From NCBI GenBank assembly GCA_947463785.1, contig CANHRG010000005.1, forward strand, positions 1 to 64,000: a stretch of 64,000 nt of DNA, written 5' to 3'. This document shows, piece by piece, positions 1 through 64,000 of the stretch. Each line of letters begins with the position of its first letter. The first letter of the stretch is position 1. The notes under the pieces were generated by a model. That model had not been told where the DNA came from. It did not search any database and saw only the letters and a program-made list of their open reading frames with translations. Made by a program: the position numbers and the translations under genes. Source of the stretch: Sphingobacteriaceae bacterium (GTDB lineage: Bacteria; Bacteroidota; Bacteroidia; Sphingobacteriales; Sphingobacteriaceae).

Positions 1-70
1 CTCGTAGCTCAGCTGGTAGAGCATAACACTTTTAATGTTGGGGTCCTGGGTTCGAGTCCCAGCGGGATCA
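1..70 (+). tRNA. tRNA-Lys (TTT), 5' end truncated by the window
   Basis: The cloverleaf can be folded by eye. The D arm is GCTC/GAGC, the anticodon stem is TAACA/TGTTG (one U-G-type end pair) around loop CTTTTAA with anticodon TTT, and the T arm is CTGGG-TTCGAGT-CCCAG. The 3' acceptor strand CGGGATC is followed by discriminator A at 70. The 5' acceptor strand would need about three more bases before position 1, so the gene starts outside the window. CCA is not encoded. It sits three bases before tRNA-Asp and the two are probably one transcript. Confidence 0.93.
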
Positions 71-73
71 CTT

Positions 74-147
74 GGTCTGGTAGTTCAGCTGGTTAGAATA
101 CATGCCTGTCACGCATGGGGTCGCGGGTTCGAGTCCCGTCCAGACCG
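74..147 (+). tRNA. tRNA-Asp (GTC)
   Basis: Complete cloverleaf: acceptor GGTCTGG pairs with CCAGACC, D arm GTTC/GAAT, anticodon loop CTGTCAC with anticodon GTC, T arm CGGG-TTCGAGT-CCCG, and discriminator G at 147. CCA is not encoded. It follows tRNA-Lys by three bases and is followed by a strong hairpin terminator at 162-196. Confidence 0.95.
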
Positions 148-161
148 CTGGAGAACGAAAG

Positions 162-196
162 AAACCCTCTTAGGTAAACCTGAGAGGGTTTTTTGT
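162..196 (+). terminator. Rho-independent terminator of the tRNA-Lys/Asp transcript
   Basis: AAACCCTCT pairs with AGAGGGTTT around a short loop and is followed by a run of T. It lies 15 bases after tRNA-Asp. The sequence is clearly related to hairpins at 1995-2027 and 2689-2722. Confidence 0.85.
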
Positions 197-261
197 TTTA
201 GGCGTGTGCTGAAGCCCTCCTTTTTTTAGAAGCGCTATCTTCTTTTTCTATTTGATTTTTA

Positions 262-282
262 TTTACTAAAAATTTTAGTAAA
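262..282. promoter_or_regulatory. Perfect 10+1+10 palindrome, probable operator of umuDC
   Basis: The arm TTTACTAAAA at 262-271 is followed by one A and then its exact reverse complement at 273-282. It lies 20 bases before the GTG start of the UmuD-like gene. A TTTG at 251-254 and TAAATTGG at 279-286 (one mismatch to TAnnTTTG) bracket it, so a bound repressor would cover the promoter core. A LexA-type or XRE-S24 repressor is the natural candidate for a umuDC operon. That identity is inference: no such repressor gene is in the window. Confidence 0.6.
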
Positions 283-302
283 TTGGTTCCCCATTATTTA
301 TC

Positions 303-749
303 GTGTTTAAACAAGGTTTTGATAGTAAAAATGAGGAACTGGAGCCGCTGAGCCATCCCGGTAAGGCTTCTGGTTTTGTGAGCCCTGCCGAAGATTATAT
401 GGAAGGGCGCCTAAATATTTTAGAGCGTTTGGTGAAAGACCCGGTGAATACCTATTATGCCGAAGCCACTACGGATGAGCTGATCAACCTCGGTATCAGT
501 AAGGGAACTTTGTTTGTGTACGATACTTCCATCAAGGCCAAACACAATTCCCTGGTCGTCGTCTGGTACCGGGGAGAATGGAAGGTGCGCCAGCTTTACC
601 TGATGGGAAAACAGATTTACCTGGGTACGGGAAAGGCTACCGAAGAACCGGAACGGATTGACGCGAATGAACTCCTCATTCGGGGCGTAGTGACCTGGAG
701 CTGCAGACCTCATCAGACTAAACCTAAATCTTATGTTCGCTCTCGTTGA
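303..749 (+). CDS. UmuD-like S24/LexA-fold protein lacking the catalytic dyad
   Basis: 148 residues. From residue 24 it aligns without gaps to E. coli UmuD from Gly25: GFxSPAxDY, a TYxxxA stretch, then GIS-G-L-V-D and GEWKVRQL. UmuD cleaves itself after RecA contact using Ser60 and Lys97, and cleaved UmuD' joins UmuC as Pol V. Here the Ser60 position is Glu59 (ATTDELI) and the Lys97 position is Arg96, so self-cleavage should be impossible. The cleavage site Cys-Gly is Ser23-Gly24. The start is GTG 303, the only reasonable start after the in-frame stop at 279. The 3' end overlaps umuC by 17 bases, as usual for umuDC. It probably serves as a non-cleavable structural partner of UmuC; a decayed gene is possible but the reading frame is intact. 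Confidence 0.82.
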   Translation: MFKQGFDSKNEELEPLSHPGKASGFVSPAEDYMEGRLNILERLVKDPVNTYYAEATTDELINLGISKGTLFVYDTSIKAKHNSLVVVWYRGEWKVRQLYLMGKQIYLGTGKATEEPERIDANELLIRGVVTWSCRPHQTKPKSYVRSR

Positions 750-1980
750 TGGTAATAATTTTTATGTGTCGTGTGAGCGTTTGTTCCGGCCTGAACTGAA
801 TGGAAAACCCGTGGTGGTGCTTTCCAATAATGATGGTTGTATCATCTCCCGCAGTAATGAGGCTAAGGCCTTAGGGATTAAAATGGGGGTCCCTTATTTT
901 AAGGTGAAAGACCTGATTGAACAGGAGAAGGTGGCGGTATTTATTAGTAACTATACCCTGTATGCCGACATCAGCGCCCGGCTGATGAATAACCTGGCCC
1001 GTTTTACCCCTGAGGTGGAAGTGTACAGTATTGATGAGTGTTTCCTTCGGTTTAGTGGGATGGAGAACCTGCATACCTACGCCCACTATCTCAGGGAATC
1101 TGTTATCCAAAATACCGGCATCCCCGTGAGTGTGGGATTGGGGCCCACCAAGACCCTGGCCAAACTGGCCAATAAGATTGCGAAGAAATTACCCAGTGGG
1201 GTTTGTGTACTCGATACCGAGGAAGCCATTACCGAGGCCGCACAAATTTTCCCTATTGCTGATCTCTGGGGAATTGGGAGAGCTTACCAGGTGAAACTGG
1301 AACTGGAGGGGCTTCGTACTGGTGCTCAACTCCGCAATAAACCGGAACAATGGATCAAGCATCAACTGACCATTCAAGGGGTACGGCTGTGGCACGAGCT
1401 CTGGGGCCGACCTTGCATCCCGCTCAAAGAAGTATTGGAACGTAAACAGGCCATTTGTACCAGTCGCTCCTTTGGTAAACTCACGAATAATTTGGATGAA
1501 CTGATTGAAGCGACCACCGCCTATGCCAGTCGCTTGGCGGAGAAACTACGGGCGGATACCAGTTGCGCTACGGTACTGACGGTTCAACTATTGACCAACC
1601 GTTTTCGGAAAGACTTGCCTCAATATAATCCCGCCATTAGTTTGGCGCTCTCTCATCCGGTAAACAACACGCCCGATTTGGTGAAGGCGTCTGTAAGGGG
1701 ATTAAAATCCATCTACGATCCACGCTTTCAGTACAGCAAGGTGGCGGTGATTGTTACGGGTCTGATTCCGGAACAGGAAGTCCAACTGAACCTCTTTACC
1801 GAATGGAACGGGCCAAAGCATAATCAGGTGAGTGAACTCCTGGATCGGATCAATAACTACTACGGCAGCGGTACTTTACGTTTGGCCTCTGAAGGCTTTC
1901 GGAAACGATGGGCAATGAAACGGGAGAATGTGAGTCCGAATTATACCACCGATTGGGGAGATATTTTAAGGGTGGGGTGA
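733..1980 (+). CDS. umuC: UmuC, Y-family translesion DNA polymerase (Pol V catalytic subunit)
   Basis: 415 residues, close to E. coli UmuC (422). The N-terminus FALVDGNNFYVSCE carries the first catalytic Asp (D6), and YSIDECF carries D101 and E102, which complete the metal-binding triad. A typical palm/finger block (VVVLSNNDGC, GIKMGVPY) and helix-hairpin region (GLGPTKTLAKLANK) follow. The C-terminal little-finger domain extends to about residue 350. The start overlaps the end of the UmuD-like gene, so the pair is translationally coupled. Expression is expected to be DNA-damage controlled through the palindrome at 262-282. The segment looks more GC-rich, with more CTG/GCC codons, than the AT-rich lipoprotein genes that follow, which may indicate transfer. 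Confidence 0.95.
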   Translation: MFALVDGNNFYVSCERLFRPELNGKPVVVLSNNDGCIISRSNEAKALGIKMGVPYFKVKDLIEQEKVAVFISNYTLYADISARLMNNLARFTPEVEVYSIDECFLRFSGMENLHTYAHYLRESVIQNTGIPVSVGLGPTKTLAKLANKIAKKLPSGVCVLDTEEAITEAAQIFPIADLWGIGRAYQVKLELEGLRTGAQLRNKPEQWIKHQLTIQGVRLWHELWGRPCIPLKEVLERKQAICTSRSFGKLTNNLDELIEATTAYASRLAEKLRADTSCATVLTVQLLTNRFRKDLPQYNPAISLALSHPVNNTPDLVKASVRGLKSIYDPRFQYSKVAVIVTGLIPEQEVQLNLFTEWNGPKHNQVSELLDRINNYYGSGTLRLASEGFRKRWAMKRENVSPNYTTDWGDILRVG

Positions 1981-1994
1981 TGTTTACATAGTAA

Positions 1995-2027
1995 AAACCC
2001 TCTAAGGTTACCCTGAGCCGGTTTTTA
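1995..2027 (+). terminator. Weak hairpin terminator after umuC
   Basis: AAACC-CTC and GAG-CCGGTTTTT can form an imperfect hairpin followed by five T. It lies 14 bases after the umuC stop. The stem is weaker than that of its relative at 162-196, with which it shares extended sequence similarity. Confidence 0.5.
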
Positions 2028-2177
2028 GTTTGTGGAGTGTGTTAAATGGTGTGCTGGAATGGGGCCTATCCAGATTTAGAAATTTGCGTGACAAATCCGG
2101 TTCATACTTAATTCACGCTTTAGTATACTTTCAATCAGGAGTAAAATCATTTTCTTTAATTACCAAAACTAATTGAT

Positions 2178-2663
2178 ATGCGTTTATTACAAATTTTCAC
2201 AATTACTTCACTTGCAATTATGTTATTTATTGGTTGTAGTAAGAAGTCGGACAATTCGAAAACTGGAACGTTCTCGTTTACCAAAGTCAATGGGAAAACC
2301 TACACTGCTACCTATGTGGATGCAGCCATACCTTCTAAGAATGGAACATTTTCGCTGCAATATCAAACAAACAGTACATCAACTAGGTGGATGTTTTTTG
2401 TTTACGTAGATAACAATAACGATTTAGGATTAGATGTTATCGGGCAACCAATTGTTAATGGCGTTAGCTATACCTCTAACTCGAGTTTTGGAAGAACAGT
2501 AAGTTTTTACGGAAAATTGGATAATGAAAGCCTTAACCCAAGTAGAACCACGCTTGTATTTGAAAAAAGTACGTATCCGGGTCAAATTGTTGGAAGCTTT
2601 ACTGTTTATGGTTCGAACAATACTATAATCGGGAGTGGTAATTTTGATTTTGAAGCTAAATAA
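2178..2663 (+). CDS. Small secreted lipoprotein of unknown function
   Basis: 161 residues. An SPII signal sequence ends in the lipobox FIGC with Cys20, followed by KKSD, typical of Bacteroidota lipoproteins. The mature part is Ser/Thr/Asn-rich and looks like all-beta (alternating hydrophobic stretches such as FSFTKVNGKTYTATYV). It has no recognisable catalytic motif and I do not recognise a family. It stands alone, with a clean terminator at 2689-2722, in an AT-rich stretch between umuDC and an oppositely oriented lipoprotein. Confidence 0.8.
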   Translation: MRLLQIFTITSLAIMLFIGCSKKSDNSKTGTFSFTKVNGKTYTATYVDAAIPSKNGTFSLQYQTNSTSTRWMFFVYVDNNNDLGLDVIGQPIVNGVSYTSNSSFGRTVSFYGKLDNESLNPSRTTLVFEKSTYPGQIVGSFTVYGSNNTIIGSGNFDFEAK

Positions 2664-2688
2664 AAATTAATCACGGGTAATAATCACA

Positions 2689-2722
2689 AAAAATCCTCTC
2701 AGCATTTCCTGAGAGGGTTTTT
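2689..2722 (+). terminator. Strong terminator, probably bidirectional
   Basis: AAAATCCTCTCAG pairs fully with CTGAGAGGGTTTT around a six-base loop, with T on one side and A on the other. It can therefore end both the plus-strand lipoprotein gene (2178-2663) and the minus-strand one (2758-3108). Confidence 0.85.
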
Positions 2723-2757
2723 GTTATCAAGGGCTGTAAGGGGTGACTCTACTGGAG

Positions 2758-3108
2758 TTAAGGTTTACTTCCAGACCAGGTTCCGGAATAACTTCCATTA
2801 GACCAGTTCCCTGTTGCGGAGCTCCCTCTTAAACTGCCATCAAATCTGCCATCTAAAGAGGTGGTGCCAAATGCTGCCAATAAGTTACCAGCATCATTCA
2901 CTCTTCCTTCAATCTTAAAATTAGATCTCAGCACATTGGAATATCCGGTTCCGCTTACCGTACCATTATTGGATATGTTAATGTTCCAGGTGCCGTTATC
3001 GGTACCCGAGAATTGTCCAGACCAGTTTCCGGCGAAAGCATTCGTTTCTGATTTCTTGCAAGCTAAACTGGCAAGTAGAAATACGAGCAAGATGATTTTT
3101 TTTGCCAT
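2758..3108 (-). CDS. Small lipoprotein, Gly/Ser/Asn-rich
   Basis: 116 residues. The signal peptide MAKKIILLVFLLASLAC has a lipobox with Cys17 followed by KKSE. The mature part repeats short beta-type units built on NWSG / GTWSG / GNWSNGSYSGTW, resembling a small beta-barrel or beta-sandwich lipoprotein. No enzymatic motif is visible and no family is recognised. It is transcribed divergently from the membrane-spanning propeller protein at 3259, so the 150-base gap between them holds both promoters. Confidence 0.75.
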   Translation of the reverse strand: MAKKIILLVFLLASLACKKSETNAFAGNWSGQFSGTDNGTWNINISNNGTVSGTGYSNVLRSNFKIEGRVNDAGNLLAAFGTTSLDGRFDGSLRGSSATGNWSNGSYSGTWSGSKP

Positions 3109-3231
3109 AATGTGTTTTTTGGTTCAACACAAAAATTAAGTTAATATCTTGTAAAATCATTTTAAGATATGTGAATTGCGTTTTGTCACGTATTGTAACT
3201 AAAACTGAAATCTGATTAACTAGCCAAAAGT

Positions 3232-3239
3232 TATATTTG
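3232..3239 (+). promoter_or_regulatory. -7 box TATATTTG for the gene at 3259
   Basis: Exact match to the Bacteroidota TAnnTTTG -7 element, 20 bases before the ATG at 3259. No convincing -33 TTG is seen at the usual distance, so the promoter may need an activator. Confidence 0.5.
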
Positions 3240-3258
3240 ATAAGAAACATTATTGATA

Positions 3259-4611
3259 ATGAAATCAAAACTGATTGGCCTGTTATTGTTTTTTATCTCT
3301 CTAAACGGTATTTGTCAAGTACATAAAGGTTTTCGTTGGATAGGTCCCGATCATTTTATGTATTCTATTGATCATGATTCGGGTTTATTTCAGAAAGAGT
3401 CTCCTCAAAAGCAGAAGAGTGAACTAGGCAAGATTAAGGACTGGGAGATTGTTAAAAAGGAGCTTCCGGGAGATTTTGATATCAATACATTTTACCAGAA
3501 TGATACCCGTATATTGATTACCATACCTGGCACCGGTCAGCTCTATCAATTTTATCCTGCCGAGCTGCAATTTCATCGATTAGATAAGACTTTTTTCAGG
3601 GGTTATAATTTTAATGCAACTCAGTTTAGCAGAAATGATACCCTATTTTCTATCGGCGGAGAGGGCTTTTGGCAACAGCATAGTACCATTACTTTTTTTA
3701 ACCCCAAAACATTGGAGTGGGATAGTTATGCTTCAGCCAATAAAAATCCTTATCCAACAACTTTTCACTTCAGCGGGTACTCACCTGAAAATGATCTGTT
3801 TTTTTCGGTGCCTTTGCAAACCGAGCGTATACTTGCTAAAGAGGACAGTTATTTTTCTAGCTATTCTTTTAAAGAAAAGAAATGGGACATTAAGGGCAAA
3901 GTAAGTACTGAATTACTGGAGTATGCCAAAAACAAACTTAGAAGCGTTTGGACTGGCAGGTATTTGATTTTGTTTCCACAAGATGGTAGGGGTTCTGGCG
4001 ATATCAGACTTTTAGAGCCCTTTGAAAATAAATTGCTCGAATATTATGTAACAGATAGTCAATTTTTTACACAAAATTGCGAAGTGTATTTTTCTAATGG
4101 GTACCTATTCTCCAGGAATTTAGTAAGCGCCGGAAGAAGTGATAAAAGTTTTTTTGACAGTTTATCGGTAGATTCTGTAGTAAAAAAATCAAAACCTATT
4201 GGCGAGGTGTATGAATCTGGGTTTATTCATTCTACATATGCAGTGATTCTTCTGCTGGGATTTGTATTGCTTGCTAGCTTTTTTGCTTACAAATTGTTGA
4301 GGACTAATAAGCAGCAATTTCAGCTTTATGAACAAGAAAAACTGGTGTTGCAAACCTTAATTCAGCAGACTTTGGGTGAAAAGTTGTCTAGCGCCGCATT
4401 GAACAATTTGTTGCAAATTGAGCATAAATCGTATGACAATCAAAGACAAATCAGAAACCGAATTATTCAAACCATTAATCAAAAATTATATCATTCTTTC
4501 GGTTCTAAAGAGCTTATTCTTCGGTCGTACAATACAGAAGATAAACGAATGATGGATTATTACATTAATCCGGATGTTAACTTGAAGGAATTGTATAATC
4601 TACTTAAATAG
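3259..4611 (+). CDS. Membrane-spanning protein: propeller-like ectodomain, one TM, HTH-like cytosolic tail
   Basis: About 450 residues from ATG 3259. Signal peptide (residues 1-20, ending SLNGICQ); an exported domain to about residue 320 with kelch-like aromatic motifs (GTGQLYQFYP, RGYNF, GGEGFW); one hydrophobic TM segment at about 324-347; and a cytosolic tail of about 100 residues with a charged linker and a helical block containing DNQRQIRNRIIQTINQK. The same order and the same motifs recur in the protein at 30014-31351. The layout suggests an outside-in sensor: periplasmic binding domain joined directly to an intracellular effector, possibly DNA-binding. The effector role is inference; I do not recognise a named family. 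It is preceded by a good -7 box. Confidence 0.75.
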   Translation: MKSKLIGLLLFFISLNGICQVHKGFRWIGPDHFMYSIDHDSGLFQKESPQKQKSELGKIKDWEIVKKELPGDFDINTFYQNDTRILITIPGTGQLYQFYPAELQFHRLDKTFFRGYNFNATQFSRNDTLFSIGGEGFWQQHSTITFFNPKTLEWDSYASANKNPYPTTFHFSGYSPENDLFFSVPLQTERILAKEDSYFSSYSFKEKKWDIKGKVSTELLEYAKNKLRSVWTGRYLILFPQDGRGSGDIRLLEPFENKLLEYYVTDSQFFTQNCEVYFSNGYLFSRNLVSAGRSDKSFFDSLSVDSVVKKSKPIGEVYESGFIHSTYAVILLLGFVLLASFFAYKLLRTNKQQFQLYEQEKLVLQTLIQQTLGEKLSSAALNNLLQIEHKSYDNQRQIRNRIIQTINQKLYHSFGSKELILRSYNTEDKRMMDYYINPDVNLKELYNLLK

Positions 4612-4700
4612 TAAGGCCTGTATTGTTTTTAGGTCTAGGTGCTATGCGTATTAAATTTTTCGGGTGTAATGCTTGCTTAGGCTTTTAATTCTGCTAATAT

Positions 4701-6839
4701 CTAGTTAAACACCACTTTTTTTGCGTTGATGAGTTGATCGTGTGTGATGTATGTTTCTTTTATTGTTCTCCCGTCTATTTTAAGATAGCTATCCTGCCCA
4801 CCGCGATATAAATTCTTAATCTGAATATACTTATCTCCTTGGCCAGTATAAATTTTAGCGTTTCTTACTTGAGGTATACCTACTGTGTACTGGCCATTGT
4901 TTGGATTGACGGGATAAACGCCTAAGGTTGAAAAGATATACCATGCACTCATCTGGCCACAATCGTCGTTACCAATCATTCCGTTTGGAGTATTGCTATA
5001 AAATTGCGCACTAATATCTTTGATGATTTTTCGCCCTTTTTCTGGATGCAAAGTGTACGCATACAGGTATGCAATGTGGTGGCTGGGTTCATTTCCATGT
5101 GCATATTGCCCTATCATGGCTTCTTGCCCCAAGTATTTGTTTGCATTGACTGATTTGATGCTAAAAAAACTATCCAATTTTGCTTCTAATACATTTTTTC
5201 CACCAAGTAAGCTAATTGTGCCCTCAAGATCGTATTGTGCAGGTGTCCAAAAATATTGCCAGGCGTTGGCTTCTGTATAATCACCAGGGTTGTTCAAGGG
5301 GGATGTTGCAGTTAGTGGATCAAAAGGGGTCCTCCAGTTTCCTTTACTATCTTTTCCCCTGAACAAATTTGTGGAAGAATCGAACAGATTTTTGTAGTTC
5401 TTACTTCTATGCTCGTAGTTTTTGGCCAGCTCTGGTTTTCCCATTGCTTTGGCCATTTGCGCAATGGCTGCATCGTCTATGCCATGCTCCAGCGTTCTGG
5501 AAACGGATTCATTATCTAAACTATCCATGGGGTAGTAGCCGAATTTATTGAGCAAAGTCCAGTTGCTGTTTATATGATTTTCTGTGCTTGATTTTACCAT
5601 CCATTGTAATGCTTTTTCAGCATCAAATCCGCGGAAGCCTTTTTGGTAAGCATCGGCTATTACCGGGATGGCATGATTGCCAATCATACAATAATTATCT
5701 TTTCCCCAGGCAGTCCAGATTGGTAGAAATCCGGCAGCATCGGCATGGTCGATAAAGGTGTTGATGAACCCGTTTACCCGTTCTGGAGCTAGGAGTGTAT
5801 ATAGCGGATGTGCTGCCCGGTAGGTATCCCACAAGGATAGTGTTGAGTAATAGGTTTTATTTTTTGCTGTTTTTACTTGGTCATCAGCTCCGCGGTATTG
5901 CCCATCTACATCTGCTATATTGCTTGGTTGTATAAATAGCCGATACATGGAGGTGTAGAAAATTTCCTTCTGTTTTTTAGATGCCTGAATGTGTATTCTA
6001 CCCAGATAGGTTTCCCATGCTTGCTTTGACGCTTTCACTACTTTTTGGAAGTCCCAATGAGGGATTTCGGCTTGCAAATTAGCGTGTGCACCTTCAATAC
6101 TTACTGTTGAAAGTGCAATTTTGGTAGTCAAGGTTCGATGGTTTAGTTGAAAGTCGAGCAAATAACGGGGTGCGTTTTCTCTTGGATTTTTTGGTAGTTC
6201 TTTTACCTGCTTAAAGGCCTGATTGAACCTAATTACAAAGTAGTAGGTTTTCTCTACCCAATTTTTTGTTTTTACTGAGCCGCTGATCGTGGAGTCGTTT
6301 TCAAACTGGATATCGCTGGCTAATACCAAACTATCGGTCAGGAAACGTAATCCATGCTGAAAATCTATCTGTAATCTGGCTCCATTTGTTGGGTAACGAT
6401 AACGGTGAAAAGCTACCCTTTCGGAGGCAGTTAACTCGACTGCAATATTGGAATTTAGCTTAACGGAATAATAGCCAGTAGTAGCTTTTTCAGAACTTTT
6501 ATCGTAGCCTATTCGCCTCACAGGATCTCGATCTATTGGCATGGGTAAAAGTAAGATGTCACCAAATTCTGGTATACCGGTTCCGTTTGCACGGGTTTGT
6601 GAAAAGCCTAGTAAACTGGTATCGCGGTATTGGTAGCCACTGGTATACTCCCAGCCGGTGTCTTGGTTATCTGGCCCTGGTTGTACCATGCCAAATGGCC
6701 TACAGGGCCCCGGAAAGGCGTGTCCTGTACCATCGGTTCCGATAAAAAGATTTACATATTTAGTGTGCCCTTTTTTTTGTGCATTAAGGCTCCCCGATAC
6801 TGTAATTAAACACAAAATCCATAAAAGTATTTTTCTCAT
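4701..6839 (-). CDS. GH92 family alpha-mannosidase, exported
   Basis: 712 residues with a clear signal peptide (ILLWILCLITVSGSLNAQ). The start of the mature protein, YVNLFIGTDGTGHAFPGPC with PFGMVQPGPD, is the GH92 N-terminal signature. The C-terminal half has GNEPSHHIAYLY (general acid Glu) and GNDDCGQMSAWY (catalytic Asp pair), then the family's YPVNPNNGQYTVG. GH92 enzymes are calcium-dependent inverting exo-alpha-mannosidases that trim alpha-linked mannose. It is the last gene of the minus-strand sugar operon, six bases after the exported GH13 enzyme. This points to growth on mannose-containing glycans besides alpha-glucans. Exact linkage cannot be told from sequence alone. Confidence 0.95.
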   Translation of the reverse strand: MRKILLWILCLITVSGSLNAQKKGHTKYVNLFIGTDGTGHAFPGPCRPFGMVQPGPDNQDTGWEYTSGYQYRDTSLLGFSQTRANGTGIPEFGDILLLPMPIDRDPVRRIGYDKSSEKATTGYYSVKLNSNIAVELTASERVAFHRYRYPTNGARLQIDFQHGLRFLTDSLVLASDIQFENDSTISGSVKTKNWVEKTYYFVIRFNQAFKQVKELPKNPRENAPRYLLDFQLNHRTLTTKIALSTVSIEGAHANLQAEIPHWDFQKVVKASKQAWETYLGRIHIQASKKQKEIFYTSMYRLFIQPSNIADVDGQYRGADDQVKTAKNKTYYSTLSLWDTYRAAHPLYTLLAPERVNGFINTFIDHADAAGFLPIWTAWGKDNYCMIGNHAIPVIADAYQKGFRGFDAEKALQWMVKSSTENHINSNWTLLNKFGYYPMDSLDNESVSRTLEHGIDDAAIAQMAKAMGKPELAKNYEHRSKNYKNLFDSSTNLFRGKDSKGNWRTPFDPLTATSPLNNPGDYTEANAWQYFWTPAQYDLEGTISLLGGKNVLEAKLDSFFSIKSVNANKYLGQEAMIGQYAHGNEPSHHIAYLYAYTLHPEKGRKIIKDISAQFYSNTPNGMIGNDDCGQMSAWYIFSTLGVYPVNPNNGQYTVGIPQVRNAKIYTGQGDKYIQIKNLYRGGQDSYLKIDGRTIKETYITHDQLINAKKVVFN

Positions 6840-6844
6840 AGCTT

Positions 6845-8389
6845 TTATTTTTTTACTTCCAAAACAGCTATTTGATAGGGTTCGAGCTCAATTTTTTGGT
6901 CTTTGATCGTGCTTGTGCCCATCAAGAGCTTGTATCTTTTGTGCTCATCTTCAAATTTTGCTTTTTCTGTGTTGCTCGAAAGGTTTACTGCAACCAGCAC
7001 TTTCCTGTTTTCAACTATTCTGTAAAAACTAAACACGTTTTCGTTATCATTTGGGGCGTTTGCATATTTTCCAGTGGCTAGTGCAGGGTTACTTTGTTTA
7101 AGCCGAATTAGCTTTTTATAATAGTTTAAAAGTGAAAGCTTGTTATTTAGTTGTTCTTCTACAGAAATTCCATCATTTGATTTTAGGTTTTCATCGAATT
7201 TTCTGATGGAATTTGCGTGGTACCAAGTGGCCATTCCTTTTCCTTGATTAGCAGTGTACCATTCAAATGCTTCGCGACGTGGAATATCATTTGCATCAGT
7301 GTTTCCCCAATTCCCATTTTTTCCTTTCATGCCTATTTCCTGACCATAATAAATAGACGGAACACCTCCAATAAGGCAAAGTAAGGCGGCAGCTAATTTT
7401 TGCTTTTCAATTGACGTTTCGACTGAGGCAAACCGATCTAAATCGTGGTTTTCAAGAAAAATAATTTGCTCTTTACCACTTGGACATTTCGCCAAAATAG
7501 TATCCGCTTTGCCGATTAATAGTTGTTTTTTGAAAGATAAAATGGCCTTTTGTAAGCCGAAGCCAAACATCCTATCTACACCAGTTTTCTCAAAATAGTT
7601 AAAGCCATAGTCGTTCCAGTCAGATTGCTCGGCTACATTTTTAAGTGCGGGATTTATGGTTTTTAGGTGCGTGAGTAATGGCTCCCAAAAATGAGCAAAT
7701 AAATTTGTGAGTTGCAGCTTACCATCCAGATGGTCCATGGCGTGATCAAGTCTAAAGCCGTCTACCCCGTCATCAAATTTTCCATCTTTATTGGGGTCAA
7801 CAAAAAATGAAAACAGTTTTTTGTTGTACTCGAGTACATTTTTGTTCTTCAGGTTTACCGTAGTTATTTTGATAGAAGTGCCATCGTAGCTGTTTAACTG
7901 CCTTAAATCAAACAGCATGGTTGCAGGAATCTTATGTTCTAGATCGTCAAATAAGATAAAATCACTGTAGGGTGATTGCAGATTGCCAACTGCATCTTTC
8001 CACCACAAATGTTTTTCTGCAACGTATTGAGTTTCCATATCCATGTAAATTTTCATACCACGTTTATGGACTTCCTCTACCAGCGAAATGTATTCTTGCA
8101 TGGTCCCGAATTCGGGGTCAATTTTTTCAAAATCGTTTGCGAAATAATTGTGGTAGCAATCGGCATCGTATAAGGGCAATAACAGTACAGAGGTAACGCC
8201 GAGATCTTGCAGATAGGGCAGTTTTTGCTTTAATCCATTCAGGTCGCCTTGCATATCGCCATTACTGTCGTAATAGCTGCGTAGAAATACGTGATATAGT
8301 ACTTCGCCCTTTACTATGTTATTTTTTTTCTGTGCGAAGCAGATGCTACTGGTAATCAGTAAGAGCTTAAGGAATAATATTCTCATCAT
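6845..8389 (-). CDS. Exported GH13 alpha-amylase-like enzyme
   Basis: 514 residues. The signal peptide ends ITSSICFAQ, so the enzyme is periplasmic or surface-exposed. TIM-barrel GH13 motifs are present in order: the GDLNGL segment, GVDGFRLDHAMDH (nucleophile Asp), NVAEQSDW (acid/base Glu) and FLENHDLDRF (transition-state Asp). Region I is unusual: the usual DxVxNH is replaced by MDMETQYVAEKHLWW, so the substrate pocket may differ from classical amylases. A C-terminal beta domain follows (SSNTEKAKFEDE to LEPYQIAVLEV). It abuts the next gene upstream with no spacer (8389/8390) and fits as the external enzyme that feeds the MFS transporter. Confidence 0.9.
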   Translation of the reverse strand: MMRILFLKLLLITSSICFAQKKNNIVKGEVLYHVFLRSYYDSNGDMQGDLNGLKQKLPYLQDLGVTSVLLLPLYDADCYHNYFANDFEKIDPEFGTMQEYISLVEEVHKRGMKIYMDMETQYVAEKHLWWKDAVGNLQSPYSDFILFDDLEHKIPATMLFDLRQLNSYDGTSIKITTVNLKNKNVLEYNKKLFSFFVDPNKDGKFDDGVDGFRLDHAMDHLDGKLQLTNLFAHFWEPLLTHLKTINPALKNVAEQSDWNDYGFNYFEKTGVDRMFGFGLQKAILSFKKQLLIGKADTILAKCPSGKEQIIFLENHDLDRFASVETSIEKQKLAAALLCLIGGVPSIYYGQEIGMKGKNGNWGNTDANDIPRREAFEWYTANQGKGMATWYHANSIRKFDENLKSNDGISVEEQLNNKLSLLNYYKKLIRLKQSNPALATGKYANAPNDNENVFSFYRIVENRKVLVAVNLSSNTEKAKFEDEHKRYKLLMGTSTIKDQKIELEPYQIAVLEVKK

Positions 8390-10081
8390 TTAATTATTTG
8401 AAGTTTCTAATTGGTAAATGACCGCTTCATAGGGTCTGTAGACACGATCTTTAGCTGTTTGTTCGTAATTACTGATTAGTATGGTGCTGTTTCTTAGGTC
8501 AATAGTGGTGTTTAATTCAGCCAGACTATCTGAAAAATTAAGCACCACCAATAGCTTTTCTTTGTCTAATTGTCTGGTGTATGCAATGATCTGGCTATTA
8601 TTCATATCTATCAGCTCAAATGCTCCGTATATCAGTGTATCGCACTGCTTACGTAATTGAATCATTTTTCTAAAATAATTCAACACTGAGTCGGGACGAC
8701 TTTCCTGTTCTTGAACATTAAGTACGTTGTGGTTTTTATGTACTGCTAACCAGGGTTTGCCTGTTGTAAAGCCCGCATGCGTTGTATTGTCCCACTGCAT
8801 GGGTGTTCTGCCATTATCTCTGCTGATTTTGGCGTGCGAGTTCAAAAAGCCCTGATAGTCATCGCCCTTTTGTTTTAGCTGCTGGTAGTAGTTGATGGTA
8901 TAAACATCGCGGTAATTTTCAATTTGGGTATGATTCGTGTTTATCATACCTATCTCATCGCCATTATAGATATAGGGTGTGGCCCTCATGCTCAATAGAA
9001 AGGTTTGGAGCATTTTTGCTGAGCGCTCTCTGTAAGCATCGCTGTCGTTCCCAAAACGACTTACCATACGACTCATGTCATGATTTCCGAGGTAAATGGT
9101 GCCCCATCCTTTCTCTACAAATACTTTATCCCACTTGTCAAATATTTTTTTCCATTCCACCAAATCTCGGTTGTTATCATCGGCATACATGAAATTTTCT
9201 TTACTGATACCAAAACCGGTATGGTCAAAATGGTAAAATGTTTGTAACTCATTACGCTCTTCATCTACAAACAAAAGTGCATCTTCAATACTGATACCTG
9301 AAGCTTCACCCACATTCATACAATCGTACTTAGCAAACACTTCTCTGTTCATTTCTTCTAAATACTCATGTAAATGTGGTCCTTTAGAGTAGTATGGGAA
9401 CCAAGCACCTACTGGCATGTTTTCTTCTAAAACTGGGAATCGAGTATCTTTAGAAATACAGGTGATTACATCTAGTCTGAAGCCATCTATTCCTTTATCA
9501 AGCCAAAACTTCATCATTTCGTACACCGCCTTTCGTACTTCCTTATTTTCCCAATTCAAGTCGGGCTGTTTTTCGCTGAAAATGTGAAAGTAATAACTAT
9601 CGGTAGTCTCATCGTATTTCCATGCATTACTCTCCTTGTCAAAAATGCTCCATCTATACGGAGGTGTACCCTTTTCTGCATCCCACCAATGGTAAAAATT
9701 TCTGTATGGATTGGTTCTTGATTTTCTACTTTCTTTAAACCAGAAATGCTCATCACTGGTATGGTTTACTACCAGATCCATTATTAATTTTATCCCATTC
9801 TGGTGTAATCTTTCCAATAGCAGATCAAAATCTTCCATTGTTCCAAACTGCTGCATGATTGCTCTGTAATCAGAGATGTCATAGCCCATGTCGTCATTTG
9901 GAGATTCATAAATTGGGTTTAACCAAACTACATCTATGCCCAAACTTTTGATATAGTCTACTTTTTCTAGTATTCCTTTTAGATCGCCTATACCATCCCC
10001 ATCTGTATCTTTAAAGCTACGCGGGTACACTTGGTATACCACAACCTCTTTCCACCAATTTCTTTTTGCTAAAGGGTGCAT
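8390..10081 (-). CDS. Cytosolic GH13 alpha-glucosidase / oligo-1,6-glucosidase
   Basis: 563 residues, no signal peptide. N-terminal VVYQVYPRSFKDTDGDGIGDLKGI is the hallmark of the MalL/alpha-glucosidase branch of GH13. The catalytic regions are DLVVNHTSDEH, GIDGFRLDVI (nucleophile Asp), NVGEASG (acid/base Glu) and YLGNHDMSR (third Asp). QPDLNWENKEVR and GRTPMQWD are also typical of oligo-1,6-glucosidases. It would cleave imported malto- or isomalto-oligosaccharides, or trehalose-like disaccharides, to glucose in the cytoplasm. It lies between the MFS transporter (10 bases upstream) and the exported GH13 gene, so intake and hydrolysis are co-transcribed. Confidence 0.93.
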   Translation of the reverse strand: MHPLAKRNWWKEVVVYQVYPRSFKDTDGDGIGDLKGILEKVDYIKSLGIDVVWLNPIYESPNDDMGYDISDYRAIMQQFGTMEDFDLLLERLHQNGIKLIMDLVVNHTSDEHFWFKESRKSRTNPYRNFYHWWDAEKGTPPYRWSIFDKESNAWKYDETTDSYYFHIFSEKQPDLNWENKEVRKAVYEMMKFWLDKGIDGFRLDVITCISKDTRFPVLEENMPVGAWFPYYSKGPHLHEYLEEMNREVFAKYDCMNVGEASGISIEDALLFVDEERNELQTFYHFDHTGFGISKENFMYADDNNRDLVEWKKIFDKWDKVFVEKGWGTIYLGNHDMSRMVSRFGNDSDAYRERSAKMLQTFLLSMRATPYIYNGDEIGMINTNHTQIENYRDVYTINYYQQLKQKGDDYQGFLNSHAKISRDNGRTPMQWDNTTHAGFTTGKPWLAVHKNHNVLNVQEQESRPDSVLNYFRKMIQLRKQCDTLIYGAFELIDMNNSQIIAYTRQLDKEKLLVVLNFSDSLAELNTTIDLRNSTILISNYEQTAKDRVYRPYEAVIYQLETSNN

Positions 10082-10091
10082 CTTTTATTAA

Positions 10092-11600
10092 TTAACTGCC
10101 AGTTCGATCATTTGCCGGCTTTATGGGAGATTCGCTCACAAACAACCAGCAAATAAGCGAAATACTCAAACAAAGAGCCAGTATTAAAAACAGCAATGAG
10201 GAATCACCAGCATCACTCAATACCTTAGAAATACCCGGGGTCATCATAGCAGGTAAAACCACGCTGAAATTAAATAGGCTCATGTACATACCCATCTTGT
10301 CTGCCTTAACTTTTTCAGTCATAATGGCAAATACAATCGATATTACGGCCGACCAGCCAATGCCACATGTAAACATGCCCAGGTAGAAGATAATTTCTGT
10401 TGTACCTACCAAGTATAACATGGCATAGCCTATAGCCATACAGGCAATAGCAATGGTGTAAGTTTTTACTTTGCCATAGTGTTTGCTTAGTGGTTCGAGT
10501 ACCAATACAGGTAGTAATGCACCTACCAGGTTGAGCAGTAAAAAACCGAGAGATAAAATGTTACCTGCGGTTTGTTCATTTGTTTGAGTTGTATCAGAAA
10601 AAAATTTTGAAAAAGTATCAGCAATGACATTTGTGGTGTCTATGGTTGGCAGCATTTTTTCTGTTACATAAAAATAACTCAATACAAACATGCTCTGTAT
10701 TCCCAGCCATGAAAATGAATGAGCAAGCAATATTTTTTGAAAATCGTTATGATCTGAAGGTTCTTTTTTCCCTTTCCAAATCGTTATTGCTCCTAAGATC
10801 AAGGTGGCTGCAATGCACACATACATTACTGTTGTTTGGATAGTATTCCAGGCCCCACTCAATACAATTTTATTGATTACCACAAACAAACCAAACACGA
10901 TGAAGCCATACAATGGGAACAATAGTTTAATGGTATTGATTAGTGAAGCATTCGATTTCGCGTGTTTAGTACTTATTGCTTCCGTTTTTAATTGACGTGG
11001 TTCTTCAATAAGAATTACCGGAAAAATGGAAAAAAATAAAACTACGATTGCCGCTAAATAAATCAATGCCAGGTTGCCAAAGCTAACGGATATGAAGTAG
11101 GCTAAGATTCCAAAAGTTCCGCTAACTACCTGCATCCATGAATAGGCTTTTGTACGTTCAATGCCGGGGCTTGTTACATCAGCGATTAGGGCTCTTGCTG
11201 GATTAAAGGTAACATTGATACTCAAATCTAACATGAGTGATACTATCAGTGCTACTGAGAAAATAGACAATCCTGTTGAGCTACTGATGAACCCGATTTC
11301 TGGTAGGGCAAAAAGCATGGCTGCCCCCAATATTCCTCCAATCACTATGAAAGGCTTTCGTCTACCTCCCATAAACCAATTATTATCGCTCATGATACCT
11401 ACAATGGGTTGGGCAATTAAGCCAGATATTGGGCCAGCGAGCCAAACCAAGGCCACGTCTTCAATGTGTAAATTAAACTTTGTACTCAGGATCCAACTCA
11501 AGGCGGCTACTTGAGTAGATAAGCAGAAGCCAACCGCTGTTGCAGGTAAACTTAGCAACGCATAAAAGCTGTTCGTTAATTTTTTTTGAATGGTAAGCAT
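10092..11600 (-). CDS. MFS sugar transporter of the maltose/sucrose (SLC45/GPH-like) type
   Basis: 502 residues with about 12 hydrophobic segments. The loop between TM2 and TM3 has QPIVGIMSDNNWFMGGRRKPF, the signature of disaccharide-proton symporters related to plant sucrose carriers and SLC45. GFCLSTQVAALSW in TM1 also fits. It probably moves maltose or a related disaccharide across the inner membrane using the proton gradient. It lies 10 bases upstream of the cytosolic alpha-glucosidase. No SusC/SusD pair accompanies it, so outer-membrane passage must be by another route. Confidence 0.88.
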   Translation of the reverse strand: MLTIQKKLTNSFYALLSLPATAVGFCLSTQVAALSWILSTKFNLHIEDVALVWLAGPISGLIAQPIVGIMSDNNWFMGGRRKPFIVIGGILGAAMLFALPEIGFISSSTGLSIFSVALIVSLMLDLSINVTFNPARALIADVTSPGIERTKAYSWMQVVSGTFGILAYFISVSFGNLALIYLAAIVVLFFSIFPVILIEEPRQLKTEAISTKHAKSNASLINTIKLLFPLYGFIVFGLFVVINKIVLSGAWNTIQTTVMYVCIAATLILGAITIWKGKKEPSDHNDFQKILLAHSFSWLGIQSMFVLSYFYVTEKMLPTIDTTNVIADTFSKFFSDTTQTNEQTAGNILSLGFLLLNLVGALLPVLVLEPLSKHYGKVKTYTIAIACMAIGYAMLYLVGTTEIIFYLGMFTCGIGWSAVISIVFAIMTEKVKADKMGMYMSLFNFSVVLPAMMTPGISKVLSDAGDSSLLFLILALCLSISLICWLFVSESPIKPANDRTGS

Positions 11601-11609
11601 GAAGTTTTT

Positions 11610-12482
11610 TTACGTTTGAAGAGTGCTTTTTAGATGATGCATCAGGTTGATATTTATTTCGCTTTGCTTACCAAGTGGTTCTTGCGTAAATGGTGCTAGG
11701 GGCATGTAAGGTGCTGGGCCAAATTCGGGTGTGATGGTTATGCATCCCCAGCCATCTTCTTTTTTTTGTTGGATGATTTCTTGCCACCACTTCACAAACT
11801 GCTTCAGATGGTTTTCCCATTCAGGAGCAAATGGGTTATTTACCTGGGGCGATTGTTCATGTCCAACTCTTGCATGAATATGGGAGACGTGTGGGATAAT
11901 TTCTCGAATAATCTCTTCTTGATCTTGTAAAAGACTTTCGGATACTGTACAGAAATGAGAAAAATCTCCAACTAATTCCAATTCAGGGAATTTTTTGAGG
12001 TAAGGAATTAGGGATGCAGCATGAAAGGAAAATCTGCCCCGGTGGGTTTCATGTAAAATGCGTACACCTGTTTTACTACTGATGTTCATACAGGCTTCGA
12101 TTATACGGCAGTTGTCATCAAAGGAAAAGTGGTCTTTGCCAGTATGTGAATTGATAAATGTTGGCCCCAAAGAGATCAGGTGCATTAACCGGTTTTCGAC
12201 ACGTTTAATGTACTCATCTATGTTTTCATTCTCGGGATTGTTCAACTGCTGGGGTATGCATACAAAACCGGGATGATTTAATTTGATTGTCTCAATCTTC
12301 AAGATGAAACGATCAAGAAAATCCCCAGTATCTTGGAGGTTAATTTCAATGCCGTTGAAATTATTTTCAATAACCGTATCCAAGAAATCCTCAATAGCCA
12401 ATTGCTCCTGTCCCCAATGCGTACAAGTAAACAGCAGGTTTATTTCTGATGAATTATTTTGCATGTTGCCTTTGGAAACCAT
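11610..12482 (-). CDS. Sugar phosphate isomerase/epimerase-like TIM barrel (AP endonuclease 2 fold)
   Basis: 290 residues (or 284 from the internal Met at 12464). Features of the xylose-isomerase-like TIM-barrel family are visible: NNFNGIEINLQDTG early, INSHTGKD, ILHETHRGRFSFHA (metal-binding Glu/His), LVGDFSHFC (Asp/His), HIHARVGHEQ (His) and a late TITPEFGPAPYMP (Glu). These provide the usual Glu-Asp-His-Glu metal set. No signal peptide. The substrate is unknown; such enzymes isomerise or epimerise free sugars, keto-sugars or inositols. It is in the operon between the PhyH dioxygenase and the transporter, so the operon's sugar may be a modified one. Confidence 0.8.
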   Translation of the reverse strand: MVSKGNMQNNSSEINLLFTCTHWGQEQLAIEDFLDTVIENNFNGIEINLQDTGDFLDRFILKIETIKLNHPGFVCIPQQLNNPENENIDEYIKRVENRLMHLISLGPTFINSHTGKDHFSFDDNCRIIEACMNISSKTGVRILHETHRGRFSFHAASLIPYLKKFPELELVGDFSHFCTVSESLLQDQEEIIREIIPHVSHIHARVGHEQSPQVNNPFAPEWENHLKQFVKWWQEIIQQKKEDGWGCITITPEFGPAPYMPLAPFTQEPLGKQSEININLMHHLKSTLQT

Positions 12483-12504
12483 GGAGTTCTCTTACATTGA
12501 GTAG

Positions 12505-13329
12505 TTAGATTGTATGCAAAATAGGATTGATGCTGGTATTGATAATTTCTCCAACAGTTGCTCCAGGACACCAGGTATTCCAATCGTTTAGTTGATTGTT
12601 ATTTTCGGGCTGCTTCAGTCGCATGTCTCTATCCATATAAATGATGGTCATCACTTTGCGGATTTGATTGGTAGAATTAGCCCCAGCTCGGTGGAAAACC
12701 CAGCCCGAGTGAAAACTGATCTCGCCAGCATCAAAGGGTTCAATTACATGCTTAAAATCGGTTACACGGAGCTTTTGTTGTATCAATTCTTCGCTCTCAT
12801 CGCCAATTTCTAACTCTCGACCTTCTATAATTTGATGACTGCCTGCGCTAAACTCTAAGGGGCCAAGCGCTAATGGCGTTTCTTGTAAAGGAATCCATGC
12901 AGTAATGGTTTTATCAGTCTCCAATGGCCAATAATATTGATCGGCATGCCAAGGTGTAATACCACCGCCACCTTCTTTAAACAGTGCCTGATCGTGGTAA
13001 AGGCGTACACCTTCTGTTTGCATCAAATCGGCGGCGATTTTTGCTAATCGTTTACTAAATATCAGTTCTTTAATTAGTTCATTTTCTCGCCAAAGGTTGA
13101 ATAATTGCAGGAATGCCTTCCCGTAAGTATTTCTGTCTTCTAGAGGAATTTCTACCGTATTCATTTTGTCCACTTGCTCTGAAATTACCTCATTATAAAA
13201 TCGTAGGGTTTGATCATTAATTACCTGTTTCAACTTGATATACCTATTCTCTTGATAAAATTGAATCTGGTCACTGCTGAGCTCATAAGGCTCCTCTAAA
13301 AACGATTTAATCTCGGATGCTAGTTTCAT
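12505..13329 (-). CDS. Phytanoyl-CoA dioxygenase (PhyH) family Fe(II)/2-oxoglutarate oxygenase
   Basis: 274 residues, no signal peptide. TPWHADQYYW gives the HxD pair of the iron-binding facial triad; SGWVFHRAGANSTNQIRKV gives the distal His and the Arg that binds 2-oxoglutarate. LGPLEFSAGSH is the usual middle motif of the PhyH family. Family members hydroxylate small molecules such as phytanoyl-CoA, ectoine, or modified sugars and amino acids. It is the first gene of the six-gene carbohydrate operon and is divergent from the AraC regulator, 118 bases away. A sugar-related substrate is inferred from context only. Confidence 0.88.
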   Translation of the reverse strand: MKLASEIKSFLEEPYELSSDQIQFYQENRYIKLKQVINDQTLRFYNEVISEQVDKMNTVEIPLEDRNTYGKAFLQLFNLWRENELIKELIFSKRLAKIAADLMQTEGVRLYHDQALFKEGGGGITPWHADQYYWPLETDKTITAWIPLQETPLALGPLEFSAGSHQIIEGRELEIGDESEELIQQKLRVTDFKHVIEPFDAGEISFHSGWVFHRAGANSTNQIRKVMTIIYMDRDMRLKQPENNNQLNDWNTWCPGATVGEIINTSINPILHTI

Positions 13330-13403
13330 AAAAAATCTTTTCTTAAAACTAACACAGGTTTATAAGGAACCTTAACACATAAAAATCAAAAAAAGGCACT
13401 ATA

Positions 13404-13435
13404 TTGACATCATAAAATCAAATATTTTAAATTTT
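13404..13435 (+). promoter_or_regulatory. Candidate promoter of the AraC-type regulator gene
   Basis: TTG at 13404-13406 (-33) and TAAATTTT at 13428-13435 (one mismatch to TAnnTTTG) are 21 bases apart, ending 12 bases before the ATG at 13448. The surrounding divergent gap is strongly AT-rich and must also contain the operon promoter on the minus strand. Confidence 0.35.
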
Positions 13436-13447
13436 AGATGATATAGT

Positions 13448-14287
13448 ATGAAACCAAGGCTTGAGCATGTGTCGGCTATGAAGGGTAACCATTCTTTTTT
13501 GTGTTATGAATTGAATGTTCCTGACTTTGATTTTTATTGGCATTATCATCCAGAATATGAGTTGACTTGTATTTTGCAGGGAAGAGGAAAGAAATTGGTG
13601 GGTGACAGTTACGAAAATTTCAGGGAAGGTGATTTAGTATTGCTAGGGCCAAATTTACCCCATACTTGGATTAGTGACAAACGACGAAAGGAGAATTGCC
13701 GTGCGATTGTTATTCAATTCAGCCCTGCTTTTGTAGAGCAAATCTTACAGTTCTGGGAATTGACGGCACTTGAAAAACTATTCATCAATTCTTACAAAGG
13801 TTTGCAACTGAACCACGTAAAAACAAATCAATGTGTTAAGCTGATGCAAGAAATGATTGGGGCGAGCGAAGTACATAAGTTTAGCTTACTGTTGCAAGTT
13901 TTCGATTTGCTATCCACCATGCAGGCCACATCACTTGCATCTGCCAAATACAGGGCAATGAAAGGGAATGATAATCAACAGCGTATTAATCAGGTTTTCC
14001 AGTACGTTGAGCGTGAATTTAAACAAGGCTTGTCCTTAAAAAAGGCGGCTGATAGCATACATTTATCGCAGAGTGCGTTTTGTAAATTTTTTAAAAGAGC
14101 AAGTGGTAAAACGTTTTCAGATTATACCAATGATATTCGGATTGCTCATGCCTGCCAGTTATTAATGGAAACCGATAAACCAATTCGTGCAATAGCACTC
14201 GAATCCGGATTTGAATCTCTTACGTATTTTAATAGGGTTTTTTTGAAAAAGAAAAAGCTTAGACCCGGAGCTTTTAGGAAATTGTAG
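13448..14287 (+). CDS. AraC-family transcriptional regulator
   Basis: 279 residues. The N-terminal cupin sensor domain (residues about 10-100) contains FYWHYHPEYELT with the His-rich motif, FREGDLVLLGPNLPHTW and a strand ending AIVIQFSP. The C-terminal double HTH is at about 185-279: LSLKKAADSIHLSQSAFCKFFKRASGK and PIRAIALESGFESLTYFNRVFLKKK, with the usual F-R-L-PGAFR ending. Sensor cupins of this type bind sugars. It is divergent from the PhyH-led carbohydrate operon and is its likely activator. It may sense an alpha-glucan or mannoside breakdown product. Confidence 0.92.
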   Translation: MKPRLEHVSAMKGNHSFLCYELNVPDFDFYWHYHPEYELTCILQGRGKKLVGDSYENFREGDLVLLGPNLPHTWISDKRRKENCRAIVIQFSPAFVEQILQFWELTALEKLFINSYKGLQLNHVKTNQCVKLMQEMIGASEVHKFSLLLQVFDLLSTMQATSLASAKYRAMKGNDNQQRINQVFQYVEREFKQGLSLKKAADSIHLSQSAFCKFFKRASGKTFSDYTNDIRIAHACQLLMETDKPIRAIALESGFESLTYFNRVFLKKKKLRPGAFRKL

Positions 14288-14749
14288 AAAATACCAGGTT
14301 TTCTAAGTATCTAAACAGCGTGATTTCTCGGATGCCTATTTCGCTAATTTGTATTTTTTTAACATATAAAATTCTTCAAAAAACAGGGCAGTTGTTCCAG
14401 TTTAAAATAGTTATCACCCTCACTACAACGTATCCAAAAACACTCCAGTTTTTACTATCGTAAATTATTAATAATTAATTTGTTAACAATTTTACTGTAA
14501 ACAGACATTCTTAAAATACTAGGCTTACGCACTCATATAACCAGTATTTGTCCATATTTATTCCTTTAAATCGCTAACTTGTTGATAATTAGAGATTATA
14601 TGACTACACGGATATTTTGAAATCCGGATTCCAGTTCTTAAACTTTGTATAACCAATTCTTAAACCAAGTGGTAATGGGTCCACTAAAAATAAACCCGGG
14701 CGGATCCGAAAAGCCAATAGAGTAGGATAATCCAAATTATAAAAATATT
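14288..14749 (+). other. 462-base gap upstream of the rhodopsin gene: no gene, possible long leader
   Basis: I see no ORF with coding character on either strand. The first 250 bases are AT-rich and featureless. Near the 3' end, two hairpins that exclude each other can be drawn: AGTGG at 14669-14673 with CCACT at 14681-14685, or GGGTCC at 14677-14682 with GGATCC at 14702-14707. Both fall between the candidate promoter and the rhodopsin ATG. They are short and could be chance. Confidence 0.5.
14616..14647 (+). promoter_or_regulatory. Candidate rhodopsin promoter
   Basis: TTTG at 14616-14619 and TAAACTTTG at 14639-14647 are 19 bases apart. The -7 element has three rather than two bases between TA and TTTG, so the match is imperfect. 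It would give a 5' leader of about 95 bases before the ATG at 14750. Confidence 0.35.
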
Positions 14750-15472
14750 ATGTTAAACTTAATGCTTGATGCTTCAACAGCAATCGCTGCTAACAACTAT
14801 GTAGCATTCACATTTTTCATCGGCACGATGGCCATGATGGCCGCTTCCGTGTTTTTCTTCTTTGAGGTGGGCAACACTTCACCACAATGGAGAACCTCAG
14901 TATTGGTTTCTGGTATTATTACCTTCATTGCAGCAGTACACTACTACTACATGAGAGGTTATAACCTAGAAACTGGTGCTTCTCCTATCTTTTTCCGTTA
15001 TGTAGATTGGATTTTAACTGTGCCTTTAATGTGCGTTGAATTCTATCTAATTACCAAAAAAGCTGGTGCAAAATCTAGCTTACTTTGGAAAATGATTTTC
15101 GCTTCACTAGTTATGTTGGTAACTGGTTATTGGGGCGAAGCCGTTGCCAGAGACAATGCTGCTTTCTGGGGCTTAGTTTCAGGTATTGCTTACTTCTACA
15201 TTGTGTATGAAGTTTGGATGGGTGAAGTTGCTAAACTTTCTAAAGCAAGCGATCCTGCGGTTCAAAAAGCAGTGAACTCATTGCTTAAATTCGTTGTAAT
15301 CGGTTGGGCAATTTACCCAGTTGGTTACATGGCAGGTACTGCCGAAGGTCAGTGGTATGCGGCTTTTGGTAACCTGAACTTAGACATGGATATCATCTAC
15401 AACATTGGTGATGCCGTGAACAAAATTGGTTTTGGTTTGGTTATTTATGCGTTAAGCCGTTCTTCTAAATAG
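14750..15472 (+). CDS. Proteorhodopsin/xanthorhodopsin-type light-driven proton pump
   Basis: 240 residues, seven TM helices. Helix C carries the proton-pump triad: Asp86 (acceptor), Thr90 and Glu97 (donor) in RYVDWILTVPLMCVEFYLI, i.e. a DTE motif. His64 in AAVHYYY matches the proteorhodopsin His75 that pairs with the acceptor. The retinal Schiff-base lysine is Lys225 (GDAVNKIGFG). The spectral tuning position (proteorhodopsin 105) is Met94, the residue found in green-absorbing rhodopsins of Bacteroidota. Gly141 occupies the position of bacteriorhodopsin Trp138 and proteorhodopsin Phe152, leaving room for a carotenoid antenna. The genes for lycopene cyclase and retinal formation follow directly. 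A terminator at 15486 lets it be expressed on its own at higher level. Confidence 0.97.
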   Translation: MLNLMLDASTAIAANNYVAFTFFIGTMAMMAASVFFFFEVGNTSPQWRTSVLVSGIITFIAAVHYYYMRGYNLETGASPIFFRYVDWILTVPLMCVEFYLITKKAGAKSSLLWKMIFASLVMLVTGYWGEAVARDNAAFWGLVSGIAYFYIVYEVWMGEVAKLSKASDPAVQKAVNSLLKFVVIGWAIYPVGYMAGTAEGQWYAAFGNLNLDMDIIYNIGDAVNKIGFGLVIYALSRSSK

Positions 15473-15485
15473 GCTTAATTTATCT

Positions 15486-15529
15486 AAAAAACAAAAGGTG
15501 TTCGCTAATTGTGAGCGCCTTTTGTTTTT
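15486..15529 (+). terminator. Terminator or attenuator between rhodopsin and crtY
   Basis: CAAAAGG pairs with CCTTTTG and the stem continues inward with mostly G-T and Watson-Crick pairs (TGTTCGC with GTGAGCG), flanked by A and T runs. It lies 14 bases after the rhodopsin stop and 10 bases before crtY, so some read-through is likely to supply the downstream genes. Confidence 0.75.
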
Positions 15530-15538
15530 ATAAAACCT

Positions 15539-16678
15539 ATGGATCCAAATATTATCATTGTTGGCGGAGGTTGTGCCGGTATGCAGTTGATCTATCAATT
15601 GCTCCAGTTACCTGTTGAACAAACGGGAACCATTCTTCTATTAGAAAGAGCAGCCGAACCTGCAAAAAAATCTTGGTGCTTTTGGTCAAAAGAACCTACA
15701 CTTTACGAGGGCTTAGTTTCTAAGAAGTGGTCTAAAATTAGTTTTGCATCTACCCATAAACAGTTAACGGAATCCATACACCCCTATCAATACAATTACA
15801 TCAATAGCGATGATTTTTTTCAGTTTCACGAACAAGTTCTTCGCGATTCCAATCGAGTAAAACGTGTAAAGGCTGAGGTCAAAGAACTTATTTCAGAAAA
15901 TACACACGTAAGGGTATTGACCGATCAGGGTGAATTCAACGCCAATTTGGTTTACGATAGTCGAATCGAGTTTGACCGCTTACCTGAGTCGGCAAATGTA
16001 TTGTGGCAGCATTTCAAAGGCTTCTTTATTGAAACCAAGGAAGCGATTTTTGATACTGAAACAGCCATGCTAATGGACTTTAGTATTGATCAAGGCGATG
16101 CCGTTCATTTCATGTATGTATTGCCATTTTCCTCCACACAGGCATTGGTAGAGTTTACGGTATTCTCTAAGCTCAGCGCTTACCAGGATGCGGAATATGA
16201 ACGTTACTTGAAAGCCTATATCGACCAAAAATTTAATACCAGTTACAAGATTTTACGGGTAGAGTCGGGTAGAATTCCCATGACTGATTTTAACTTCGGT
16301 TCAGCCGATGATCAGCGTATTCGTTTAATTGGTTCGGCGGCGGGTGCCATAAAGCCCACCACCGGCTATGCGTTTAACCGCATCCGAAAAGACACTCGTG
16401 ATTTGGTCAAATGCCTTGATAATCCTACGTTAGGACCCAGAACAGTATTCCGTAAGAAGAGATTTCGCTTGTACGATAAGCTTTTATTGATGATTATCCG
16501 TGATGAACCACATCAAATACGCCGGGTAATGGAGCAATTGTTTTACAACAATCCGTTTAGGCGTATTCTTGATTTTTTGGATGAAGAATCTTCATTTAGG
16601 CAAGAAATTGCAATATTTAGCCAATTACCCATCAGGTTGTTTTTAAAGCAAGTTTTGAAACATGTTTTCGCTCGTTAA
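15539..16678 (+). CDS. crtY: Lycopene beta-cyclase (CrtY type)
   Basis: 379 residues. The N-terminal Rossmann motif IIIVGGGCAGMQLIYQLL is the FAD/NAD-binding site of CrtY-type cyclases, followed by LLLERAAEPAKKSWCFWSKE with the family's WCFW motif. Further on are MDFSIDQGDAVHFMYVLPFS and VESGRIPMTDF, and an RLIGSAAGAIKPTTGYAF block that is diagnostic. It converts lycopene to beta-carotene, the substrate of the next gene. Its 3' end overlaps blh by 17 bases, showing translational coupling. No phytoene synthase or desaturase genes are in the window, so lycopene is made from genes elsewhere. Confidence 0.95.
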   Translation: MDPNIIIVGGGCAGMQLIYQLLQLPVEQTGTILLLERAAEPAKKSWCFWSKEPTLYEGLVSKKWSKISFASTHKQLTESIHPYQYNYINSDDFFQFHEQVLRDSNRVKRVKAEVKELISENTHVRVLTDQGEFNANLVYDSRIEFDRLPESANVLWQHFKGFFIETKEAIFDTETAMLMDFSIDQGDAVHFMYVLPFSSTQALVEFTVFSKLSAYQDAEYERYLKAYIDQKFNTSYKILRVESGRIPMTDFNFGSADDQRIRLIGSAAGAIKPTTGYAFNRIRKDTRDLVKCLDNPTLGPRTVFRKKRFRLYDKLLLMIIRDEPHQIRRVMEQLFYNNPFRRILDFLDEESSFRQEIAIFSQLPIRLFLKQVLKHVFAR

Positions 16679-17606
16679 ATTAAGTCAGAGATCACAATTA
16701 GTACTAACTGGCTTAGTAGTTTGCACGCTCAATTACCTTTTTCCAATACCCTTACATGTGCAATTGGGAATTTTTGCACTCGGTATTTTAATTACGGGTA
16801 TCCCTCATGGGGCTATGGATCACTTATTGTATTTCAAACAGCACCCCGATGGAAAGCCTTTAAATAAATGGATTCGATTTAGTTCATTTTATCTCGGTTA
16901 TGCGCTACTCTATGGTTTATTGTGGACCATTCACATCCAGCTTGCAATTTTAGTATTCATCGGAATCTCTGCCTACCATTTTGGTGAGCTGGATTTAAAA
17001 GAAATTCTGGTGAGAAATTCGGTAGCAGAACGTCTAATTGCTACAAGCTACGGCTTGCTATTTTTAGTAAATTATTTGTTATTCAGATGGCCTGAGGTTA
17101 ATGAGATTTTGTCCGGATTCCCTGGTTTTAACATCCAAGAGCTCAGTTTCCTAAATGACAGGTATTCCATTAAATACCTTATCATTTCTGCTTCAGCCAT
17201 AGTTGTAATCATGCTCTTGCTTTGTTATTATCTGGTTTACCAAAAACCCTTAAAGCACTTGTTTTATCAACTGTTGCCATTGGCATTTGTTTGTTTCATC
17301 ACGTACCAATTACCTCTATTTCTCGGTTTTGGATTTTATTTCAGTGCCTGGCATTCCATATTATCCATTACCGAGATCAAGGCTGCTTTAGGATGGTCCG
17401 ATCGATCTTGGTTTTATGCACTAAAAAAAACCTGGTTTACCAACTTAGCAGCGTTTCTTTTTATAGGGTCAATGTTCTTCTTTTTTTATGGGGAGTTAAA
17501 CCGAATTATCGCGGTTTTATTCATGTCTATCGCCGTTTTAACCGCTCCTCACATACAGGTAATTTCCTCAATGTTGAGTGCTAAAGCTGCACCTGATAAA
17601 ATTTAA
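16662..17606 (+). CDS. blh: Brp/Blh-family beta-carotene 15,15'-dioxygenase
   Basis: 314 residues, an integral membrane protein with about eight to nine hydrophobic segments. The conserved iron-binding histidines are in GIPHGAMDHLL, SAYHFGELD and FSAWHSILSI, the last two typical of Blh. It cleaves beta-carotene symmetrically into two retinal molecules, the chromophore of the rhodopsin encoded just upstream. The start overlaps the crtY end by 17 bases. The rhodopsin-crtY-blh order makes this a compact phototrophy cassette needing only lycopene from the host. Confidence 0.95.
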   Translation: MFSLVKLSQRSQLVLTGLVVCTLNYLFPIPLHVQLGIFALGILITGIPHGAMDHLLYFKQHPDGKPLNKWIRFSSFYLGYALLYGLLWTIHIQLAILVFIGISAYHFGELDLKEILVRNSVAERLIATSYGLLFLVNYLLFRWPEVNEILSGFPGFNIQELSFLNDRYSIKYLIISASAIVVIMLLLCYYLVYQKPLKHLFYQLLPLAFVCFITYQLPLFLGFGFYFSAWHSILSITEIKAALGWSDRSWFYALKKTWFTNLAAFLFIGSMFFFFYGELNRIIAVLFMSIAVLTAPHIQVISSMLSAKAAPDKI

Positions 17607-17684
17607 AGATCTACCGCCAGATCCTATCGACTAATTACACTTTAGTTGCCCTGTACTATATCACAAACTAGCCTAATTTTTTTA

Positions 17685-17716
17685 TTTGGAATTATTCTAA
17701 ACAAGACTTATGTTTG
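17685..17716 (+). promoter_or_regulatory. Promoter of the TonB-dependent receptor gene
   Basis: TTTG at 17685-17688 (-33) and TATGTTTG at 17709-17716 (exact TAnnTTTG) are 20 bases apart, a textbook Bacteroidota promoter. Transcription would start near 17723, about 35 bases before the ATG at 17759. The receptor is therefore transcribed independently of the retinal genes. Confidence 0.75.
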
Positions 17717-17758
17717 TCGCACTATTTATAATTAGTCTAAATAATGCTACAAGCATAT

Positions 17759-20185
17759 ATGAACAAGCTAGGAGCTGTTTTGCTGATTTTATTCGGCATG
17801 TGGAATCCTCTTTTCGCACAAAGAGCCGGTATACAGGGTGTTGTATTAACGAGTACGAATGAGCCTGTAGTTGGGGCTAACGTTGTACTCAAGGGAACCG
17901 TTAGGGCTGCACAAACCAATGCAAAGGGCGAATATCTGATCAAGGGATTGGTTGCTGGTAAGTATTCCATACTGGTAAGTTATGTGGGTTCTACGAATCA
18001 AACGGCTGAAATAGAACTTTCGGGAAATGAACTTCTTACTAAAAACTTCAAATTGGATGAGCAAGGGCTACTGTTGAATGAAATACGTTTTATAGTAAGT
18101 CGTGGAATTAAAGGAAATGAACATCTGCCAGAATTGAACGATTTCAGTATAAATGCCGGAAAAAAGAACGAGTTAATTAAGCTCGATAACATCAACGCCA
18201 ATCTGGCTATGAACAACAGCCGACAAATATTTGGACGAACACCTGGTATTTCTGTTTGGGAAAACGATGGTTCGGGCATACAATTGGGTGTAGCCTCTCG
18301 TGGATTAAGTCCGAACCGTTCATGGGAATTTAATGTGCGCATGAATGGCTACGACATTACACCCGATCCGATGGGTTATCCTGAAGCATATTACACTCCA
18401 CCAATGGAAGTGGTAGATCGTATTGAGATTGTTCGTGGTGCTTCTTCTTTACAATATGGCCCGCAATTTGGTGGATTAATGAATTTTGTTTTGCGTAAAC
18501 CCGATATCTCTACACGCCTAACGGTAGAGTCTCAAAATACAGTGGGAAGTAATGGCTTGTTTAGTACGTTCAATTATGTGGGTGGTACCGAAGGACGTTT
18601 AAGTTATACGGCTTATTACCAGAAACGCAGGGGCGATGGCTGGAGAGACCATGGTTATTTCAACACCGATCATGCGCATCTTGAATTTAGCTATGCAGTT
18701 TCTAAGAAATTTAAGCTAGGTACAGAAATTACTTACATGAGCACCGAAAGCCAACAACCCGGGGGCTTGACCGATGCCCAATTCAACCAAAATGCCCGAC
18801 AAAGTACACGTAGTCGCAATTGGTTCAGCACACCTTGGTTGGTGCCTTCCGTAAACGCAGAATATGTAGTCAATGCAAAAACTAAACTTAGTTTGAAAGC
18901 TTTTGGAACCATCGCTGAAAGAAACAGTGTAGGCTTTGTGAAAGCCATAACGCAAAACGACGATTTCGGTAATCGTCAGGTTGATAGAGATTTTTACACC
19001 ACCTACGGCTCTGAATTGCGTTTATTAAGCGACTATGAGATTGCCGGCATGAACACTACGCTTGCTGCCGGTTTAAGATATTTCAGGGGTCACATTGATC
19101 GCAAGCAACAAGGCCAGGGAGATTCTGCTACGGAGATGAATTTCGAGCTGGCTTCAGGTAATTACCCTCGTGATCTGGACTATGTTAACCTCAATAAGGC
19201 CGCTTTCTTGGAAAATATCTTTCGCATCAACGATAAACTATTATTTACCGGTGGTTTGCGTTTGGAAAATATCAACTCTACTATTGATGGCCGTTTTAGC
19301 GTGGTAAATGGACAAGCTACTAATTTGCCCACTACCACCCGTAAGCGTACATTTTTACTTTTTGGTGCCGGAGCCGAGTACCACATTAGTCCAACTACCG
19401 AATTTTACTCCAACATTTCACAGGCCTATCGTCCGGTCTTGATATCTGATTTAACCCCACCCGCCACCACAGATGTAATTGATCCAGACTTGTCAGATGC
19501 TCGTGGATATAATTTCGATTTTGGCTACCGAGGTAAGGTGAGTAATTATCTGAATTTTGATATCGATTATTTCTACCTCAACTATTCTAATCGTGTTGGA
19601 ACAATTACCAAGCTGGATGCCAATGCACAAACGTATCAGTATAGAACCAATTTGGGTGCTTCAGTAAGTAAAGGTTTTGAAGGTTATGTAGAGTTTGACC
19701 CTATTGCCGCACTATTCAAACAATCCAGATTCGGCTACCTGAGTTTATTTGCCTCAGTCGCTTTTATTGACGCTACTTATCGCGATTTTCAAACCACTAC
19801 CGTAAGCAATGGCCAATTGGTAACAGGCAACTTAGCCGGCAAATGGGTAGAAAATGCGCCTAGAAATATTCATCGATTTGGAGCTACGTACAGCTATAAA
19901 GGTTTTTCAGCTACCTGGCAATTGAGTGCAATTGGCAAAGCCTATGCCGATGCTTCGAATACTAGTACTCCAAATGCAGCTGCTACCACCGGATTAATTC
20001 CGGGCTACCGAGTACAAGATTTATCTGCCAGTTTTAAATTTTGGAAAAACTACAATCTTAAGGCCGGTGTGAATAATTTGGGTGATGTTCGATATTTTAC
20101 CCGCAGGGCGGGCGGCTACCCAGGTCCAGGAATTATGCCTGCAGACGGACGTATTTTTTACCTCTCGGCAGGTATTAAGTTTTAA
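17759..20185 (+). CDS. TonB-dependent outer-membrane receptor, FecA-like
   Basis: About 808 residues from ATG 17759, chosen because it gives a clean signal peptide (MNKLGAVLLILFGMWNPLFAQ); an upstream in-frame ATG at 17744 adds five residues. Next comes a carboxypeptidase-regulatory-like beta domain (GVVLTSTNEPVVGANVVLKGT to SYVGS), then the plug (NINANLAMNNSRQIFGRTPG, IEIVRGASSLQYGPQFGG) and the 22-strand barrel. FECA-like features are VLISDLTPPATTDVIDPDL and the closing YFTRRAGGYPGPGI. It likely imports ferric siderophores or ferric citrate. No SusD partner, sigma factor or anti-sigma gene is adjacent. It follows blh by about 150 bases with its own promoter. Confidence 0.92.
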   Translation: MNKLGAVLLILFGMWNPLFAQRAGIQGVVLTSTNEPVVGANVVLKGTVRAAQTNAKGEYLIKGLVAGKYSILVSYVGSTNQTAEIELSGNELLTKNFKLDEQGLLLNEIRFIVSRGIKGNEHLPELNDFSINAGKKNELIKLDNINANLAMNNSRQIFGRTPGISVWENDGSGIQLGVASRGLSPNRSWEFNVRMNGYDITPDPMGYPEAYYTPPMEVVDRIEIVRGASSLQYGPQFGGLMNFVLRKPDISTRLTVESQNTVGSNGLFSTFNYVGGTEGRLSYTAYYQKRRGDGWRDHGYFNTDHAHLEFSYAVSKKFKLGTEITYMSTESQQPGGLTDAQFNQNARQSTRSRNWFSTPWLVPSVNAEYVVNAKTKLSLKAFGTIAERNSVGFVKAITQNDDFGNRQVDRDFYTTYGSELRLLSDYEIAGMNTTLAAGLRYFRGHIDRKQQGQGDSATEMNFELASGNYPRDLDYVNLNKAAFLENIFRINDKLLFTGGLRLENINSTIDGRFSVVNGQATNLPTTTRKRTFLLFGAGAEYHISPTTEFYSNISQAYRPVLISDLTPPATTDVIDPDLSDARGYNFDFGYRGKVSNYLNFDIDYFYLNYSNRVGTITKLDANAQTYQYRTNLGASVSKGFEGYVEFDPIAALFKQSRFGYLSLFASVAFIDATYRDFQTTTVSNGQLVTGNLAGKWVENAPRNIHRFGATYSYKGFSATWQLSAIGKAYADASNTSTPNAAATTGLIPGYRVQDLSASFKFWKNYNLKAGVNNLGDVRYFTRRAGGYPGPGIMPADGRIFYLSAGIKF

Positions 20186-20195
20186 TCGAGTGGAA

Positions 20196-20227
20196 TAAAA
20201 AAGCCCCTGAATTATCAGGGGCTTTTT
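20196..20227. terminator. Bidirectional terminator between the receptor and ompA-like genes
   Basis: AAAAAGCCCCTGA and TCAGGGGCTTTTT pair perfectly around a four-base loop. It has A on one side and T on the other and sits between two convergent genes. Confidence 0.9.
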
Positions 20228-20243
20228 CGATTAATTCTAAAGT

Positions 20244-20840
20244 TTAGTTTTTCTTAAACTCAACTCGTCTGTTTTGTTCTCTACCCGCTTCGGTGGTATT
20301 TGGTGCAATTGGAGCTGATTCCCCAAATCCTTTGGTTGATAAGTTTTCAGCCTTTACACCGGCGTTTACCAGGTAAGTTTTCACAGCGGTAGCACGATCA
20401 ATAGAAAGTGTCATGTTACGCTCGTCGGTACCTTCGGCAGAAGCATGTCCGTTTAATGTTAAGCGTATATTCGGATAATTTCTAAGCTCTTTGGCTACCT
20501 GATCTAAAATTTCGTAATAACCGGTTTTCAATACGGCAGAATTAAATTCAAATTGAATATTGGTATATGCGAATGTTGGTTCTGGAGCCTTAATCTCGGG
20601 GCAGCCGTTATTCGCAGCAATACCCGCTACAGTTGGGCATTTATCATTCGGATCTAAAATGCCATCTCCATCTGTATCAGCAACAGGAGCTGGACTCGGT
20701 TGAGGAGCTTCTACTGGCGCTGCAACAGGAGCAGGTGCTGTCACCATTTTTTTCTTTGATTTACAAGACGATAAAATGAATGGCGAAGTCAATACGAGGG
20801 CTAAACCTAAGCCGGCAAATTGTTTTCTGAAATTTTTCAT
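20244..20840 (-). CDS. OmpA-family lipoprotein (Pal-like peptidoglycan anchor)
   Basis: 198 residues. SPII signal with lipobox ILSSC (Cys26), then a Pro/Ala/Val-rich linker. One thrombospondin type 3 calcium-binding unit (DTDGDGILDPNDKCPTVAG) comes next. The C-terminal OmpA domain is at about residues 90-198, with FEFNSAVLK, LNGHASAEGTDERNMTLSIDRA and TKGFGESAP-N-EAGREQNRRVEF. The domain binds diaminopimelate of peptidoglycan through the Asp/Arg pair. It anchors the outer membrane to the cell wall. Confidence 0.93.
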   Translation of the reverse strand: MKNFRKQFAGLGLALVLTSPFILSSCKSKKKMVTAPAPVAAPVEAPQPSPAPVADTDGDGILDPNDKCPTVAGIAANNGCPEIKAPEPTFAYTNIQFEFNSAVLKTGYYEILDQVAKELRNYPNIRLTLNGHASAEGTDERNMTLSIDRATAVKTYLVNAGVKAENLSTKGFGESAPIAPNTTEAGREQNRRVEFKKN

Positions 20841-21032
20841 GTGATTAAGATATTTAGATGATTTTTCTACTCTAAACTACTATAAATTACTGATTCTACA
20901 AATCGACGAAGTTTATTTCATTTTTCTAATAATTATAAGTCATAAAATCTCATTACTTCTAATAATTAATTTTTAATTTAGATTTCAGTCCAATCAATTA
21001 TTATAAGCCTCAGATAGTCCAGATACCAGATT

Positions 21033-24000
21033 ATGAAGAAACTTTTACCCATTGCGTTTTGGTTATTCTCACTGTCTTTGGTTTTTGTAACTCATAGTCT
21101 ACTTGCACAGCGTGTAACTCGTGATCAGTACAATACCATATGGGAACTGATGGAGCGGAAAGATCTACGATTAGAGGATATCGATCGCCAGGCGGAGGAG
21201 TATTTCAACCAAGTTGGTAAAGAAAGGGGTACGGGTTATAAGCAGTACCAACGCTGGAAATACGAACAGCAGTTCCACTTGGATAGCAAAGGGTACATAT
21301 TACCAGATGATTTCGATAAAAAAAACTATGTAGCGTCATTGTCCGAAACTCCAACTCAGCCTGCTGCTATCGACTCGTGGTCATGGACGGAACTGGGCCC
21401 CAGCTCTTGGAACAGAACCAGCGGCTGGAATCCGGGAGTTGGAAGAATTACCTCCATTGCAGTTTCGCCTGTAAATCCAAATATCATTTACATTACTTCG
21501 CCAGGTGGAGGAGTTTGGAAAACAACTCAAGGTGGAGGTCAATGGATTCCACTAGCTGAATACGACAACAGTATGATGAGTACCTATGCTGTTGCCGTAC
21601 ATCCTACCAATCCCAATCTAGTTATTGTGGGCAAAACAAATGGTCAGATTGCCAAAAGTATTGATGGAGGGTCGAGCTGGAATGCCTATAACTGTCCCGT
21701 TGGTGTGGTCTATAAAATTCTATTCAACAAAGACAATCCTGATAACATTTTTGTGGTGGGAAGTGCTGGGATTTGCAGATCTACCGATGGTGGTGACACC
21801 TTTACACTTAGGTCTAGCACACGAGCAGAAGATATTGAATTTCAACCGGGTAGTACAGGGGTAATGATTGCCTCCGGTTCTGTTATTCAACGTTCCACCA
21901 ATTTCGGTGAAACCTGGGTTACTTTAGGGGCTGCAAATGGTATAACAACCAGTGCCCGAACATTAGTTGCTGTTTCTCCTGCTAATCCTCAGGTGGTATA
22001 TGCTGTCCAAGCTAATGGGAATGTTTTTGGCAGAATGTACCGATCAGATGATGGAGGCAACACCTTTATAACTACGGTAATTGGTGATCCGGCTGCCGGT
22101 ACAAACTTTTTCGGTTACGAAACCAATGGAAGAGGAACTACTGGACAAGCTGGATACGATATGGCGATGACAGTAAATCCGAATAATGCCAATGAAGTGC
22201 ATATTGCGGGTATTATTTGCTGGAAGTCCACAGATGGTGGGTATTCATTTGTGCCAACAACTGCTTGGTCTTTACCCAACTCAGTAGGGTACAATCATGC
22301 CGATGTGCATGTGTTGGAATGGCTAGGGAATACCATTTATTCCGGATCGGATGGAGGTATTTACAAGAGCACCAATTACGCAGAAGATTGGGTAGACCTC
22401 ACTAGCGGTTTAGGTATCCGCCAGTTTTACAAAATAGCCATATCTGCAACAAATCCGGAATTAGTTACGGGAGGTGCTCAAGATAACGGCTCAAGCATTT
22501 TGAAAGCTAACGGTTGGATTGATTGGCTGGGTGCTGATGGTATGGATTGTGTGGTCAGTCCATTAGATGCCAATATCATTTGGGGTACCAGTCAGAACGG
22601 GGGTATTTATCGAACAGATAATGGGGGATTGTCCTATCGAGGCCTACCCAGGCCAAACGAGGGGAACTGGGTTACTCCCTTGGCACAAGAGCCCAATTCT
22701 AATGTAATTTACGGAGGATGGCAAGGGGTTTACAAATCCACAGATTTAGGTGCTTCATGGACCAAACTTTCTGGAAACACCATAACAGCTAAGCTGAGCG
22801 TACTAGCGGTAGCTCCATCCAATCCACAATACATTTATGCTTCTACCGGACCAGTACTTTATGTTACTACGGATGGCGGCACTAATTGGACTACGTATTC
22901 GCTAACTAGTATTAATATTTCATCTATCACGGTTCATCCAACAATACCCACTAAAATTTGGATCACCAACACGAACAGTGCATCTCCTGTACTCGTGTCC
23001 ACTAACGCTGGTTCTTCATTTACTAATTTTTCAAATGGCTTGCCTACAATGGCGGCCAGGTCTATTGCTATAGATGATACACCCGAGGGGGGATTGTATG
23101 TGGCCATGAACATTGGGGTGTATTACATCAATACCAAAATGTCTTCTTGGTTAAACTTAACCAAGAATCTCCCACTTGTGGCTATTAATGATATTGAATT
23201 GCAGAAATTAACCCGGAAAATTAGAATTGCAACTTACGGAAGAGGCGTTTGGGAAGGCGCCATGTTTAACGCTTGTGGCACACCCGGTTATGTAGAGGCA
23301 AGTATTCAAGCGAGTGGATCTACATCTTTATGTGAAGGCAGTTCGGTTACGCTTACAGCTAGCAGTGCAAGTAGCTATTTATGGTCTAACGGAGCAACAA
23401 CGCAAAGCATTGTAGTCAATCAATCGGGCAACTATGCTGTCACGCTCACAAACATTATTGGTTGCAGTGCTACTTCAGCGCCCATACAGGTAACGGTTAA
23501 TCCATACCCTACAGCAAGCATTACCAACCTAGGCTCCAAAACGATATCGGTCAACCAGACCGCCACCTTAAGGGCAAATGCAGGGGTAAATTTTACTTAC
23601 CAATGGTTTAAAAACGGAACATTGATTAATGGCGCATCCAGCAGTTCTTATATTGCAAATACTGCAGGTCGTTATACGGTACAGGTGGCTAATAGCTTTG
23701 GTTGCAGTATCCTTTCAGCTGTTGAAGAATTGACTTTTATGTTGCCTGCGAATAATTTCAATGTACAATTGGTTGGCGAAACATGTCGAACAAGCGATAA
23801 CGGAAAGGTGAGCATTAGTGCCATCCAGAACTTAAACTACACCGCCACATTAACAAGGGCAGGACAGACCGTTAAAACTGCAAACTTTAATACCACTGCT
23901 GAACTTAGTGGTCTAGCAGCTGGCAACTATTCACTCTGCATCACTGTAGCTGAGCAAACAGATTACAAGCAATGTTACGATATATTGATTACTGAGCCTC

Positions 24001-24446
24001 AAGATCTTTCGGTTAATTCAGAAATAAATCTTGTAAATAACACAGTACAATTAAACATGTCTGGAAGCGATAGCTATGTTGTAAACCTAAACGGCAAAAA
24101 CTACACCTCAACTAGTTCGGTAATGAGTTTGGCCCTACAAGCCGGCTTAAATAAAATTACAGTGAGTTCAGGAAAAGAATGCCAAAGTACCTACACTGAA
24201 GAAATTTACCTGAGTGAGTTGGTAGAGGTGTATCCGAATCCGTTTAATTCCATTTTAAATATCAAAATCAAGAACCAGGAGAGCAAAAGTTTGAACGTCA
24301 AAATTCTAAATGGAGCCGGGGCGCTAATGTACGAGGGCGTTAATATGGTGCAAAACAATTTAGTAAGTCTGGATTTAACCAAATTAGAAAATGGGTATTA
24401 TTTTGTGGTAATCGGAAAAGAAAAATTTAAAGTAATCAAGAAATAA
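21033..24446 (+). CDS. Large T9SS-secreted Asp-box beta-propeller protein
   Basis: 1137 residues with a signal peptide ending SLLAQ. Residues about 120-745 contain at least ten Asp-box (BNR) units of the type S-DGG-W (KSIDGGSSW, RSTDGGDTF, KSTDLGASW, TTDGGTNW), as in sortilin/VPS10 and sialidase propellers. An Ig-like segment follows (CEGSSVTLTAS to VTLTNIIGC), then a second one. A module of about 150 residues starting NNFNVQLVGETC is shared with the protein at 25513. The end (VEVYPNPFNSILNIKI to KVIKK) is a type A T9SS sorting domain, so it is released or anchored at the cell surface. The propeller may bind or cleave glycans or exoproteins. No catalytic residues can be assigned. Two genes in the same direction follow. 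Confidence 0.9.
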   Translation: MKKLLPIAFWLFSLSLVFVTHSLLAQRVTRDQYNTIWELMERKDLRLEDIDRQAEEYFNQVGKERGTGYKQYQRWKYEQQFHLDSKGYILPDDFDKKNYVASLSETPTQPAAIDSWSWTELGPSSWNRTSGWNPGVGRITSIAVSPVNPNIIYITSPGGGVWKTTQGGGQWIPLAEYDNSMMSTYAVAVHPTNPNLVIVGKTNGQIAKSIDGGSSWNAYNCPVGVVYKILFNKDNPDNIFVVGSAGICRSTDGGDTFTLRSSTRAEDIEFQPGSTGVMIASGSVIQRSTNFGETWVTLGAANGITTSARTLVAVSPANPQVVYAVQANGNVFGRMYRSDDGGNTFITTVIGDPAAGTNFFGYETNGRGTTGQAGYDMAMTVNPNNANEVHIAGIICWKSTDGGYSFVPTTAWSLPNSVGYNHADVHVLEWLGNTIYSGSDGGIYKSTNYAEDWVDLTSGLGIRQFYKIAISATNPELVTGGAQDNGSSILKANGWIDWLGADGMDCVVSPLDANIIWGTSQNGGIYRTDNGGLSYRGLPRPNEGNWVTPLAQEPNSNVIYGGWQGVYKSTDLGASWTKLSGNTITAKLSVLAVAPSNPQYIYASTGPVLYVTTDGGTNWTTYSLTSINISSITVHPTIPTKIWITNTNSASPVLVSTNAGSSFTNFSNGLPTMAARSIAIDDTPEGGLYVAMNIGVYYINTKMSSWLNLTKNLPLVAINDIELQKLTRKIRIATYGRGVWEGAMFNACGTPGYVEASIQASGSTSLCEGSSVTLTASSASSYLWSNGATTQSIVVNQSGNYAVTLTNIIGCSATSAPIQVTVNPYPTASITNLGSKTISVNQTATLRANAGVNFTYQWFKNGTLINGASSSSYIANTAGRYTVQVANSFGCSILSAVEELTFMLPANNFNVQLVGETCRTSDNGKVSISAIQNLNYTATLTRAGQTVKTANFNTTAELSGLAAGNYSLCITVAEQTDYKQCYDILITEPQDLSVNSEINLVNNTVQLNMSGSDSYVVNLNGKNYTSTSSVMSLALQAGLNKITVSSGKECQSTYTEEIYLSELVEVYPNPFNSILNIKIKNQESKSLNVKILNGAGALMYEGVNMVQNNLVSLDLTKLENGYYFVVIGKEKFKVIKK

Positions 24447-24464
24447 ACTTCAACACATCATATA

Positions 24465-25391
24465 ATGCGGATTAAGAACTTACTTTTGCTCATTTTATTA
24501 GTTCCTTTTAATTCGGTTTTTGCTCAGCTGCCGCAAGTTAGCTCTGGCAAGATTCACCGTTTTGAAAACTTTTCATCCAGTTATGTGCCAGCTAGAACTG
24601 TTGATGTTTGGTTACCGGCAACTTATAACAGTTCAAAAAAATACGCTGTGCTTTACATGCACGATGGGCAGATGTTATTTGATGCTACCACCACCTGGAA
24701 TAAACAAGAGTGGGGAGTGGATGAGGTAATTACCCGTTTAATCGAAGAAAATAAAGTAAATGATGTTATTGTGGTAGGTGTTTGGAATGGCGATAAACAA
24801 AGACACCCCGAATATTTCCCTCAGAAACCTTTCGAGACACTCCGTCAGGAACAAAAAGATACGATATACAAAGCAGCAAGAGCTAATGGTTTTTCAGTGT
24901 TTAACGACTACCCTATCAATTCGGATAATTACTTAAAATTTTTGGTTAAGGAACTTAAACCCTTTATTGATCAACAATTTTCGACCTATCGGGATAAGAA
25001 GCACACCTTTATTGCAGGTAGTAGTATGGGTGGACTCATTTCGATGTATGCACTTTGTGAATACCCTAATGTTTTTGGTGGGGCGGCATGTTTGAGTACC
25101 CACTGGCCAGGAATTTTCAGCATGGATGGGAATCCGATTCCTCAAGCATTTATTAATTACCTGGATAAGAACCTGCCAAACTTAAGATCGCATAAAATTT
25201 ACTTTGATTATGGCGACCAAACACTGGATGCGCTATATCCACCACTTCAACATCAAGTGGATGTGTTAATGAAGACGAAGCCGTATTCTTCAACCAACTG
25301 GATGACTCGTTTTTTCGCCGGACAAGATCACAGTGAAAAATCGTGGCGGTCAAGGTTGGATGTTCCCTTGCTTTTCTTGCTGGGGAAATAG
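24465..25391 (+). CDS. Exported alpha/beta-hydrolase esterase (esterase D / Fes-like)
   Basis: 308 residues with a signal peptide ending NSVFAQ. The fold markers are RTVDVWLPATY, AVLYMHDGQMLF (oxyanion region), FIAGSSMGGLISMY with nucleophile Ser187 in a GxSxG, and FAGQDHSEKSW with the catalytic His; the acid is likely in YFDYGDQTLD. Family members hydrolyse feruloyl or acetyl esters on glycans or siderophore esters. It starts 18 bases after the T9SS propeller gene and likely shares its transcript. A role on acylated glycans in the periplasm or at the surface is inference. Confidence 0.88.
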   Translation: MRIKNLLLLILLVPFNSVFAQLPQVSSGKIHRFENFSSSYVPARTVDVWLPATYNSSKKYAVLYMHDGQMLFDATTTWNKQEWGVDEVITRLIEENKVNDVIVVGVWNGDKQRHPEYFPQKPFETLRQEQKDTIYKAARANGFSVFNDYPINSDNYLKFLVKELKPFIDQQFSTYRDKKHTFIAGSSMGGLISMYALCEYPNVFGGAACLSTHWPGIFSMDGNPIPQAFINYLDKNLPNLRSHKIYFDYGDQTLDALYPPLQHQVDVLMKTKPYSSTNWMTRFFAGQDHSEKSWRSRLDVPLLFLLGK

Positions 25392-25512
25392 AGCTACTCA
25401 GCTGCTGAAAAGTTGCTGAATAATAATCGATTAAGAGCCTTATTTAAAATTAAAACCTATAACTTTAAATTATAATTTGTTTGTGAATTAAAGCAAACAG
25501 ATCGGCAATATC

Positions 25513-28500
25513 ATGCTTAAAAAACTAGCTCTTTTAACTTGTTGCTCCCTAATTAGCTTAGCTACTTATGCCCAATCTACGTTCTCTGTATATGTTAGTG
25601 GAATTAAACAGACAGATTCAGCCCTGATTATTATTCAGCAGAGTTCGCTTTCAAAGCAACAAAAATGGGCTAAGTATGTTGCTGGTCAACCTACAAAAGT
25701 AGATTTCCAACTTTCGAGTGGTAAATATGCCTTAGTTATAGACGCTAAGGGTTACAGCTTTCCATCAGCAACGTATGTGAATATACCTGAACAAAGCTCT
25801 GCCAATGTAAGCCTAACCCAATTGCTGAATTCAGACTTTAAATATCAGTGGAGAGACGATGAAAGTTTTGCTGGACATGCAACACAAACGTATAGAAATG
25901 AGCCTTCTACACTGAAAGTGCTCAATACTACGCTAAAAGTCCCATCAGATTATTCCTCAATTAAGCTTCGCAATGAATTTGGAATTGTGCTCTCCAACGA
26001 CAATGAATATTGGTCAAGCGAAGATAGCTACAGGTTATACACTGTACTTAAAACCATTCCTTTTAACCCCTTCGGGGAGGGTACTCTAATCGATTTTGAA
26101 ACTGGTAAAAATGTGCAGGCTGTATTTTATCTTACCAAATCAGAGCAAGCCAAGGATCTCAGCATACAAACCGTAGGTGGTATCAAAAAGGTAATTATTA
26201 GCCAAAGTGCTTTCACTTATGCAAGTGCGTTTACGGGTAACTTGGATGGCATAAAAGTGAAATTTTACTCAAAGCGATTGCATCATGCCATGCTCAATTA
26301 TTTTACAGATTTTGGATCGAATAGAGAGCAGGTTGACCGTATTGCCAGTGAACGTTACGGGGTTAGGTTTATGCTCCCGAATCAGGAAACCCAACAATTA
26401 ATGAAAGAAGATGCCTCTAATTTTCAGGAGTTTTTTGATGAAGAAAAGATTAACATTCTTTCCATGTTTGAAGAGCTTCCTGAGGGGTTTCACAAACAAG
26501 AAGGCTTAAAATACTTGGTTAGAAGAATAAATGGGCAAGACCACCCAATTTATAAAACTGCCGCTGCAATTGCTTGGACTGGTAATCATACGATTGAGGT
26601 TATGAGCAAGGCATTCAACCAAACGGAAATAAATAGTGTACAACGTTTGATTTTGCACGAGAAATCACATTTTCTTTGGGCTTACTCCTTTGATCAGAAA
26701 CTTAGAGACGATTGGGCAACCTTGGGTGGATGGTTTAAAGATCCGACCTCGGTATCGGGTTGGTCCACTTCTAATACAACAGAGTTTGTTTCAGCATATG
26801 CGCACCAAAAGAACCCGGATGAGGATATGGCTGAAACCATTGCAGCATACGTCAACAATCCAGATATTCTACTTTCTCGTTCAGTAAGAAAATACGAGTT
26901 TGTGAGAGATAGGGTAATGCATGGAACCCGTTACAAAGCTCAAATTAGAGAAGATCTCACTTTTATGGTGTACAATTTGTATCCCGATTACATTTACCCT
27001 GGGAAAATTGTTGGAGTTAACATTAGTGTTAAAGGAGCAGCAGATCAGGATAAAGAAGTTACCCTTGAGTTCAAATTGAATTCTAAACAGCCTACGCTGG
27101 ATGGAGCCTCTGTAGGTTATGTGAGATTGGCTTCAAATATTGGCACCATTCACGACTTTTGGTTACATCCGAAAAATGGATCTGTTGATTCGATCTTGGT
27201 TGGCACAAGCACGTTTAGTAAGCACGAGAAAAATGGGTATTGGAATATCGTTTCTTTACGAATCGAAGATCCTGTAGGTAATTCGAGATACGAAAACACC
27301 TCAACCATTGGCTTTAAGCTCTACATCGAAAATCCGCTTGAAGATATTCAGCCTCCAAAATGGAATTACAACTTGAAAATGGAGTTAACCAAAGCCAAAT
27401 TCGCTGATGGCCAAAATTCCATAAATAATACAAACGGAACAGAGATGAAGGCGGTTAAATACAGCTATAGCCTTTACGACAATAGCCCTTTACATAGAGC
27501 CATAACCCGAATTTATTATCCTAAGTTAGACAAGCCTAACGTTCAAATTTATGAAGAACAGATTCAGGGACCACCGGTAGTTGATGCTGCCAGAAACTTT
27601 TCAAATACGTATAACTCTAACAAAAACTTTGAGATGTTTTTTGCTGTACCCGAATATTTCCCTTCAGGGTATTATAGTGTTTCCATGTTAAACGTGCAGG
27701 ATATAGCGAATAATTATACTACCGTAAACTTTATGAAGGATACGGCCAATTACACCATACCTGATTATTTAAAAGATAATGGGCTTTATAAAGATAGTAG
27801 AGATAGTATTTATGTAAGCACCACATACCCCGATTATATTGCGCCAGAGGTTGATGTAAATAGAATTCGGGTTGTGGCAACTCCTACCAATCCTACTGAG
27901 CCCGATGGAGAAACCAGGGTTGATATTTCGCTCTTAGCCAGAGACCTTTCAGATTTTGCAGGGCGTGAAGCCGGAGTTAAACACATAGGCTATACCCTCA
28001 GAGATCCTTTGGGTAAAGAACATTCTTTTTCTAGCTGGAATGACAATAGTTTGTTTAACTATTACAGCATTAAACCAGATGGAACTTCCGAGTGGAAACC
28101 CGTGAAATTAGACATCGTGTTGCCTAAGGGTTCAACGCCCGGAAAATGGGGAATATCTTCCATTCAAACGCTCGATAGAGCAGGCAATTTTAGAAACTAT
28201 TCTTTTGTAGAAATAGTACGTTTTGATGTGGTTGAATCGGATGTCGTTCTCGACAAACCATTGAAAGCTAAAATCCTCAATAAATTTGTGAATAAAAGTA
28301 CTGTCGACTCGATCAGCGCTAGTATAAGTTGTGTGCCTTGTCAGGGTAAAAAATTTGTATATCAAATTTACAGTTTGATGGGCGGCAATGTGTCAAGAGG
28401 AGAAGGGGTATTGGCTCAGGATTCAACCGTAATCAAAAACATTAGCCTAAATGGTGTTTTAGATGGTGTAATCTACCTTACAGTACAGGTGTTGGATGAA

Positions 28501-29748
28501 AGCGATCAGCTAATTGCTACCACCACCACTACTTATGCAAAAGATACCACATTGCCCAAAGCATATTATCTGAGAACCAATCTCCAGGATCAAGGCTATA
28601 GTAATTTAGATAACTTGGTGATCAAGGTTGTAGTACAACCTTCAGACATCAAGGGTACCTATAATTTGCAATTTGCCAATTTTTCGAGTACATCAAGCAG
28701 CCAAAACGGCAAGTCGGTTCAAGCCATCAGTCAACTATTACTGAAAGGAACCTTAACGGATAGTTTGGTTACGATAAGTAATATCAGACTAAATGATTTA
28801 GCCGATGGTATTATTGAGGCACAGCTTTCCATTGTTGATTCAAGCCAGAATGCCGGTACCACAGAATCGTATTATTACTATAAAAAAGCAGGTCAAATTA
28901 AATACCTTGGCAAACAATTGCTAGATACCGATGGAGATAGTGTTTATGATTTTATAGACAATTGCCCAAGTCAGAAAAATATTGACCAGGCGGATCTGGA
29001 TAAGGATAATGTGGGAGATGTATGTGACAACGATATTTTCCCGCTCCCATCTAATAACTTCCAAATTTCATGTACCGGAGAAACTTGCAAGACCAGCGAC
29101 AACGGTATAATTAATGTAAAGGCTGAAAATGCACTTAATTATACGGTTAGTTTACTGAAGGCGGGTACACTCGTCAATACGTATTCATTGACCAATACGC
29201 TACAGTTAACGGGTCTTGCTGCTGGCAAGTATACACTTCAATTCAATATTAATGGTAAGCAAGTCAGAAATTACTCGTACGATGTACTGGTAACTGAACC
29301 GCAAGATCTGTCTGTGTATACATTGGTTAATCCAAGTACCAATACAGTAGACCTATCCATGTCGGGTAGTGAAAATTATCGTATTAACCTAAATGGGAAA
29401 ACCTATCAAACCTCCTTACCAAACCACAACTTGCCACTTAAAAACGGGTTGAATAAACTAGTAATACAAGCTGATAAAGATTGCCAAGGCACCTATGAAC
29501 AAGAGATCTACATTAATGAAAAGGTGCTGGTTTACCCCAATCCATTTACAGATCGACTGACTATTAAAATTGACGAAACTGCAGGGCAGTTATTGCAAGT
29601 GAACATCCTCGATTCATCGGGCTTAACCGTTTACAAAGGGACCTATTCAGTTAAAGATGAGTTGCTACAACTGGATTTAAGTGAGCTAAAAAGTGGGCTC
29701 TATTTTATGGTAATCGGTAATTATACCTACAAGGTATTTAAGAAATAA
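25513..29748 (+). CDS. Giant T9SS-secreted putative zinc metallopeptidase
   Basis: 1411 residues with a signal peptide ending ATYAQ. At residues 382-386 is HEKSH (an HExxH zinc motif) in RLILHEKSHFLWAYSFD, and downstream DEDMAETIAAYV offers Glu441 as third ligand; both lie in a peptidase-like region (about 340-460). Residues about 480-1130 look like repeated beta domains. A thrombospondin type 3 calcium-binding stretch follows at about 1138-1175 (DTDGDSVYDFIDNCPSQ). Then comes the same module as in the 21033 protein (NNFQISCTGETCKTSDNG to TEPQDLSV), and a type A T9SS sorting domain at the end (VYPNPFTDRLTIKI to YKVFKK). The protease function is inferred from the motif only. It has its own terminator at 29752. 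Confidence 0.85.
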   Translation: MLKKLALLTCCSLISLATYAQSTFSVYVSGIKQTDSALIIIQQSSLSKQQKWAKYVAGQPTKVDFQLSSGKYALVIDAKGYSFPSATYVNIPEQSSANVSLTQLLNSDFKYQWRDDESFAGHATQTYRNEPSTLKVLNTTLKVPSDYSSIKLRNEFGIVLSNDNEYWSSEDSYRLYTVLKTIPFNPFGEGTLIDFETGKNVQAVFYLTKSEQAKDLSIQTVGGIKKVIISQSAFTYASAFTGNLDGIKVKFYSKRLHHAMLNYFTDFGSNREQVDRIASERYGVRFMLPNQETQQLMKEDASNFQEFFDEEKINILSMFEELPEGFHKQEGLKYLVRRINGQDHPIYKTAAAIAWTGNHTIEVMSKAFNQTEINSVQRLILHEKSHFLWAYSFDQKLRDDWATLGGWFKDPTSVSGWSTSNTTEFVSAYAHQKNPDEDMAETIAAYVNNPDILLSRSVRKYEFVRDRVMHGTRYKAQIREDLTFMVYNLYPDYIYPGKIVGVNISVKGAADQDKEVTLEFKLNSKQPTLDGASVGYVRLASNIGTIHDFWLHPKNGSVDSILVGTSTFSKHEKNGYWNIVSLRIEDPVGNSRYENTSTIGFKLYIENPLEDIQPPKWNYNLKMELTKAKFADGQNSINNTNGTEMKAVKYSYSLYDNSPLHRAITRIYYPKLDKPNVQIYEEQIQGPPVVDAARNFSNTYNSNKNFEMFFAVPEYFPSGYYSVSMLNVQDIANNYTTVNFMKDTANYTIPDYLKDNGLYKDSRDSIYVSTTYPDYIAPEVDVNRIRVVATPTNPTEPDGETRVDISLLARDLSDFAGREAGVKHIGYTLRDPLGKEHSFSSWNDNSLFNYYSIKPDGTSEWKPVKLDIVLPKGSTPGKWGISSIQTLDRAGNFRNYSFVEIVRFDVVESDVVLDKPLKAKILNKFVNKSTVDSISASISCVPCQGKKFVYQIYSLMGGNVSRGEGVLAQDSTVIKNISLNGVLDGVIYLTVQVLDESDQLIATTTTTYAKDTTLPKAYYLRTNLQDQGYSNLDNLVIKVVVQPSDIKGTYNLQFANFSSTSSSQNGKSVQAISQLLLKGTLTDSLVTISNIRLNDLADGIIEAQLSIVDSSQNAGTTESYYYYKKAGQIKYLGKQLLDTDGDSVYDFIDNCPSQKNIDQADLDKDNVGDVCDNDIFPLPSNNFQISCTGETCKTSDNGIINVKAENALNYTVSLLKAGTLVNTYSLTNTLQLTGLAAGKYTLQFNINGKQVRNYSYDVLVTEPQDLSVYTLVNPSTNTVDLSMSGSENYRINLNGKTYQTSLPNHNLPLKNGLNKLVIQADKDCQGTYEQEIYINEKVLVYPNPFTDRLTIKIDETAGQLLQVNILDSSGLTVYKGTYSVKDELLQLDLSELKSGLYFMVIGNYTYKVFKK

Positions 29749-29751
29749 AAA

Positions 29752-29791
29752 TACCAGCTATCGGATATACACATGATAGCTGGTAAAAATT
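29752..29791 (+). terminator. Terminator after the giant T9SS protein gene
   Basis: TACCAGCTATC (29752-29762) pairs exactly with GATAGCTGGTA (29775-29785), loop 12 bases, followed by AAAATTTT. It lies directly after the stop codon. Confidence 0.7.
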
Positions 29792-30013
29792 TTCATAGGT
29801 AGATGAAAATGATTTGAAATTAATCCGTTTGAAATAGCGGTTTAAGTTTCTAAGCAGTATGTTCTTTTCTTTACACTAAAGATCAGCCTTTCTAAACTAA
29901 ATACCGCTCAATAATTGTGTGAATCGAGTGATTTCACCTATTTTCACTTATTTTTCTGAACAACTAAGAATTATATTTACTCAACTACTTTTTGAATTGC
30001 TTTTTGAGAATAT

Positions 30014-31351
30014 ATGAATATAAAGTTCAAGTTTTTATTGGTACTGCTTTTTACCATTTGTCAAATTTTAAAACTTGATGCAAAATCGAGAGAGATTAGG
30101 TGGTTTGATTATAAAACCGCTCTTAGAAGAAAAATCAACATTGATACGTACGAATTAAAAGCCGAATACCAAGCAGGCAAATGGATTACAGTTGGCAAGG
30201 TAAACGTAGACCCACTGGCGCTTAAAGATCTGCCATTAGGTTTTGTAAACAGTTATTTTCATACGACTAATGACAGTCTCATTTATTTCACCATTTTTGG
30301 AACAGGTCAGGTGTACGAATTTGAACCAAAAACCACTACACTCAAGCGGATTGATCAGACCTATTACAGGGGGTATAATTTTGGCTCCATTCCGTTTAGT
30401 CGAAAAGGTAAGTTGTACTCTGCAGGTGGCTACGGATTTTGGCATTATTCAAATGTGATCACTTCCTTCAATTTTGATAAAAAGGAATGGGATGCAGTAA
30501 TCCCCGAAAATGCAGGTCCGGTAGTAATTAATGAATACGGATTTAACGGTTATTCAAGGAAAGAAGATGTATTTTATTCAGGAGCAAGCGCTAACGAAAA
30601 TCTATTTTCAGATCTAAAGCTTTATCGAATTAAGCAATTCTTTAAATACGATTTCACAAATCAACAATGGACCGAACTTGGTTCGATTAATGAAGATTTA
30701 TTAGCCGAGGATTCCAGAGAAATTTATTGGAATGGTACTTATTTTCTCCAGTGGGCAAATAATAAACTCTACATCATTGACCCCGTAGCTAATGAAGTTT
30801 ATGTCTATAAAAACAATGAACGTTTCTTTGTAACCAATAAAGAGTATTTCAGTAAAGGAGATACGATTTACAACTATTGGAGCGACGATAATGGTGGTTT
30901 GGAGTACTTCTCGGTAAAGGAATACCTTAAAAATGCAGCGTATATTGGCCCATTTTATAGTAGTGGTATTCCCTGGTACAATTTTGCAATTGGCGGTGTT
31001 TTCGTTTCTTTAATTCTAGGCGGCTTGGCCTATAACAGAAGAGCAAAAGTTGCTGTGAAGATTCAACTAAACAAATTTGAGAGAGAATTATTGCATGCAT
31101 TGCTGGTAAAAAAGCCCGGTGACTTTTTAACCACACTGGAAATCAACGAGATTTTAAGCTTAAACGCCAAGACTATGGAGAATCAGCGCCGCATTCGCAC
31201 AAACGTTATCAATCAAATCAATAGCAAAATTTTAGATGTGTTTAATATTGCAGATGCTATTGAACGAGAAGCATCGGCAGAAGACAAGCGAGTTATTTTG
31301 TATCGTTTAAAATCTCAGATCTACGAGTTACTCGATTCAAAATCCATCTAG
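30014..31351 (+). CDS. Second membrane-spanning propeller-like / HTH-like protein (paralogue of 3259-4611)
   Basis: 445 residues with a signal peptide near residues 1-24. The exported domain carries the same markers as its paralogue (GTGQVYEFEP, RGYNFGSIPFSR, GGYGFW). One TM segment lies at about 321-343 (NFAIGGVFVSLILGGLAY), followed by a cytosolic tail of about 100 residues: KFERELLHALLVKKPGDFLTTLEINEIL, then ENQRRIRTNVINQINSK and a charged end. The tail reads as a helix-turn-helix/winged-helix-like fold with conserved ENQR-IR-I-IN. It resembles an outside-in one-component sensor but no family name can be given. It stands between the T9SS cargo genes and a lipoprotein gene. Confidence 0.75.
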   Translation: MNIKFKFLLVLLFTICQILKLDAKSREIRWFDYKTALRRKINIDTYELKAEYQAGKWITVGKVNVDPLALKDLPLGFVNSYFHTTNDSLIYFTIFGTGQVYEFEPKTTTLKRIDQTYYRGYNFGSIPFSRKGKLYSAGGYGFWHYSNVITSFNFDKKEWDAVIPENAGPVVINEYGFNGYSRKEDVFYSGASANENLFSDLKLYRIKQFFKYDFTNQQWTELGSINEDLLAEDSREIYWNGTYFLQWANNKLYIIDPVANEVYVYKNNERFFVTNKEYFSKGDTIYNYWSDDNGGLEYFSVKEYLKNAAYIGPFYSSGIPWYNFAIGGVFVSLILGGLAYNRRAKVAVKIQLNKFERELLHALLVKKPGDFLTTLEINEILSLNAKTMENQRRIRTNVINQINSKILDVFNIADAIEREASAEDKRVILYRLKSQIYELLDSKSI

Positions 31352-31416
31352 TTTAAGTTCATTTATTTGAATTATAGCCCGTTTTGAGATAATTTAGTGG
31401 CTAAATCCAAAAGCTA

Positions 31417-32817
31417 ATGAAAAACAAATTTCTGTCGACTGCCATCTTAGGATGTATCGGATTACTGATTAGTGCATGCAGTACGAGTTCTAAAATTGCA
31501 GCCTTAAAACCAGCTGCCAATTACAGTACCGACATCGTTTACAATAAGCAAGAATCATACTTAAGCCTGCCTTTAGAAATCCAAGTGGCCGACCTGCAAA
31601 ATCAAACCAACAAATACTTAAATGGATTGATTTATGAGGATCAGGTTTTAGAGGATGATAACGTGATGCTGAAGGTTTGGAAAGAAGCACCTATTCTTAT
31701 TCAGGAAAATAACGGCAAGTTGGAAATGCAGTTGCCTTTAAAGGTGTGGGCCAAGGTGCGTTACGGTATAGATAAATTTGGTTTTTCTGTTTACGATACC
31801 CGTGAGGTTAACCTCAATGGCATTATCAAGTTAAGTTCGGGTGTGAGTGTTCAGAATTGGAAACTGGCTACCGCTACCCAAATTCAGGATATTGATTGGG
31901 TAGAAAGTCCAAGTATCGTAATTGCCGGCAAAAACATCCCCATTACTTACCTTATTAATCCGGTTTTGCCAATTTTTAAAGGCAAACTATCCAGAAAAGT
32001 AGACGAGGCTATTGCCAAATCATTTGATATAAAACCTTATGTTTTTGATGCCTTAGATCAGCTGAGTAGACCTGTTCAGGTTAATGAGGATTATAAAGTT
32101 TGGTTGGGAATTCAACCCATAGCTTTGTACGCTAGTCCTACTGTTTTGGCGAATAAAAAAATCAGTTTTACAATGGGCATGAAAGCCTATTTAGAAACTT
32201 CTGTAAATGCCCAGCCTACGCTAAAGTTCGATAAAACCAAATTGGCTTTACAATCTGGACTTATGGCATCAAATGATTTTAAAGCAAGCGTTGCCAGTGT
32301 AATCACGTATGCAAATGCAGCAGCATTGATGCAAAAAAACTTTGCAGGTCAGAAGTTCGAATCAGGTAAACGTTCAGTTACCATTACCAAAATTGATTTA
32401 TGGGGTAAAGATGGACAATTGATTGTAGCGCTAAGTATGATTGGATCGGTAAATGGCGATTTTTACCTAAGCGGAACGCCAAAATACAATGCTGAGAAAA
32501 AAGAAATTTACCTCGATGGCGTAGACTTTGTATTGGATTCAAAAAACAAATTACTCAAAGCGGGTGATTGGTTGGCTCATGGTCTAATTGCGCAAAAGAT
32601 TCAGCAGAGCTGCTCATTTTCGATTGCCGACTACCTGAATAATGGTCAAAAAACTATGGCTTCTTACTTGAGCAATTACCAACCTATTAAAGGCGTTTAT
32701 GTAAATGGGCAAATGACGGAGTTAATTCCAGATCAGATTACTTTAACCCCACAAGCCATGGTGGCCATGATTGTGGCAAAGGGTAAAGTAGCTATTAAGA
32801 TTGATGGCTTGGATTAG
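31417..32817 (+). CDS. DUF4403-family lipoprotein
   Basis: 466 residues. The SPII signal ends in lipobox LISAC with Cys21. The protein reads as two related halves of beta-rich repeat, with SYLSLPLEIQVADLQNQTNKYLNGLIY at the start and a second unit around KISFTMGMKAYLE to FDKTKLALQSG. This resembles DUF4403 proteins, which have a lipid-binding-like (BPI/TULIP-like) organisation. The molecular function is unknown. It lies 65 bases after the sensor-like gene on the same strand and converges on the CotH-like gene with one base between them (32817/32819). Confidence 0.75.
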   Translation: MKNKFLSTAILGCIGLLISACSTSSKIAALKPAANYSTDIVYNKQESYLSLPLEIQVADLQNQTNKYLNGLIYEDQVLEDDNVMLKVWKEAPILIQENNGKLEMQLPLKVWAKVRYGIDKFGFSVYDTREVNLNGIIKLSSGVSVQNWKLATATQIQDIDWVESPSIVIAGKNIPITYLINPVLPIFKGKLSRKVDEAIAKSFDIKPYVFDALDQLSRPVQVNEDYKVWLGIQPIALYASPTVLANKKISFTMGMKAYLETSVNAQPTLKFDKTKLALQSGLMASNDFKASVASVITYANAAALMQKNFAGQKFESGKRSVTITKIDLWGKDGQLIVALSMIGSVNGDFYLSGTPKYNAEKKEIYLDGVDFVLDSKNKLLKAGDWLAHGLIAQKIQQSCSFSIADYLNNGQKTMASYLSNYQPIKGVYVNGQMTELIPDQITLTPQAMVAMIVAKGKVAIKIDGLD

Positions 32818-32818
32818 A

Positions 32819-34234
32819 TTATTTTAACCAGGGAATGTTTTTAATTCTGGTTTTGAAATAATTTGCCGGGCCGTTTCTTCCAGCTTGATCGTCTCCGCTT
32901 AGCAAACGGTAATACGATTCGTTACCCCAATACGCCGGTAAATCTTGTATACTCATATCTTCACCAGTATCATTGGCAACATAAGGTGCGATTCTGCTTT
33001 GCCATAAGTTGATACGCTGCATACTATTTTCAGCATGGAATAGGTTGCTATTGGTAAGTTCCGAAATGTAGTCCTGATACTTTGTTCTGTATTTCTGAAT
33101 CTGAAGTATTTTGGTAACCAGCGGACTCTGATTCATCTTGCCCCAATTCAACAAGTCCTGCGTTCCGGTATTGAAATAATAGCTGGATAAAGATGTACCT
33201 AGAGTATTGTCATAATCGTATGGAATGAAATACACTTTGCCATTTGTGCTGAAGTATAAGTAATAATTGTTCCCATTGCCCCAATAGTCATCCCACATGC
33301 CCACCATTACATTTACTGCATAGGTCTTTAGAAACAGGTCCACATCCATCTTTTGAGCAATCCACTGTTCAAAGTCTGCTCCGGTTTTACTATTCAAATC
33401 GGTTATGAAGGTGCTTAATTCTGATTTAGCAGCCTCTAATTGCGATTTGTTCGTTTTTAAATCGTAGGTAAAATATTTTGATTTTGAAGGGTCGAGCTTC
33501 ACATCCTCAATACCCATATCCTTAACACTCACTAAATCGGCCGGACCGTTGTAATTATAGGTACACTTCCATAAATTTCCCAGTCCAGAACCCCATAACT
33601 TTTCACGATAGGCTATAAAATAGGCATCCACCTGCTCAATCATGGAGTATACTCCGTAATACGCGGGTTTGCTGTCGCCTTCCACATAAATGCTCAGTCT
33701 GCAATATGAAGCTCGGGGAGCTGTCCAAACATTGTATCTCTTAAAAAGGTCATAACAATAAATTTCTCTGACGTAATTAGCATCATCCTTAAACCATTTC
33801 AAGATCAGTTTGTCCAAACCAGTAAAAAAGCGTCCTTCTTTGTATTTGGTAAAATCAACTCCAAAATGACAATGATTCCAATTCGGATTTGTTGCATTAT
33901 GGGTTTGCCCAAATGTGCCTTCAGGTCTTCTTCGGCTAGAATTTCCACGTAATTTTATTCCGATACTATCTAAAACACTGGTATTTCCGTTCAGAGTAAA
34001 TGTGAATTTCGAAATGACATTCGTTTCGTTATTGGGATTCAAGTCGTAATTAGACAGCAATTTATTCCATTCAGAAAGCGAAAACTGCAATTTGATCTCA
34101 GGAATATCGTCAATGTTGAATAATTTGGCACTTTCGGGCAGCAATTGGGGAGCAGATTCACTTTTACGACAGGCATTAATTACTACCAATACAATCAGTA
34201 GTAGGCAATAAAAAACGGAATATTTTTTCATCAA
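32819..34234 (-). CDS. CotH-like protein kinase lipoprotein
   Basis: 471 residues. Lipobox VVINAC near residue 22. The CotH fold markers are present: IPEIKLQFSLSEWNKLL at the start of the domain, GIKLRGNSSRRRP (the CotH signature), HFGVDFTKYKEGR, LDKLILKWFKDD, then YGVYSMIEQVDAYFI and FIPYDYDNTLGT, the Mg-binding Asp motif of the atypical kinase family. CotH proteins phosphorylate other secreted proteins in spore formers; here it is an exported lipoprotein whose substrate is unknown. It is the last gene of a minus-strand run and converges on the DUF4403 gene. No typical N-terminal helper domains are seen. Confidence 0.88.
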   Translation of the reverse strand: MMKKYSVFYCLLLIVLVVINACRKSESAPQLLPESAKLFNIDDIPEIKLQFSLSEWNKLLSNYDLNPNNETNVISKFTFTLNGNTSVLDSIGIKLRGNSSRRRPEGTFGQTHNATNPNWNHCHFGVDFTKYKEGRFFTGLDKLILKWFKDDANYVREIYCYDLFKRYNVWTAPRASYCRLSIYVEGDSKPAYYGVYSMIEQVDAYFIAYREKLWGSGLGNLWKCTYNYNGPADLVSVKDMGIEDVKLDPSKSKYFTYDLKTNKSQLEAAKSELSTFITDLNSKTGADFEQWIAQKMDVDLFLKTYAVNVMVGMWDDYWGNGNNYYLYFSTNGKVYFIPYDYDNTLGTSLSSYYFNTGTQDLLNWGKMNQSPLVTKILQIQKYRTKYQDYISELTNSNLFHAENSMQRINLWQSRIAPYVANDTGEDMSIQDLPAYWGNESYYRLLSGDDQAGRNGPANYFKTRIKNIPWLK

Positions 34235-34245
34235 ATTGGTTTGTC

Positions 34246-34527
34246 TTACTCAACACTTACCGTTAAGCCTTCTTGCTGTAAAATTTTGCGGTAGATTTCC
34301 ATCTCAGTGAACGAGCCTTCTAACACGGCACATTTGCCTTCGTTATGAACCGTCCAGGCAATTTTTTCAGCTTGGTGTTCTGAATAATCGAGGTAATGCA
34401 TCAGGCAGTGGATCACGTGATCGAAGGTGTTCACATCGTCATTCCACAAAATGAGTCGGTGAATCTCCTTTAAAGAGGTTAAAATCTCTTCAAGTGTAAA
34501 AGTTTCTTCTTGCGTCTGCGTGCCCAT
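34246..34527 (-). CDS. clpS: ClpS, adaptor of the ClpAP/ClpCP protease
   Basis: 93 residues. The ClpS core is unmistakable: LILWNDDVNTFDHVIHCLM (N-end-rule pocket Asn-Asp-Asp), HQAEKIAWTVHNEGKCAV (His in the pocket wall) and the final beta strand EGLTVSVE. It delivers proteins with destabilising N-terminal residues to Clp unfoldase for degradation. It lies 12 bases upstream of the CotH-like gene on the same strand and 19 bases after the dienoyl-CoA reductase. Confidence 0.95.
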   Translation of the reverse strand: MGTQTQEETFTLEEILTSLKEIHRLILWNDDVNTFDHVIHCLMHYLDYSEHQAEKIAWTVHNEGKCAVLEGSFTEMEIYRKILQQEGLTVSVE

Positions 34528-34546
34528 CCTGCAAAAATAAAAAAGC

Positions 34547-35422
34547 TTAGCTTCCTTTTGTGCCTCTAATCATTTGCTCTAGCATATCCCACATTTCTGG
34601 AGTTACGGCTTCCAATCCGTTAAACTGTCCGGCACCTTGGAGCCATTCGCCACCATCAATGGTAATAATCTCACCGTTAATGTATCCCGAAAAATCAGAC
34701 ATTAAATAGGCAGCTAGGTTGGCTAATTCCTGATGTTCGCCTACACGTTTCAAAGGTACCCGGTTTTTAAAGTCGAACTTTTGAGCCAAATCTCCCGGTA
34801 GGAGACGGTCCCAGGCACCTTTGGTAGGGAAAGGCCCAGGAGCAATGGCATTGCAACGAATACCATATTTACCCCATTCAACAGCTAAAGAGCGGGTCAT
34901 GGCCAGCACACCGCCTTTGGCACAAGCCGAAGGCACTACATAGCCCGAACCTGTAAAGGCGTAAGTGGTTACAATATTTAAAATAGATGCTTGTTGCTTT
35001 TGCTCTATCCAATGTTTACCAAAAGCCAGGGTGCAATTCACGGTCCCTTTCAATACAATATCGATGATGACTCCAAATGCTTTCGCCGACAAGCGCTCTG
35101 TAGGAGAGATGAAATTGCCGGCTGCATTATTCAATAAACCATGTACCGATCCAAAATGCTCCAGCGTTTGATTCAATACTTGCTCTACTTCAAAATCATT
35201 GCGTACATCGCAGGCCAAAGGCAATACTTTGCCACCCGTTTCGGCCTCTAATTCTTGAGCGGTTTTTTTCAATACCTCTAATTTTCGACTGGTAATAACC
35301 ACATTGGCACCCAGTTTTAAGAAATAGGTACTCATGGCACGGCCCAAGCCTGTTCCTCCCCCGGTTACCACGATGGTTTTCCCTTTTAGGGCATCGTCTC
35401 TTAACATTCCTTGCGTGTTCAT
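34547..35422 (-). CDS. 2,4-dienoyl-CoA reductase-type short-chain dehydrogenase
   Basis: 291 residues. Rossmann motif VVTGGGTGLGRAM, NADPH-type ITSRK, and NNAAGNF. The catalytic region is that of dienoyl-CoA reductase rather than a classical SDR: Tyr in TTYAFTGSGY and Lys in SACAKGG are 15 residues apart with Ser four before Lys, as in the Tyr199/Ser210/Lys214 of the mitochondrial enzyme. The C-terminal GGEWLQGAGQF matches that family. It reduces the 2,4-dienoyl-CoA formed during oxidation of unsaturated fatty acids. The isomerase gene is only 4 bases upstream, so both auxiliary enzymes are co-expressed. Confidence 0.88.
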   Translation of the reverse strand: MNTQGMLRDDALKGKTIVVTGGGTGLGRAMSTYFLKLGANVVITSRKLEVLKKTAQELEAETGGKVLPLACDVRNDFEVEQVLNQTLEHFGSVHGLLNNAAGNFISPTERLSAKAFGVIIDIVLKGTVNCTLAFGKHWIEQKQQASILNIVTTYAFTGSGYVVPSACAKGGVLAMTRSLAVEWGKYGIRCNAIAPGPFPTKGAWDRLLPGDLAQKFDFKNRVPLKRVGEHQELANLAAYLMSDFSGYINGEIITIDGGEWLQGAGQFNGLEAVTPEMWDMLEQMIRGTKGS

Positions 35423-35426
35423 GAGC

Positions 35427-36188
35427 TTATTTTCTTTGAAGGTTTTGGATAATGGTATGTAAAATAGAGCGGGTGCTTGGCGACCACCATTGTTTCAGCA
35501 TCACTTCCAGTGTTTCGGTTTGATCGGTCTGTACTTTTCCGAGTAATTCTTTACGCAGGTTTTGTTTAGACTGCTGCCAGGTTGTCCAGTCGAAGCCCAG
35601 GTATTGTTTCATTTTGCGTTCTGCAGCGGTAATTAAGGCTTTGCCATCTACCAGCTCGTTTACCAAGCCAACTTGTAAAGCTTCTTCGCTACGCATGAGC
35701 TTGCCTTCCAGTAAAAAGCGGTAAGCATGGGCTTGTCCTAGCCAGAAGGCATAAATATGGAAAATACTATCGGGCACAATAATACCTACCGGGACTTCAT
35801 TCAGTCCGATAATGTATTTGCCTTCGGCCATGATGCGGTAGTCGCTGCAAATGGCCAGCACGCAGCCACCCGCGGGGCTGTGCCCGCTAATGGCCGAGAT
35901 CATTGGCTTTTTGAAACCAACAAACACCGAAACCATAGCCAAGAAGTCGTGCCAAAATTGTTTGATCTCGGCTTCATTGTAATTGTAGAGTTCAATCAAA
36001 TCTAAACCGGCAGAGAAAAAGCCTTCTTTACCGGTTAATATCAATCCACCAACCTGATCATCTTTCTCTAAAGTTTGGAGCATGTCTGTAAGTTCATGCA
36101 CCATCTCGGCATTAATGGCATTAGAGCTGCCACGATCTAGGCTTAGGTATGCGATTTTATCGCGAACACTCAGTTTAAATGTATTCAT
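35427..36188 (-). CDS. Enoyl-CoA delta isomerase (crotonase family)
   Basis: 253 residues. Crotonase fold: LILTGKEGFFSAGLDLIELY, SGHSPAGGCVLAICSDYRIM (oxyanion hole) and IIGLNEVPVGIIVP with the single catalytic Glu as in dodecenoyl-CoA isomerase, whose motif is GLNETQLGI. The usual second hydratase Glu of the PExxxG region is absent, hence an isomerase is more likely than a hydratase. It moves a cis-3 double bond to trans-2 in acyl-CoA, letting beta-oxidation proceed. It is directly followed by the dienoyl-CoA reductase gene. Confidence 0.85.
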   Translation of the reverse strand: MNTFKLSVRDKIAYLSLDRGSSNAINAEMVHELTDMLQTLEKDDQVGGLILTGKEGFFSAGLDLIELYNYNEAEIKQFWHDFLAMVSVFVGFKKPMISAISGHSPAGGCVLAICSDYRIMAEGKYIIGLNEVPVGIIVPDSIFHIYAFWLGQAHAYRFLLEGKLMRSEEALQVGLVNELVDGKALITAAERKMKQYLGFDWTTWQQSKQNLRKELLGKVQTDQTETLEVMLKQWWSPSTRSILHTIIQNLQRK

Positions 36189-36200
36189 AGGTTTGTGTGC

Positions 36201-36737
36201 TTAAAATGCGTTTTTCCACATCATACTTTCCACCGGACGGGTAGTTTTATGATTGTATTTGGCGTTTCCTTTGGTGTTGTATAGGGTTTCGATATCGCCA
36301 TCTACGGCAAAATAGATCAATTGGCCAATGGGCATGCCCGCATAAACCCGTACCGGTTGCGCTACCGAAATTTCTAAGGTCCAGGTATTGCAAAAACCCA
36401 CATCGCCTTTGCCGGCGGTAGCGTGAATATCAATACCCAAACGACCCGTACTCGATTTACCCTCTAAAAAGGGAACATGGGCATGGGTTTCGGTATACTC
36501 CAGGGTTACGCCCAGGTATAAGGTGTTGGGTTGTAACACAAAACCTTCTTTCGGAATTTCAAAATGATCAATTTGGTTATGTGCTTTGGCATCTAATATG
36601 CGGTCTTTGTAGGTGGCCAGGTATTTGCCCAAATGCACATCGTACGAATTGGTACCTAAACATTCGCGTTTAAAGGGCTCAATAATAATGGTGCCTTTTT
36701 CAATTTCTTCCAGAATACGCTTATCGGAAAGTATCAT
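36201..36737 (-). CDS. dcd: dCTP deaminase
   Basis: 178 residues from the ATG at 36737 (MILSDKRILEEIE); the longer reading frame from 36800 adds 21 residues without family support. Typical dcd motifs are LGTNSYDVHLG, LEGKSSTGRLGIDIHATAG with catalytic Ser/Arg and Glu, and FCNTWTLEISV. It deaminates dCTP to dUTP for thymidylate synthesis. It lies 12 bases upstream of the isomerase gene; the acyl-CoA genes may be expressed partly from its promoter. A divergent promoter gap of about 100 bases separates it from the phosphopantetheinyl transferase gene. Confidence 0.93.
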   Translation of the reverse strand: MILSDKRILEEIEKGTIIIEPFKRECLGTNSYDVHLGKYLATYKDRILDAKAHNQIDHFEIPKEGFVLQPNTLYLGVTLEYTETHAHVPFLEGKSSTGRLGIDIHATAGKGDVGFCNTWTLEISVAQPVRVYAGMPIGQLIYFAVDGDIETLYNTKGNAKYNHKTTRPVESMMWKNAF

Positions 36738-36843
36738 GTTATCAATCTGCTTTGCTCTAAAATTAACAATTATTTTAAGGATAAAAACCTGCCCCGCCAA
36801 TCATTTTTTGCCCAGTCCGAATTAACCCGTAATTTTACCATCC

Positions 36844-37503
36844 ATGGCCTTGGCTTTTCAGAAAAATATTGATGCTACAACTTCTTTTGCCGTTTGGAAA
36901 CTAGAAGAAAATGCCGAGGAGCTGTATGCCCAATTGCAACTCGATGAGCGTGAAAAATCCTATCTGGAAAACTTAAAGCACGACAAACGCTACTTGCATT
37001 GGTTAGGCACCCGGGTGTTATTGCGTAAAATGATCAATACCCCCGATTACATCGACTGTCAGGTTGATGAACATGGTAAACCCTATTTAGTGAACTTTCC
37101 GCATCATATATCGCTGAGTCATTCGTACGATTACGCTGCAGTTATGATTAGCGATACTAAATTGGTGGGTATTGATATCGAGATCGTCAAACATAAAATT
37201 GAGCGAATTGCCGGTAAATTTATGACCGATGAAGAGTTGAGTTTCATCGATTCGGCATCAAGTATTGAACATTTGTATGTATGTTGGTGTGCAAAGGAGG
37301 CGATTTACAAATTGCAAGGACGCAGTACCATCTCTTTTAGAGATCATATCCGATTGGCTCCATTTGCCTATCGGGATTCGGGGAAACTGAGTGCCACCTT
37401 AGAGGCTCCCGGTATTTACTGGCCTTTTGAGGTTCATTTCGAAAAATTTGACGGCTATATGCTGGCCTATGTTAGCTCTGAGGAGGATCTGTATGCAAAA
37501 TAA
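36844..37503 (+). CDS. 4'-phosphopantetheinyl transferase (Sfp/AcpT type)
   Basis: 219 residues. Motifs: HISLSHSYDYAAV, LVGIDIEIV (Mg-binding Asp and Glu), and YVCWCAKEAIYKL (W-C-K-E-A of the Sfp family). It attaches 4'-phosphopantetheine from CoA to a serine of an acyl or peptidyl carrier protein. It overlaps lipB by 11 bases, so two cofactor-attachment enzymes share one transcript. Confidence 0.93.
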   Translation: MALAFQKNIDATTSFAVWKLEENAEELYAQLQLDEREKSYLENLKHDKRYLHWLGTRVLLRKMINTPDYIDCQVDEHGKPYLVNFPHHISLSHSYDYAAVMISDTKLVGIDIEIVKHKIERIAGKFMTDEELSFIDSASSIEHLYVCWCAKEAIYKLQGRSTISFRDHIRLAPFAYRDSGKLSATLEAPGIYWPFEVHFEKFDGYMLAYVSSEEDLYAK

Positions 37504-38191
37504 ACAAGTAATATTCCAGGATTGGGGCGGGCTGGATTACCAACAGGCTTGGGATAGGCAGGAGCAGATTTTTGCAGACACCGTTCGCATCAAAACCGAA
37601 AATCGCGATAGCCAAACCCCGGTGCCAACGCCCAACTATTTGATTTTTGTAGAGCATCCGCATGTGTATACTTTAGGTAAAAGCGGCAAACCCGAAAACT
37701 TACTATTGGACGAAAAAGGGCTGGAAGAGAAAGAAGCTACCTATTATAAAATCAACCGTGGAGGCGATATTACGTATCATGGTCCGGGGCAATTGGTGGG
37801 CTATCCTATTTTAGATCTCGATAATTTCTTTACCGATATCCATTTATACCTCCGAACTCTAGAGGAAGCCATTATTCTAACGTTGGCCGATTACGGCATT
37901 GCTGCGGGTCGCTACCCGGGTTATACCGGCGTTTGGATTGAGCCGGATTTACCAACGGCCCGTAAAATTTGTGCCATGGGTGTGCGCTGTAGTCGCTGGG
38001 TAACCATGCATGGTTTCGCCTTTAATGTAAATCCCGACCTCAGTTATTTTAAAAATATTATTCCTTGCGGGATAGATGATAAAGCCGTGACCTCGATGGA
38101 ACTGGAATTGGGCCGCAAAGTGGAACTGGAAGAAGTGAAGGAGATACTTAAAACACATATCGCTCGTTTATTCGAGATGACATTGTGTTAA
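37493..38191 (+). CDS. lipB: Octanoyl-ACP:protein N-octanoyltransferase
   Basis: 232 residues from ATG 37493 (MQNKQVIFQDWGGLDY), which overlaps the transferase stop; the longer frame from 37427 adds 22 residues of shadow. LipB motifs: FVEHPHVYTLGKSG, NRGGDITYHGPGQLVGYPI, ARKICAMGVRCSRWVTMHGFAFNV with catalytic Lys, and IIPCGI with the catalytic Cys. It transfers octanoate from ACP to lipoyl domains of 2-oxoacid dehydrogenases. The operon upstream encodes a carrier-protein modifying enzyme, consistent with acyl-carrier chemistry. Confidence 0.95.
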   Translation: MQNKQVIFQDWGGLDYQQAWDRQEQIFADTVRIKTENRDSQTPVPTPNYLIFVEHPHVYTLGKSGKPENLLLDEKGLEEKEATYYKINRGGDITYHGPGQLVGYPILDLDNFFTDIHLYLRTLEEAIILTLADYGIAAGRYPGYTGVWIEPDLPTARKICAMGVRCSRWVTMHGFAFNVNPDLSYFKNIIPCGIDDKAVTSMELELGRKVELEEVKEILKTHIARLFEMTLC

Positions 38192-38195
38192 CTAG

Positions 38196-38444
38196 TTGAA
38201 CCCTGTATTCTCTAAACATGCACTAGAGCAATTAGCGCTCCGCCAAATTCAGTTGAATGTAGTTTGGCAAATTATTCATAATCCCCAACAAGTAATTGAG
38301 GATGCGAATTTGGCTATTTTACAAAGTATTGTTGAAGAAGACGGGCAAAGATACTTGCTTAGAATTTTTGTAAATTTACGTAAACAGCCACCCTTGGTAG
38401 TTACGGTTTACAAAACCAGTAAAATTGAAAAATATTGGCAATGA
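38196..38444 (+). CDS. DUF4258-family small protein
   Basis: 82 residues. The start is TTG 38196, 4 bases after the lipB stop; no ATG or GTG start is available. The profile FSKHALEQLALRQIQLNVVWQIIHNPQQVIED followed by YLLRIFVNLRKQPPLVVTVYKTSKIEKYW matches DUF4258: a His-Ala-x-x-Arg helix followed by beta strands ending in VxxVYxT. This fold resembles RelE/BECR-type RNase toxins, but toxin activity is unproven. Its stop overlaps the start of the DUF2283 gene (ATGA), a coupling typical of toxin-antitoxin pairs. Confidence 0.75.
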   Translation: MNPVFSKHALEQLALRQIQLNVVWQIIHNPQQVIEDANLAILQSIVEEDGQRYLLRIFVNLRKQPPLVVTVYKTSKIEKYWQ

Positions 38445-38635
38445 AAATAAAATACGATAAGGAAACTGACATTTTATACATCCGTTTTTCTGATGCTCAA
38501 ATTGTAGAGAGTGACGAAGAGAAGAAAGGGGTGATACTGGATTATGATGCAGAATCCAATATCATCGGTATTGAATTATTGGAAGCTTCCAAAAAGCTTC
38601 CTGATCCTGGTAAGGTAGAATACGAAGCGGTATAA
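38441..38635 (+). CDS. DUF2283-family small protein
   Basis: 64 residues from ATG 38441, in a 4-base overlap with the DUF4258 gene. MKIKYDKETDILYIRF, EKKGVILDYDAESNIIGIELLEASK is the DUF2283 signature. Members are often encoded beside DUF4258 proteins and may be the antidote or partner. Length and overlap fit a small two-gene module. The start codon of the next gene (38636) follows directly. Confidence 0.8.
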   Translation: MKIKYDKETDILYIRFSDAQIVESDEEKKGVILDYDAESNIIGIELLEASKKLPDPGKVEYEAV

Positions 38636-39235
38636 ATGGCTAGGTCTTTAACTTATCTCGCCCTTGGCGATTCGTATACCATTGGGGAAGCGGTTACTGC
38701 TGCCGAATCTTTTCCTTTTCAGTTGCAAGCTGCCCTAAAAATGAAAGGCATCGCGGTAGCCGAACCTCAAATCATAGCCAAAACCGGCTGGACGACCGAT
38801 GAATTGCTGGCAGCCATTGCCGAACAAAAGCCTGCATCCAATTTCGATCTGGTTACTTTATTAATTGGGGTGAATAATCAATACCGGGGCTATCCTTTGA
38901 ACACTTATGAGCAGGAATTTAAACAGCTTTTAACTCTTGCAATTGGTTTTGCCGCAGGCGATGCCGCTAAGGTTAGGGTGGTTTCTATTCCGGATTGGGG
39001 AGTAACTCCTTTTGCAGCAAAAGAAGGCCGGGATGCCGCTCGGGTTGCTGAAGAGATAGATGCTTACAATGGCATTAATAAATTGCTAAGTATGGCTATG
39101 GGTGTTACGTATATCGACATTACACCACACTCCCGTTTGGCCGCAAACGACTTGTCCTTATTGGCTGTAGATGAATTACATCCCTCGGGTAAAATGTATG
39201 CCGAATGGGTGACCCAACTGCTGGTTACACTCTAA
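38636..39235 (+). CDS. SGNH/GDSL-family hydrolase
   Basis: 199 residues, no signal peptide. TYLALGDSYTIGEAV carries the nucleophile Ser of GDS, LLIGVNNQYRG carries the Gly and Asn of blocks II/III, and AVDELHPSGKMYAEW has the catalytic Asp/His pair. It is a cytosolic esterase, thioesterase or acyl hydrolase; substrate unknown. The ATG follows the DUF2283 stop codon without spacing, so it is the last gene of the transferase-lipB operon. Confidence 0.9.
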   Translation: MARSLTYLALGDSYTIGEAVTAAESFPFQLQAALKMKGIAVAEPQIIAKTGWTTDELLAAIAEQKPASNFDLVTLLIGVNNQYRGYPLNTYEQEFKQLLTLAIGFAAGDAAKVRVVSIPDWGVTPFAAKEGRDAARVAEEIDAYNGINKLLSMAMGVTYIDITPHSRLAANDLSLLAVDELHPSGKMYAEWVTQLLVTL

Positions 39236-39239
39236 GTTT

Positions 39240-40154
39240 TTAGCGTCTTCCTCTGGAGGGTTTGCCGGATTTTCTGCTCGGTTTAGTTCCAGACTTTCGG
39301 TTTCGTTTATCCGGATTGTGCCTGTTTGGCTTTCCAGTTGAATTATTTTTAGTGTTTCTACTCGATTTTGCAGCTTGGGGAGTTCCTGGGTTTCTAACAC
39401 TTGGCTTATGAGTTTTCTGCTTTCGATGATCTTCAGAAGATGAATCGGCGGTTAAGGCATAAATCTCAGACATTTCTTGTGGAGTCAGGTCACGCCAATC
39501 GCCAACAGGCAAACCTTTCAGGCTGATATTCATGATGCGGACCCGCTCCAGTTTACTGACTTCGTAACCAAAGTATTCGCACATGCGGCGGATCTGCCGA
39601 TTTAAACCCTGCACCAAAATAATGCGAAAGGTTTGTGGTCCTTCTTGCGTGATTTTACATTTTTTGGTTACCACGCCTAACATCGGCACTCCATGAGCCA
39701 TTTGCTCAAGTACAGCAGCATTTAGCGGTTTATTTACGCTTACTACGTATTCTTTTTCATGCTGATTACCTGCTCGTAAAATCTTGTTCACCATATCGCC
39801 ATGATTGGTCAGGAAGATCAATCCCTGCGAATCTTTATCTAATCTCCCGATAGGGAAAATACGCTTACTGTGGTTTACAAAATCTACAATATTCCCTCCA
39901 ACGCCGCCTTCGGTTGTGCAGGTAATACCCACCGGCTTATTGAGGGCGATGAAAACTAGATCTTCAGCTTCGAGTGGTTCCAAAAGATTACCGTTCACCT
40001 TAACCAAATCGCCCGGTTTCACCTGGTCGCCAATGTGTGCTTTGCGACCATTAATAAAAACATATCCCTCACTGATGTAACGATCTGCTTCACGACGGGA
40101 GCAGAGTCCGCTTTCGCTGATGAATTTATTAAGACGTACAGTTTGACCGGACAT
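39240..40154 (-). CDS. rluF: 23S rRNA pseudouridine synthase, RluF-type, with long basic tail
   Basis: 304 residues from the ATG at 40154 ([16 protein letters not shown]); the longer frame from 40202 has no family support. The S4 RNA-binding domain is at residues 5-65 ([21 protein letters not shown]). The catalytic domain has [18 protein letters not shown] with catalytic Asp; KDSQGL is the RluF form. [15 protein letters not shown] and [12 protein letters not shown] follow. RluF modifies U2604 in E. coli 23S rRNA. Residues from about 240 on are a low-complexity tail rich in Lys, Arg, Ser, Asn and Pro, as seen in many Bacteroidota RNA-binding proteins. Confidence 0.85.
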
Positions 40155-40199
40155 TCTGATTTTAAAGCAGCAATGATAGGGATAAATTAGGGATTGTAA

Positions 40200-40236
40200 C
40201 AAAAAAGCCTTCCCGATTTTTGGGAAGGCTTTTTTG
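40200..40236 (-). terminator. Terminator of the groESL operon
   Basis: AAAAAAGCCTTCCC pairs with GGGAAGGCTTTTTT around seven bases. It lies 17 bases after the groEL stop (minus strand). The hairpin is symmetric and could also stop plus-strand transcripts. Confidence 0.9.
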
Positions 40237-40252
40237 TTTAAGGAGGGCTTGA

Positions 40253-41890
40253 TTACATCATGCCGCCCATGCCGCCACCCATTGGAGGCATAGCCGGAGC
40301 TGCACCGCCTTCTTCCGGCTCATCTGCCAACACACACTCAGTGGTTAACAACATGGCTGCGATAGAAGCGGCGTTCTCTAAAGCCACACGGCTTACTTTG
40401 GTTGGATCGATGACACCTGCGCCAATTAAGTTTTCGTACTTATCGGTGCGGGCATTGTAACCAAAGTCGGCTTTGCCTTCTTTTACTTTTTGAACTACGA
40501 TAGAACCTTCGATACCTGCATTTTCGCAGATTTGGCGTAATGGCTCTTCTACCGCACGTTTTACAATCTGGATTCCGGTAGTTTCATCTTCATTATCACC
40601 TTTCAGTTTGTCTAAAGATTCGATGGCACGAATGAAAGCAACACCACCACCAGCAACAATACCTTCTTCAACGGCAGCACGGGTAGCATGTAAAGCATCG
40701 TCTACACGGTCTTTTTTCTCTTTCATTTCTACTTCGGTAGCTGCACCTACGTACAATACTGCTACACCTCCGGCTAATTTAGCCAAGCGCTCCTGTAGTT
40801 TTTCTTTATCGTAATCTGAAGTAGTGCTCTCGATTTGAGATTTGATCTGGTTCACACGAGCTTTGATATCGTCAGATTTACCAGCACCGTTGATGAGGGT
40901 GGTATTGTCTTTATCAACCACTACTTTTTCTGCCTGACCTAAGTAAGATAAGTCGGCATTTTCCAATTTATAACCTCTTTCTTCAGAGATTACGGTACCA
41001 CCGGTTAAGATAGCGATGTCTTCTAACATCGCTTTACGACGATCGCCAAAGCCTGGTGCTTTAACCGCAGCTACTTTCAATGAACCGCGAATTTTGTTAA
41101 CTACCAAAGTAGCTAAAGCTTCACCATCTAAATCTTCAGCAATGATCAATAGAGGTTTGCCGGTTTGTACTTGTTTCTCCAATACCGGAAGCAATTCCTT
41201 CATCGAAGAAATTTTCTTGTCATAGATTAAGATGTAGGGGTTTTCCAAGTCTGCTTCCATCTTATCGGCATTGGTTACAAAGTATGGAGACAGGTAACCA
41301 CGGTCGAATTGCATACCTTCAACGGTTTTTACTTCGGTTTCGGTACCTTTTGCTTCTTCAACGGTAATTACACCATCTTTACCTACTTTAGCCATCGCGT
41401 CAGCAATTAATGAACCAATTACTTCATCGTTGTTTGCTGAAATGGTAGCTACTTGCTTAATTTTATTATTATCGGCACCAACGGTTTGTGACTGACCTTT
41501 CAAGTTAGTTACAATAGCCGCAACGGCTTTGTCGATACCACGTTTCAAATCCATTGGGTTAGCACCTGCAGCTACGTTTTTGATACCTGCAGTTACAATT
41601 GCTTGTGCTAAAACGGTAGCGGTGGTAGTTCCATCACCTGCAATATCGGCGGTTTTAGAAGCTACTTCTTTCACCATTTGGGCGCCCATATTTTCAAGGG
41701 CATCTTTTAATTCAATTTCTTTAGCTACAGATACACCGTCTTTGGTAATGGCTGGTGATCCGAACTTTTTATCAATAATTACGTTACGACCTTTTGGTCC
41801 TAAAGTAACTTTTACGGCATTTGCCAAAATATCAACGCCTCTTTTCAGAGCGTCACGAGCCTCAACATTGTATTTTACTTGTTTTGCCAT
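40253..41890 (-). CDS. groEL: Chaperonin GroEL (Hsp60)
   Basis: 545 residues. N-terminal [34 protein letters not shown], the ATP-binding [14 protein letters not shown], apical domain, and C-terminal GGGMGGMM tail are standard. Forms the 14-mer folding chamber with GroES. It lies 36 bases after groES in the same operon and is followed by a strong terminator at 40200-40236. Multiple long antisense reading frames over it are shadows of its regular codon pattern. Confidence 0.99.
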
Positions 41891-41926
41891 TGTTTTTAGA
41901 TCTTTTAATGAGTGAATAATGAATAA

Positions 41927-42202
41927 TTAAAGAATCGCGTAGATATCAGACTCACGCATAATTAAGTACTCTTTGCCTTCGTAGGTAATTTCAGTACCGG
42001 CATACTTGCCATACAATACCTGATCGCCTACTTTAACCGTTAGCGGTTCGTCTACTTTTCCGTTCCCAACTGCAACCACTTTTCCACTCTGAGGTTTTTC
42101 TTTCGCGGTGTCTGGAATGTAGATACCAGAAGCAGTTTTTTCTTCCGCCGGAGCTGGTTCAATAACCACTCGGTCTGCAATAGGTTTAATTGATAGTGCC
42201 AT
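41927..42202 (-). CDS. groES: Co-chaperonin GroES (Hsp10)
   Basis: 91 residues. [34 protein letters not shown] contains the mobile loop, followed by [10 protein letters not shown] and the final [30 protein letters not shown]. It caps the GroEL cavity. The start codon is about 55 bases from a sigma54-like element at 42258-42273. Confidence 0.98.
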
Positions 42203-42257
42203 AGTATGTTGTATTTTTTATGTTGATAAATTAAAAAATTGAACTGTTCCTCTTTTA

Positions 42258-42273
42258 ACAGGAATTGTGCCAA
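42258..42273 (-). promoter_or_regulatory. Candidate sigma54-type promoter upstream of groES
   Basis: On the minus strand TTGGCACAATTCCTGT matches the -24/-12 consensus TGGCAC-N5-TTGC at the -24 side exactly and at the -12 side in two of four bases, with the GG/G spacing kept. It lies about 55 bases before the groES ATG. The -12 deviations make this tentative. Confidence 0.3.
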
Positions 42274-42369
42274 TCGGTTTTAGACAGCCCCACTTGCCAA
42301 AATTTCATTTTAGAAGCTAAAAATTCTAAAAACTGGTGTCAGGCTGTCAGTTTTTGAGGCTCATGAAAC

Positions 42370-42406
42370 AAAAAAGGCTTCCCGGAAATCGGGAAGCCTT
42401 TTTTGT
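42370..42406 (-). terminator. Terminator of the miaB-secG operon
   Basis: AAAAAAGGCTTCCC pairs with GGGAAGCCTTTTTT around six bases, 14 bases after the secG stop on the minus strand. It separates that operon from groESL. Confidence 0.9.
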
Positions 42407-42419
42407 AAGGCTTTGTGTA

Positions 42420-42758
42420 TTATTTTCCAGCACCGCTAGGAGGGGGAGTTGGTAAATTTAAAGGAGCTTGTGCTGGAGCAGCAGTTTTCTCCACTTTTTT
42501 CTGAAGCTCATCTGCTTTCTCGTTAACTACCCCATTTTTTGGAATAACCACATTCACTAAAATGACCAATACCATTAAAGCAATGGCTAAAAACCAGGTT
42601 CCTTTTTCCAAAAAATCACCGGTACGTTGTACACCCATGATGTTGGTTGATCCGGCGAAACCGGATGAAATACCACCACCTTTTGGATTCTGAATCAGGA
42701 TAAAAAATCCTAAAAGTAAACAAACAACGATGGCGATAACTACAATTGCGAAATACAT
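42420..42758 (-). CDS. secG: SecG, protein-export channel subunit
   Basis: 112 residues with two TM segments: residues about 3-22 (FAIVVIAIVVCLLLGFFILI) and about 55-74 (FLAIALMVLVILVNVVI). The loop between them has NPKGGGISSGFAG, the SecG signature. The C-terminus is Lys/Glu then Pro/Ala-rich, as in Bacteroidota SecG. It helps SecYEG move proteins across the inner membrane; the motor SecA is encoded at 55249. It ends the miaB-lptE operon. Confidence 0.95.
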   Translation of the reverse strand: MYFAIVVIAIVVCLLLGFFILIQNPKGGGISSGFAGSTNIMGVQRTGDFLEKGTWFLAIALMVLVILVNVVIPKNGVVNEKADELQKKVEKTAAPAQAPLNLPTPPPSGAGK

Positions 42759-42770
42759 GATTTATATAAA

Positions 42771-43736
42771 TTAAATTTTTCTACGCTCTAGAATACTAAT
42801 TTGGTCGGCAAAGTACGTGCTTTTTTCGGGAAATTTCAAACTTAATTTCCGGTATACCTCAATGGCTTTATCGAAAAGCATTTGTTCGGTATAAATTTGC
42901 GCCAAGGTTTCTGAAACCAAATCCAGCGCATCCTCAGCACTTTTACGAGCTTTATTTTCGCCTCCCATTTTCTCTGCAGAGGGTGGTGAAATTTGTGGCT
43001 CTTCTGCTATAAAGCGTTCAATGAGGTCTTCTCCCTTAGTTTTTGGAGTAAATTTTGATTTTTTGCTCGCTTGTTTAGTTTTTGATTCGTTTGCCAAATG
43101 GCTCAGATCCAGATCTTGAATAGGCGGGTTCGCATCGGTATTGCCGGTATTTTCCTTAATTTTTTCCGAGGTATCGAGTTTAAAACTAACATAGGGCTGA
43201 TAGGTATCCGCATGTTCCTTACGGGTTTTATTCAGCCACCACAAAAAGGTGTAAGGCATTTGATCGTCGTCGTAACGGGAAAGCTCATTGGATACTGGAA
43301 TTTCCTCAGTTGTTTTTCCTTCTAAGGCAAAAAAATCAGCGGATGCAATACTTTCTAAAATGAGTTGCTCGGTTTCATCTACTTCTGGCTCAGCTACAGG
43401 ATGAGCTCTGAATTCAAGTTCTGCATGAACCGAATCGCTTACGTTTTCTGTATCTTCTTTCTGAACTAAAATCTTTTCGAGCTTTTCTGCCTCATTTAGC
43501 TCTATTGCACGATTGGCGATCAGTTTTTCTGGGCTGATCAAGAAACGTTGAAGCCTTTCACGATCGGGGGCATAAAGACTGGCACTATCTGCTGTATTTT
43601 CAATTTTAGCTTTTGCGAATTGCAAAATTTGGCAATAGGGGAACTTTTCGGCCAGCCTTGCAGCACTTGCCAAATCTCCTCCTCCCGGTTGAACAACCAG
43701 CGTATTAAAAAATGCACTATGATTTTCTGCACTCAT
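42771..43736 (-). CDS. TPR-like protein of the lptE-secG operon, function unknown
   Basis: 321 residues from ATG 43736 (MSAENHSAFF); the longer frame starts 12 bases earlier. The C-terminal part has a tetratricopeptide-type helix pair (DALDLVSETLAQIYTEQMLFDKAIEVYRKLSLKFPEKSTYFADQI). The middle is acidic and low complexity, with a Lys-rich linker (SKKSKFTPKTKGEDLIERFIAEEP). No signal peptide, so it is cytosolic. It overlaps the end of lptE by the start codon region, so it is in the same operon. The gene order lptE, this protein, secG recurs in Bacteroidota. A role in assembly of the export machinery is only inference. Confidence 0.85.
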   Translation of the reverse strand: MSAENHSAFFNTLVVQPGGGDLASAARLAEKFPYCQILQFAKAKIENTADSASLYAPDRERLQRFLISPEKLIANRAIELNEAEKLEKILVQKEDTENVSDSVHAELEFRAHPVAEPEVDETEQLILESIASADFFALEGKTTEEIPVSNELSRYDDDQMPYTFLWWLNKTRKEHADTYQPYVSFKLDTSEKIKENTGNTDANPPIQDLDLSHLANESKTKQASKKSKFTPKTKGEDLIERFIAEEPQISPPSAEKMGGENKARKSAEDALDLVSETLAQIYTEQMLFDKAIEVYRKLSLKFPEKSTYFADQISILERRKI

Positions 43737-43741
43737 TGTTC

Positions 43742-44269
43742 TTACCAATTGGCAAATGCCCGGTTAAATATATCTTCGGTCAGCATTAAATTGATGTCCT
43801 TTATTAATCCCTGCTCTTGCGCCTGCAATGGCTTACCTTGTGTCGAAAAATCTTTGAAACGGGTAAACGATTGTTCAAAGTTCAGTTCAGGTTTCAAGGC
43901 ATTCGTGTATTTCACCGAAACCGTAATGGTTAATCGCTCCAGTCCAGCACGCTCGTTTCCCTGAATGGCTGCCGGAGTGATTCGGTAGTCGGTAATTCGC
44001 CCTTCAAAATTGGCATCGGCATTTGCTCTTACCAAACTTAATGTAGATTGATTCCGGATGCGTGTTTTCAGGTCTTCAGTAAATTGTTGACTTAGGTAAG
44101 GTACAACCAAACTGGAATTGTTTTCGAAAAACTGAACCGAAACGGTTTTCATCTCTGCCGGAATTGATGCTCCTGAAAACGAGTAAATCCCGCAACTATT
44201 CAAGAAGATTAACATCAGGAATGCAATTCTTCCAAATTTCCTAGCGGGATGAGTGAACGTTTGTTTCAT
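43742..44269 (-). CDS. lptE: LptE-like lipopolysaccharide assembly lipoprotein
   Basis: 175 residues. The signal ends in lipobox LNSC with Cys26. GIYSFSGASIPAEMKTVSVQFFENNSSLV is the LptE opening in Bacteroidota, followed by ADANFEGRITDYRI and a beta-alpha core. LptE plugs the LptD barrel and inserts LPS in the outer leaflet. The start overlaps the upstream regulator stop by one base. Confidence 0.88.
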   Translation of the reverse strand: MKQTFTHPARKFGRIAFLMLIFLNSCGIYSFSGASIPAEMKTVSVQFFENNSSLVVPYLSQQFTEDLKTRIRNQSTLSLVRANADANFEGRITDYRITPAAIQGNERAGLERLTITVSVKYTNALKPELNFEQSFTRFKDFSTQGKPLQAQEQGLIKDINLMLTEDIFNRAFANW

Positions 44270-45510
44270 TAATTCAGGTTCAATTCTTTGATTTTTCGGT
44301 ACAAGGTACGTTCGGAAATACCTAACTCTTGCGCAGCTAATTTACGTTTACCGCGATGTTTTTTTAAGGCTTTTTTTATTAAATCCGCTTCTTTATCAAT
44401 CAGCGACAAGGATTCTTCTTCAGTTTCTTCATGCTGCATGATATCAAAATGGTGATTTTGCTCGCCAGGCTGATGTATGGTTAAAGTAGGCTGAGCAGGT
44501 AATTCTGCCACTGCACTCGGTAATTCAATATCCTGATACAGCTCGTTCAGCAATTGCGGATTCGCACTTAGATGTGCAGCGCTTCCTCCGTGTTGAATAA
44601 TTTCAGCCACTAATTTCTTCAATTCGAGCATGTCTCTTTTCATATCAAACAGTACCTTATACAGGATATCGCGTTCTGAAAAGTCTTCTTTCTGATTTTT
44701 ATCCACCTTCATTGGTAAACTTGTGCTGGTTTCGTGTGGAATATAGTTTAGAATGCTCTGTCCGGTAATGTTTCGGTCTTTTTCCAATACGGCAATTTGT
44801 TCTGCTACATTTTTCAATTGGCGTACATTACCCGGCCAGCTGTAATTGGTTAATATCTGCTGTGCCTCGGCATCCAGTTGTACGGATGGGCTGCGGTATT
44901 TATCCGTAAAATCGGCAATAAATTTTCGGAAAAGTAAGTAGATATCTTCTTTGCGCTCTCGTAATGCAGGTGTTTTTAGCGGAACAGTATTTAAGCGGTA
45001 ATACAAATCTTCTCTAAACTTCCCGGCTCTAACGGCATCGAATACATCCACATTGGTAGCCGCAATAACCCGAACATTGGTTTTTTGAACTTTCGACGAA
45101 CCAACACGTAAGTATTCGCCGGTTTCCAATACCCTCAATAATCTAGCTTGGGTGCCCAAAGGCAATTCAGCTACTTCATCCAGAAAAATAGTACCACCGT
45201 CTACCACCTCAAAATAACCTTTACGTGATTCATGGGCACCTGTAAACGAACCTTTTTCGTGACCGAACAATTCCGAATCAATGGTTCCTTCCGGAATGGC
45301 ACCACAGTTTACGGCAATAAATGGTCCATGTTTGCGGGCGCTCAACTGATGAATAATTTGAGAGAACACCTCTTTGCCACTTCCACTTTCTCCTGTTATC
45401 AAAACCGAAATATCAGTAGGGGCTACCTGCCGGGCAACATCAATTGCCCGATTAAGCAATGGTGAATTGCCGATAATTCCGAAACGGTTTTTAATATCCT
45501 GAATATCCAT
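44269..45510 (-). CDS. Sigma54-dependent transcriptional activator without receiver domain
   Basis: 413 residues. AAA+ domain from residue about 10: ITGESGSGKEVFSQIIH (Walker A), GSFTGAHESRKGYFE (GAFTGA loop touching sigma54), GGTIFLDEVAELPLGTQARLLRVLE (Walker B) and the sensor motif FREDLYYRLN. The C-terminus has a Fis-type HTH (RKLAAQELGISERTLYRKIKEL). The N-terminal response-receiver domain is absent, so control is not by direct phosphorylation there. A region at 250-360 with DMKRDMLELKKLVAE is extra. It is in the conserved miaB-regulator-lptE operon, and its targets are not known. The sigma54-like element upstream of groES is a possible local target. Confidence 0.93.
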   Translation of the reverse strand: MDIQDIKNRFGIIGNSPLLNRAIDVARQVAPTDISVLITGESGSGKEVFSQIIHQLSARKHGPFIAVNCGAIPEGTIDSELFGHEKGSFTGAHESRKGYFEVVDGGTIFLDEVAELPLGTQARLLRVLETGEYLRVGSSKVQKTNVRVIAATNVDVFDAVRAGKFREDLYYRLNTVPLKTPALRERKEDIYLLFRKFIADFTDKYRSPSVQLDAEAQQILTNYSWPGNVRQLKNVAEQIAVLEKDRNITGQSILNYIPHETSTSLPMKVDKNQKEDFSERDILYKVLFDMKRDMLELKKLVAEIIQHGGSAAHLSANPQLLNELYQDIELPSAVAELPAQPTLTIHQPGEQNHHFDIMQHEETEEESLSLIDKEADLIKKALKKHRGKRKLAAQELGISERTLYRKIKELNLN

Positions 45511-45512
45511 AC

Positions 45513-46943
45513 TTAATCCACAATTTTTCCAATCAAAGTTGCTGTAGTGCAGCTTTCGGCCAATACTTTTACATAATCTCCGGGTTTATAACGTTCGTCA
45601 ACCGGAAAAATAACGGTTGCGTTTTGATCGCTGCGGCCCGAAAAGTCTTTATCTGATTTTTTGGAGAATCCATCGATTAGCACTTCCTGGATTTTGCCAA
45701 TTTGTGCCAGTAACCTTTTGTGGCCGCTTTTATGTTGTTGTTCAATAATTTCATTTAAACGGCGGCTTTTTACCTCGGCAGGGATATCATCTTCATAGCG
45801 TTTTGCAGCTAATGTGCCGGGGCGCTCTGAGTAAATGTACATGTAAGCAAAACTAAAATCCAGCTCGGCCATTAGGCGGAGCGTATCCTGGTGTTCTTGT
45901 TCGGTTTCTGTACAAAAACCAGTAATAATATCAGTAGAAACGGCACAGTCAGGTAAAATTCGCCGGATGGCAGCTACTCTTTCCAAATACCATTCTCGGT
46001 CGTAAGTGCGGTTCATTAATTCGAGCATACGGCTGTTACCCGATTGTACCGGCAAATGAATGTAATTGCAGATGTTAGGGTATTTTGCCATGGTATGCAA
46101 CACCTCATCGGTAATATCTTTAGGGTGCGATGTTGAGAAGCGGACCCGCATGTTGGAGTCTACTTCGGCAACTAGGGCTAATAAAGCGGCAAAGTTTACG
46201 TTTTCGCTACCGTCTTCGCTGGTCCATTTGTAAGAGTCTACATTTTGGCCGAGGAGTGTAACTTCGCGGTAGCCGGCTTTCGACAGTTCCTGAACTTCGT
46301 TTACAATTGAATGGGCATCGCGGCTGCGTTCTCGTCCTCGGGTAAAAGGTACTACACAGAAGGAGCACATGTTGTCGCAGCCCCGCATAATGGAAACAAA
46401 GGCGCTAATACCGTTGCTGTTTAAGCGGATAGGGCTGATGTCGGCATAGGTTTCCTCACGGGATAAAATGACGTTAACTAAACGTTCACCTTCATCAGCC
46501 TGGTTAATGAGGCTGGGTAAATCCCGGTAAGCATCGGGGCCTACTACTAAATCTACCAGTTTTTCTTCTTCTAAAAATTTGGCCTTGAGACGTTCGGCCA
46601 TACAGCCTAAAACACCAATTACGGCATCTTTTTTATGTTTTTTGATCGCCCCAAATTCACGCAGCCGGTTACGAACCCGTTGTTCGGCATTGTCGCGAAT
46701 GGAGCAGGTATTGATGAAAATTACATCGGCTTCTTTGTAATTGGAAGTGGTTTCGAAGCCCATATCCAGCATTACCGAAGCCACGATCTCGCTATCTGAA
46801 AAGTTCATGGCACAGCCATAGCTTTCAATGTACAGCTTGCGTCCGTTTGGAGCGTTTTGCTGCCCATCAAGCATTAAAGCTTCGCCCTGGCGACTCTCGT
46901 CGTGTTCTTTAACCGATAATCCTGGCTTCAATAGTTCTTCCAT
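45513..46943 (-). CDS. miaB: tRNA-2-methylthio-N6-dimethylallyladenosine synthase
   Basis: 476 residues. UPF0004 domain: [27 protein letters not shown] and GVLGCMAER supply the three Cys of the auxiliary cluster. Radical-SAM CxxxCxxC is in [22 protein letters not shown]. The TRAM domain ends the protein. It adds the methylthio group to i6A37 of tRNAs reading codons that start with U. The stop lies 3 bases before the regulator gene start, so they are co-transcribed. Confidence 0.96.
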
Positions 46944-47015
46944 ATCGCTACAAAAATAAAGATTATTTTAGAAATAATGACAGAATGGCAGTATTTCATT
47001 TTTAAGTGATTCATA

Positions 47016-47043
47016 AAAAACCCGGCTTGAGGGCCGGGCTTTA
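47016..47043 (-). terminator. Terminator of the ilvE gene
   Basis: On the minus strand GCCCGGC and GCCGGGT pair around six bases, followed by TTTTTT. It lies nine bases after the ilvE stop codon. Confidence 0.85.
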
Positions 47044-47051
47044 AAAAGAGG

Positions 47052-48125
47052 TTAAATCAAATGGTTCCAGCCAAACGAATCAGGACTTAAACCGTATCTA
47101 ATTTCTTTGAGCGCTTGTAAAGCCTTATTCGAAAACTCTCTCGTTCCCGGATCGGGTAGCGTATAGGTTTCGCCTTCGTAGGTAATTTCAGCAATGTGTG
47201 CAATGGTTGCAGCGGTTCCGGCTCCGAAAGCATCTTGTAGAGTTCCGTTTTTAGCGGCCTCAATTACCTCGGTTACGGTTACCCGGCGCTCTTCGACGAG
47301 CATTCCCCAGGAGCGTGCTAAATCCAAAATACTATGACGGGTTACACCATCCAGAATGCTGTCGCGGGTAGAAGGGGTAATAAGCGTATTGTTAATCACA
47401 AACATCACGTTAGTAGTTCCCGATTCTTCAATATATGCATGTTCTTTTGCATCGGTCCAGATTAGTTGATCGTAGCCTTCTTGCTGAGCCAGTTTAGTTG
47501 GTAGCAAAGAGCTGGCATAATTACCCGCAGTTTTTGCATAACCTACACCGCCTTCGGCAGCACGGGTATAGTGCGTCTCAATTTTTACTTTTAAGGGTTT
47601 TGCATAGTAAACCCCAACCGGTCCAATCAAGATCACAAATTTATAGTTAGCGGATGCATGCACACCCAAAATTGGGTCGGTAGCAAACATTACCGGACGA
47701 ATGTAAAGCGAGTAACCTTCTTGTGCAGGTACCCAATCGCGGTCTAGCTCAATAAGTTGCTGCATGCCCTGCATGAAGATATCTTCTGGAACAATCGGCA
47801 TGGCCATGCGTTGAGCAGAAATGTTAAAGCGTTCCAGATTTTTATAAGGTCTGAAAATGCTGATTCGGCCATCTTGTTGTCGGTAAGCTTTGATACCTTC
47901 AAAAATAGCCTGACCATAATGCAAAGCAGATGCTGCCGGGCTAATTTCTATATTGCCGTAAGGTAGAATCTGGAAATTTTTCCATTCTCCATCTTCAAAG
48001 TCGGCAGTAAACATGTGATCAGAGAAAACACGTCCGAAAGGAAGGTTTTCGAAATCGGTAGCAGCCAAGCGAGATTGTGCGGTACGGCTTACTTTAATGT
48101 CTAAGGTATCTATCACGTTTTTCAC
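47052..48125 (-). CDS. ilvE: Branched-chain amino acid aminotransferase
   Basis: 357 residues of the class IV PLP family. The larger ilvE type found in Bacteroidota is seen: ALHYGQAIFEGIKAYR, GYSLYIRPVMFATD, GVGYAKTAGNYASSLLP with the PLP lysine, EESGTTNVMFVI and FGAGTAATI. It makes or uses branched-chain 2-oxo acids with glutamate. It appears monocistronic, followed by a terminator, with 57 bases to the next gene upstream. Confidence 0.96.
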   Translation of the reverse strand: MKNVIDTLDIKVSRTAQSRLAATDFENLPFGRVFSDHMFTADFEDGEWKNFQILPYGNIEISPAASALHYGQAIFEGIKAYRQQDGRISIFRPYKNLERFNISAQRMAMPIVPEDIFMQGMQQLIELDRDWVPAQEGYSLYIRPVMFATDPILGVHASANYKFVILIGPVGVYYAKPLKVKIETHYTRAAEGGVGYAKTAGNYASSLLPTKLAQQEGYDQLIWTDAKEHAYIEESGTTNVMFVINNTLITPSTRDSILDGVTRHSILDLARSWGMLVEERRVTVTEVIEAAKNGTLQDAFGAGTAATIAHIAEITYEGETYTLPDPGTREFSNKALQALKEIRYGLSPDSFGWNHLI

Positions 48126-48182
48126 AGAATTTTACTCTGCAAAAGTAGGTAAAATTACACGTTGAGACGAATGATTTTTTTG

Positions 48183-49139
48183 TTACGATGGTGTACGTAA
48201 TACACTTAAAACCCAGTTTTTACCCCAATTTTCAAGTTCTTCTTCGCTCCAGAGTTCGGGGTAAAAAATGCGCTTTTGAAAGCGTGGAGGCAGGTATTTT
48301 TGCCAGTTGGTTCCACCGGTAGCCTTAATTTCTTCCGGCTCACGATTGAGGTATCTGACGGCAGATTTGTAATGCGACAAAGGCCAGTTCACATTAACAT
48401 TTACATCCAGCTGACGTAGCTCGTTTTCTAAAGCCGATGTATCTGCTCCCTTTGTTTTTAATTGACTGAGTAGGAATCGGAAATTTTTAGTCTGACAGAA
48501 ACTGGCCAGCTCCAAAAACGTTTTTGAATACTTGTTTTCAAATTGTTTTAAAGTGAGTGTCTTCTTGCCAGTTGATAATTCGGTAGCACCGTGTTTCCAA
48601 TAAATGTGTTCAAATTGGGTTTCCAGATCGGCTTTGGCCAAATCGTCTCGTTTTTCTTTATCCACTAAGCGGATAAAATCTGTAGCGTAAATTTCGATCA
48701 TGCGGTATTGCCCAGATTGAAATCCGCTTGCCGGCAATAGCGACATTCTGAATTTGAGAAATTGATCTTTTTCCATACCCTGAACCATAATTTCGAACGA
48801 ATTGGTTAAGGCTTCAAAATAGCTGTTGATGCGTTTTACCCGTTGACCAAAAAATTCAGCATTCAAATCCGGATGCTCTGCAATTTGCTTGCACTCGTGT
48901 AAGGAAAGCTTAAAATAGAGCTCAGTAATTTGATGGTAGATGATGAAAATCTCTTCGTCGGGAAAGGAAGTTTTTGGGTTTTGCAGGCTCAGCAGGGTGT
49001 CCAGGTGGATGTAATCCCAATAGGTTAAAAAATCGGCATACAATAAACCGTCCAGATAGGAAACCATGTCTTGGCCCATGGCCGCGTACTTTTCCTGTAG
49101 TTGTTCTATCCGTTCTCTAATTTCAGGTGTTATTTCCAT
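48183..49139 (-). CDS. kynA: Tryptophan 2,3-dioxygenase
   Basis: 318 residues. The TDO family motifs are clear: YWDYIHLDTLLSLQ, FIIYHQITELYFKLSLHE, RMSLLPASGFQSGQYRMIE, heme-ligand His in WPLSHYKSAVRYL, and ATGGTNWQKYLPPRFQ (substrate loop). It opens the indole ring of Trp to give N-formylkynurenine. Next genes of the kynurenine pathway are not in the window. It lies 5 bases after the crcB stop, in a run of genes with little spacing (epimerase, serine fusion, crcB, kynA). Confidence 0.95.
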   Translation of the reverse strand: MEITPEIRERIEQLQEKYAAMGQDMVSYLDGLLYADFLTYWDYIHLDTLLSLQNPKTSFPDEEIFIIYHQITELYFKLSLHECKQIAEHPDLNAEFFGQRVKRINSYFEALTNSFEIMVQGMEKDQFLKFRMSLLPASGFQSGQYRMIEIYATDFIRLVDKEKRDDLAKADLETQFEHIYWKHGATELSTGKKTLTLKQFENKYSKTFLELASFCQTKNFRFLLSQLKTKGADTSALENELRQLDVNVNVNWPLSHYKSAVRYLNREPEEIKATGGTNWQKYLPPRFQKRIFYPELWSEEELENWGKNWVLSVLRTPS

Positions 49140-49144
49140 AGGTA

Positions 49145-49516
49145 TTAAATTAAACGTACCAGCCAGCTGCCCAAATATAAACCAGCCACGCTGAATACAA
49201 AATTGGCCACAATATTTCCGAACGCTAATGCCGAATGACTTTGTTTAAAAAGCTCAACCGTTTCTACGGTAAAGCTGGAATAGGTGCTGAAGCCCCCGCA
49301 AAAACCGGTGATGAGTAAGAGTTTAAGTGGATAACTGAGATTTATTTTTTCGACCCCCAGCATCAATACCATTCCAAAAACCAAACAGCTTAAGAAATTG
49401 GCACTTAGCGTGGCCCAAGGAAACAGACTGGTGCCCGCAGGATAAATTTTCCCGACTAAAAATCGGCACACACTGCCCAATCCGCCTCCCAAAAACACAA
49501 GCAAAAACTGTTTCAT
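49145..49516 (-). CDS. crcB: CrcB/Fluc fluoride channel
   Basis: 123 residues with four TM helices. GGGLGSVCRFLVGK, FLSCLVFG and GFCGGFSTYSSFTVETV are the typical Fluc motifs (sodium site and Phe box). It exports fluoride as a double-topology dimer. Only nine bases separate it from the upstream gene, so no fluoride riboswitch can fit; it is read from an operon promoter. Confidence 0.95.
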   Translation of the reverse strand: MKQFLLVFLGGGLGSVCRFLVGKIYPAGTSLFPWATLSANFLSCLVFGMVLMLGVEKINLSYPLKLLLITGFCGGFSTYSSFTVETVELFKQSHSALAFGNIVANFVFSVAGLYLGSWLVRLI

Positions 49517-49525
49517 TGACTCAAA

Positions 49526-50821
49526 TTAATACAATATCCGGAATTTAATGGTATGCTCAATTTGTTTGAGCGCTTTTAAAACCTGTTTGTCGTAATGGGT
49601 GCCCACATCGGTAATTACATAGCCAATTTTTGGGTTGGTCATTAGAAATTGGCCAAGAATATTGATCTGGTGTTGGGCAAATACCTGATTAATTTGCGCC
49701 ATAATGCCCGGTACGTTCTGGTGAATGTGAATTAAGCGATGTGCATAAGCGATTTTTGGCAATTGCAGGTTCGGAAAATTGCTACTCAAATAGGTATCGC
49801 CTTTATTGATGAAATCGGCCATACGCTTGGGGATAAAGCTGGAGTTTCTCGGCTTATTTTTTGGATCGTCGAACAGCACAATCCCCATTTCGGTACAAAT
49901 AGCTGCTGAAACCCTGTTTTGGCTGCTGCCCAACATGCCCAAAGTTTTTAATTTAACGGCTCTTTTCAGCTGTTCGTCCGAAACTTTTTCATCCCTAGCC
50001 AAGAGTAACATCCCTACGTCGGCTACGTATTTTTCTTCGAAACTGCTTTTGTGGCGAATAGAAAAACCATCTTTTTTCAGTATTTCCAAACTTTCTTTAG
50101 GAACATCGCCAATTGCTAAGCATAAAATGCGATTTTTTGGATAAGAAATGGCTCGAGGAAGCTGATTAACGTACAGGAATTCATCGAAACTTGGCGTTAC
50201 GTGGTCGGCTTTTGCCGAAACGGATTTACGCTCAATATTTTCGGTAAAGGCATAAAATTTTTTGATATGGCCAGATTCTTTCAACTGAAAATCAGAATGT
50301 CCATCGCCAATCCCAAACAGTTCGCCTTGTAAATCGAGTTGCTCAAGTAATTTCACTTTACCACCCTCAGTAGCCAAAGGATTTTGTTCATCAAATCCGA
50401 TAATTTTTCCTGCTTTATCAAACCGAAAAGTATTGGCGTAAATATTTTCTTTAAGGATGTGGTAAGGCATCACCACCGGAGTAATAAATTCTTTAAACCC
50501 GCCTGAAACAATCAGCACTTCTGCGGCATGTTTCTTAAAAAACAGCTTATTTCTGGAAAAAGAGGCAGAAACTTTTTTCTTTAAGCGGCTCACCAACAAA
50601 TCCAGGTGTTCACGGTTCGCATCTAGCAGTTGAACGCGTTTGTACAAACTCTCGTTGAATGAAAGTCGACCTTCCATGGCCGCATGAGTCAAATCTTCAA
50701 TTTGCTGAAAACGGTTTTCTCTATCGGGATGATTTTTTAGGGAGATACGTGCCAGCTCATCCAGCGCTTCTACTTGTGTAAACGTGCTGTCGAAATCGAT
50801 GATGTAAAAACGTGATTTCAT
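49526..50821 (-). CDS. Phosphoserine phosphatase fused to a SerA remnant with ACT domain
   Basis: 431 residues from ATG 50821 (MKSRFYIIDFDST), where the start overlaps the preceding stop by four bases. Residues about 1-215 are a SerB-type HAD phosphatase: DFDST (nucleophile Asp), VSGGF, and GIGDGHSDFQL (motif IV). Residues about 225-335 resemble the N-terminal substrate-binding part of SerA (GDVPKESLEILKKDG, LGMLGSSQNRV, GIVLFDDP). It then jumps straight to the SerA linker (DTYLSSNFPNLQLP) and ACT domain (HRLIHIHQNVPGIM to IKFRILY), with no NAD-binding domain. The ACT domain binds serine as inhibitor, so the phosphatase is probably under serine feedback. Confidence 0.88.
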   Translation of the reverse strand: MKSRFYIIDFDSTFTQVEALDELARISLKNHPDRENRFQQIEDLTHAAMEGRLSFNESLYKRVQLLDANREHLDLLVSRLKKKVSASFSRNKLFFKKHAAEVLIVSGGFKEFITPVVMPYHILKENIYANTFRFDKAGKIIGFDEQNPLATEGGKVKLLEQLDLQGELFGIGDGHSDFQLKESGHIKKFYAFTENIERKSVSAKADHVTPSFDEFLYVNQLPRAISYPKNRILCLAIGDVPKESLEILKKDGFSIRHKSSFEEKYVADVGMLLLARDEKVSDEQLKRAVKLKTLGMLGSSQNRVSAAICTEMGIVLFDDPKNKPRNSSFIPKRMADFINKGDTYLSSNFPNLQLPKIAYAHRLIHIHQNVPGIMAQINQVFAQHQINILGQFLMTNPKIGYVITDVGTHYDKQVLKALKQIEHTIKFRILY

Positions 50822-51783
50822 TTCAGAATGCGGCATATTTCGGCAATTTTAGGCCGAATGGGGGTAAACTCAATAGCTATAGATTTCTTAATTTTTTTGG
50901 TAGAAAATGCTGAATTTTTTGAGGCACTTCTGGCGGTTTCTTTGGTTAATCCAACCATTTTTCCGCTTAGTTTCCCAAGCCACCCCATTAGGCTGGCTGC
51001 AAGCAATAGTTGCCATTCTTGCACTTCTTTTTGAGGTTCTTTTACTCCAAATTGTCGGGCAATTTCTTGAAACAGGTCTTTGTACAGCCAGTTTTCGCCA
51101 TTAAGTACAAAACGTTCTGCGGTAATCTTACTGTCCATGAGTTTGATCATCGCGGTAGCTACATCTTCAACAGCTACCAAGCCACAGGAACCAGTTGGGT
51201 AGCGACTCAATCCGCGGTCAACCATACTGAATAAGCTGCCGCTGCCTTTCCACCCGCATTCCTTCCCGATGATGATAGACGGATTGACAATAACTGCATC
51301 CAGTCCTTCAGCAATGCCCCGCCATACTTCCATTTCGCTGAGGTGTTTAGACAAGGAATAAGAACTGGGTTTATTTACAGCTTCCCAAAGGGTATTCTCA
51401 TCAATCAGCTGTTTGTTTTTAGCTTCGCCCAAGGCAGCAACCGAGCTCACGTATACCAATCTAACCTGCGATTTTTCTAAACACAAATTCACCAGATTGG
51501 CGGTGCCGTCTACATTGGTTTCGAGCATCATGGCTTTATCTTTCTGCTGAAAAGAAATGGTGGCGGCGGTGTGGTAAACCTGTGTAATGCCTTCGAGTGC
51601 ATCCTCGAGAGAGAACATATCACATACATCTCCAATCACCCATTCAATAGTTTTATGATCTTGAAGAAAATCCGGAATCCGAGAATTTACTCTTTTCAAG
51701 GCACGCACTTTTAGGCCTTGTTCAACTAATTGCCGTGTTAAAACGGAGCCTAAAAAGCCTGTGGCGCCTGTAACTAAGATCAT
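50818..51783 (-). CDS. NAD(P)-dependent epimerase/dehydratase-family protein (extended SDR)
   Basis: 321 residues. N-terminal Rossmann motif ILVTGATGFLGSVLTRQL, then VYHTAATISF, YVSSVAALG, active-site SSYSLSKHLSEMEV (Tyr-x3-Lys) and VIVNPSIIIG. This resembles dihydroflavonol reductase-like or 3-beta-HSD-like extended SDRs. Substrate is unknown. It overlaps the next gene (fusion phosphatase) by four bases and shares its start region with the oppositely oriented arginase-like gene. Confidence 0.88.
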   Translation of the reverse strand: MILVTGATGFLGSVLTRQLVEQGLKVRALKRVNSRIPDFLQDHKTIEWVIGDVCDMFSLEDALEGITQVYHTAATISFQQKDKAMMLETNVDGTANLVNLCLEKSQVRLVYVSSVAALGEAKNKQLIDENTLWEAVNKPSSYSLSKHLSEMEVWRGIAEGLDAVIVNPSIIIGKECGWKGSGSLFSMVDRGLSRYPTGSCGLVAVEDVATAMIKLMDSKITAERFVLNGENWLYKDLFQEIARQFGVKEPQKEVQEWQLLLAASLMGWLGKLSGKMVGLTKETARSASKNSAFSTKKIKKSIAIEFTPIRPKIAEICRILK

Positions 51784-51857
51784 TGAGGAGATATTGCGTT
51801 ATCGTTTTCAAAAGTAATCGAATAATTGGATATTTGGATGATCACATAACGCAAAGC

Positions 51858-53039
51858 ATGTCTCTAGTCGATTTTTTCTCCCCCATCAATTTAAACAAAT
51901 TGAGTCCCTCAACTGGTTTTTACAACAGTCAGCTGGGCAGCCTTATCGATGTGTACACAACAGATTTTCCCGATCTGGATGCCGGTACCTACGATTTGGC
52001 CCTATTTGGGGTATTGGATGATCGCAATGCGTTGAATAATGAAGGTTGTGCTTTAGGTCCGGACTATGTTCGGGAGCGCTTTTACCTGTTGAACGAAGGG
52101 GCTTATACATCCAAAATTGCAGATCTGGGTAATATTAAGCCAGGTAAATCAGTTTCAGACACCTATGTTGCTGTTAAAATGGTGGTTGCCGAGCTCATCA
52201 ATAAAAACATTGTTCCGATTATTTTGGGAGGCGGGCAAGACCTGACCTATGCTCAATACATGGCTTACGAAGAACTGGAACAGAAAGTGGATTTAATGGT
52301 GGTGGATTCGCATTTCGATTTGGATGAGAACGAAGAAGAAACTGTTGAAACGAATTCTGCAGCCTATTTGAACAAAATTTTACTGCATCAACCCAACTAC
52401 CTTTTCAATTTCACCAATCTGGGTTACCAAACCTATTATGCTAGCCAAGAGAGCATTGCTGCGCTGGAGAAATTGTATTTTGATATACACCGCTTAGGCG
52501 AATTTTCAGGAAATATTCAGGCTGCTGAACCGCTCATCAGAAATGCAAACATGATTAGTTTTGACATTTCGGCCATCCGATCCTCCGATGCTTGTGCCAA
52601 TGCCAATGCCAGTCCGAATGGTTTTTATGGTGAAGATGCCTGCCAGATTTGCCGTTATGCCGGGATGAACGATAAATTAAATTCCATCGGTTTTTACGAG
52701 TTTAATCCGGCCTTTGATCAAAACGGACAAACAGCCACACTTTTAGCACAAATGCTTTGGTATTTTGTGGATGGATTCTACAACCGAAAAAAAGATATTC
52801 CGCTGCAGCCCAAATCTCAGTATTTAATTTACCGGGCATCTATGAAAGACGGTTCATTTGAGCTGGTTTTTGTGAAAAGTAAAAAAACCGACCGTTGGTG
52901 GATGCAAGTGCCTTACCCCAGAGCAGGTTCTAAAAATGAGCGTTTCCACCTAGTGCCTTGCACCTATGATGATTACCAAACTGCCGTTGCGGGTGAGATG
53001 CCCGATTTGTGGTGGCGCACCCATCAAAAATTAATTTAA
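51858..53039 (+). CDS. Arginase/formimidoylglutamase-fold protein with altered metal site
   Basis: 393 residues from ATG 51858 (MSLVDFFSP); the frame open from 51783 overlaps the divergent gene and is not supported. The ureohydrolase fold is visible: VPIILGGGQDLTYAQY, DLMVVDSHFDLDEN and MISFDISAIRSSD. In arginases the six metal ligands are His in GGDH, Asp-x-His-x-Asp in DAHxD and Asp-x-Asp in SxDxDxxDP. Here DSHFD keeps its three, but the first is Gln127 and the last is Ser238. The enzyme may bind one metal or none. A C-terminal extension of about 100 residues has WMQVPYP and WWRTHQK. Function: ureohydrolase-related, not sure it is active. Confidence 0.82.
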   Translation: MSLVDFFSPINLNKLSPSTGFYNSQLGSLIDVYTTDFPDLDAGTYDLALFGVLDDRNALNNEGCALGPDYVRERFYLLNEGAYTSKIADLGNIKPGKSVSDTYVAVKMVVAELINKNIVPIILGGGQDLTYAQYMAYEELEQKVDLMVVDSHFDLDENEEETVETNSAAYLNKILLHQPNYLFNFTNLGYQTYYASQESIAALEKLYFDIHRLGEFSGNIQAAEPLIRNANMISFDISAIRSSDACANANASPNGFYGEDACQICRYAGMNDKLNSIGFYEFNPAFDQNGQTATLLAQMLWYFVDGFYNRKKDIPLQPKSQYLIYRASMKDGSFELVFVKSKKTDRWWMQVPYPRAGSKNERFHLVPCTYDDYQTAVAGEMPDLWWRTHQKLI

Positions 53040-53078
53040 GCAGATTGCGTTATAGTCTTTTAGATTGATCTGAAGGCT

Positions 53079-53330
53079 ATGCAAAAACTCATCTGGACTT
53101 TTATTGTCATCAATTGGTTGGCCAGCGCCTTGTTCTTCTTTTCTGCCATTTTAATCGGGCTGCCAAAAGAAAATCAGGCCAAGTTATACCTGTTCGCAAT
53201 CATTATTCTTTTGTTTATTGCCGGGTTTTTAGGGTATTTATGGCGATTTGATCATCCTTATTTGGCTTTAGTAATTTCTGGATTTCCGGCTACAACATTT
53301 TTATTAGTATCATTGTTATACAACTATTAA
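53079..53330 (+). CDS. Small three-TM membrane protein of unknown function
   Basis: 83 residues, hydrophobic in three segments: about 4-28 (LIWTFIVINWLASALFFFSAI), 36-52 and 57-80. No Cys or catalytic motifs and no named family recognised. It lies 39 bases downstream of the arginase-like gene and 10 bases before the thioredoxin gene, so it may be a membrane partner of either. Confidence 0.7.
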   Translation: MQKLIWTFIVINWLASALFFFSAILIGLPKENQAKLYLFAIIILLFIAGFLGYLWRFDHPYLALVISGFPATTFLLVSLLYNY

Positions 53331-53340
53331 AATTTACCCT

Positions 53341-53835
53341 ATGATACGTTTCACCAAATTTCTTGTATTCGGATTGTTCTTCTTGGCAGCATCAACTGTT
53401 TATGCTCAAAATAAAACAGCCATAGGTGCCATAGCCCCCGATTTTAAATCCAAAACACCGGAAGGTAAGACCTTGAGTCTGTCATCTTTGAGAGGTCAAT
53501 ATGTGTTGATTGATTTTTGGGCTTCTTGGTGTAAGCCATGTCGCTACGAAAACCCGAATTTGGTAGCGGCTTACGAAAAATTCAAGGACAAAAAATTTAC
53601 TATTCTAGGAGTTTCCCTTGATAAGGATCGTGAGAATTGGATTAAAGCCATCAAAGACGATGGGTTGGTATGGCATCAGGTTTCTGATTTAAAATATTGG
53701 TATGCAGACGCGGCCCGTTTATACGATATCAACAGTATTCCTGCCAATCTCTTGTTAGATCCAAAGGGAAAAATTATTGCGAAAGATTTGCGTGGTGAGG
53801 ACTTGCAAACCCGCCTTGCCGAATTGTTGCGTTAG
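53341..53835 (+). CDS. TlpA/ResA-like secreted thioredoxin
   Basis: 164 residues with a signal peptide ending STVYAQ. Thioredoxin fold with IDFWASWCKPCRYENPNL (WCxxC active site), FTILGVSLDKDRENW and SIPANLLLDPKGKI with cis-Pro. It acts in the periplasm as a disulfide reductase, for instance in cytochrome c maturation or to protect proteins. The stop overlaps that of purD on the opposite strand by four bases. Confidence 0.92.
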   Translation: MIRFTKFLVFGLFFLAASTVYAQNKTAIGAIAPDFKSKTPEGKTLSLSSLRGQYVLIDFWASWCKPCRYENPNLVAAYEKFKDKKFTILGVSLDKDRENWIKAIKDDGLVWHQVSDLKYWYADAARLYDINSIPANLLLDPKGKIIAKDLRGEDLQTRLAELLR

Positions 53836-55115
53836 TCTAATTTCAGTAAATCGGCACCAATATCCGAGCGAAAATACCGACCGTCGTAATAAATACGACC
53901 TGCATCGGCAATGGCGCATTGTACGGCATCAAACAAGTTGTCTTGTAAAGAAGTTACCGCTATTACACGTCCACCATTGGTTTTAATTACGCCATTATCG
54001 GCTTCGGTCCCGGCGTGAAATACCAGTGAATCGCGAACATTTTCCATGCCGCTCATTACTTTCCCTTTTTCGTAATCGCCGGGATAGCCACCAGCTACCA
54101 GCATTACGGTTACTGCTGTTTTATCGGATAATTTAATTTCTTTTTCTGCCAGATTTTCCTCAGCCACCCCTTGGAATAACTCAACTAAATCACTTTCAAT
54201 ACGCAGCAAAACACTCTCGGTTTCCGGGTCGCCCATGCGCACATTGTACTCAATTACATAGGGTTCGCCATTTACATTCATCAAGCCAATAAAAATGAAT
54301 CCTTTGTAGGGTATGCCGTCTTTTTTCAGTCCTTCTACAGTCGGTATAACGATTCGTTCTTCAACTTTTTTCAAAAAATCGCCTTTGGCAAAACTCACCG
54401 GAGATACCGAACCCATTCCGCCCGTATTTAAACCGGTATCGCCTTCGCCAATGCGTTTGTAATCTTTGGCTTCTGGTAAAATTTTGTACGAATTCCCATC
54501 AGTGAGTACGAAAACAGAAAGCTCAATTCCGCTTAAAAATTCTTCTATAACTACTTTTTGGCTGGCTTCGCCAAATTTAGCATCAGCAAGCATTGCCTTT
54601 AACTCGGTTTTGGCATCCGCCAAAGTCTCACAAATTAAAACTCCTTTTCCGGCTGCTAAACCATCGGCCTTCAACACAATGGGTAATTTTTGACTATCTA
54701 AATAATTTAGACCTTCCTCCAAAGTTTCTTTGGTAAAAGAGCGGTATGCTGCCGTAGGAATTTTGTGGCGTTGCATAAAATCTTTTGAAAAGTCTTTACT
54801 TCCTTCCAGTTGAGCGCCAGTTTGCTGTGGCCCAATCACCGGAATATGCTTCAACTTTTCATCTGCTAAAAAGTAATCATGAATGCCTTTAACTAAGGGT
54901 TCTTCCGGACCAACTACAAGCATATTTACCTGATTTTTGAGTGCAAATTCTCCAATAGCCTCAAAATCTGTAGCCTTCAGGTTTACATTTTTACCGTAAT
55001 TGGCAGTGCCGCCATTGCCAGGTGCAATAAACAATTGATCGCAGTGCTTACTTTGAGCAATTTTCCAAGCAAAAGCATTTTCCCGTCCTCCGGAACCTAA
55101 AAGCAGAATATTCAT
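53832..55115 (-). CDS. purD: Phosphoribosylamine-glycine ligase (GARS)
   Basis: 427 residues of the ATP-grasp fold. MNILLLGSGGRENAFAWKI (N-terminal Rossmann), FSKDFMQRHKIPTAAY, LPIVLKADGLAAGKGVLI (ATP site), GLNTGGMGSVSPV and EYNVRMGDPETE are the family motifs. It makes GAR from phosphoribosylamine and glycine in purine synthesis. It stands apart from other pur genes here and is divergent from secA. Confidence 0.97.
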   Translation of the reverse strand: MNILLLGSGGRENAFAWKIAQSKHCDQLFIAPGNGGTANYGKNVNLKATDFEAIGEFALKNQVNMLVVGPEEPLVKGIHDYFLADEKLKHIPVIGPQQTGAQLEGSKDFSKDFMQRHKIPTAAYRSFTKETLEEGLNYLDSQKLPIVLKADGLAAGKGVLICETLADAKTELKAMLADAKFGEASQKVVIEEFLSGIELSVFVLTDGNSYKILPEAKDYKRIGEGDTGLNTGGMGSVSPVSFAKGDFLKKVEERIVIPTVEGLKKDGIPYKGFIFIGLMNVNGEPYVIEYNVRMGDPETESVLLRIESDLVELFQGVAEENLAEKEIKLSDKTAVTVMLVAGGYPGDYEKGKVMSGMENVRDSLVFHAGTEADNGVIKTNGGRVIAVTSLQDNLFDAVQCAIADAGRIYYDGRYFRSDIGADLLKLD

Positions 55116-55174
55116 ACCACAAAGGTATTACAAAAGCTGAAGCTTTATATGCAGCAAAATCAGTATTTTTACCC

Positions 55175-55233
55175 AGCCCACTGCCAGCATGACGGTATTT
55201 TGCTCGTGGCAGTATTATTGAGAAGAGTGGGCT
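55175..55233 (+). promoter_or_regulatory. Structured secA leader with two competing hairpins and a ten-codon ORF
   Basis: AGCCCACT at 55175-55182 pairs with AGTGGGCT at 55226-55233, while ACTGCCA at 55180-55186 pairs with TGGCAGT at 55207-55213; the two share three bases and compete at their edge. An ORF ATG ACG GTA ... TAT TAT TGA runs from 55189 to 55221 and covers the inner pairing arm, ending before the outer arm. The secA ATG is at 55249. The structure is visible; regulation is inference. Confidence 0.45.
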
Positions 55234-55248
55234 TATTGATTATTCAAC

Positions 55249-58200
55249 ATGTTAGGACTATTAAGTAAAGTTTTCGGAAGTAAATCCGACCGGGATATTA
55301 AACAAATTCAACAACTGGTTGAGCAAATAAAGGCTATTTATCCAACTTTAGCCCCTTTAACGCACGATGAACTTCGTGCCAAAACACAAGATTTTAAGCA
55401 GCGTATTCAGGCATTTTTAAGCAAGATTGACGAAGAAATAGCAGAAGTGAGATCTAAATCTGAAGATTTGGATTTGGATATCGCTGAGAAAACCTCTACT
55501 TACGAAAAGCTCGATAAGTTGCAAAAAGAGCGTGATGAGCAATTGGAAAAAGTATTGATGGACATTTTGCCCGAAGCTTTTGCCGTTGTTAAAGAAACCG
55601 CTCGTCGTTTTACAGAACATAAAACAATTGAAGTTACTGCCAGCGATTTTGATCGCGAATTGGCTGCCCGCAAACCCAACGTGGTGATCAAAGGCGATAA
55701 GGCCATTCACCACAATACTTGGATTGCTGCCGGAAACGAAGTGACTTGGAATATGGTGCATTACGATGTACAGTTGATTGGTGGTATTGTGCTCCATCAG
55801 GGTAAGATCTCAGAAATGGCTACTGGTGAGGGTAAAACCTTGGTAGGAACATTACCTGCCTACCTAAATGCGCTTGCCGGTCAGGGTGTTCATATTGTTA
55901 CGGTTAACGATTACCTCGCCCGCCGTGACTCGGAGTGGAATGGTCCTTTATTCGAATTCCACGGTTTGAGTGTAGATTGTATTGACAAACACCAACCCAA
56001 TTCAGAATCCCGTCGTCAGGCTTATTTGGCAGATATAACCTTTGGTACCAACAACGAATTTGGTTTCGACTACCTGCGTGACAATATGGCTATGAGTCCA
56101 GAAGGCTTGGTGCAACGTAAATTGCACTTTGCCATGGTCGATGAGGTCGACTCGGTATTGATTGACGATGCCCGTACTCCGTTGATCATCTCAGGCCCAA
56201 TCCCGAAAGGCGATGAGCATGAATTTTACGATCTAAAACCACGTATCGAACGCTTGGTTACCGCTCAGAAAAATTACATCAATACGGTGCTCAACGAAGC
56301 TAAAAAGTCTATTCAGGAAGGTAAAACTGGTCCTGAAGACGGCGGTTTAGCCTTATTACGAGCGCATCGTGGTTTGCCTAAAAACAAAGCCTTGATTAAG
56401 TTTTTGAGTGAGCCGGGTATGAAACAAGTGCTCACCAAATCTGAAAATCATTACCTCCAAGATCAAGCCAAGGAAATGCCTAAGGCCGATGCCGAATTGT
56501 TCTTTGTGATTGATGAGAAAAATAATCAGGTTGAGTTGACGGAAAAAGGAATTGAATTGATTACCAGTTCGGGTGAAGATCCGAATTTCTTCGTGATGCC
56601 CGATGTGGGTACTGAAATTGCCGAATTGGAAAAATCAAACGTGTCTAACGACGAAAAAATTGCCAAAAAAGACGCTTTGATGCGTGATTTTTCGATCAAA
56701 TCGGAGCGTATTCATGCCGTCAATCAGTTGCTAAAAGCTTACACCTTATTCGAAAAAGATGTGGAATACATCATTGATGAGGGCAAAATTAAAATTGTAG
56801 ACGAGCAGACCGGCCGGATCATGGAAGGTCGCCGTTACTCGGATGGTTTGCATCAGGCCATTGAGGCGAAAGAAAATGTGAAGGTGGAAGATGCCACCCA
56901 AACCTACGCTACCATTACTTTGCAAAACTATTTCCGCATGTACCACAAGCTTTGCGGTATGACCGGTACAGCTACTACCGAAGCTGGAGAGTTTTGGCAG
57001 ATCTACAAGCTGGATGTGGTTGAAATTCCAACGAATGTTAAAACCAAACGTGAGGACAAAGAAGATTTGGTTTACCGCACCATGCGTGAAAAATACAATG
57101 CCGTTGCCGACGAGATTGTGAAACTTACCGAGGCAGGTCGCCCGGTATTGGTGGGTACAACCTCTGTAGAGATATCGGAATTGTTAAGCCGTATGCTCAA
57201 ATTAAGGGGCATCCGTCACAATGTATTGAACGCCAAATTGCACCAAAAAGAAGCCGATATTGTGGCCGAAGCAGGTAAAGCCGGAACGGTAACCATTGCT
57301 ACCAACATGGCTGGTCGTGGTACCGACATTAAATTGGGCGAAGGCGTAAAAGAAGCCGGAGGTTTGGCCATTATTGGTACCGAGCGTCACGAATCTCGTC
57401 GGGTAGACCGCCAGTTGCGTGGACGTGCCGGTCGTCAGGGTGACCCGGGTTCTTCGCAGTTCTTCGTGTCTTTAGAAGACAATTTGATGCGTCTGTTTGG
57501 TTCAGAACGTATATCCAACATCATGGTCCGCATGGGCATTGAGGAGGGAGAAGTGATTCAGCACTCCATGATTACCAAATCTATTGAGCGTGCTCAACGC
57601 AAAGTGGAAGAAAATAACTTTGGTATTCGTAAACGTTTGCTGGAATACGATGATGTAATGAATGCGCAACGTACGGTAATTTACAGCAAGCGTAAAAATG
57701 CCTTATTTGGCGATCGTTTAGATCTGGATTTGAACAATACCATTTTTGATGTAGTAGAAGATATTGTTGCCGAATACAAAGACACCGCCAATTACGAAGG
57801 ATTCCAATTGGAAATGATCCGAATTTTCTCAGTAGACCCAGAAATTTCTGAGCAAGAATTTGCTTCCTCGAATTTCCAAAACTTAACCGATAGGGCATTT
57901 ACGGAAATTAGTTCGTTTTATCAGCGTAAAGCCGCAGGCATTGCACAGCAAACGCTCCCTGTTCTTAAAGATGTATTTAAGGAACGAGGTAATCAGATCG
58001 AAAACATTGTGGTACCGTTTACCGATGGTGTTCGCGGCTTACAAGTAGCAAGCAATTTGAAAAAAGCCGTAGAAAGCGAGGGCAAAGAGGTGTTTAAAGC
58101 CTTCGAAAAAGCAGTGGTACTTCATTTAATAGACGATTCTTGGAAACAACATTTACACGAAATGGACGAGTTGAAACAGTCAGTGCAAAATGCGGTTTAC

Positions 58201-58551
58201 GAGCAAAAAGATCCGCTAATTATTTACAAAATGGAAGCCTTCAATCTCTTTAAAGAGATGCTGGCTACCGTAAATAAAGAAGTGGTTAGCTTCCTGTTCA
58301 AAGGTATGATTCCGAGCCAGGAGCCCGGAAATGTACGTGAAGCACGTCCTCAACCTAAACAGGATTTGAGCAAATTGAAAATATCCAAACCTGAATTGGC
58401 CCAGCAAGCAAATGGTTTACCGGTAGACGATACCCGGGAAATCCAAAAAACACAGCCCGTTCGTGTTGACCAAAAGATCGGAAGAAACGATCCTTGTCCA
58501 TGCGGAAGCGGTAAAAAATACAAAGCCTGCCACGGACAAGGAATGATCTAA
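55249..58551 (+). CDS. secA: SecA, preprotein translocase ATPase
   Basis: 1100 residues, about 200 longer than E. coli SecA. Motifs: [16 protein letters not shown] (Walker A), [33 protein letters not shown] (Walker B), [32 protein letters not shown] and [19 protein letters not shown]. The extra length is spread through an acidic helical insert near residues 45-100 and one before [11 protein letters not shown]. The last 22 residues have the zinc-binding [14 protein letters not shown] that binds SecB-type or ribosome partners. It drives proteins through SecYEG. A structured leader precedes it. Confidence 0.98.
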
Positions 58552-58563
58552 TTTTTAAAGCCG

Positions 58564-59748
58564 ATGCTGAAAGAACGTATTCAACAATTAGCGGCCAGCG
58601 TGCTGGATGAAACCATCCAAACCCGTAGGCATTTGCACGCTCATCCGGAGCTCTCGTTTCATGAACACGAAACCGTAGCTTTTGTGGCAGCAAAGCTGGA
58701 TGAATTAGGCATAGCCTATCAACCAATGGCGAATACCGGTTTGGTTGCCCTAATTAAGGGTGATAAACCTTCCGATCAGGTGGTGGCACTGCGTGCCGAT
58801 ATGGATGCGCTTCCCATTGAAGAAGCGAATGAAGTTTCATATAAATCAACAAAACCGGGGGTTATGCATGCTTGTGGGCACGATGCCCACACGGCTTCAT
58901 TGTTGGGTACAGCCAGTATCTTAAATCAACTGAAATCAGAATTTGGCGGTACCGTTAAATTGATTTTTCAGCCCGCTGAAGAAGTTTTGCCAGGTGGTGC
59001 CAGCCTAATGATAAAAGAGGGCGTACTCGAAAATCCGAAACCGCAAGCCATTTTTGGTCAGCACGTAATGCCCTTAATTGATGCAGGCAAAGTAGGTTTT
59101 CGTTCTGGAAAATACATGGCTTCTACCGATGAGCTTTACGTAACCGTGAAAGGCAAAGGAGGTCATGGCGCACAGCCGCAACAAAATATTGATCCGGTAC
59201 TCATTTCTGCTCACATCTTAGTGGCTTTGCAACAAATTGTGAGTCGTGCAGCCGATCCTAAATTACCATCGGTACTCTCCTTTGGAAAAGTGATTGCTAA
59301 CGGAGCAACCAATGTTATTCCGAACGAAGTTAAACTAGAAGGTACTTTCAGAACACTAGATGAGCAATGGAGAGCCGAAGCCCATGTTAAAATGAAAAAA
59401 ATGGCTGAGGGTATTGCCGAAAGTATGGGTGGATCTTGTGAATTTGAAATTAGAAAAGGTTATCCTTTTTTAGTAAATGAAGAAAAACTGACCGAGCAGG
59501 CCAAGGCCTATGCCGAAGATTATTTGGGAAAAGAGAATGTGTTGGAATTAGACATTTGGATGGCTGCCGAAGATTTTGCCTACTATTCTCAAGTTGCCGA
59601 TGCTTGTTTTTACCGATTAGGAACCCGAAACGAAGCAAAAGGAATTACCTCTTCGGTACATACCCCCAAATTTGATATTGATGAGCAGGCCTTCGCGATA
59701 AGCACCGGATTGATGGCTTACCTTGCGCTGAAACGCTTGGGTAATTAA
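58564..59748 (+). CDS. M20-family amidohydrolase (hippurate hydrolase / IAA-amino acid hydrolase type)
   Basis: 394 residues, cytosolic. RRHLHAHPELSFHEHET, ALRADMDALPIEE, MHACGHDAHTASLLG (metal-binding His-Asp), FQPAEEVLPGG (Glu-Glu), VKGKGGHGAQPQQNID and MAAEDFAYY match the M20D group: two metal ions held by Cys/His/Glu/His. It removes acyl groups from N-acyl amino acids. The ATG lies 12 bases after the secA stop, so it likely uses part of the same transcript. Confidence 0.94.
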   Translation: MLKERIQQLAASVLDETIQTRRHLHAHPELSFHEHETVAFVAAKLDELGIAYQPMANTGLVALIKGDKPSDQVVALRADMDALPIEEANEVSYKSTKPGVMHACGHDAHTASLLGTASILNQLKSEFGGTVKLIFQPAEEVLPGGASLMIKEGVLENPKPQAIFGQHVMPLIDAGKVGFRSGKYMASTDELYVTVKGKGGHGAQPQQNIDPVLISAHILVALQQIVSRAADPKLPSVLSFGKVIANGATNVIPNEVKLEGTFRTLDEQWRAEAHVKMKKMAEGIAESMGGSCEFEIRKGYPFLVNEEKLTEQAKAYAEDYLGKENVLELDIWMAAEDFAYYSQVADACFYRLGTRNEAKGITSSVHTPKFDIDEQAFAISTGLMAYLALKRLGN

Positions 59749-59763
59749 TCCAAAACCACACCT

Positions 59764-60711
59764 ATGAAAAAACTAATTGCATTCATTGGCCTACTTCTGG
59801 TCGGCTCAACGATTTATGCGCAAAAAATTCCCCGTTTCAATCCCGATACGGTTCTTACAGTTACCATCGATTCAGCGGTAACAATACAGTCGACGCGATT
59901 AACTGCACAATCGTTTATAGATGAAATCCTGAACGATACGAGCTTTTACCAAGCTTTTCGCAACATGAAAAAGTACACGTTTTTAGCGGAGAATCGGATT
60001 TATACTTACGACAAGAAGAACAAACGAGAAGGAAAAATTTACCGTAAAATACGTCACAACAACGATGGTCCCTATAAAATGGAGTTCCTCACCAAACAAG
60101 ACAGCGGTAAGGTGTACAAGCGAAATGGGAAGTACTCTTTGTATACTGTAGAGATGTTCGATTACATTTTCATGAATGCCTACAACTCAGATTTTGTGCC
60201 TTCTGAGTCTTTAACCGGCGGTAAAGGAGAGAGTAACGAATCGTATAAAGACAAACTTAAAACACTTCTTTTTTCTCCCGGAAGGCCAATAAAAGGCATA
60301 CCGTTCATTTCGGGTAAAACGGAATTGTTTACGGCCAATATGCGCCAGTACTACGATTACTCTTTTTACAGCGGTACCTATCTGGATTCCATACCCGTTT
60401 ATCGCTTTAAGGTAAGCATGAAGCCCGATTTATCCAACTGGACCAAAGATGGGTTAATGATCAAAGAGTTAACCACCATTTTTGATAAGCGTAATTTCCA
60501 GATCTTGGGTCGTTATGTGGATATGAAGTACGACAATCTACTTTTTAGCTTTGATGTCCAGATGAATATCGAGTTGGGTTATTTCGACCAAAATGAAGTA
60601 TTACTCCCTACCAAAATTTCTTATCAGGGTAATTGGGACATTCCGTTGAAACGCGAAGAACGAGCCAGTTTTTTGATTTTGCACAAAGGCTACCGGTTGG
60701 GTAAAGATTAA
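59764..60711 (+). CDS. Exported protein of unknown function
   Basis: 315 residues with a signal peptide ending STIYAQ. No named family recognised. The mature part is Tyr/Lys/Asp-rich with YRKIRHNNDGPYKMEF, KGIPFISGKTELF, YDYSFYSGTYLDSIPVYRFKVSMKPDLS and a final LPTKISYQGNWDIPLKREERASF. The pattern of alternating strands resembles outer-membrane lipoprotein-carrier or LolA/DUF4292-type beta folds found next to housekeeping genes in Bacteroidota. No catalytic motif. It starts 16 bases after the M20 gene. Confidence 0.7.
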   Translation: MKKLIAFIGLLLVGSTIYAQKIPRFNPDTVLTVTIDSAVTIQSTRLTAQSFIDEILNDTSFYQAFRNMKKYTFLAENRIYTYDKKNKREGKIYRKIRHNNDGPYKMEFLTKQDSGKVYKRNGKYSLYTVEMFDYIFMNAYNSDFVPSESLTGGKGESNESYKDKLKTLLFSPGRPIKGIPFISGKTELFTANMRQYYDYSFYSGTYLDSIPVYRFKVSMKPDLSNWTKDGLMIKELTTIFDKRNFQILGRYVDMKYDNLLFSFDVQMNIELGYFDQNEVLLPTKISYQGNWDIPLKREERASFLILHKGYRLGKD

Positions 60712-60767
60712 AACTTCCCGATTCATCTAAATTTTACATAAATTTAAATTCCTGATTTAGATTTGTT

Positions 60768-62684
60768 TTGATCCCACAAGTAACCGTCGATAAGATTCTG
60801 GAAGCTTCCCGCATTGAGGAAGTAGTGGGCGATTTTGTGCACCTTAAAAAACGGGGAACCAGTCTCATCGGCCTCTGTCCGTTTCACAACGAGAAAACAC
60901 CTTCATTTAACGTTTCTGTTGCCAAGGGTATTTACAAATGTTTCGGCTGTGGCAAGGGCGGCGATTCAGTGCGTTTCGTAATGGATCATGAAAAATACTC
61001 CTATCCGGAAGCGCTCAAATACCTGGCAAATAAATACAATATTGAGGTTGAGGAAACTGTTTTCACGCCCGAAGACCAGGAAAAGAACGATCGCAGGGAA
61101 AGCTTATTTATCGTTTCGGCCTGGGCTGCCAAATTTTTCCAGCAACAATTGTGGGAAACCGAAGCGGGGCAGAGCATTGGCCTGAGCTATTTCAAAGAGC
61201 GGGGCTACCGCGAAGACATAATTAAAAAATTTGAATTGGGCTATTCGCCCGAGGAGTGGGATGCGCTAATTCAGCAAGCCAAATCTGAAGGTTATAAAGA
61301 AGAGTTTTTAGAAGCTACCGGACTTTCGGTTAAGAACGAAAGTGGCAAAACCTACGATCGTTTTCGTGGCAGGGTCATGTTCCCCATTCACAATTTAACC
61401 GGTCGGGTAATTGGTTTTGGTGGACGTACGCTGAAAACCGATAAAAACGTTCCGAAATACGTCAACTCCCCCGAAAGCGAAATCTACCATAAATCCAATG
61501 TGCTGTACGGTTTATCGCAAGCCAAAAAAGCCATCCGCGATGAAGACAATTGCTTTTTGGTAGAGGGTTATGCCGATGTACTTTCTGTGCACCAGGCAGG
61601 CATTGAGAACGTAGTGGCCTCATCAGGGACCTCTTTAACCACCGAACAGATTCGCTTAATTAGCCGATTTAGCAGTAACGTAACTATTTTATACGATGGC
61701 GATGCCGCCGGTATCAAAGCTTCTTTGCGTGGATTAGACATGATTTTGGAGGAAGGACTGAATGTAAAAGTCGTTCTTTTCCCTGATGGTCACGATCCGG
61801 ATTCGTATGCGCAGCAGGTAGGAAGTGCAGCTTTTAAAATCTATATCGACGAACATAAACGAGACTTTATCCTTTATAAAACGGCTATTTTATTGAAAGA
61901 TGCCGGCACAGATCCCTTGAAAAGGGCCGGTGTAATTCGCGAAGTGGTGGAGAGTATTGCCAAGATTCCGGATAGCATCAAGGCCTCTGTTTTTTTACGG
62001 GAATGTAGCTCTTTATTGCAAATTGAGGAACGGGTATTGATTACCGAACTCAATAAAATCAAACAACAAAAACAGAAAAAGCAGCCCATACCTGAGCCTA
62101 TTCAAACGCTGGAAGAAATTGCCAATGCCGACCCGGAATTAAGCACACTTTCGGGTACAGATGAAAGTCAGGAAAAAGAGATTGTACGTTTACTCCTCAA
62201 TTACGGCCACGAACTGGTGCACTGGGATGGCATTACCGACACGTACATTGCTCCCTACGTAATTGGCAATTTGAGTGATGTGGAATTTGAACATCCGGAA
62301 TGCCGGAAAGTTATTGATGAATATAAGTCACAATTATCGCTAGGCAAACTGCCCAAAGAGCAAGATTTCATTAAACACGCCGACATTAAAGTTGCCGACT
62401 TGGCCATTGCCTTGGTTTCGTCTCCGTATTCACTGAGTGAGAATTGGCATGCCAAACGAAAAATTTACGTTCGCCACGAGTCTGAAAATTTGAGAGCGAC
62501 GGTTCTAGGCGGCATATTTCATTTGAAGAAACGCAAGGTGGACCGCATACTTAAAACAATTCGCGAAGAAATTCAGCATGAAAATGATACGGCTAATCAG
62601 GCTATTTTAATGAAAAAATACATGCAAGTTAAGGAGGTGGAGAAGGGAATTTCTAGCTATTTGGGATCGGTAATATCCAAATAA
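60768..62684 (+). CDS. dnaG: DNA primase DnaG
   Basis: 638 residues. CHC2 zinc finger CPFHNEKTPSF with CFGCGKGGD, RNA-polymerase core FRGRVMFPIHNLTGRVIGFGGR, and TOPRIM domain (FLVEGYADVLSVHQAG, LYDGDAAGIKAS). The C-terminal part binds DnaB helicase. It makes RNA primers for replication. The start is TTG at 60768 (MIPQVTVDKI), because no ATG or GTG precedes the conserved zinc-finger region in frame. The TAA shares its last base with the next start codon. Confidence 0.95.
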   Translation: MIPQVTVDKILEASRIEEVVGDFVHLKKRGTSLIGLCPFHNEKTPSFNVSVAKGIYKCFGCGKGGDSVRFVMDHEKYSYPEALKYLANKYNIEVEETVFTPEDQEKNDRRESLFIVSAWAAKFFQQQLWETEAGQSIGLSYFKERGYREDIIKKFELGYSPEEWDALIQQAKSEGYKEEFLEATGLSVKNESGKTYDRFRGRVMFPIHNLTGRVIGFGGRTLKTDKNVPKYVNSPESEIYHKSNVLYGLSQAKKAIRDEDNCFLVEGYADVLSVHQAGIENVVASSGTSLTTEQIRLISRFSSNVTILYDGDAAGIKASLRGLDMILEEGLNVKVVLFPDGHDPDSYAQQVGSAAFKIYIDEHKRDFILYKTAILLKDAGTDPLKRAGVIREVVESIAKIPDSIKASVFLRECSSLLQIEERVLITELNKIKQQKQKKQPIPEPIQTLEEIANADPELSTLSGTDESQEKEIVRLLLNYGHELVHWDGITDTYIAPYVIGNLSDVEFEHPECRKVIDEYKSQLSLGKLPKEQDFIKHADIKVADLAIALVSSPYSLSENWHAKRKIYVRHESENLRATVLGGIFHLKKRKVDRILKTIREEIQHENDTANQAILMKKYMQVKEVEKGISSYLGSVISK

Positions 62685-63052
62685 TGTCTTCGCATCTAGA
62701 GATTGGCAAACGCGGTGAGCAATTGGCTAAGGCCTTTTTCTTAAAACAGTATTACGAAATTTTAGAAGAAAACTGGACGAGCGGAAAATCTGAAGTAGAT
62801 TTGATTGTTTATCAAGATCAGGTTTTGATTTTTGTGGAAGTAAAAACAAGAACTGGAATTGGATTTGGGCAGCCAGAAGATTTTGTGGATGCAGCCAAAC
62901 AACAACAGCTACAACATGCCGCCGAAGAATACATTCGCTTAATGGATCATCAGGGTGAAGTGAGGTTTGACGTTATTGCCGTTCTCATCGACGCCTCTGG
63001 TACTGCCGAACTAAAACATATCCCGGATGCTTTTTGGCCCGGACAAGATTAA
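62684..63052 (+). CDS. yraN: YraN/UPF0102-family nuclease-fold protein
   Basis: 122 residues. The Holliday-junction resolvase-like PD-(D/E)xK motif is visible: GKRGEQLAKAFF, SEVDLIVYQDQVLIFVEVKTR (catalytic Asp, Glu, Lys), and VRFDVIAVLID. The start overlaps the dnaG stop by one base (TAATG). Function is not settled; it is a conserved neighbour of replication or ribosome genes. Confidence 0.92.
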   Translation: MSSHLEIGKRGEQLAKAFFLKQYYEILEENWTSGKSEVDLIVYQDQVLIFVEVKTRTGIGFGQPEDFVDAAKQQQLQHAAEEYIRLMDHQGEVRFDVIAVLIDASGTAELKHIPDAFWPGQD

Positions 63053-63056
63053 AACA

Positions 63057-64000
63057 ATGAAAACAAGGATTTTAAACTGGATTTTTTGGGCTTGTTTGCT
63101 GACCCTTACGGCTTGCCAAAGTGCTAAAACAGCTAGCAGTATTTATTTTCTCAGTCCAGAATCGGGCACGGAAATATATTCGAATACGGAAATCCCCTTA
63201 AAAATTCAGTTCCTGGAGGGACAAACGGCTGATTCAATTGTGTATTTTATTGACGGACAACGTTTTGCTGCAGTTAAAGACACACAAAGTGTGAAATTAG
63301 ATACCAAAGCGATGAAAATGGGGAACCGCTTAATTGCTGCAAAAGTTTATCGGGGTGCCGAAGCTCAGGAAATTACCACTAGCATATTGGTTAAACCTGC
63401 TAAAGCCCCACAAAAGCTAACTTATAAAGTAGAAGCTACGTTGCCGCACGATACCAGCTCTTATACGCAAGGGCTTGAATTTCATGACGGTATTTTTTAC
63501 GAAAGTGACGGCGAATACGGTGGTTCGAGTTTGCGTAAAGTAGATCCTCAGTCGGGGAAGGTGCTGAAAAGAATAGATATCAGCAGCGATAAATTTGCTG
63601 AAGGTTTAACCGTACTTGGCGATAAAGTGATTCAGCTTACCTGGCAAGAAAATATGGGCTTGGTATATGATAAGTCTAGCTTTAAACTTCTGAGTACATT
63701 CCCATATCAAAACAGCCGCGTAGGCTGGGGCTTATGCAATGATGGCCAGAAAATCTATAAGTCTGATGGCAGTAACATGATCTATATCCTAAATTCTAAA
63801 ACCTATCAGGAAGAAGGGTTTATAGAAGTATACGATAGCAATGGCCCGGTTGATCAGCTAAATGAATTGGAATACATCGACGGAAAAATTTATGCCAATA
63901 TTTATCAATCCAGAAGGGTAGTTAGTATAGATCCGAAGACAGGTGCAGTTGCCGCTGAGATTGATTTTTCAGGACTAAGCGTGAGCAATGCCAATGCAGA
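63057..64000 (+). CDS. Glutaminyl-peptide cyclotransferase, lipoprotein (3' end beyond the window)
   Basis: At least 314 residues, running off the window end. The SPII signal ends LTLTAC with lipobox Cys20. The beginning is an Ig-like domain (GTEIYSNTEIPLKIQF). The mature enzyme core starts at YTQGLEFHDGIFYESDGEYG, with RKVDPQSGKVLKRID, FAEGLTVLGDKVIQLTWQ and NELEYIDGKIYANIYQS, the beta-propeller of plant/bacterial QC. It forms N-terminal pyroglutamate on exported proteins. It begins five bases after yraN. Confidence 0.85.
   Translation, partial: MKTRILNWIFWACLLTLTACQSAKTASSIYFLSPESGTEIYSNTEIPLKIQFLEGQTADSIVYFIDGQRFAAVKDTQSVKLDTKAMKMGNRLIAAKVYRGAEAQEITTSILVKPAKAPQKLTYKVEATLPHDTSSYTQGLEFHDGIFYESDGEYGGSSLRKVDPQSGKVLKRIDISSDKFAEGLTVLGDKVIQLTWQENMGLVYDKSSFKLLSTFPYQNSRVGWGLCNDGQKIYKSDGSNMIYILNSKTYQEEGFIEVYDSNGPVDQLNELEYIDGKIYANIYQSRRVVSIDPKTGAVAAEIDFSGLSVSNANA

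Follow-up and report, generated by a model that had tools for sequence, protein, structure and literature searches.

The SusR-like regulators of Bacteroides consist of a periplasmic sensor, a transmembrane part and a cytoplasmic DNA-binding domain (PMC3878776). SusR acts as a local activator of polysaccharide-utilisation genes, and its predicted binding sites are direct repeats 67-77 bp apart (PMC3878776). Transmembrane regulators have been counted by means of known DNA-binding domain models, and a survey of them mentions neither kelch nor propeller (PMC10269533). In the open-access literature we found no description of a kelch-winged-helix family. Here we describe such a family, starting from a stretch of 64,000 nucleotides of a Sphingobacteriaceae genome (the window), which carries two of its genes:

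30014-31351, + strand: family member, 445 aa from ATG, with signal peptide, kelch propeller, transmembrane helix and winged helix; predicted transmembrane one-component transcription regulator
3253-4611, + strand: first copy, 452 aa, same architecture

The two proteins are paralogues with 28% identity, and the motifs GTGQ, RGYNF, GG-GFW and NQR-IR-I-IN-K are present in both, as the preliminary description of the locus had claimed for copies of low identity. It had counted two copies. Both are real; the genome (1.81 Mb, 15 contigs), however, holds four full copies and, as fifth family locus, a degraded remnant (C3:222698-222847). The E-values of the full copies, 1e-48 to 1e-304, argue for homology and not chance. 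The named motif positions are mostly invariant or nearly so also in the other two full copies; in the copy on contig C4, GSQR replaces GTGQ and AGYNF replaces RGYNF.

Protein architecture and relation to known regulators

An alignment of 51 members served as input for an AlphaFold model of the 30014-31351 protein, which reached a mean pLDDT of 89. In the model a signal peptide is followed by a beta-propeller, a helix (residues 321-344) and a small helical domain. The parts were assigned as follows:

30014-30079, + strand: signal peptide, residues about 1-22 (helix 3-18 in the model, hydropathy peak 3-21)
30086-30928, + strand: kelch-type beta-propeller, predicted periplasmic, residues 25-305 (VIA-align Z, Kelch Pfam models, entropy)
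30974-31045, + strand: transmembrane helix, residues 321-344, Lys/Arg-rich on its C-terminal side (model, hydropathy)
31067-31336, + strand: winged-helix domain, predicted cytoplasmic, residues 352-441, no Pfam model (pLDDT 94.7, structure matches)
31175-31243, + strand: recognition helix, residues 388-410, carrying NQR-IR-I-IN-K (AlphaFold model, alignment)

The propeller was matched to kelch domains of the PDB at VIA-align Z values of 12.6-15.3. Pfam kelch models match most of the 51 members, the window protein itself scoring below the gathering cut-off. Double-glycine kelch repeats and the propeller fold, the two marks of the kelch beta-propeller superfamily, were both found. GTGQ, RGYNF, GG-GFW and EW fall in the most conserved stretch of the propeller (residues 95-160), and entropy in the family alignment is low at residues 101-150. 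At the position of the transmembrane helix a hydropathy peak is seen in 48 of the 51 members, with Lys/Arg C-terminal of the peak in nearly all. From this positive charge we predict a cytoplasmic winged helix and a periplasmic propeller.

A separate model of the last 90 residues gave a winged helix (pLDDT 94.7) with the order helix, helix, recognition helix and beta wing. Its best structural matches, at Z 8-9.5, include CosR, PhoB, MepR/MarR proteins, ArlR, DrrB, ToxR and CadC. The tail motif maps to the recognition helix, where Q391 is kept in 48, R395 in 50 and N403 in 47 of the 51 members; the earlier argument that its conservation speaks for a function was right. Also borne out was the assignment as propeller, transmembrane segment and HTH-like domain, which can now be specified as a kelch propeller, one transmembrane helix and a predicted winged helix. 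The predicted sensor, transmembrane and DNA-binding domains lie in one chain, as in a transmembrane one-component regulator. Pfam searches with the window protein and the 51 members returned kelch models alone, leaving the tail domain without a match, and a search of NCBIfam returned no family for the protein. As modelled, the protein appears to be a membrane-spanning gene switch with its sensor outside and its DNA-binding domain inside.

The overall order and topology are those of SusR. SusR, however, has a Reg_prop/Y_Y_Y propeller and another DNA-binding domain, whereas the family combines kelch and winged helix. The genome encodes a protein of SusR layout of its own (962 aa, Reg_prop/Y_Y_Y, GerE domain), to which the family showed no profile similarity with hhalign (probability 3%). 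Membership in the SusR-like regulators was rejected on this value and since Reg_prop/Y_Y_Y is not among the listed Pfam matches of the 51 members. ToxR and CadC are likewise membrane-integrated one-component regulators with the same winged-helix fold (Z 8.0-8.3), but there is no sequence match, and the family carries its DNA-binding domain C-terminally and its sensor N-terminally. As ToxR has an N-terminal cytoplasmic winged helix and a C-terminal periplasmic domain, the reversed order led us to reject membership in the ToxR family. The OmpR/PhoB response regulators also have the winged-helix fold (PhoB Z 9.1, ArlR 8.6, DrrB 8.4); here the assignment was rejected because the family protein has neither a receiver domain nor a Pfam match to Trans_reg_C. 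The sensor fold is like that of kelch propellers of the KLHDC, LZTR1 and galactose-oxidase type (Z up to 15.3), whereas the family is bacterial, membrane-anchored and fused to a winged helix. The family is filed as a new transmembrane regulator family, a member of neither the SusR-like nor the ToxR/CadC regulators.

About 50 relatives retain the layout of signal peptide, propeller, transmembrane helix and winged helix. Members were found in named genomes of, among others, Sphingobacteriaceae, Cytophagaceae, Emticicia, Aquirufa, Arcicella, Cryomorphaceae and Chitinophagaceae. The tail domain occurs in 15 of the 395 genomes of the phylum that were searched, extending to other classes, and every matching protein that was read has the order kelch, transmembrane helix, winged helix. 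Within the Sphingobacteriaceae 11 of 101 genomes have the gene, among them all six of the window's genus; the better genomes of this genus, which are small, contain 3-5 copies. The family tree comprises several paralogue groups. The Cytophagaceae copies L044 and L046 nest among those of Sphingobacteriaceae, a placement that suggests transfer between lineages. In a distant relative (L096, 1-3282) two propeller-type family units share one reading frame of >1090 aa, possibly a fused tandem.

An operator-like site upstream of family genes

When the upstream regions of the non-redundant members were scanned without bias for four-plus-four dyads, GTGA-N11-TCAC came out on top (10 regions, compared with 0.0 in dinucleotide shuffles), alongside TCAC repeats with a 10-bp period. 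The aligned site is GTGTGAaTnacGTntTTTCACATATTTTcAC, an inverted repeat GTGAAT-N-TTCAC plus TTTCAC repeats, and in many divergent members its centre is situated about 55-98 bp 5' of the start codon. In the window the sites and the boxes downstream of them are:

29917-29947, + strand: predicted operator GTGTGAATCGAGTGATTTCACCTATTTTCAC, inverted repeat GTGA-N11-TCAC plus the 10-bp direct repeat TTTCACCTAT/TTTCACTTAT
3169-3199, + strand: predicted operator of the first copy, ATGTGAATTGCGTTTTGTCACGTATTGTAAC
29972-29979, + strand: -7-like box TATATTTA, 47.5 bp from the operator centre
3232-3239, + strand: -7 box of the first copy, TATATTTG, 55.5 bp from the operator centre

The site is a compact inverted repeat, unlike the direct repeats of SusR, and its 10-bp direct repeat resembles tandem OmpR-type sites. 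The core site was found in 15 of 60 family upstream regions compared with 5 of 501 other genes (p 5e-12); several of these five control matches precede FG-GAP or other large surface genes near a family gene, and some reflect shared divergent regions. Exact-core sites are present in about a quarter of the upstream regions, and 20 of 45 Bacteroidia members score above 15 bits with the weight matrix, which was trained on these regions. No site was recognised in many Cytophagales and in all Balneola-like members. A site was recognised in about half of the Bacteroidia members, so different ones may serve other subfamilies.

In the window the relaxed form of the site occurs four times, a number reached by none of 100 shuffles (mean 0.49), and the two matrix matches above 12 bits each lie in front of a family gene. 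The whole genome contains 12 distinct relaxed sites, of which five are located at the five family loci, no more than 120 bp away. Two of these five, at the dnaA-linked copy (where the site comes after the family gene and before the next gene) and at the remnant, had been absent from the motif derivation. The reversed control pattern reached a total of 13 in this genome compared with 15 for the relaxed site; consequently, the signal lies in location and not in count. For a stricter form, with palindromic sites counted twice, the six genomes of the genus (9.5 Mb together) gave 19 matches, a rate of 2.0 per Mb with 0.42 for the control pattern. The 90 genomes of the same family that lack the gene (391 Mb together) gave 89 matches, a rate of 0.23 per Mb with 0.20 for the control pattern. 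The site is about nine-fold enriched in the genus with the family gene compared with the gene-less genomes (p 2.5e-12). Outside the training set 12 distinct sites were found compared with 2.2 expected (p 3e-6; 9e-4 on the genus control rate), and sites precede paralogues that have nothing else in common nearby. Architecture, family, motif, position and the link to the presence of the family are computed observations.

The degraded copy (G000 C3:222654-222847; L123 3655-3850) has an intact palindromic operator-like site. This site precedes a gene for an SH3-type membrane protein, and in genome G047 the relative of this gene follows a family gene.

Most core-site members have a TAnnTTT(G/A) box downstream of the site; TAnnTTTG is what we take to be the -7 element of Bacteroidota, and the boxes are consensus matches in AT-rich DNA. 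The operator centre lies 45.5-47.5 bp from the box in some clades and 54.5-55.5 bp in others. These two distances are about one helical turn apart, as would be expected if an activator touches the polymerase from one face of the DNA. A protein bound this far upstream of the -7 box (about 46 or 55 bp) would most likely be an activator. A Sigma70-type promoter scan was uninformative.

Gene neighbourhoods in the window and in relatives

Next to the family gene the window contains:

25513-29748, + strand: T9SS cargo protein (Por_Secre_tail), a neighbour and not a predicted target
29752-29785, + strand: terminator-type hairpin at the end of the T9SS cargo gene, before the family gene
31417-32817, + strand: DUF4403 lipoprotein gene, 65 bp downstream of the family gene, predicted same transcript

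The neighbours are those of the preliminary description, two T9SS cargo genes upstream (21033-24446 and 25513-29748; sorting domain PF18962, E 7e-12 and 6e-12) and DUF4403 downstream (E 1e-126), with an esterase gene (24465-25391) between the cargo genes. The hairpin is strong, with a stem of 12 bp (-17.5 kcal/mol, z -7.7), and a short A/T-rich stretch comes after it. The promoter regions of the T9SS cargo genes of the window contain no operator-like site. For these two reasons the cargo gene is regarded as a separate unit. The site at 29917-29947 precedes the family gene, and DUF4403 follows on the same strand after a gap of 65 bp in the window and 9 bp in the orthologues. The closest orthologues (L037 and L038, 69% identity) have DUF4403, CotH and ClpS-like genes downstream. 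Their loci contain no T9SS cargo; a rhodopsin gene is located divergently upstream. Consequently, the cargo adjacency is particular to the window genome and DUF4403 is the conserved partner. The window has genes for Bac_rhodopsin, lycopene-cyclase-like and Brp/Blh-like proteins and a TonB receptor at 14750-20185, and from the divergent rhodopsin gene of L037/L038 the block appears to have been rearranged in the window genome.

In relatives, FG-GAP surface proteins adjoin family genes in 9 of 94 cases compared with 6 of 430 elsewhere (p 3e-4), with varying orientation; in a Pfam tally they account for 10 of 101 adjacent genes and 2 of 101 distant controls. The T9SS sorting family accounts for 5 of 101 adjacent genes and is outside the 25 most frequent families among the 101 distant control genes, and with a home-made CTD profile T9SS cargo was found in 3 of 90 genes at offset one compared with 1 of 230 far away. 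This enrichment is suggestive, not decisive. At L119 a CHU_C-type T9SS cargo gene with PorP/SprF is divergent from the family gene and shares its operator region; at L040-L042 and L076, too, T9SS cargo genes are divergent and adjacent. Secreted proteins, as called by a crude predictor, are in modest excess among divergent upstream neighbours (16 of 24, p 0.013). The neighbourhoods of the distant Balneola-like members have no common partner. In relatives, the genes with a site in front include those for FG-GAP proteins, CHU_C cargo and two large proteins, one with NHL repeats and one with PKD repeats. In the window's genome a polysaccharide cluster contains a glycosyltransferase-4 gene with a site 88 bp upstream.

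Several further arrangements were observed. The same operator-like sequence is found in two species before a NusG-like-SLBB/Poly_export-Wzz exopolysaccharide operon (L140 6455-6478, L141 6758-6781). In five Flavobacteriales loci (L069, L070, L072, L073, L078) the family gene lies inside the phenylacetate (paa) operon, with paaD or paaC on one side and an enoyl-CoA hydratase gene on the other; L072 and L073 have GTGA/TCAC repeats just upstream of it. At L043 (7941-10821) two tandem family genes are 214 bp apart with one site each. One chromosomal slot is occupied by a family gene in three species of the genus (L006 9877-11232, L118 7933-9249, L119 7451-8779); its flanking genes are 58-90% identical, the family copies are non-orthologous and their partners differ. 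In the window genome a phage-type integrase gene adjoins the copy in that slot.

Proposed mechanism, alternatives and implications

The protein is probably a membrane-integrated one-component regulator whose winged helix binds the sites and activates its own and adjacent genes; we infer site binding by the family protein, activation, topology and ligand sensing. The periplasmic kelch propeller would sense an envelope or extracellular ligand, and the signal would cross the membrane through the single transmembrane helix. The cytoplasmic winged helix, as a dimer or in tandem, would then bind GTGAAT-N(5-7)-aTTCAC sites and extra TTTCAC half-sites. Once bound, the regulator would most likely activate its own gene and adjacent genes, in the window itself and DUF4403. 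Paralogues and relatives may drive other local genes via the same site type, often those for surface proteins (FG-GAP, T9SS cargo with PorP/SprF) and exopolysaccharide operons. The overall role would be that of a locally acting, autoregulating transmembrane activator.

The preliminary description had proposed that the gene senses surface glycans or proteins and controls its neighbours. Control of neighbours is directly supported by the operator-like site at family loci, and the conserved partner of this copy is the downstream DUF4403 gene. We consider it improbable that the protein, as a sensor of envelope signals, regulates the T9SS cargo genes next to it (21033-29748), despite their adjacency and real sorting domains: their promoter regions lack the operator-like site, a terminator hairpin follows the cargo gene, and the cargo is absent from the orthologues with 69% identity. 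The association of family members with T9SS cargo expected there did not hold in the window's genome, where only one of the four full copies adjoins any of the 10 sorting-domain genes; it was found in relatives, with divergent cargo next to the family gene at L040-L042 and L076 and, at L119, an operator in the region shared with the cargo gene.

The family protein might bind the site as a repressor; autoregulation by repression is common. The operator end can come close to a -33 region, but the helical phasing and the distance of 45-55 bp from the operator centre to the downstream -7 box fit an activator better, which makes repression rather unlikely. The GTGA/TCAC half-sites at family loci resemble CRP half-sites, and another global regulator, for instance of the CRP/FNR type, might own the operator with the family genes merely co-regulated. 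The spacing of 9-11, compared with 6 for CRP, the clustering of sites at family loci with unrelated neighbours, the pseudogene locus included, and the absence of a site excess in relatives without the family gene leave this with little probability; the site could also belong to another regulator found together with the family. Very improbable is that the palindromes are recombination or mobile-element sites tied to mobile family genes. The integrase next to one copy and the non-orthologous copies in one slot of three species would agree with it, whereas a distance and phase relative to the -7 box that stay constant, and the conserved distal site before the exopolysaccharide operon, would not.

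A wider reading is tentative, and in our estimate somewhat less probable than its opposite. Family genes might be exchangeable cassettes across the phylum, each with its own operator-promoter and surface-gene partner, swapped in one slot across sister species, and a single operator code might define an adhesin, T9SS cargo and exopolysaccharide regulon read from the membrane.

The family spans several orders of Bacteroidota and is expanded in small genomes. As its DNA-binding part has no Pfam model, Pfam-based surveys would probably miss it. The matching DNA site predicts that the regulator controls itself, its neighbours and, in related species, genes for surface proteins and polysaccharides. 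As the sequence itself reveals the operator, the regulon should be predictable genome by genome, and this prediction would offer a route to how these bacteria choose the surface proteins and polysaccharides that they display.

What the first reader, a model, noticed from the sequence alone, without database searches (positions are those of the whole stretch)
49526..50821. SerB phosphatase fused to a SerA lacking its NAD-binding domain
After the HAD phosphatase the sequence follows SerA up to GIVLFDDP, where the NAD-binding domain should begin, then resumes at the SerA linker and ACT domain. The missing part is about 180 residues. The protein thus seems to have borrowed the serine-sensing half of SerA to control SerB. 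The pathway's last step would then carry feedback sensing in one chain.
Basis: partly seen in the sequence, partly recalled or inferred. Interest (0 to 1): 0.55.

Follow-up and report, generated by a model that had tools for sequence, protein, structure and literature searches.

The report
Serine phosphatase with gutted SerA tail
In nearly all the sampled bacteria of one family, the last enzyme of serine making carries the leftover of the first enzyme: its cofactor-binding domain is gone but its serine-sensing part is kept, which suggests that feedback control has moved from the first step to the last.

Summary
The minus-strand ORF at 49526-50821 (431 aa) is a phosphoserine-phosphatase-like HAD domain, a SerA substrate-binding domain lacking its NAD-binding domain, and a SerA-type ACT domain. 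The interpretation needs correcting: SerB did not borrow half of SerA. Complete HAD-SerA fusions of about 630 aa occur in other Bacteroidota (23 of 345 phylum genomes); the short form is that fusion minus 192-193 residues at one fixed junction. It is family-wide: 141 of 151 sampled Sphingobacteriaceae have it. In 117 short rows eight phosphatase positions and three ACT serine-ligand positions are invariant, whereas the SerA substrate arginine is lost in all. A separate ACT-less SerA sits next to serC. A model superposes residues 233-436 on E. coli SerA at 1.7-1.9 A. Most likely: a phosphoserine phosphatase with a retained serine-sensing SerA module, moving feedback to the last step. Activity, serine response and oligomeric state are unmeasured. 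ACT-bearing, serine-sensing phosphatases are known, with N-terminal ACT domains: a new variant of a known kind.

The parts
49526..50821 (-). serB-serA(delta NAD): whole ORF, 431 aa, likely start ATG at 50821
   Evidence: ATGA overlap with the upstream gene
50171..50812 (-). HAD-IB phosphoserine phosphatase domain (residues 9-222)
   Evidence: Asp14, Asp16, Glu23, Arg67, Ser111, Lys160, Asp178, Asp182 in 117 of 117 short rows; model superposes on human PSP, Z about 20
49844..50140 (-). SerA substrate-binding domain, first part (residues 233-331); catalytic Arg (E. coli Arg60) lost
49988..49999 (-). place of the SerA RSKT/RSRT substrate motif, here ARDE (residues 280-283)
   Evidence: the first position is Arg in 21 of 21 full-length rows, 0 of 117 short rows
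49843..49844 (-). junction where 192-193 residues (NAD-binding domain) are absent
49745..49843 (-). last helix of the substrate-binding domain and linker (residues 332-364)
49529..49744 (-). SerA-type ACT domain (residues 365-436)
   Evidence: lowest pN/pS of the segments compared in the genus
49661..49723 (-). stretch with the serine-ligand equivalents His372, Asn374 and Asn392 (E. coli His344, Asn346, Asn364)
   Evidence: 117 of 117 short, 21 of 21 full; ligand roles from PMC6300728 passages
50818..51783 (-). NAD-dependent epimerase-like gene directly upstream, overlapping by ATGA (gene name by my reading)
   Evidence: directly upstream on the same strand in 54 of 80 named loci

Best explanation
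It is a phosphoserine phosphatase whose C-terminal part is the regulatory half of SerA. Shown by sequence: a complete HAD-SerA fusion exists in other Bacteroidota; here and across the Sphingobacteriaceae the NAD-binding domain, an insertion in the SerA substrate-binding domain, is missing at one fixed point; the SerA active site is gone; the phosphatase active site and the serine site of the ACT domain are strictly kept; a separate ACT-less SerA sits next to serC. Inferred: the short form arose by deletion from the full fusion, after the separate SerA had made the fused dehydrogenase redundant. Inferred mechanism: the chains pair through their ACT domains, two L-serines bind at that interface, and the substrate-domain/ACT unit, which in E. 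coli SerA moves relative to the NAD domain when serine binds, now moves relative to the phosphatase and lowers its activity. Feedback control would thus sit on the last, irreversible step.
For: Full fusions: 23 of 345 phylum genomes match in two pieces meeting at residues 331/332; 192-193 residues between, with NAD fingerprint and Arg240-, Glu269- and His292-type motifs in 21 of 21 held (Glu role recalled); 4 of 4 tested exceed the SerA model cut-off. Short form in 141 of 151 family genomes, one match each, and 91 of 91 in the order draw, all from the same family. Residue counts and domain identities: short-short HAD .77, substrate domain .56, ACT .73; short-full .52.26.59; full-full .56.68.66. 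The substrate domain has drifted while the ACT domain has not. pN/pS over 15 genus pairs: ACT .086, HAD .124, substrate domain .186 (synonymous sites near saturation). HAD tree groups the 30 short rows as one set (74/99). Model: residues 233-436 on E. coli SerA, 201-204 residues, 1.7-1.9 A, Z about 26. SerB model found once in this genome. Own SerA is Type III by domain content, a type described as not serine-regulated.
Against: No assay or ligand-bound structure. Bootstrap for one origin of the short form is only 74, and the tree cannot by itself tell deletion from insertion. SerB model score is below its curated cut-off (67.2 against 144.15 bits), though no genome of 32 passes it. Asn170 of canonical PSP (number recalled) is Ser in 117 of 117 short rows and Ser/Thr in full rows. 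Ten of 151 family genomes lack the protein and show no SerB-like HAD, yet 4 of 4 inspected keep serC-serA, so another phosphatase may exist. A histidine phosphatase occurs in this genome and in 5 of 6 inspected genomes that lack the fusion. AlphaFold has seen SerA structures in training. No gene context links it to serC or serA.
Confidence: 0.68

Rival explanations
1. The SerA remnant is only a dimerisation or stability scaffold; the phosphatase is not serine-regulated.
For: Some PGDHs with ACT domains are serine-insensitive (PMC6300728 passage). The substrate domain has drifted.
Against: In the insensitive PGDHs the ligand residues are altered (same passage); here all three are invariant in 117 of 117, and the ACT domain has the lowest pN/pS of the segments compared.
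Confidence: 0.16
2. The substrate-domain/ACT tail acts in trans: it docks on the separate ACT-less SerA and gives it serine control, as an AHAS small subunit does, with the phosphatase attached as a channelling partner.
For: Best Pfam ACT hit is the AHAS small-subunit type. The own SerA lacks an ACT domain. Both occur together in 16 of 20 family genomes checked (the other 4 have SerA alone).
Against: 4 of 4 checked genomes without the fusion keep SerA. In E. coli PGDH one dimer interface is at the NAD domain, which is the part that was lost here. The genes are not linked.
Confidence: 0.1
3. The HAD domain acts on another phosphoester (such as histidinol phosphate), with serine or another amino acid as regulator.
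For: PSP-like HADs can be histidinol-phosphate phosphatases (PMC5764234 passages). SerB equivalog cut-off not reached. Asn170 replaced.
Against: Glu23, Arg67 and Lys160 equivalents of PSP are invariant. It was fused to SerA before the deletion. Only SerB-like hit in the genome. A Pedobacter able to make all 20 amino acids shows no serine gap in the GapMind table (PMC7311316 section 8 part 1), but whether this protein fills that step was not seen.
Confidence: 0.06

Closest known systems
Mycobacterial SerB2 (ACT-ACT-PSP)
   Same: Phosphoserine phosphatase with ACT domains; feedback by L-serine through ACT interfaces and oligomer change is described (PMC10564941, passages).
   Different: There two ACT domains are N-terminal. 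Here one SerA-type ACT is C-terminal, joined by a SerA substrate-binding domain.
E. coli SerA (Type II PGDH)
   Same: Substrate-binding domain plus ACT; serine ligands His344, Asn346 and Asn364 kept; predicted fold superposes at 1.7-1.9 A.
   Different: NAD domain and catalytic residues absent; a phosphatase is fused at the N-terminus.
Full-length HAD-SerA fusion of Bacteroidota (about 630 aa)
   Same: Same domain order, 41-49% identity over about residues 8-331, same ACT.
   Different: Keeps the NAD domain and the SerA active-site motifs, so presumably bifunctional.
AHAS regulatory subunit (IlvH/IlvN) ACT domain
   Same: Best Pfam model for the ACT part.
   Different: Only the ACT fold; ligand motif and sequence kinship are SerA's.

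Membership tests
Phosphoserine phosphatase (SerB, HAD-IB) | HAD nucleophile and acid Asp pair, motif II Ser, Lys, acidic motif and PSP substrate residues Glu/Arg | tested here: met
   8 positions invariant in 117 of 117 short rows; motif names and numbers recalled
Phosphoserine phosphatase (SerB, HAD-IB) | TIGR00338 equivalog cut-off | tested here: not met
   67.2 against 144.15 bits; 0 of 32 Bacteroidota genomes pass it, so filed as PSP-like
Phosphoserine phosphatase (SerB, HAD-IB) | hydrolyses O-phosphoserine | not testable with these tools
   needs an assay
SerA / PGDH Type II | NAD-binding domain with catalytic Arg, His and substrate Arg | tested here: not met
   192-193 residues absent; Arg60 equivalent lost in 117 of 117; model score 143.9 against 404
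SerA / PGDH Type II | ACT domain with His344, Asn346, Asn364 serine ligands | tested here: met
SerA / PGDH Type II | substrate-binding domain and ACT fold and arrangement | tested here: met
   prediction only: 201-204 residues, 1.7-1.9 A
ACT-regulated phosphatase like SerB2 | L-serine lowers phosphatase activity | not testable with these tools
   needs kinetics with and without L-serine
ACT-regulated phosphatase like SerB2 | two N-terminal ACT domains | tested here: not met
   single C-terminal ACT

The most novel reading that the evidence does not exclude
A whole bacterial family has moved serine feedback from the first to the last enzyme of the pathway by cutting the cofactor domain out of a fused first enzyme, turning a dehydrogenase into an allosteric module for the phosphatase beside it; the module may in addition control the separate SerA in trans.
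Probability: 0.45. Interest if true: 0.68.

Novelty: new variant of a known kind. Interest (0 to 1): 0.5.

Why it matters
If true, it is a clear natural case in which an enzyme was turned into a regulator by loss of one inserted domain. Three states are still visible in living lineages: full fusion without a close relative of this genome's ACT-less SerA, full fusion with one, and gutted fusion with one. It would explain how the Sphingobacteriaceae can control serine synthesis with an ACT-less SerA, and it gives a ready-made design in which the E. coli SerA serine switch is attached to a different enzyme, testable with known point mutations.

Tried and rejected
Assembly or local deletion artefact: rejected, same junction in 117 rows. 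Recent pseudogene: rejected, no stop inside the match in 140 of 141 family genomes (G115 shows one TAA, not followed) and pN/pS well under 1. Plasmid-borne origin: no plasmid record covers 80% of the query (0 of 108 records with a match). Independent borrowing of a SerA half: disfavoured by the full fusions with the same order. Synteny with the full fusions: none of the window's other ten neighbour genes tested was found near them in 18 of 18 stretches, so orthology rests on sequence alone. In the HAD tree the HAD-only rows did not form one outgroup, so the root is unsure; two of the HAD-only genomes (G371, G429) fell inside the full-fusion rows, which I did not resolve. Literature: searches surfaced no paper describing this fusion or its short form; I read passages or a section of five papers (PMC6300728, PMC7311316, PMC5764234, PMC10564941, PMC9026213), the rest only as listings, and supplements could not be opened. 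A dimer model was not available.

Full report
What is there. The minus-strand ORF at 49526-50821 encodes 431 residues; its ATG overlaps the stop of an upstream epimerase-like gene as ATGA. Numbers below are those of P0001, which starts five residues earlier. Pfam, NCBIfam and the PDB sequences agree on three parts: HAD-IB phosphatase (best solved relatives are phosphoserine phosphatases), the first part of the SerA substrate-binding domain, and the SerA C-terminus with an ACT domain.

How widespread. One match per genome in 141 of 151 sampled genomes of the family, 63-88% identical outside the window's own genome, in all but one case (G084, 100-436) over nearly the full length; 91 of 91 in the order draw, all of which were the same family. 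The family is Sphingobacteriaceae by the titles of the 80 named loci (Pedobacter, Mucilaginibacter, Sphingobacterium, Parapedobacter, Arcticibacter, Olivibacter and MAGs). The closest named ones are MAGs (Sphingobacteriales and Sphingobacteriaceae bacteria) that I take to be from lakes or reservoirs.

Where it comes from. In the phylum draw (345 genomes, 182 with any match), 23 genomes outside the family carry a 627-687-residue frame that matches in two pieces, about 8-331 and 332-436. I held 21 of these 23 in an alignment. Between the pieces lie 192 (10 rows) or 193 (11 rows) residues, with a GxGxxG-type motif, N-x-x-RG, PHxGGST and DVxPxEP in all 21. Four of four tested exceed the SerA equivalog cut-off (626-661 against 404 bits) and match the serB model over the N-terminal part. 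So a complete SerB-SerA fusion exists, and the short form is that fusion minus the NAD domain. In a HAD-domain tree of 56 rows the 30 short rows fall on one side of a branch (74/99), including L041 from G412, another family, which sits inside the family's rows (97/91) and has different gene neighbours, suggesting transfer. The root is unsure, so deletion rather than insertion rests on parsimony: the remnant is SerA on both sides of the junction, and the SerA motif is dead only in the short form.

What was kept and what was lost. Of 117 short rows (109 distinct), all keep eight phosphatase positions and all keep His372, Asn374 and Asn392. A review gives the E. coli equivalents His344, Asn346 and Asn364' as the L-serine ligands (PMC6300728, passages). 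The equivalent of E. coli Arg60, which binds substrate, is Arg in 21 of 21 full rows and in 0 of 117 short rows; Lys141, Arg240 and His292 lie in the missing part. Mean identities show a drifted substrate domain but a conserved ACT. Within the genus pN/pS is lowest in the ACT domain (.086; the 33-residue linker has .100, HAD .124, substrate domain .186), with synonymous sites near saturation.

Fold. AlphaFold2 with 79 sequences gave mean pLDDT 84, with block means of 83-95 from residue 241 to 330. Residues 233-436 superpose on E. coli, Brucella and yeast SerA over 201-204 residues at 1.7-1.9 A, Z 25.5-26.2; the HAD part superposes on human and Francisella phosphoserine phosphatases, Z about 20. 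The substrate-domain/ACT unit therefore keeps the SerA arrangement with the inserted NAD domain cleanly gone. Templates were not used, but such folds are in the training set.

Pathway context. The genome (99.5% complete) has serC followed by a 316-residue SerA without ACT. This SerA occurs at 68-86% identity in 19 of 19 other family genomes examined. The other 14 have nothing closer than 40%, the best hit often being the fusion itself. Three of three f4 genomes inspected have it next to serC. This fits an order of events: fusion, second SerA, loss of the fused dehydrogenase. ACT-less Type III PGDHs are described as not serine-regulated. PF01842 gives three hits in the genome, of which only this one is SerA-like by P0001's own search.

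Against my reading. Nothing was assayed. The serB cut-off is not met here or in any of 32 genomes. Ten of 151 family genomes lack the protein; in those ten the serB model finds nothing (6) or only weak partial matches in long frames (4), yet four of four inspected keep adjacent serC-serA, so either serine is taken up or another phosphatase exists. A histidine phosphatase is present in this genome and in five of the six fusion-less genomes searched. The gene is not near serC or serA; it directly follows the epimerase-like gene in 54 of 80 loci.

Mechanism and verdict. Review passages say that serine binding in E. coli SerA rotates the substrate-domain/ACT unit relative to the NAD domain. The protein keeps exactly that unit, now attached to a phosphatase. 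My best reading is serine feedback on the last step, as in mycobacterial SerB2 but with a different, SerA-derived sensor at the other end of the chain. Anatomy, family-wide conservation and derivation are well supported; serine control is inferred. No paper describing it was found in nine searches.

Noticed in passing
L195-L198 (G014, G036, G027, G122): Ten of 151 family genomes, mostly small ones, lack the fusion and any clear SerB-like HAD, yet four of four inspected keep adjacent serC and ACT-less serA: SerA and SerC without a recognised SerB.
   Followed up: partly
L041 / L159, L158 (G412): A genome of another family carries the short fusion nested in Sphingobacteriaceae rows, with different neighbours, beside a serC-serA pair whose SerA is a 389-aa ACT type: probable transfer.
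   Followed up: partly
L148, L149 (G371, G429): Free-standing HADs 46-48% identical to the fused one fall inside the full-fusion rows of the tree, perhaps fission products or the source of the fusion.
   Followed up: no
L077: Record titled Flavobacteriaceae bacterium PS02338 has the Sphingobacteriaceae short form and gene order; the title is probably wrong.
   Followed up: no
window 47052-51783: Conserved minus-strand run: epimerase-like gene, this fusion, often crcB, tryptophan 2,3-dioxygenase-like and ilvE-like genes (found in 60, 80, 6, 39 and 46 of 80 loci; gene names by my reading).
   Followed up: partly
L180 (G335): One full-fusion genome also has a separate 498-aa frame with the best serB match of that search (101.7 bits).
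   Followed up: no
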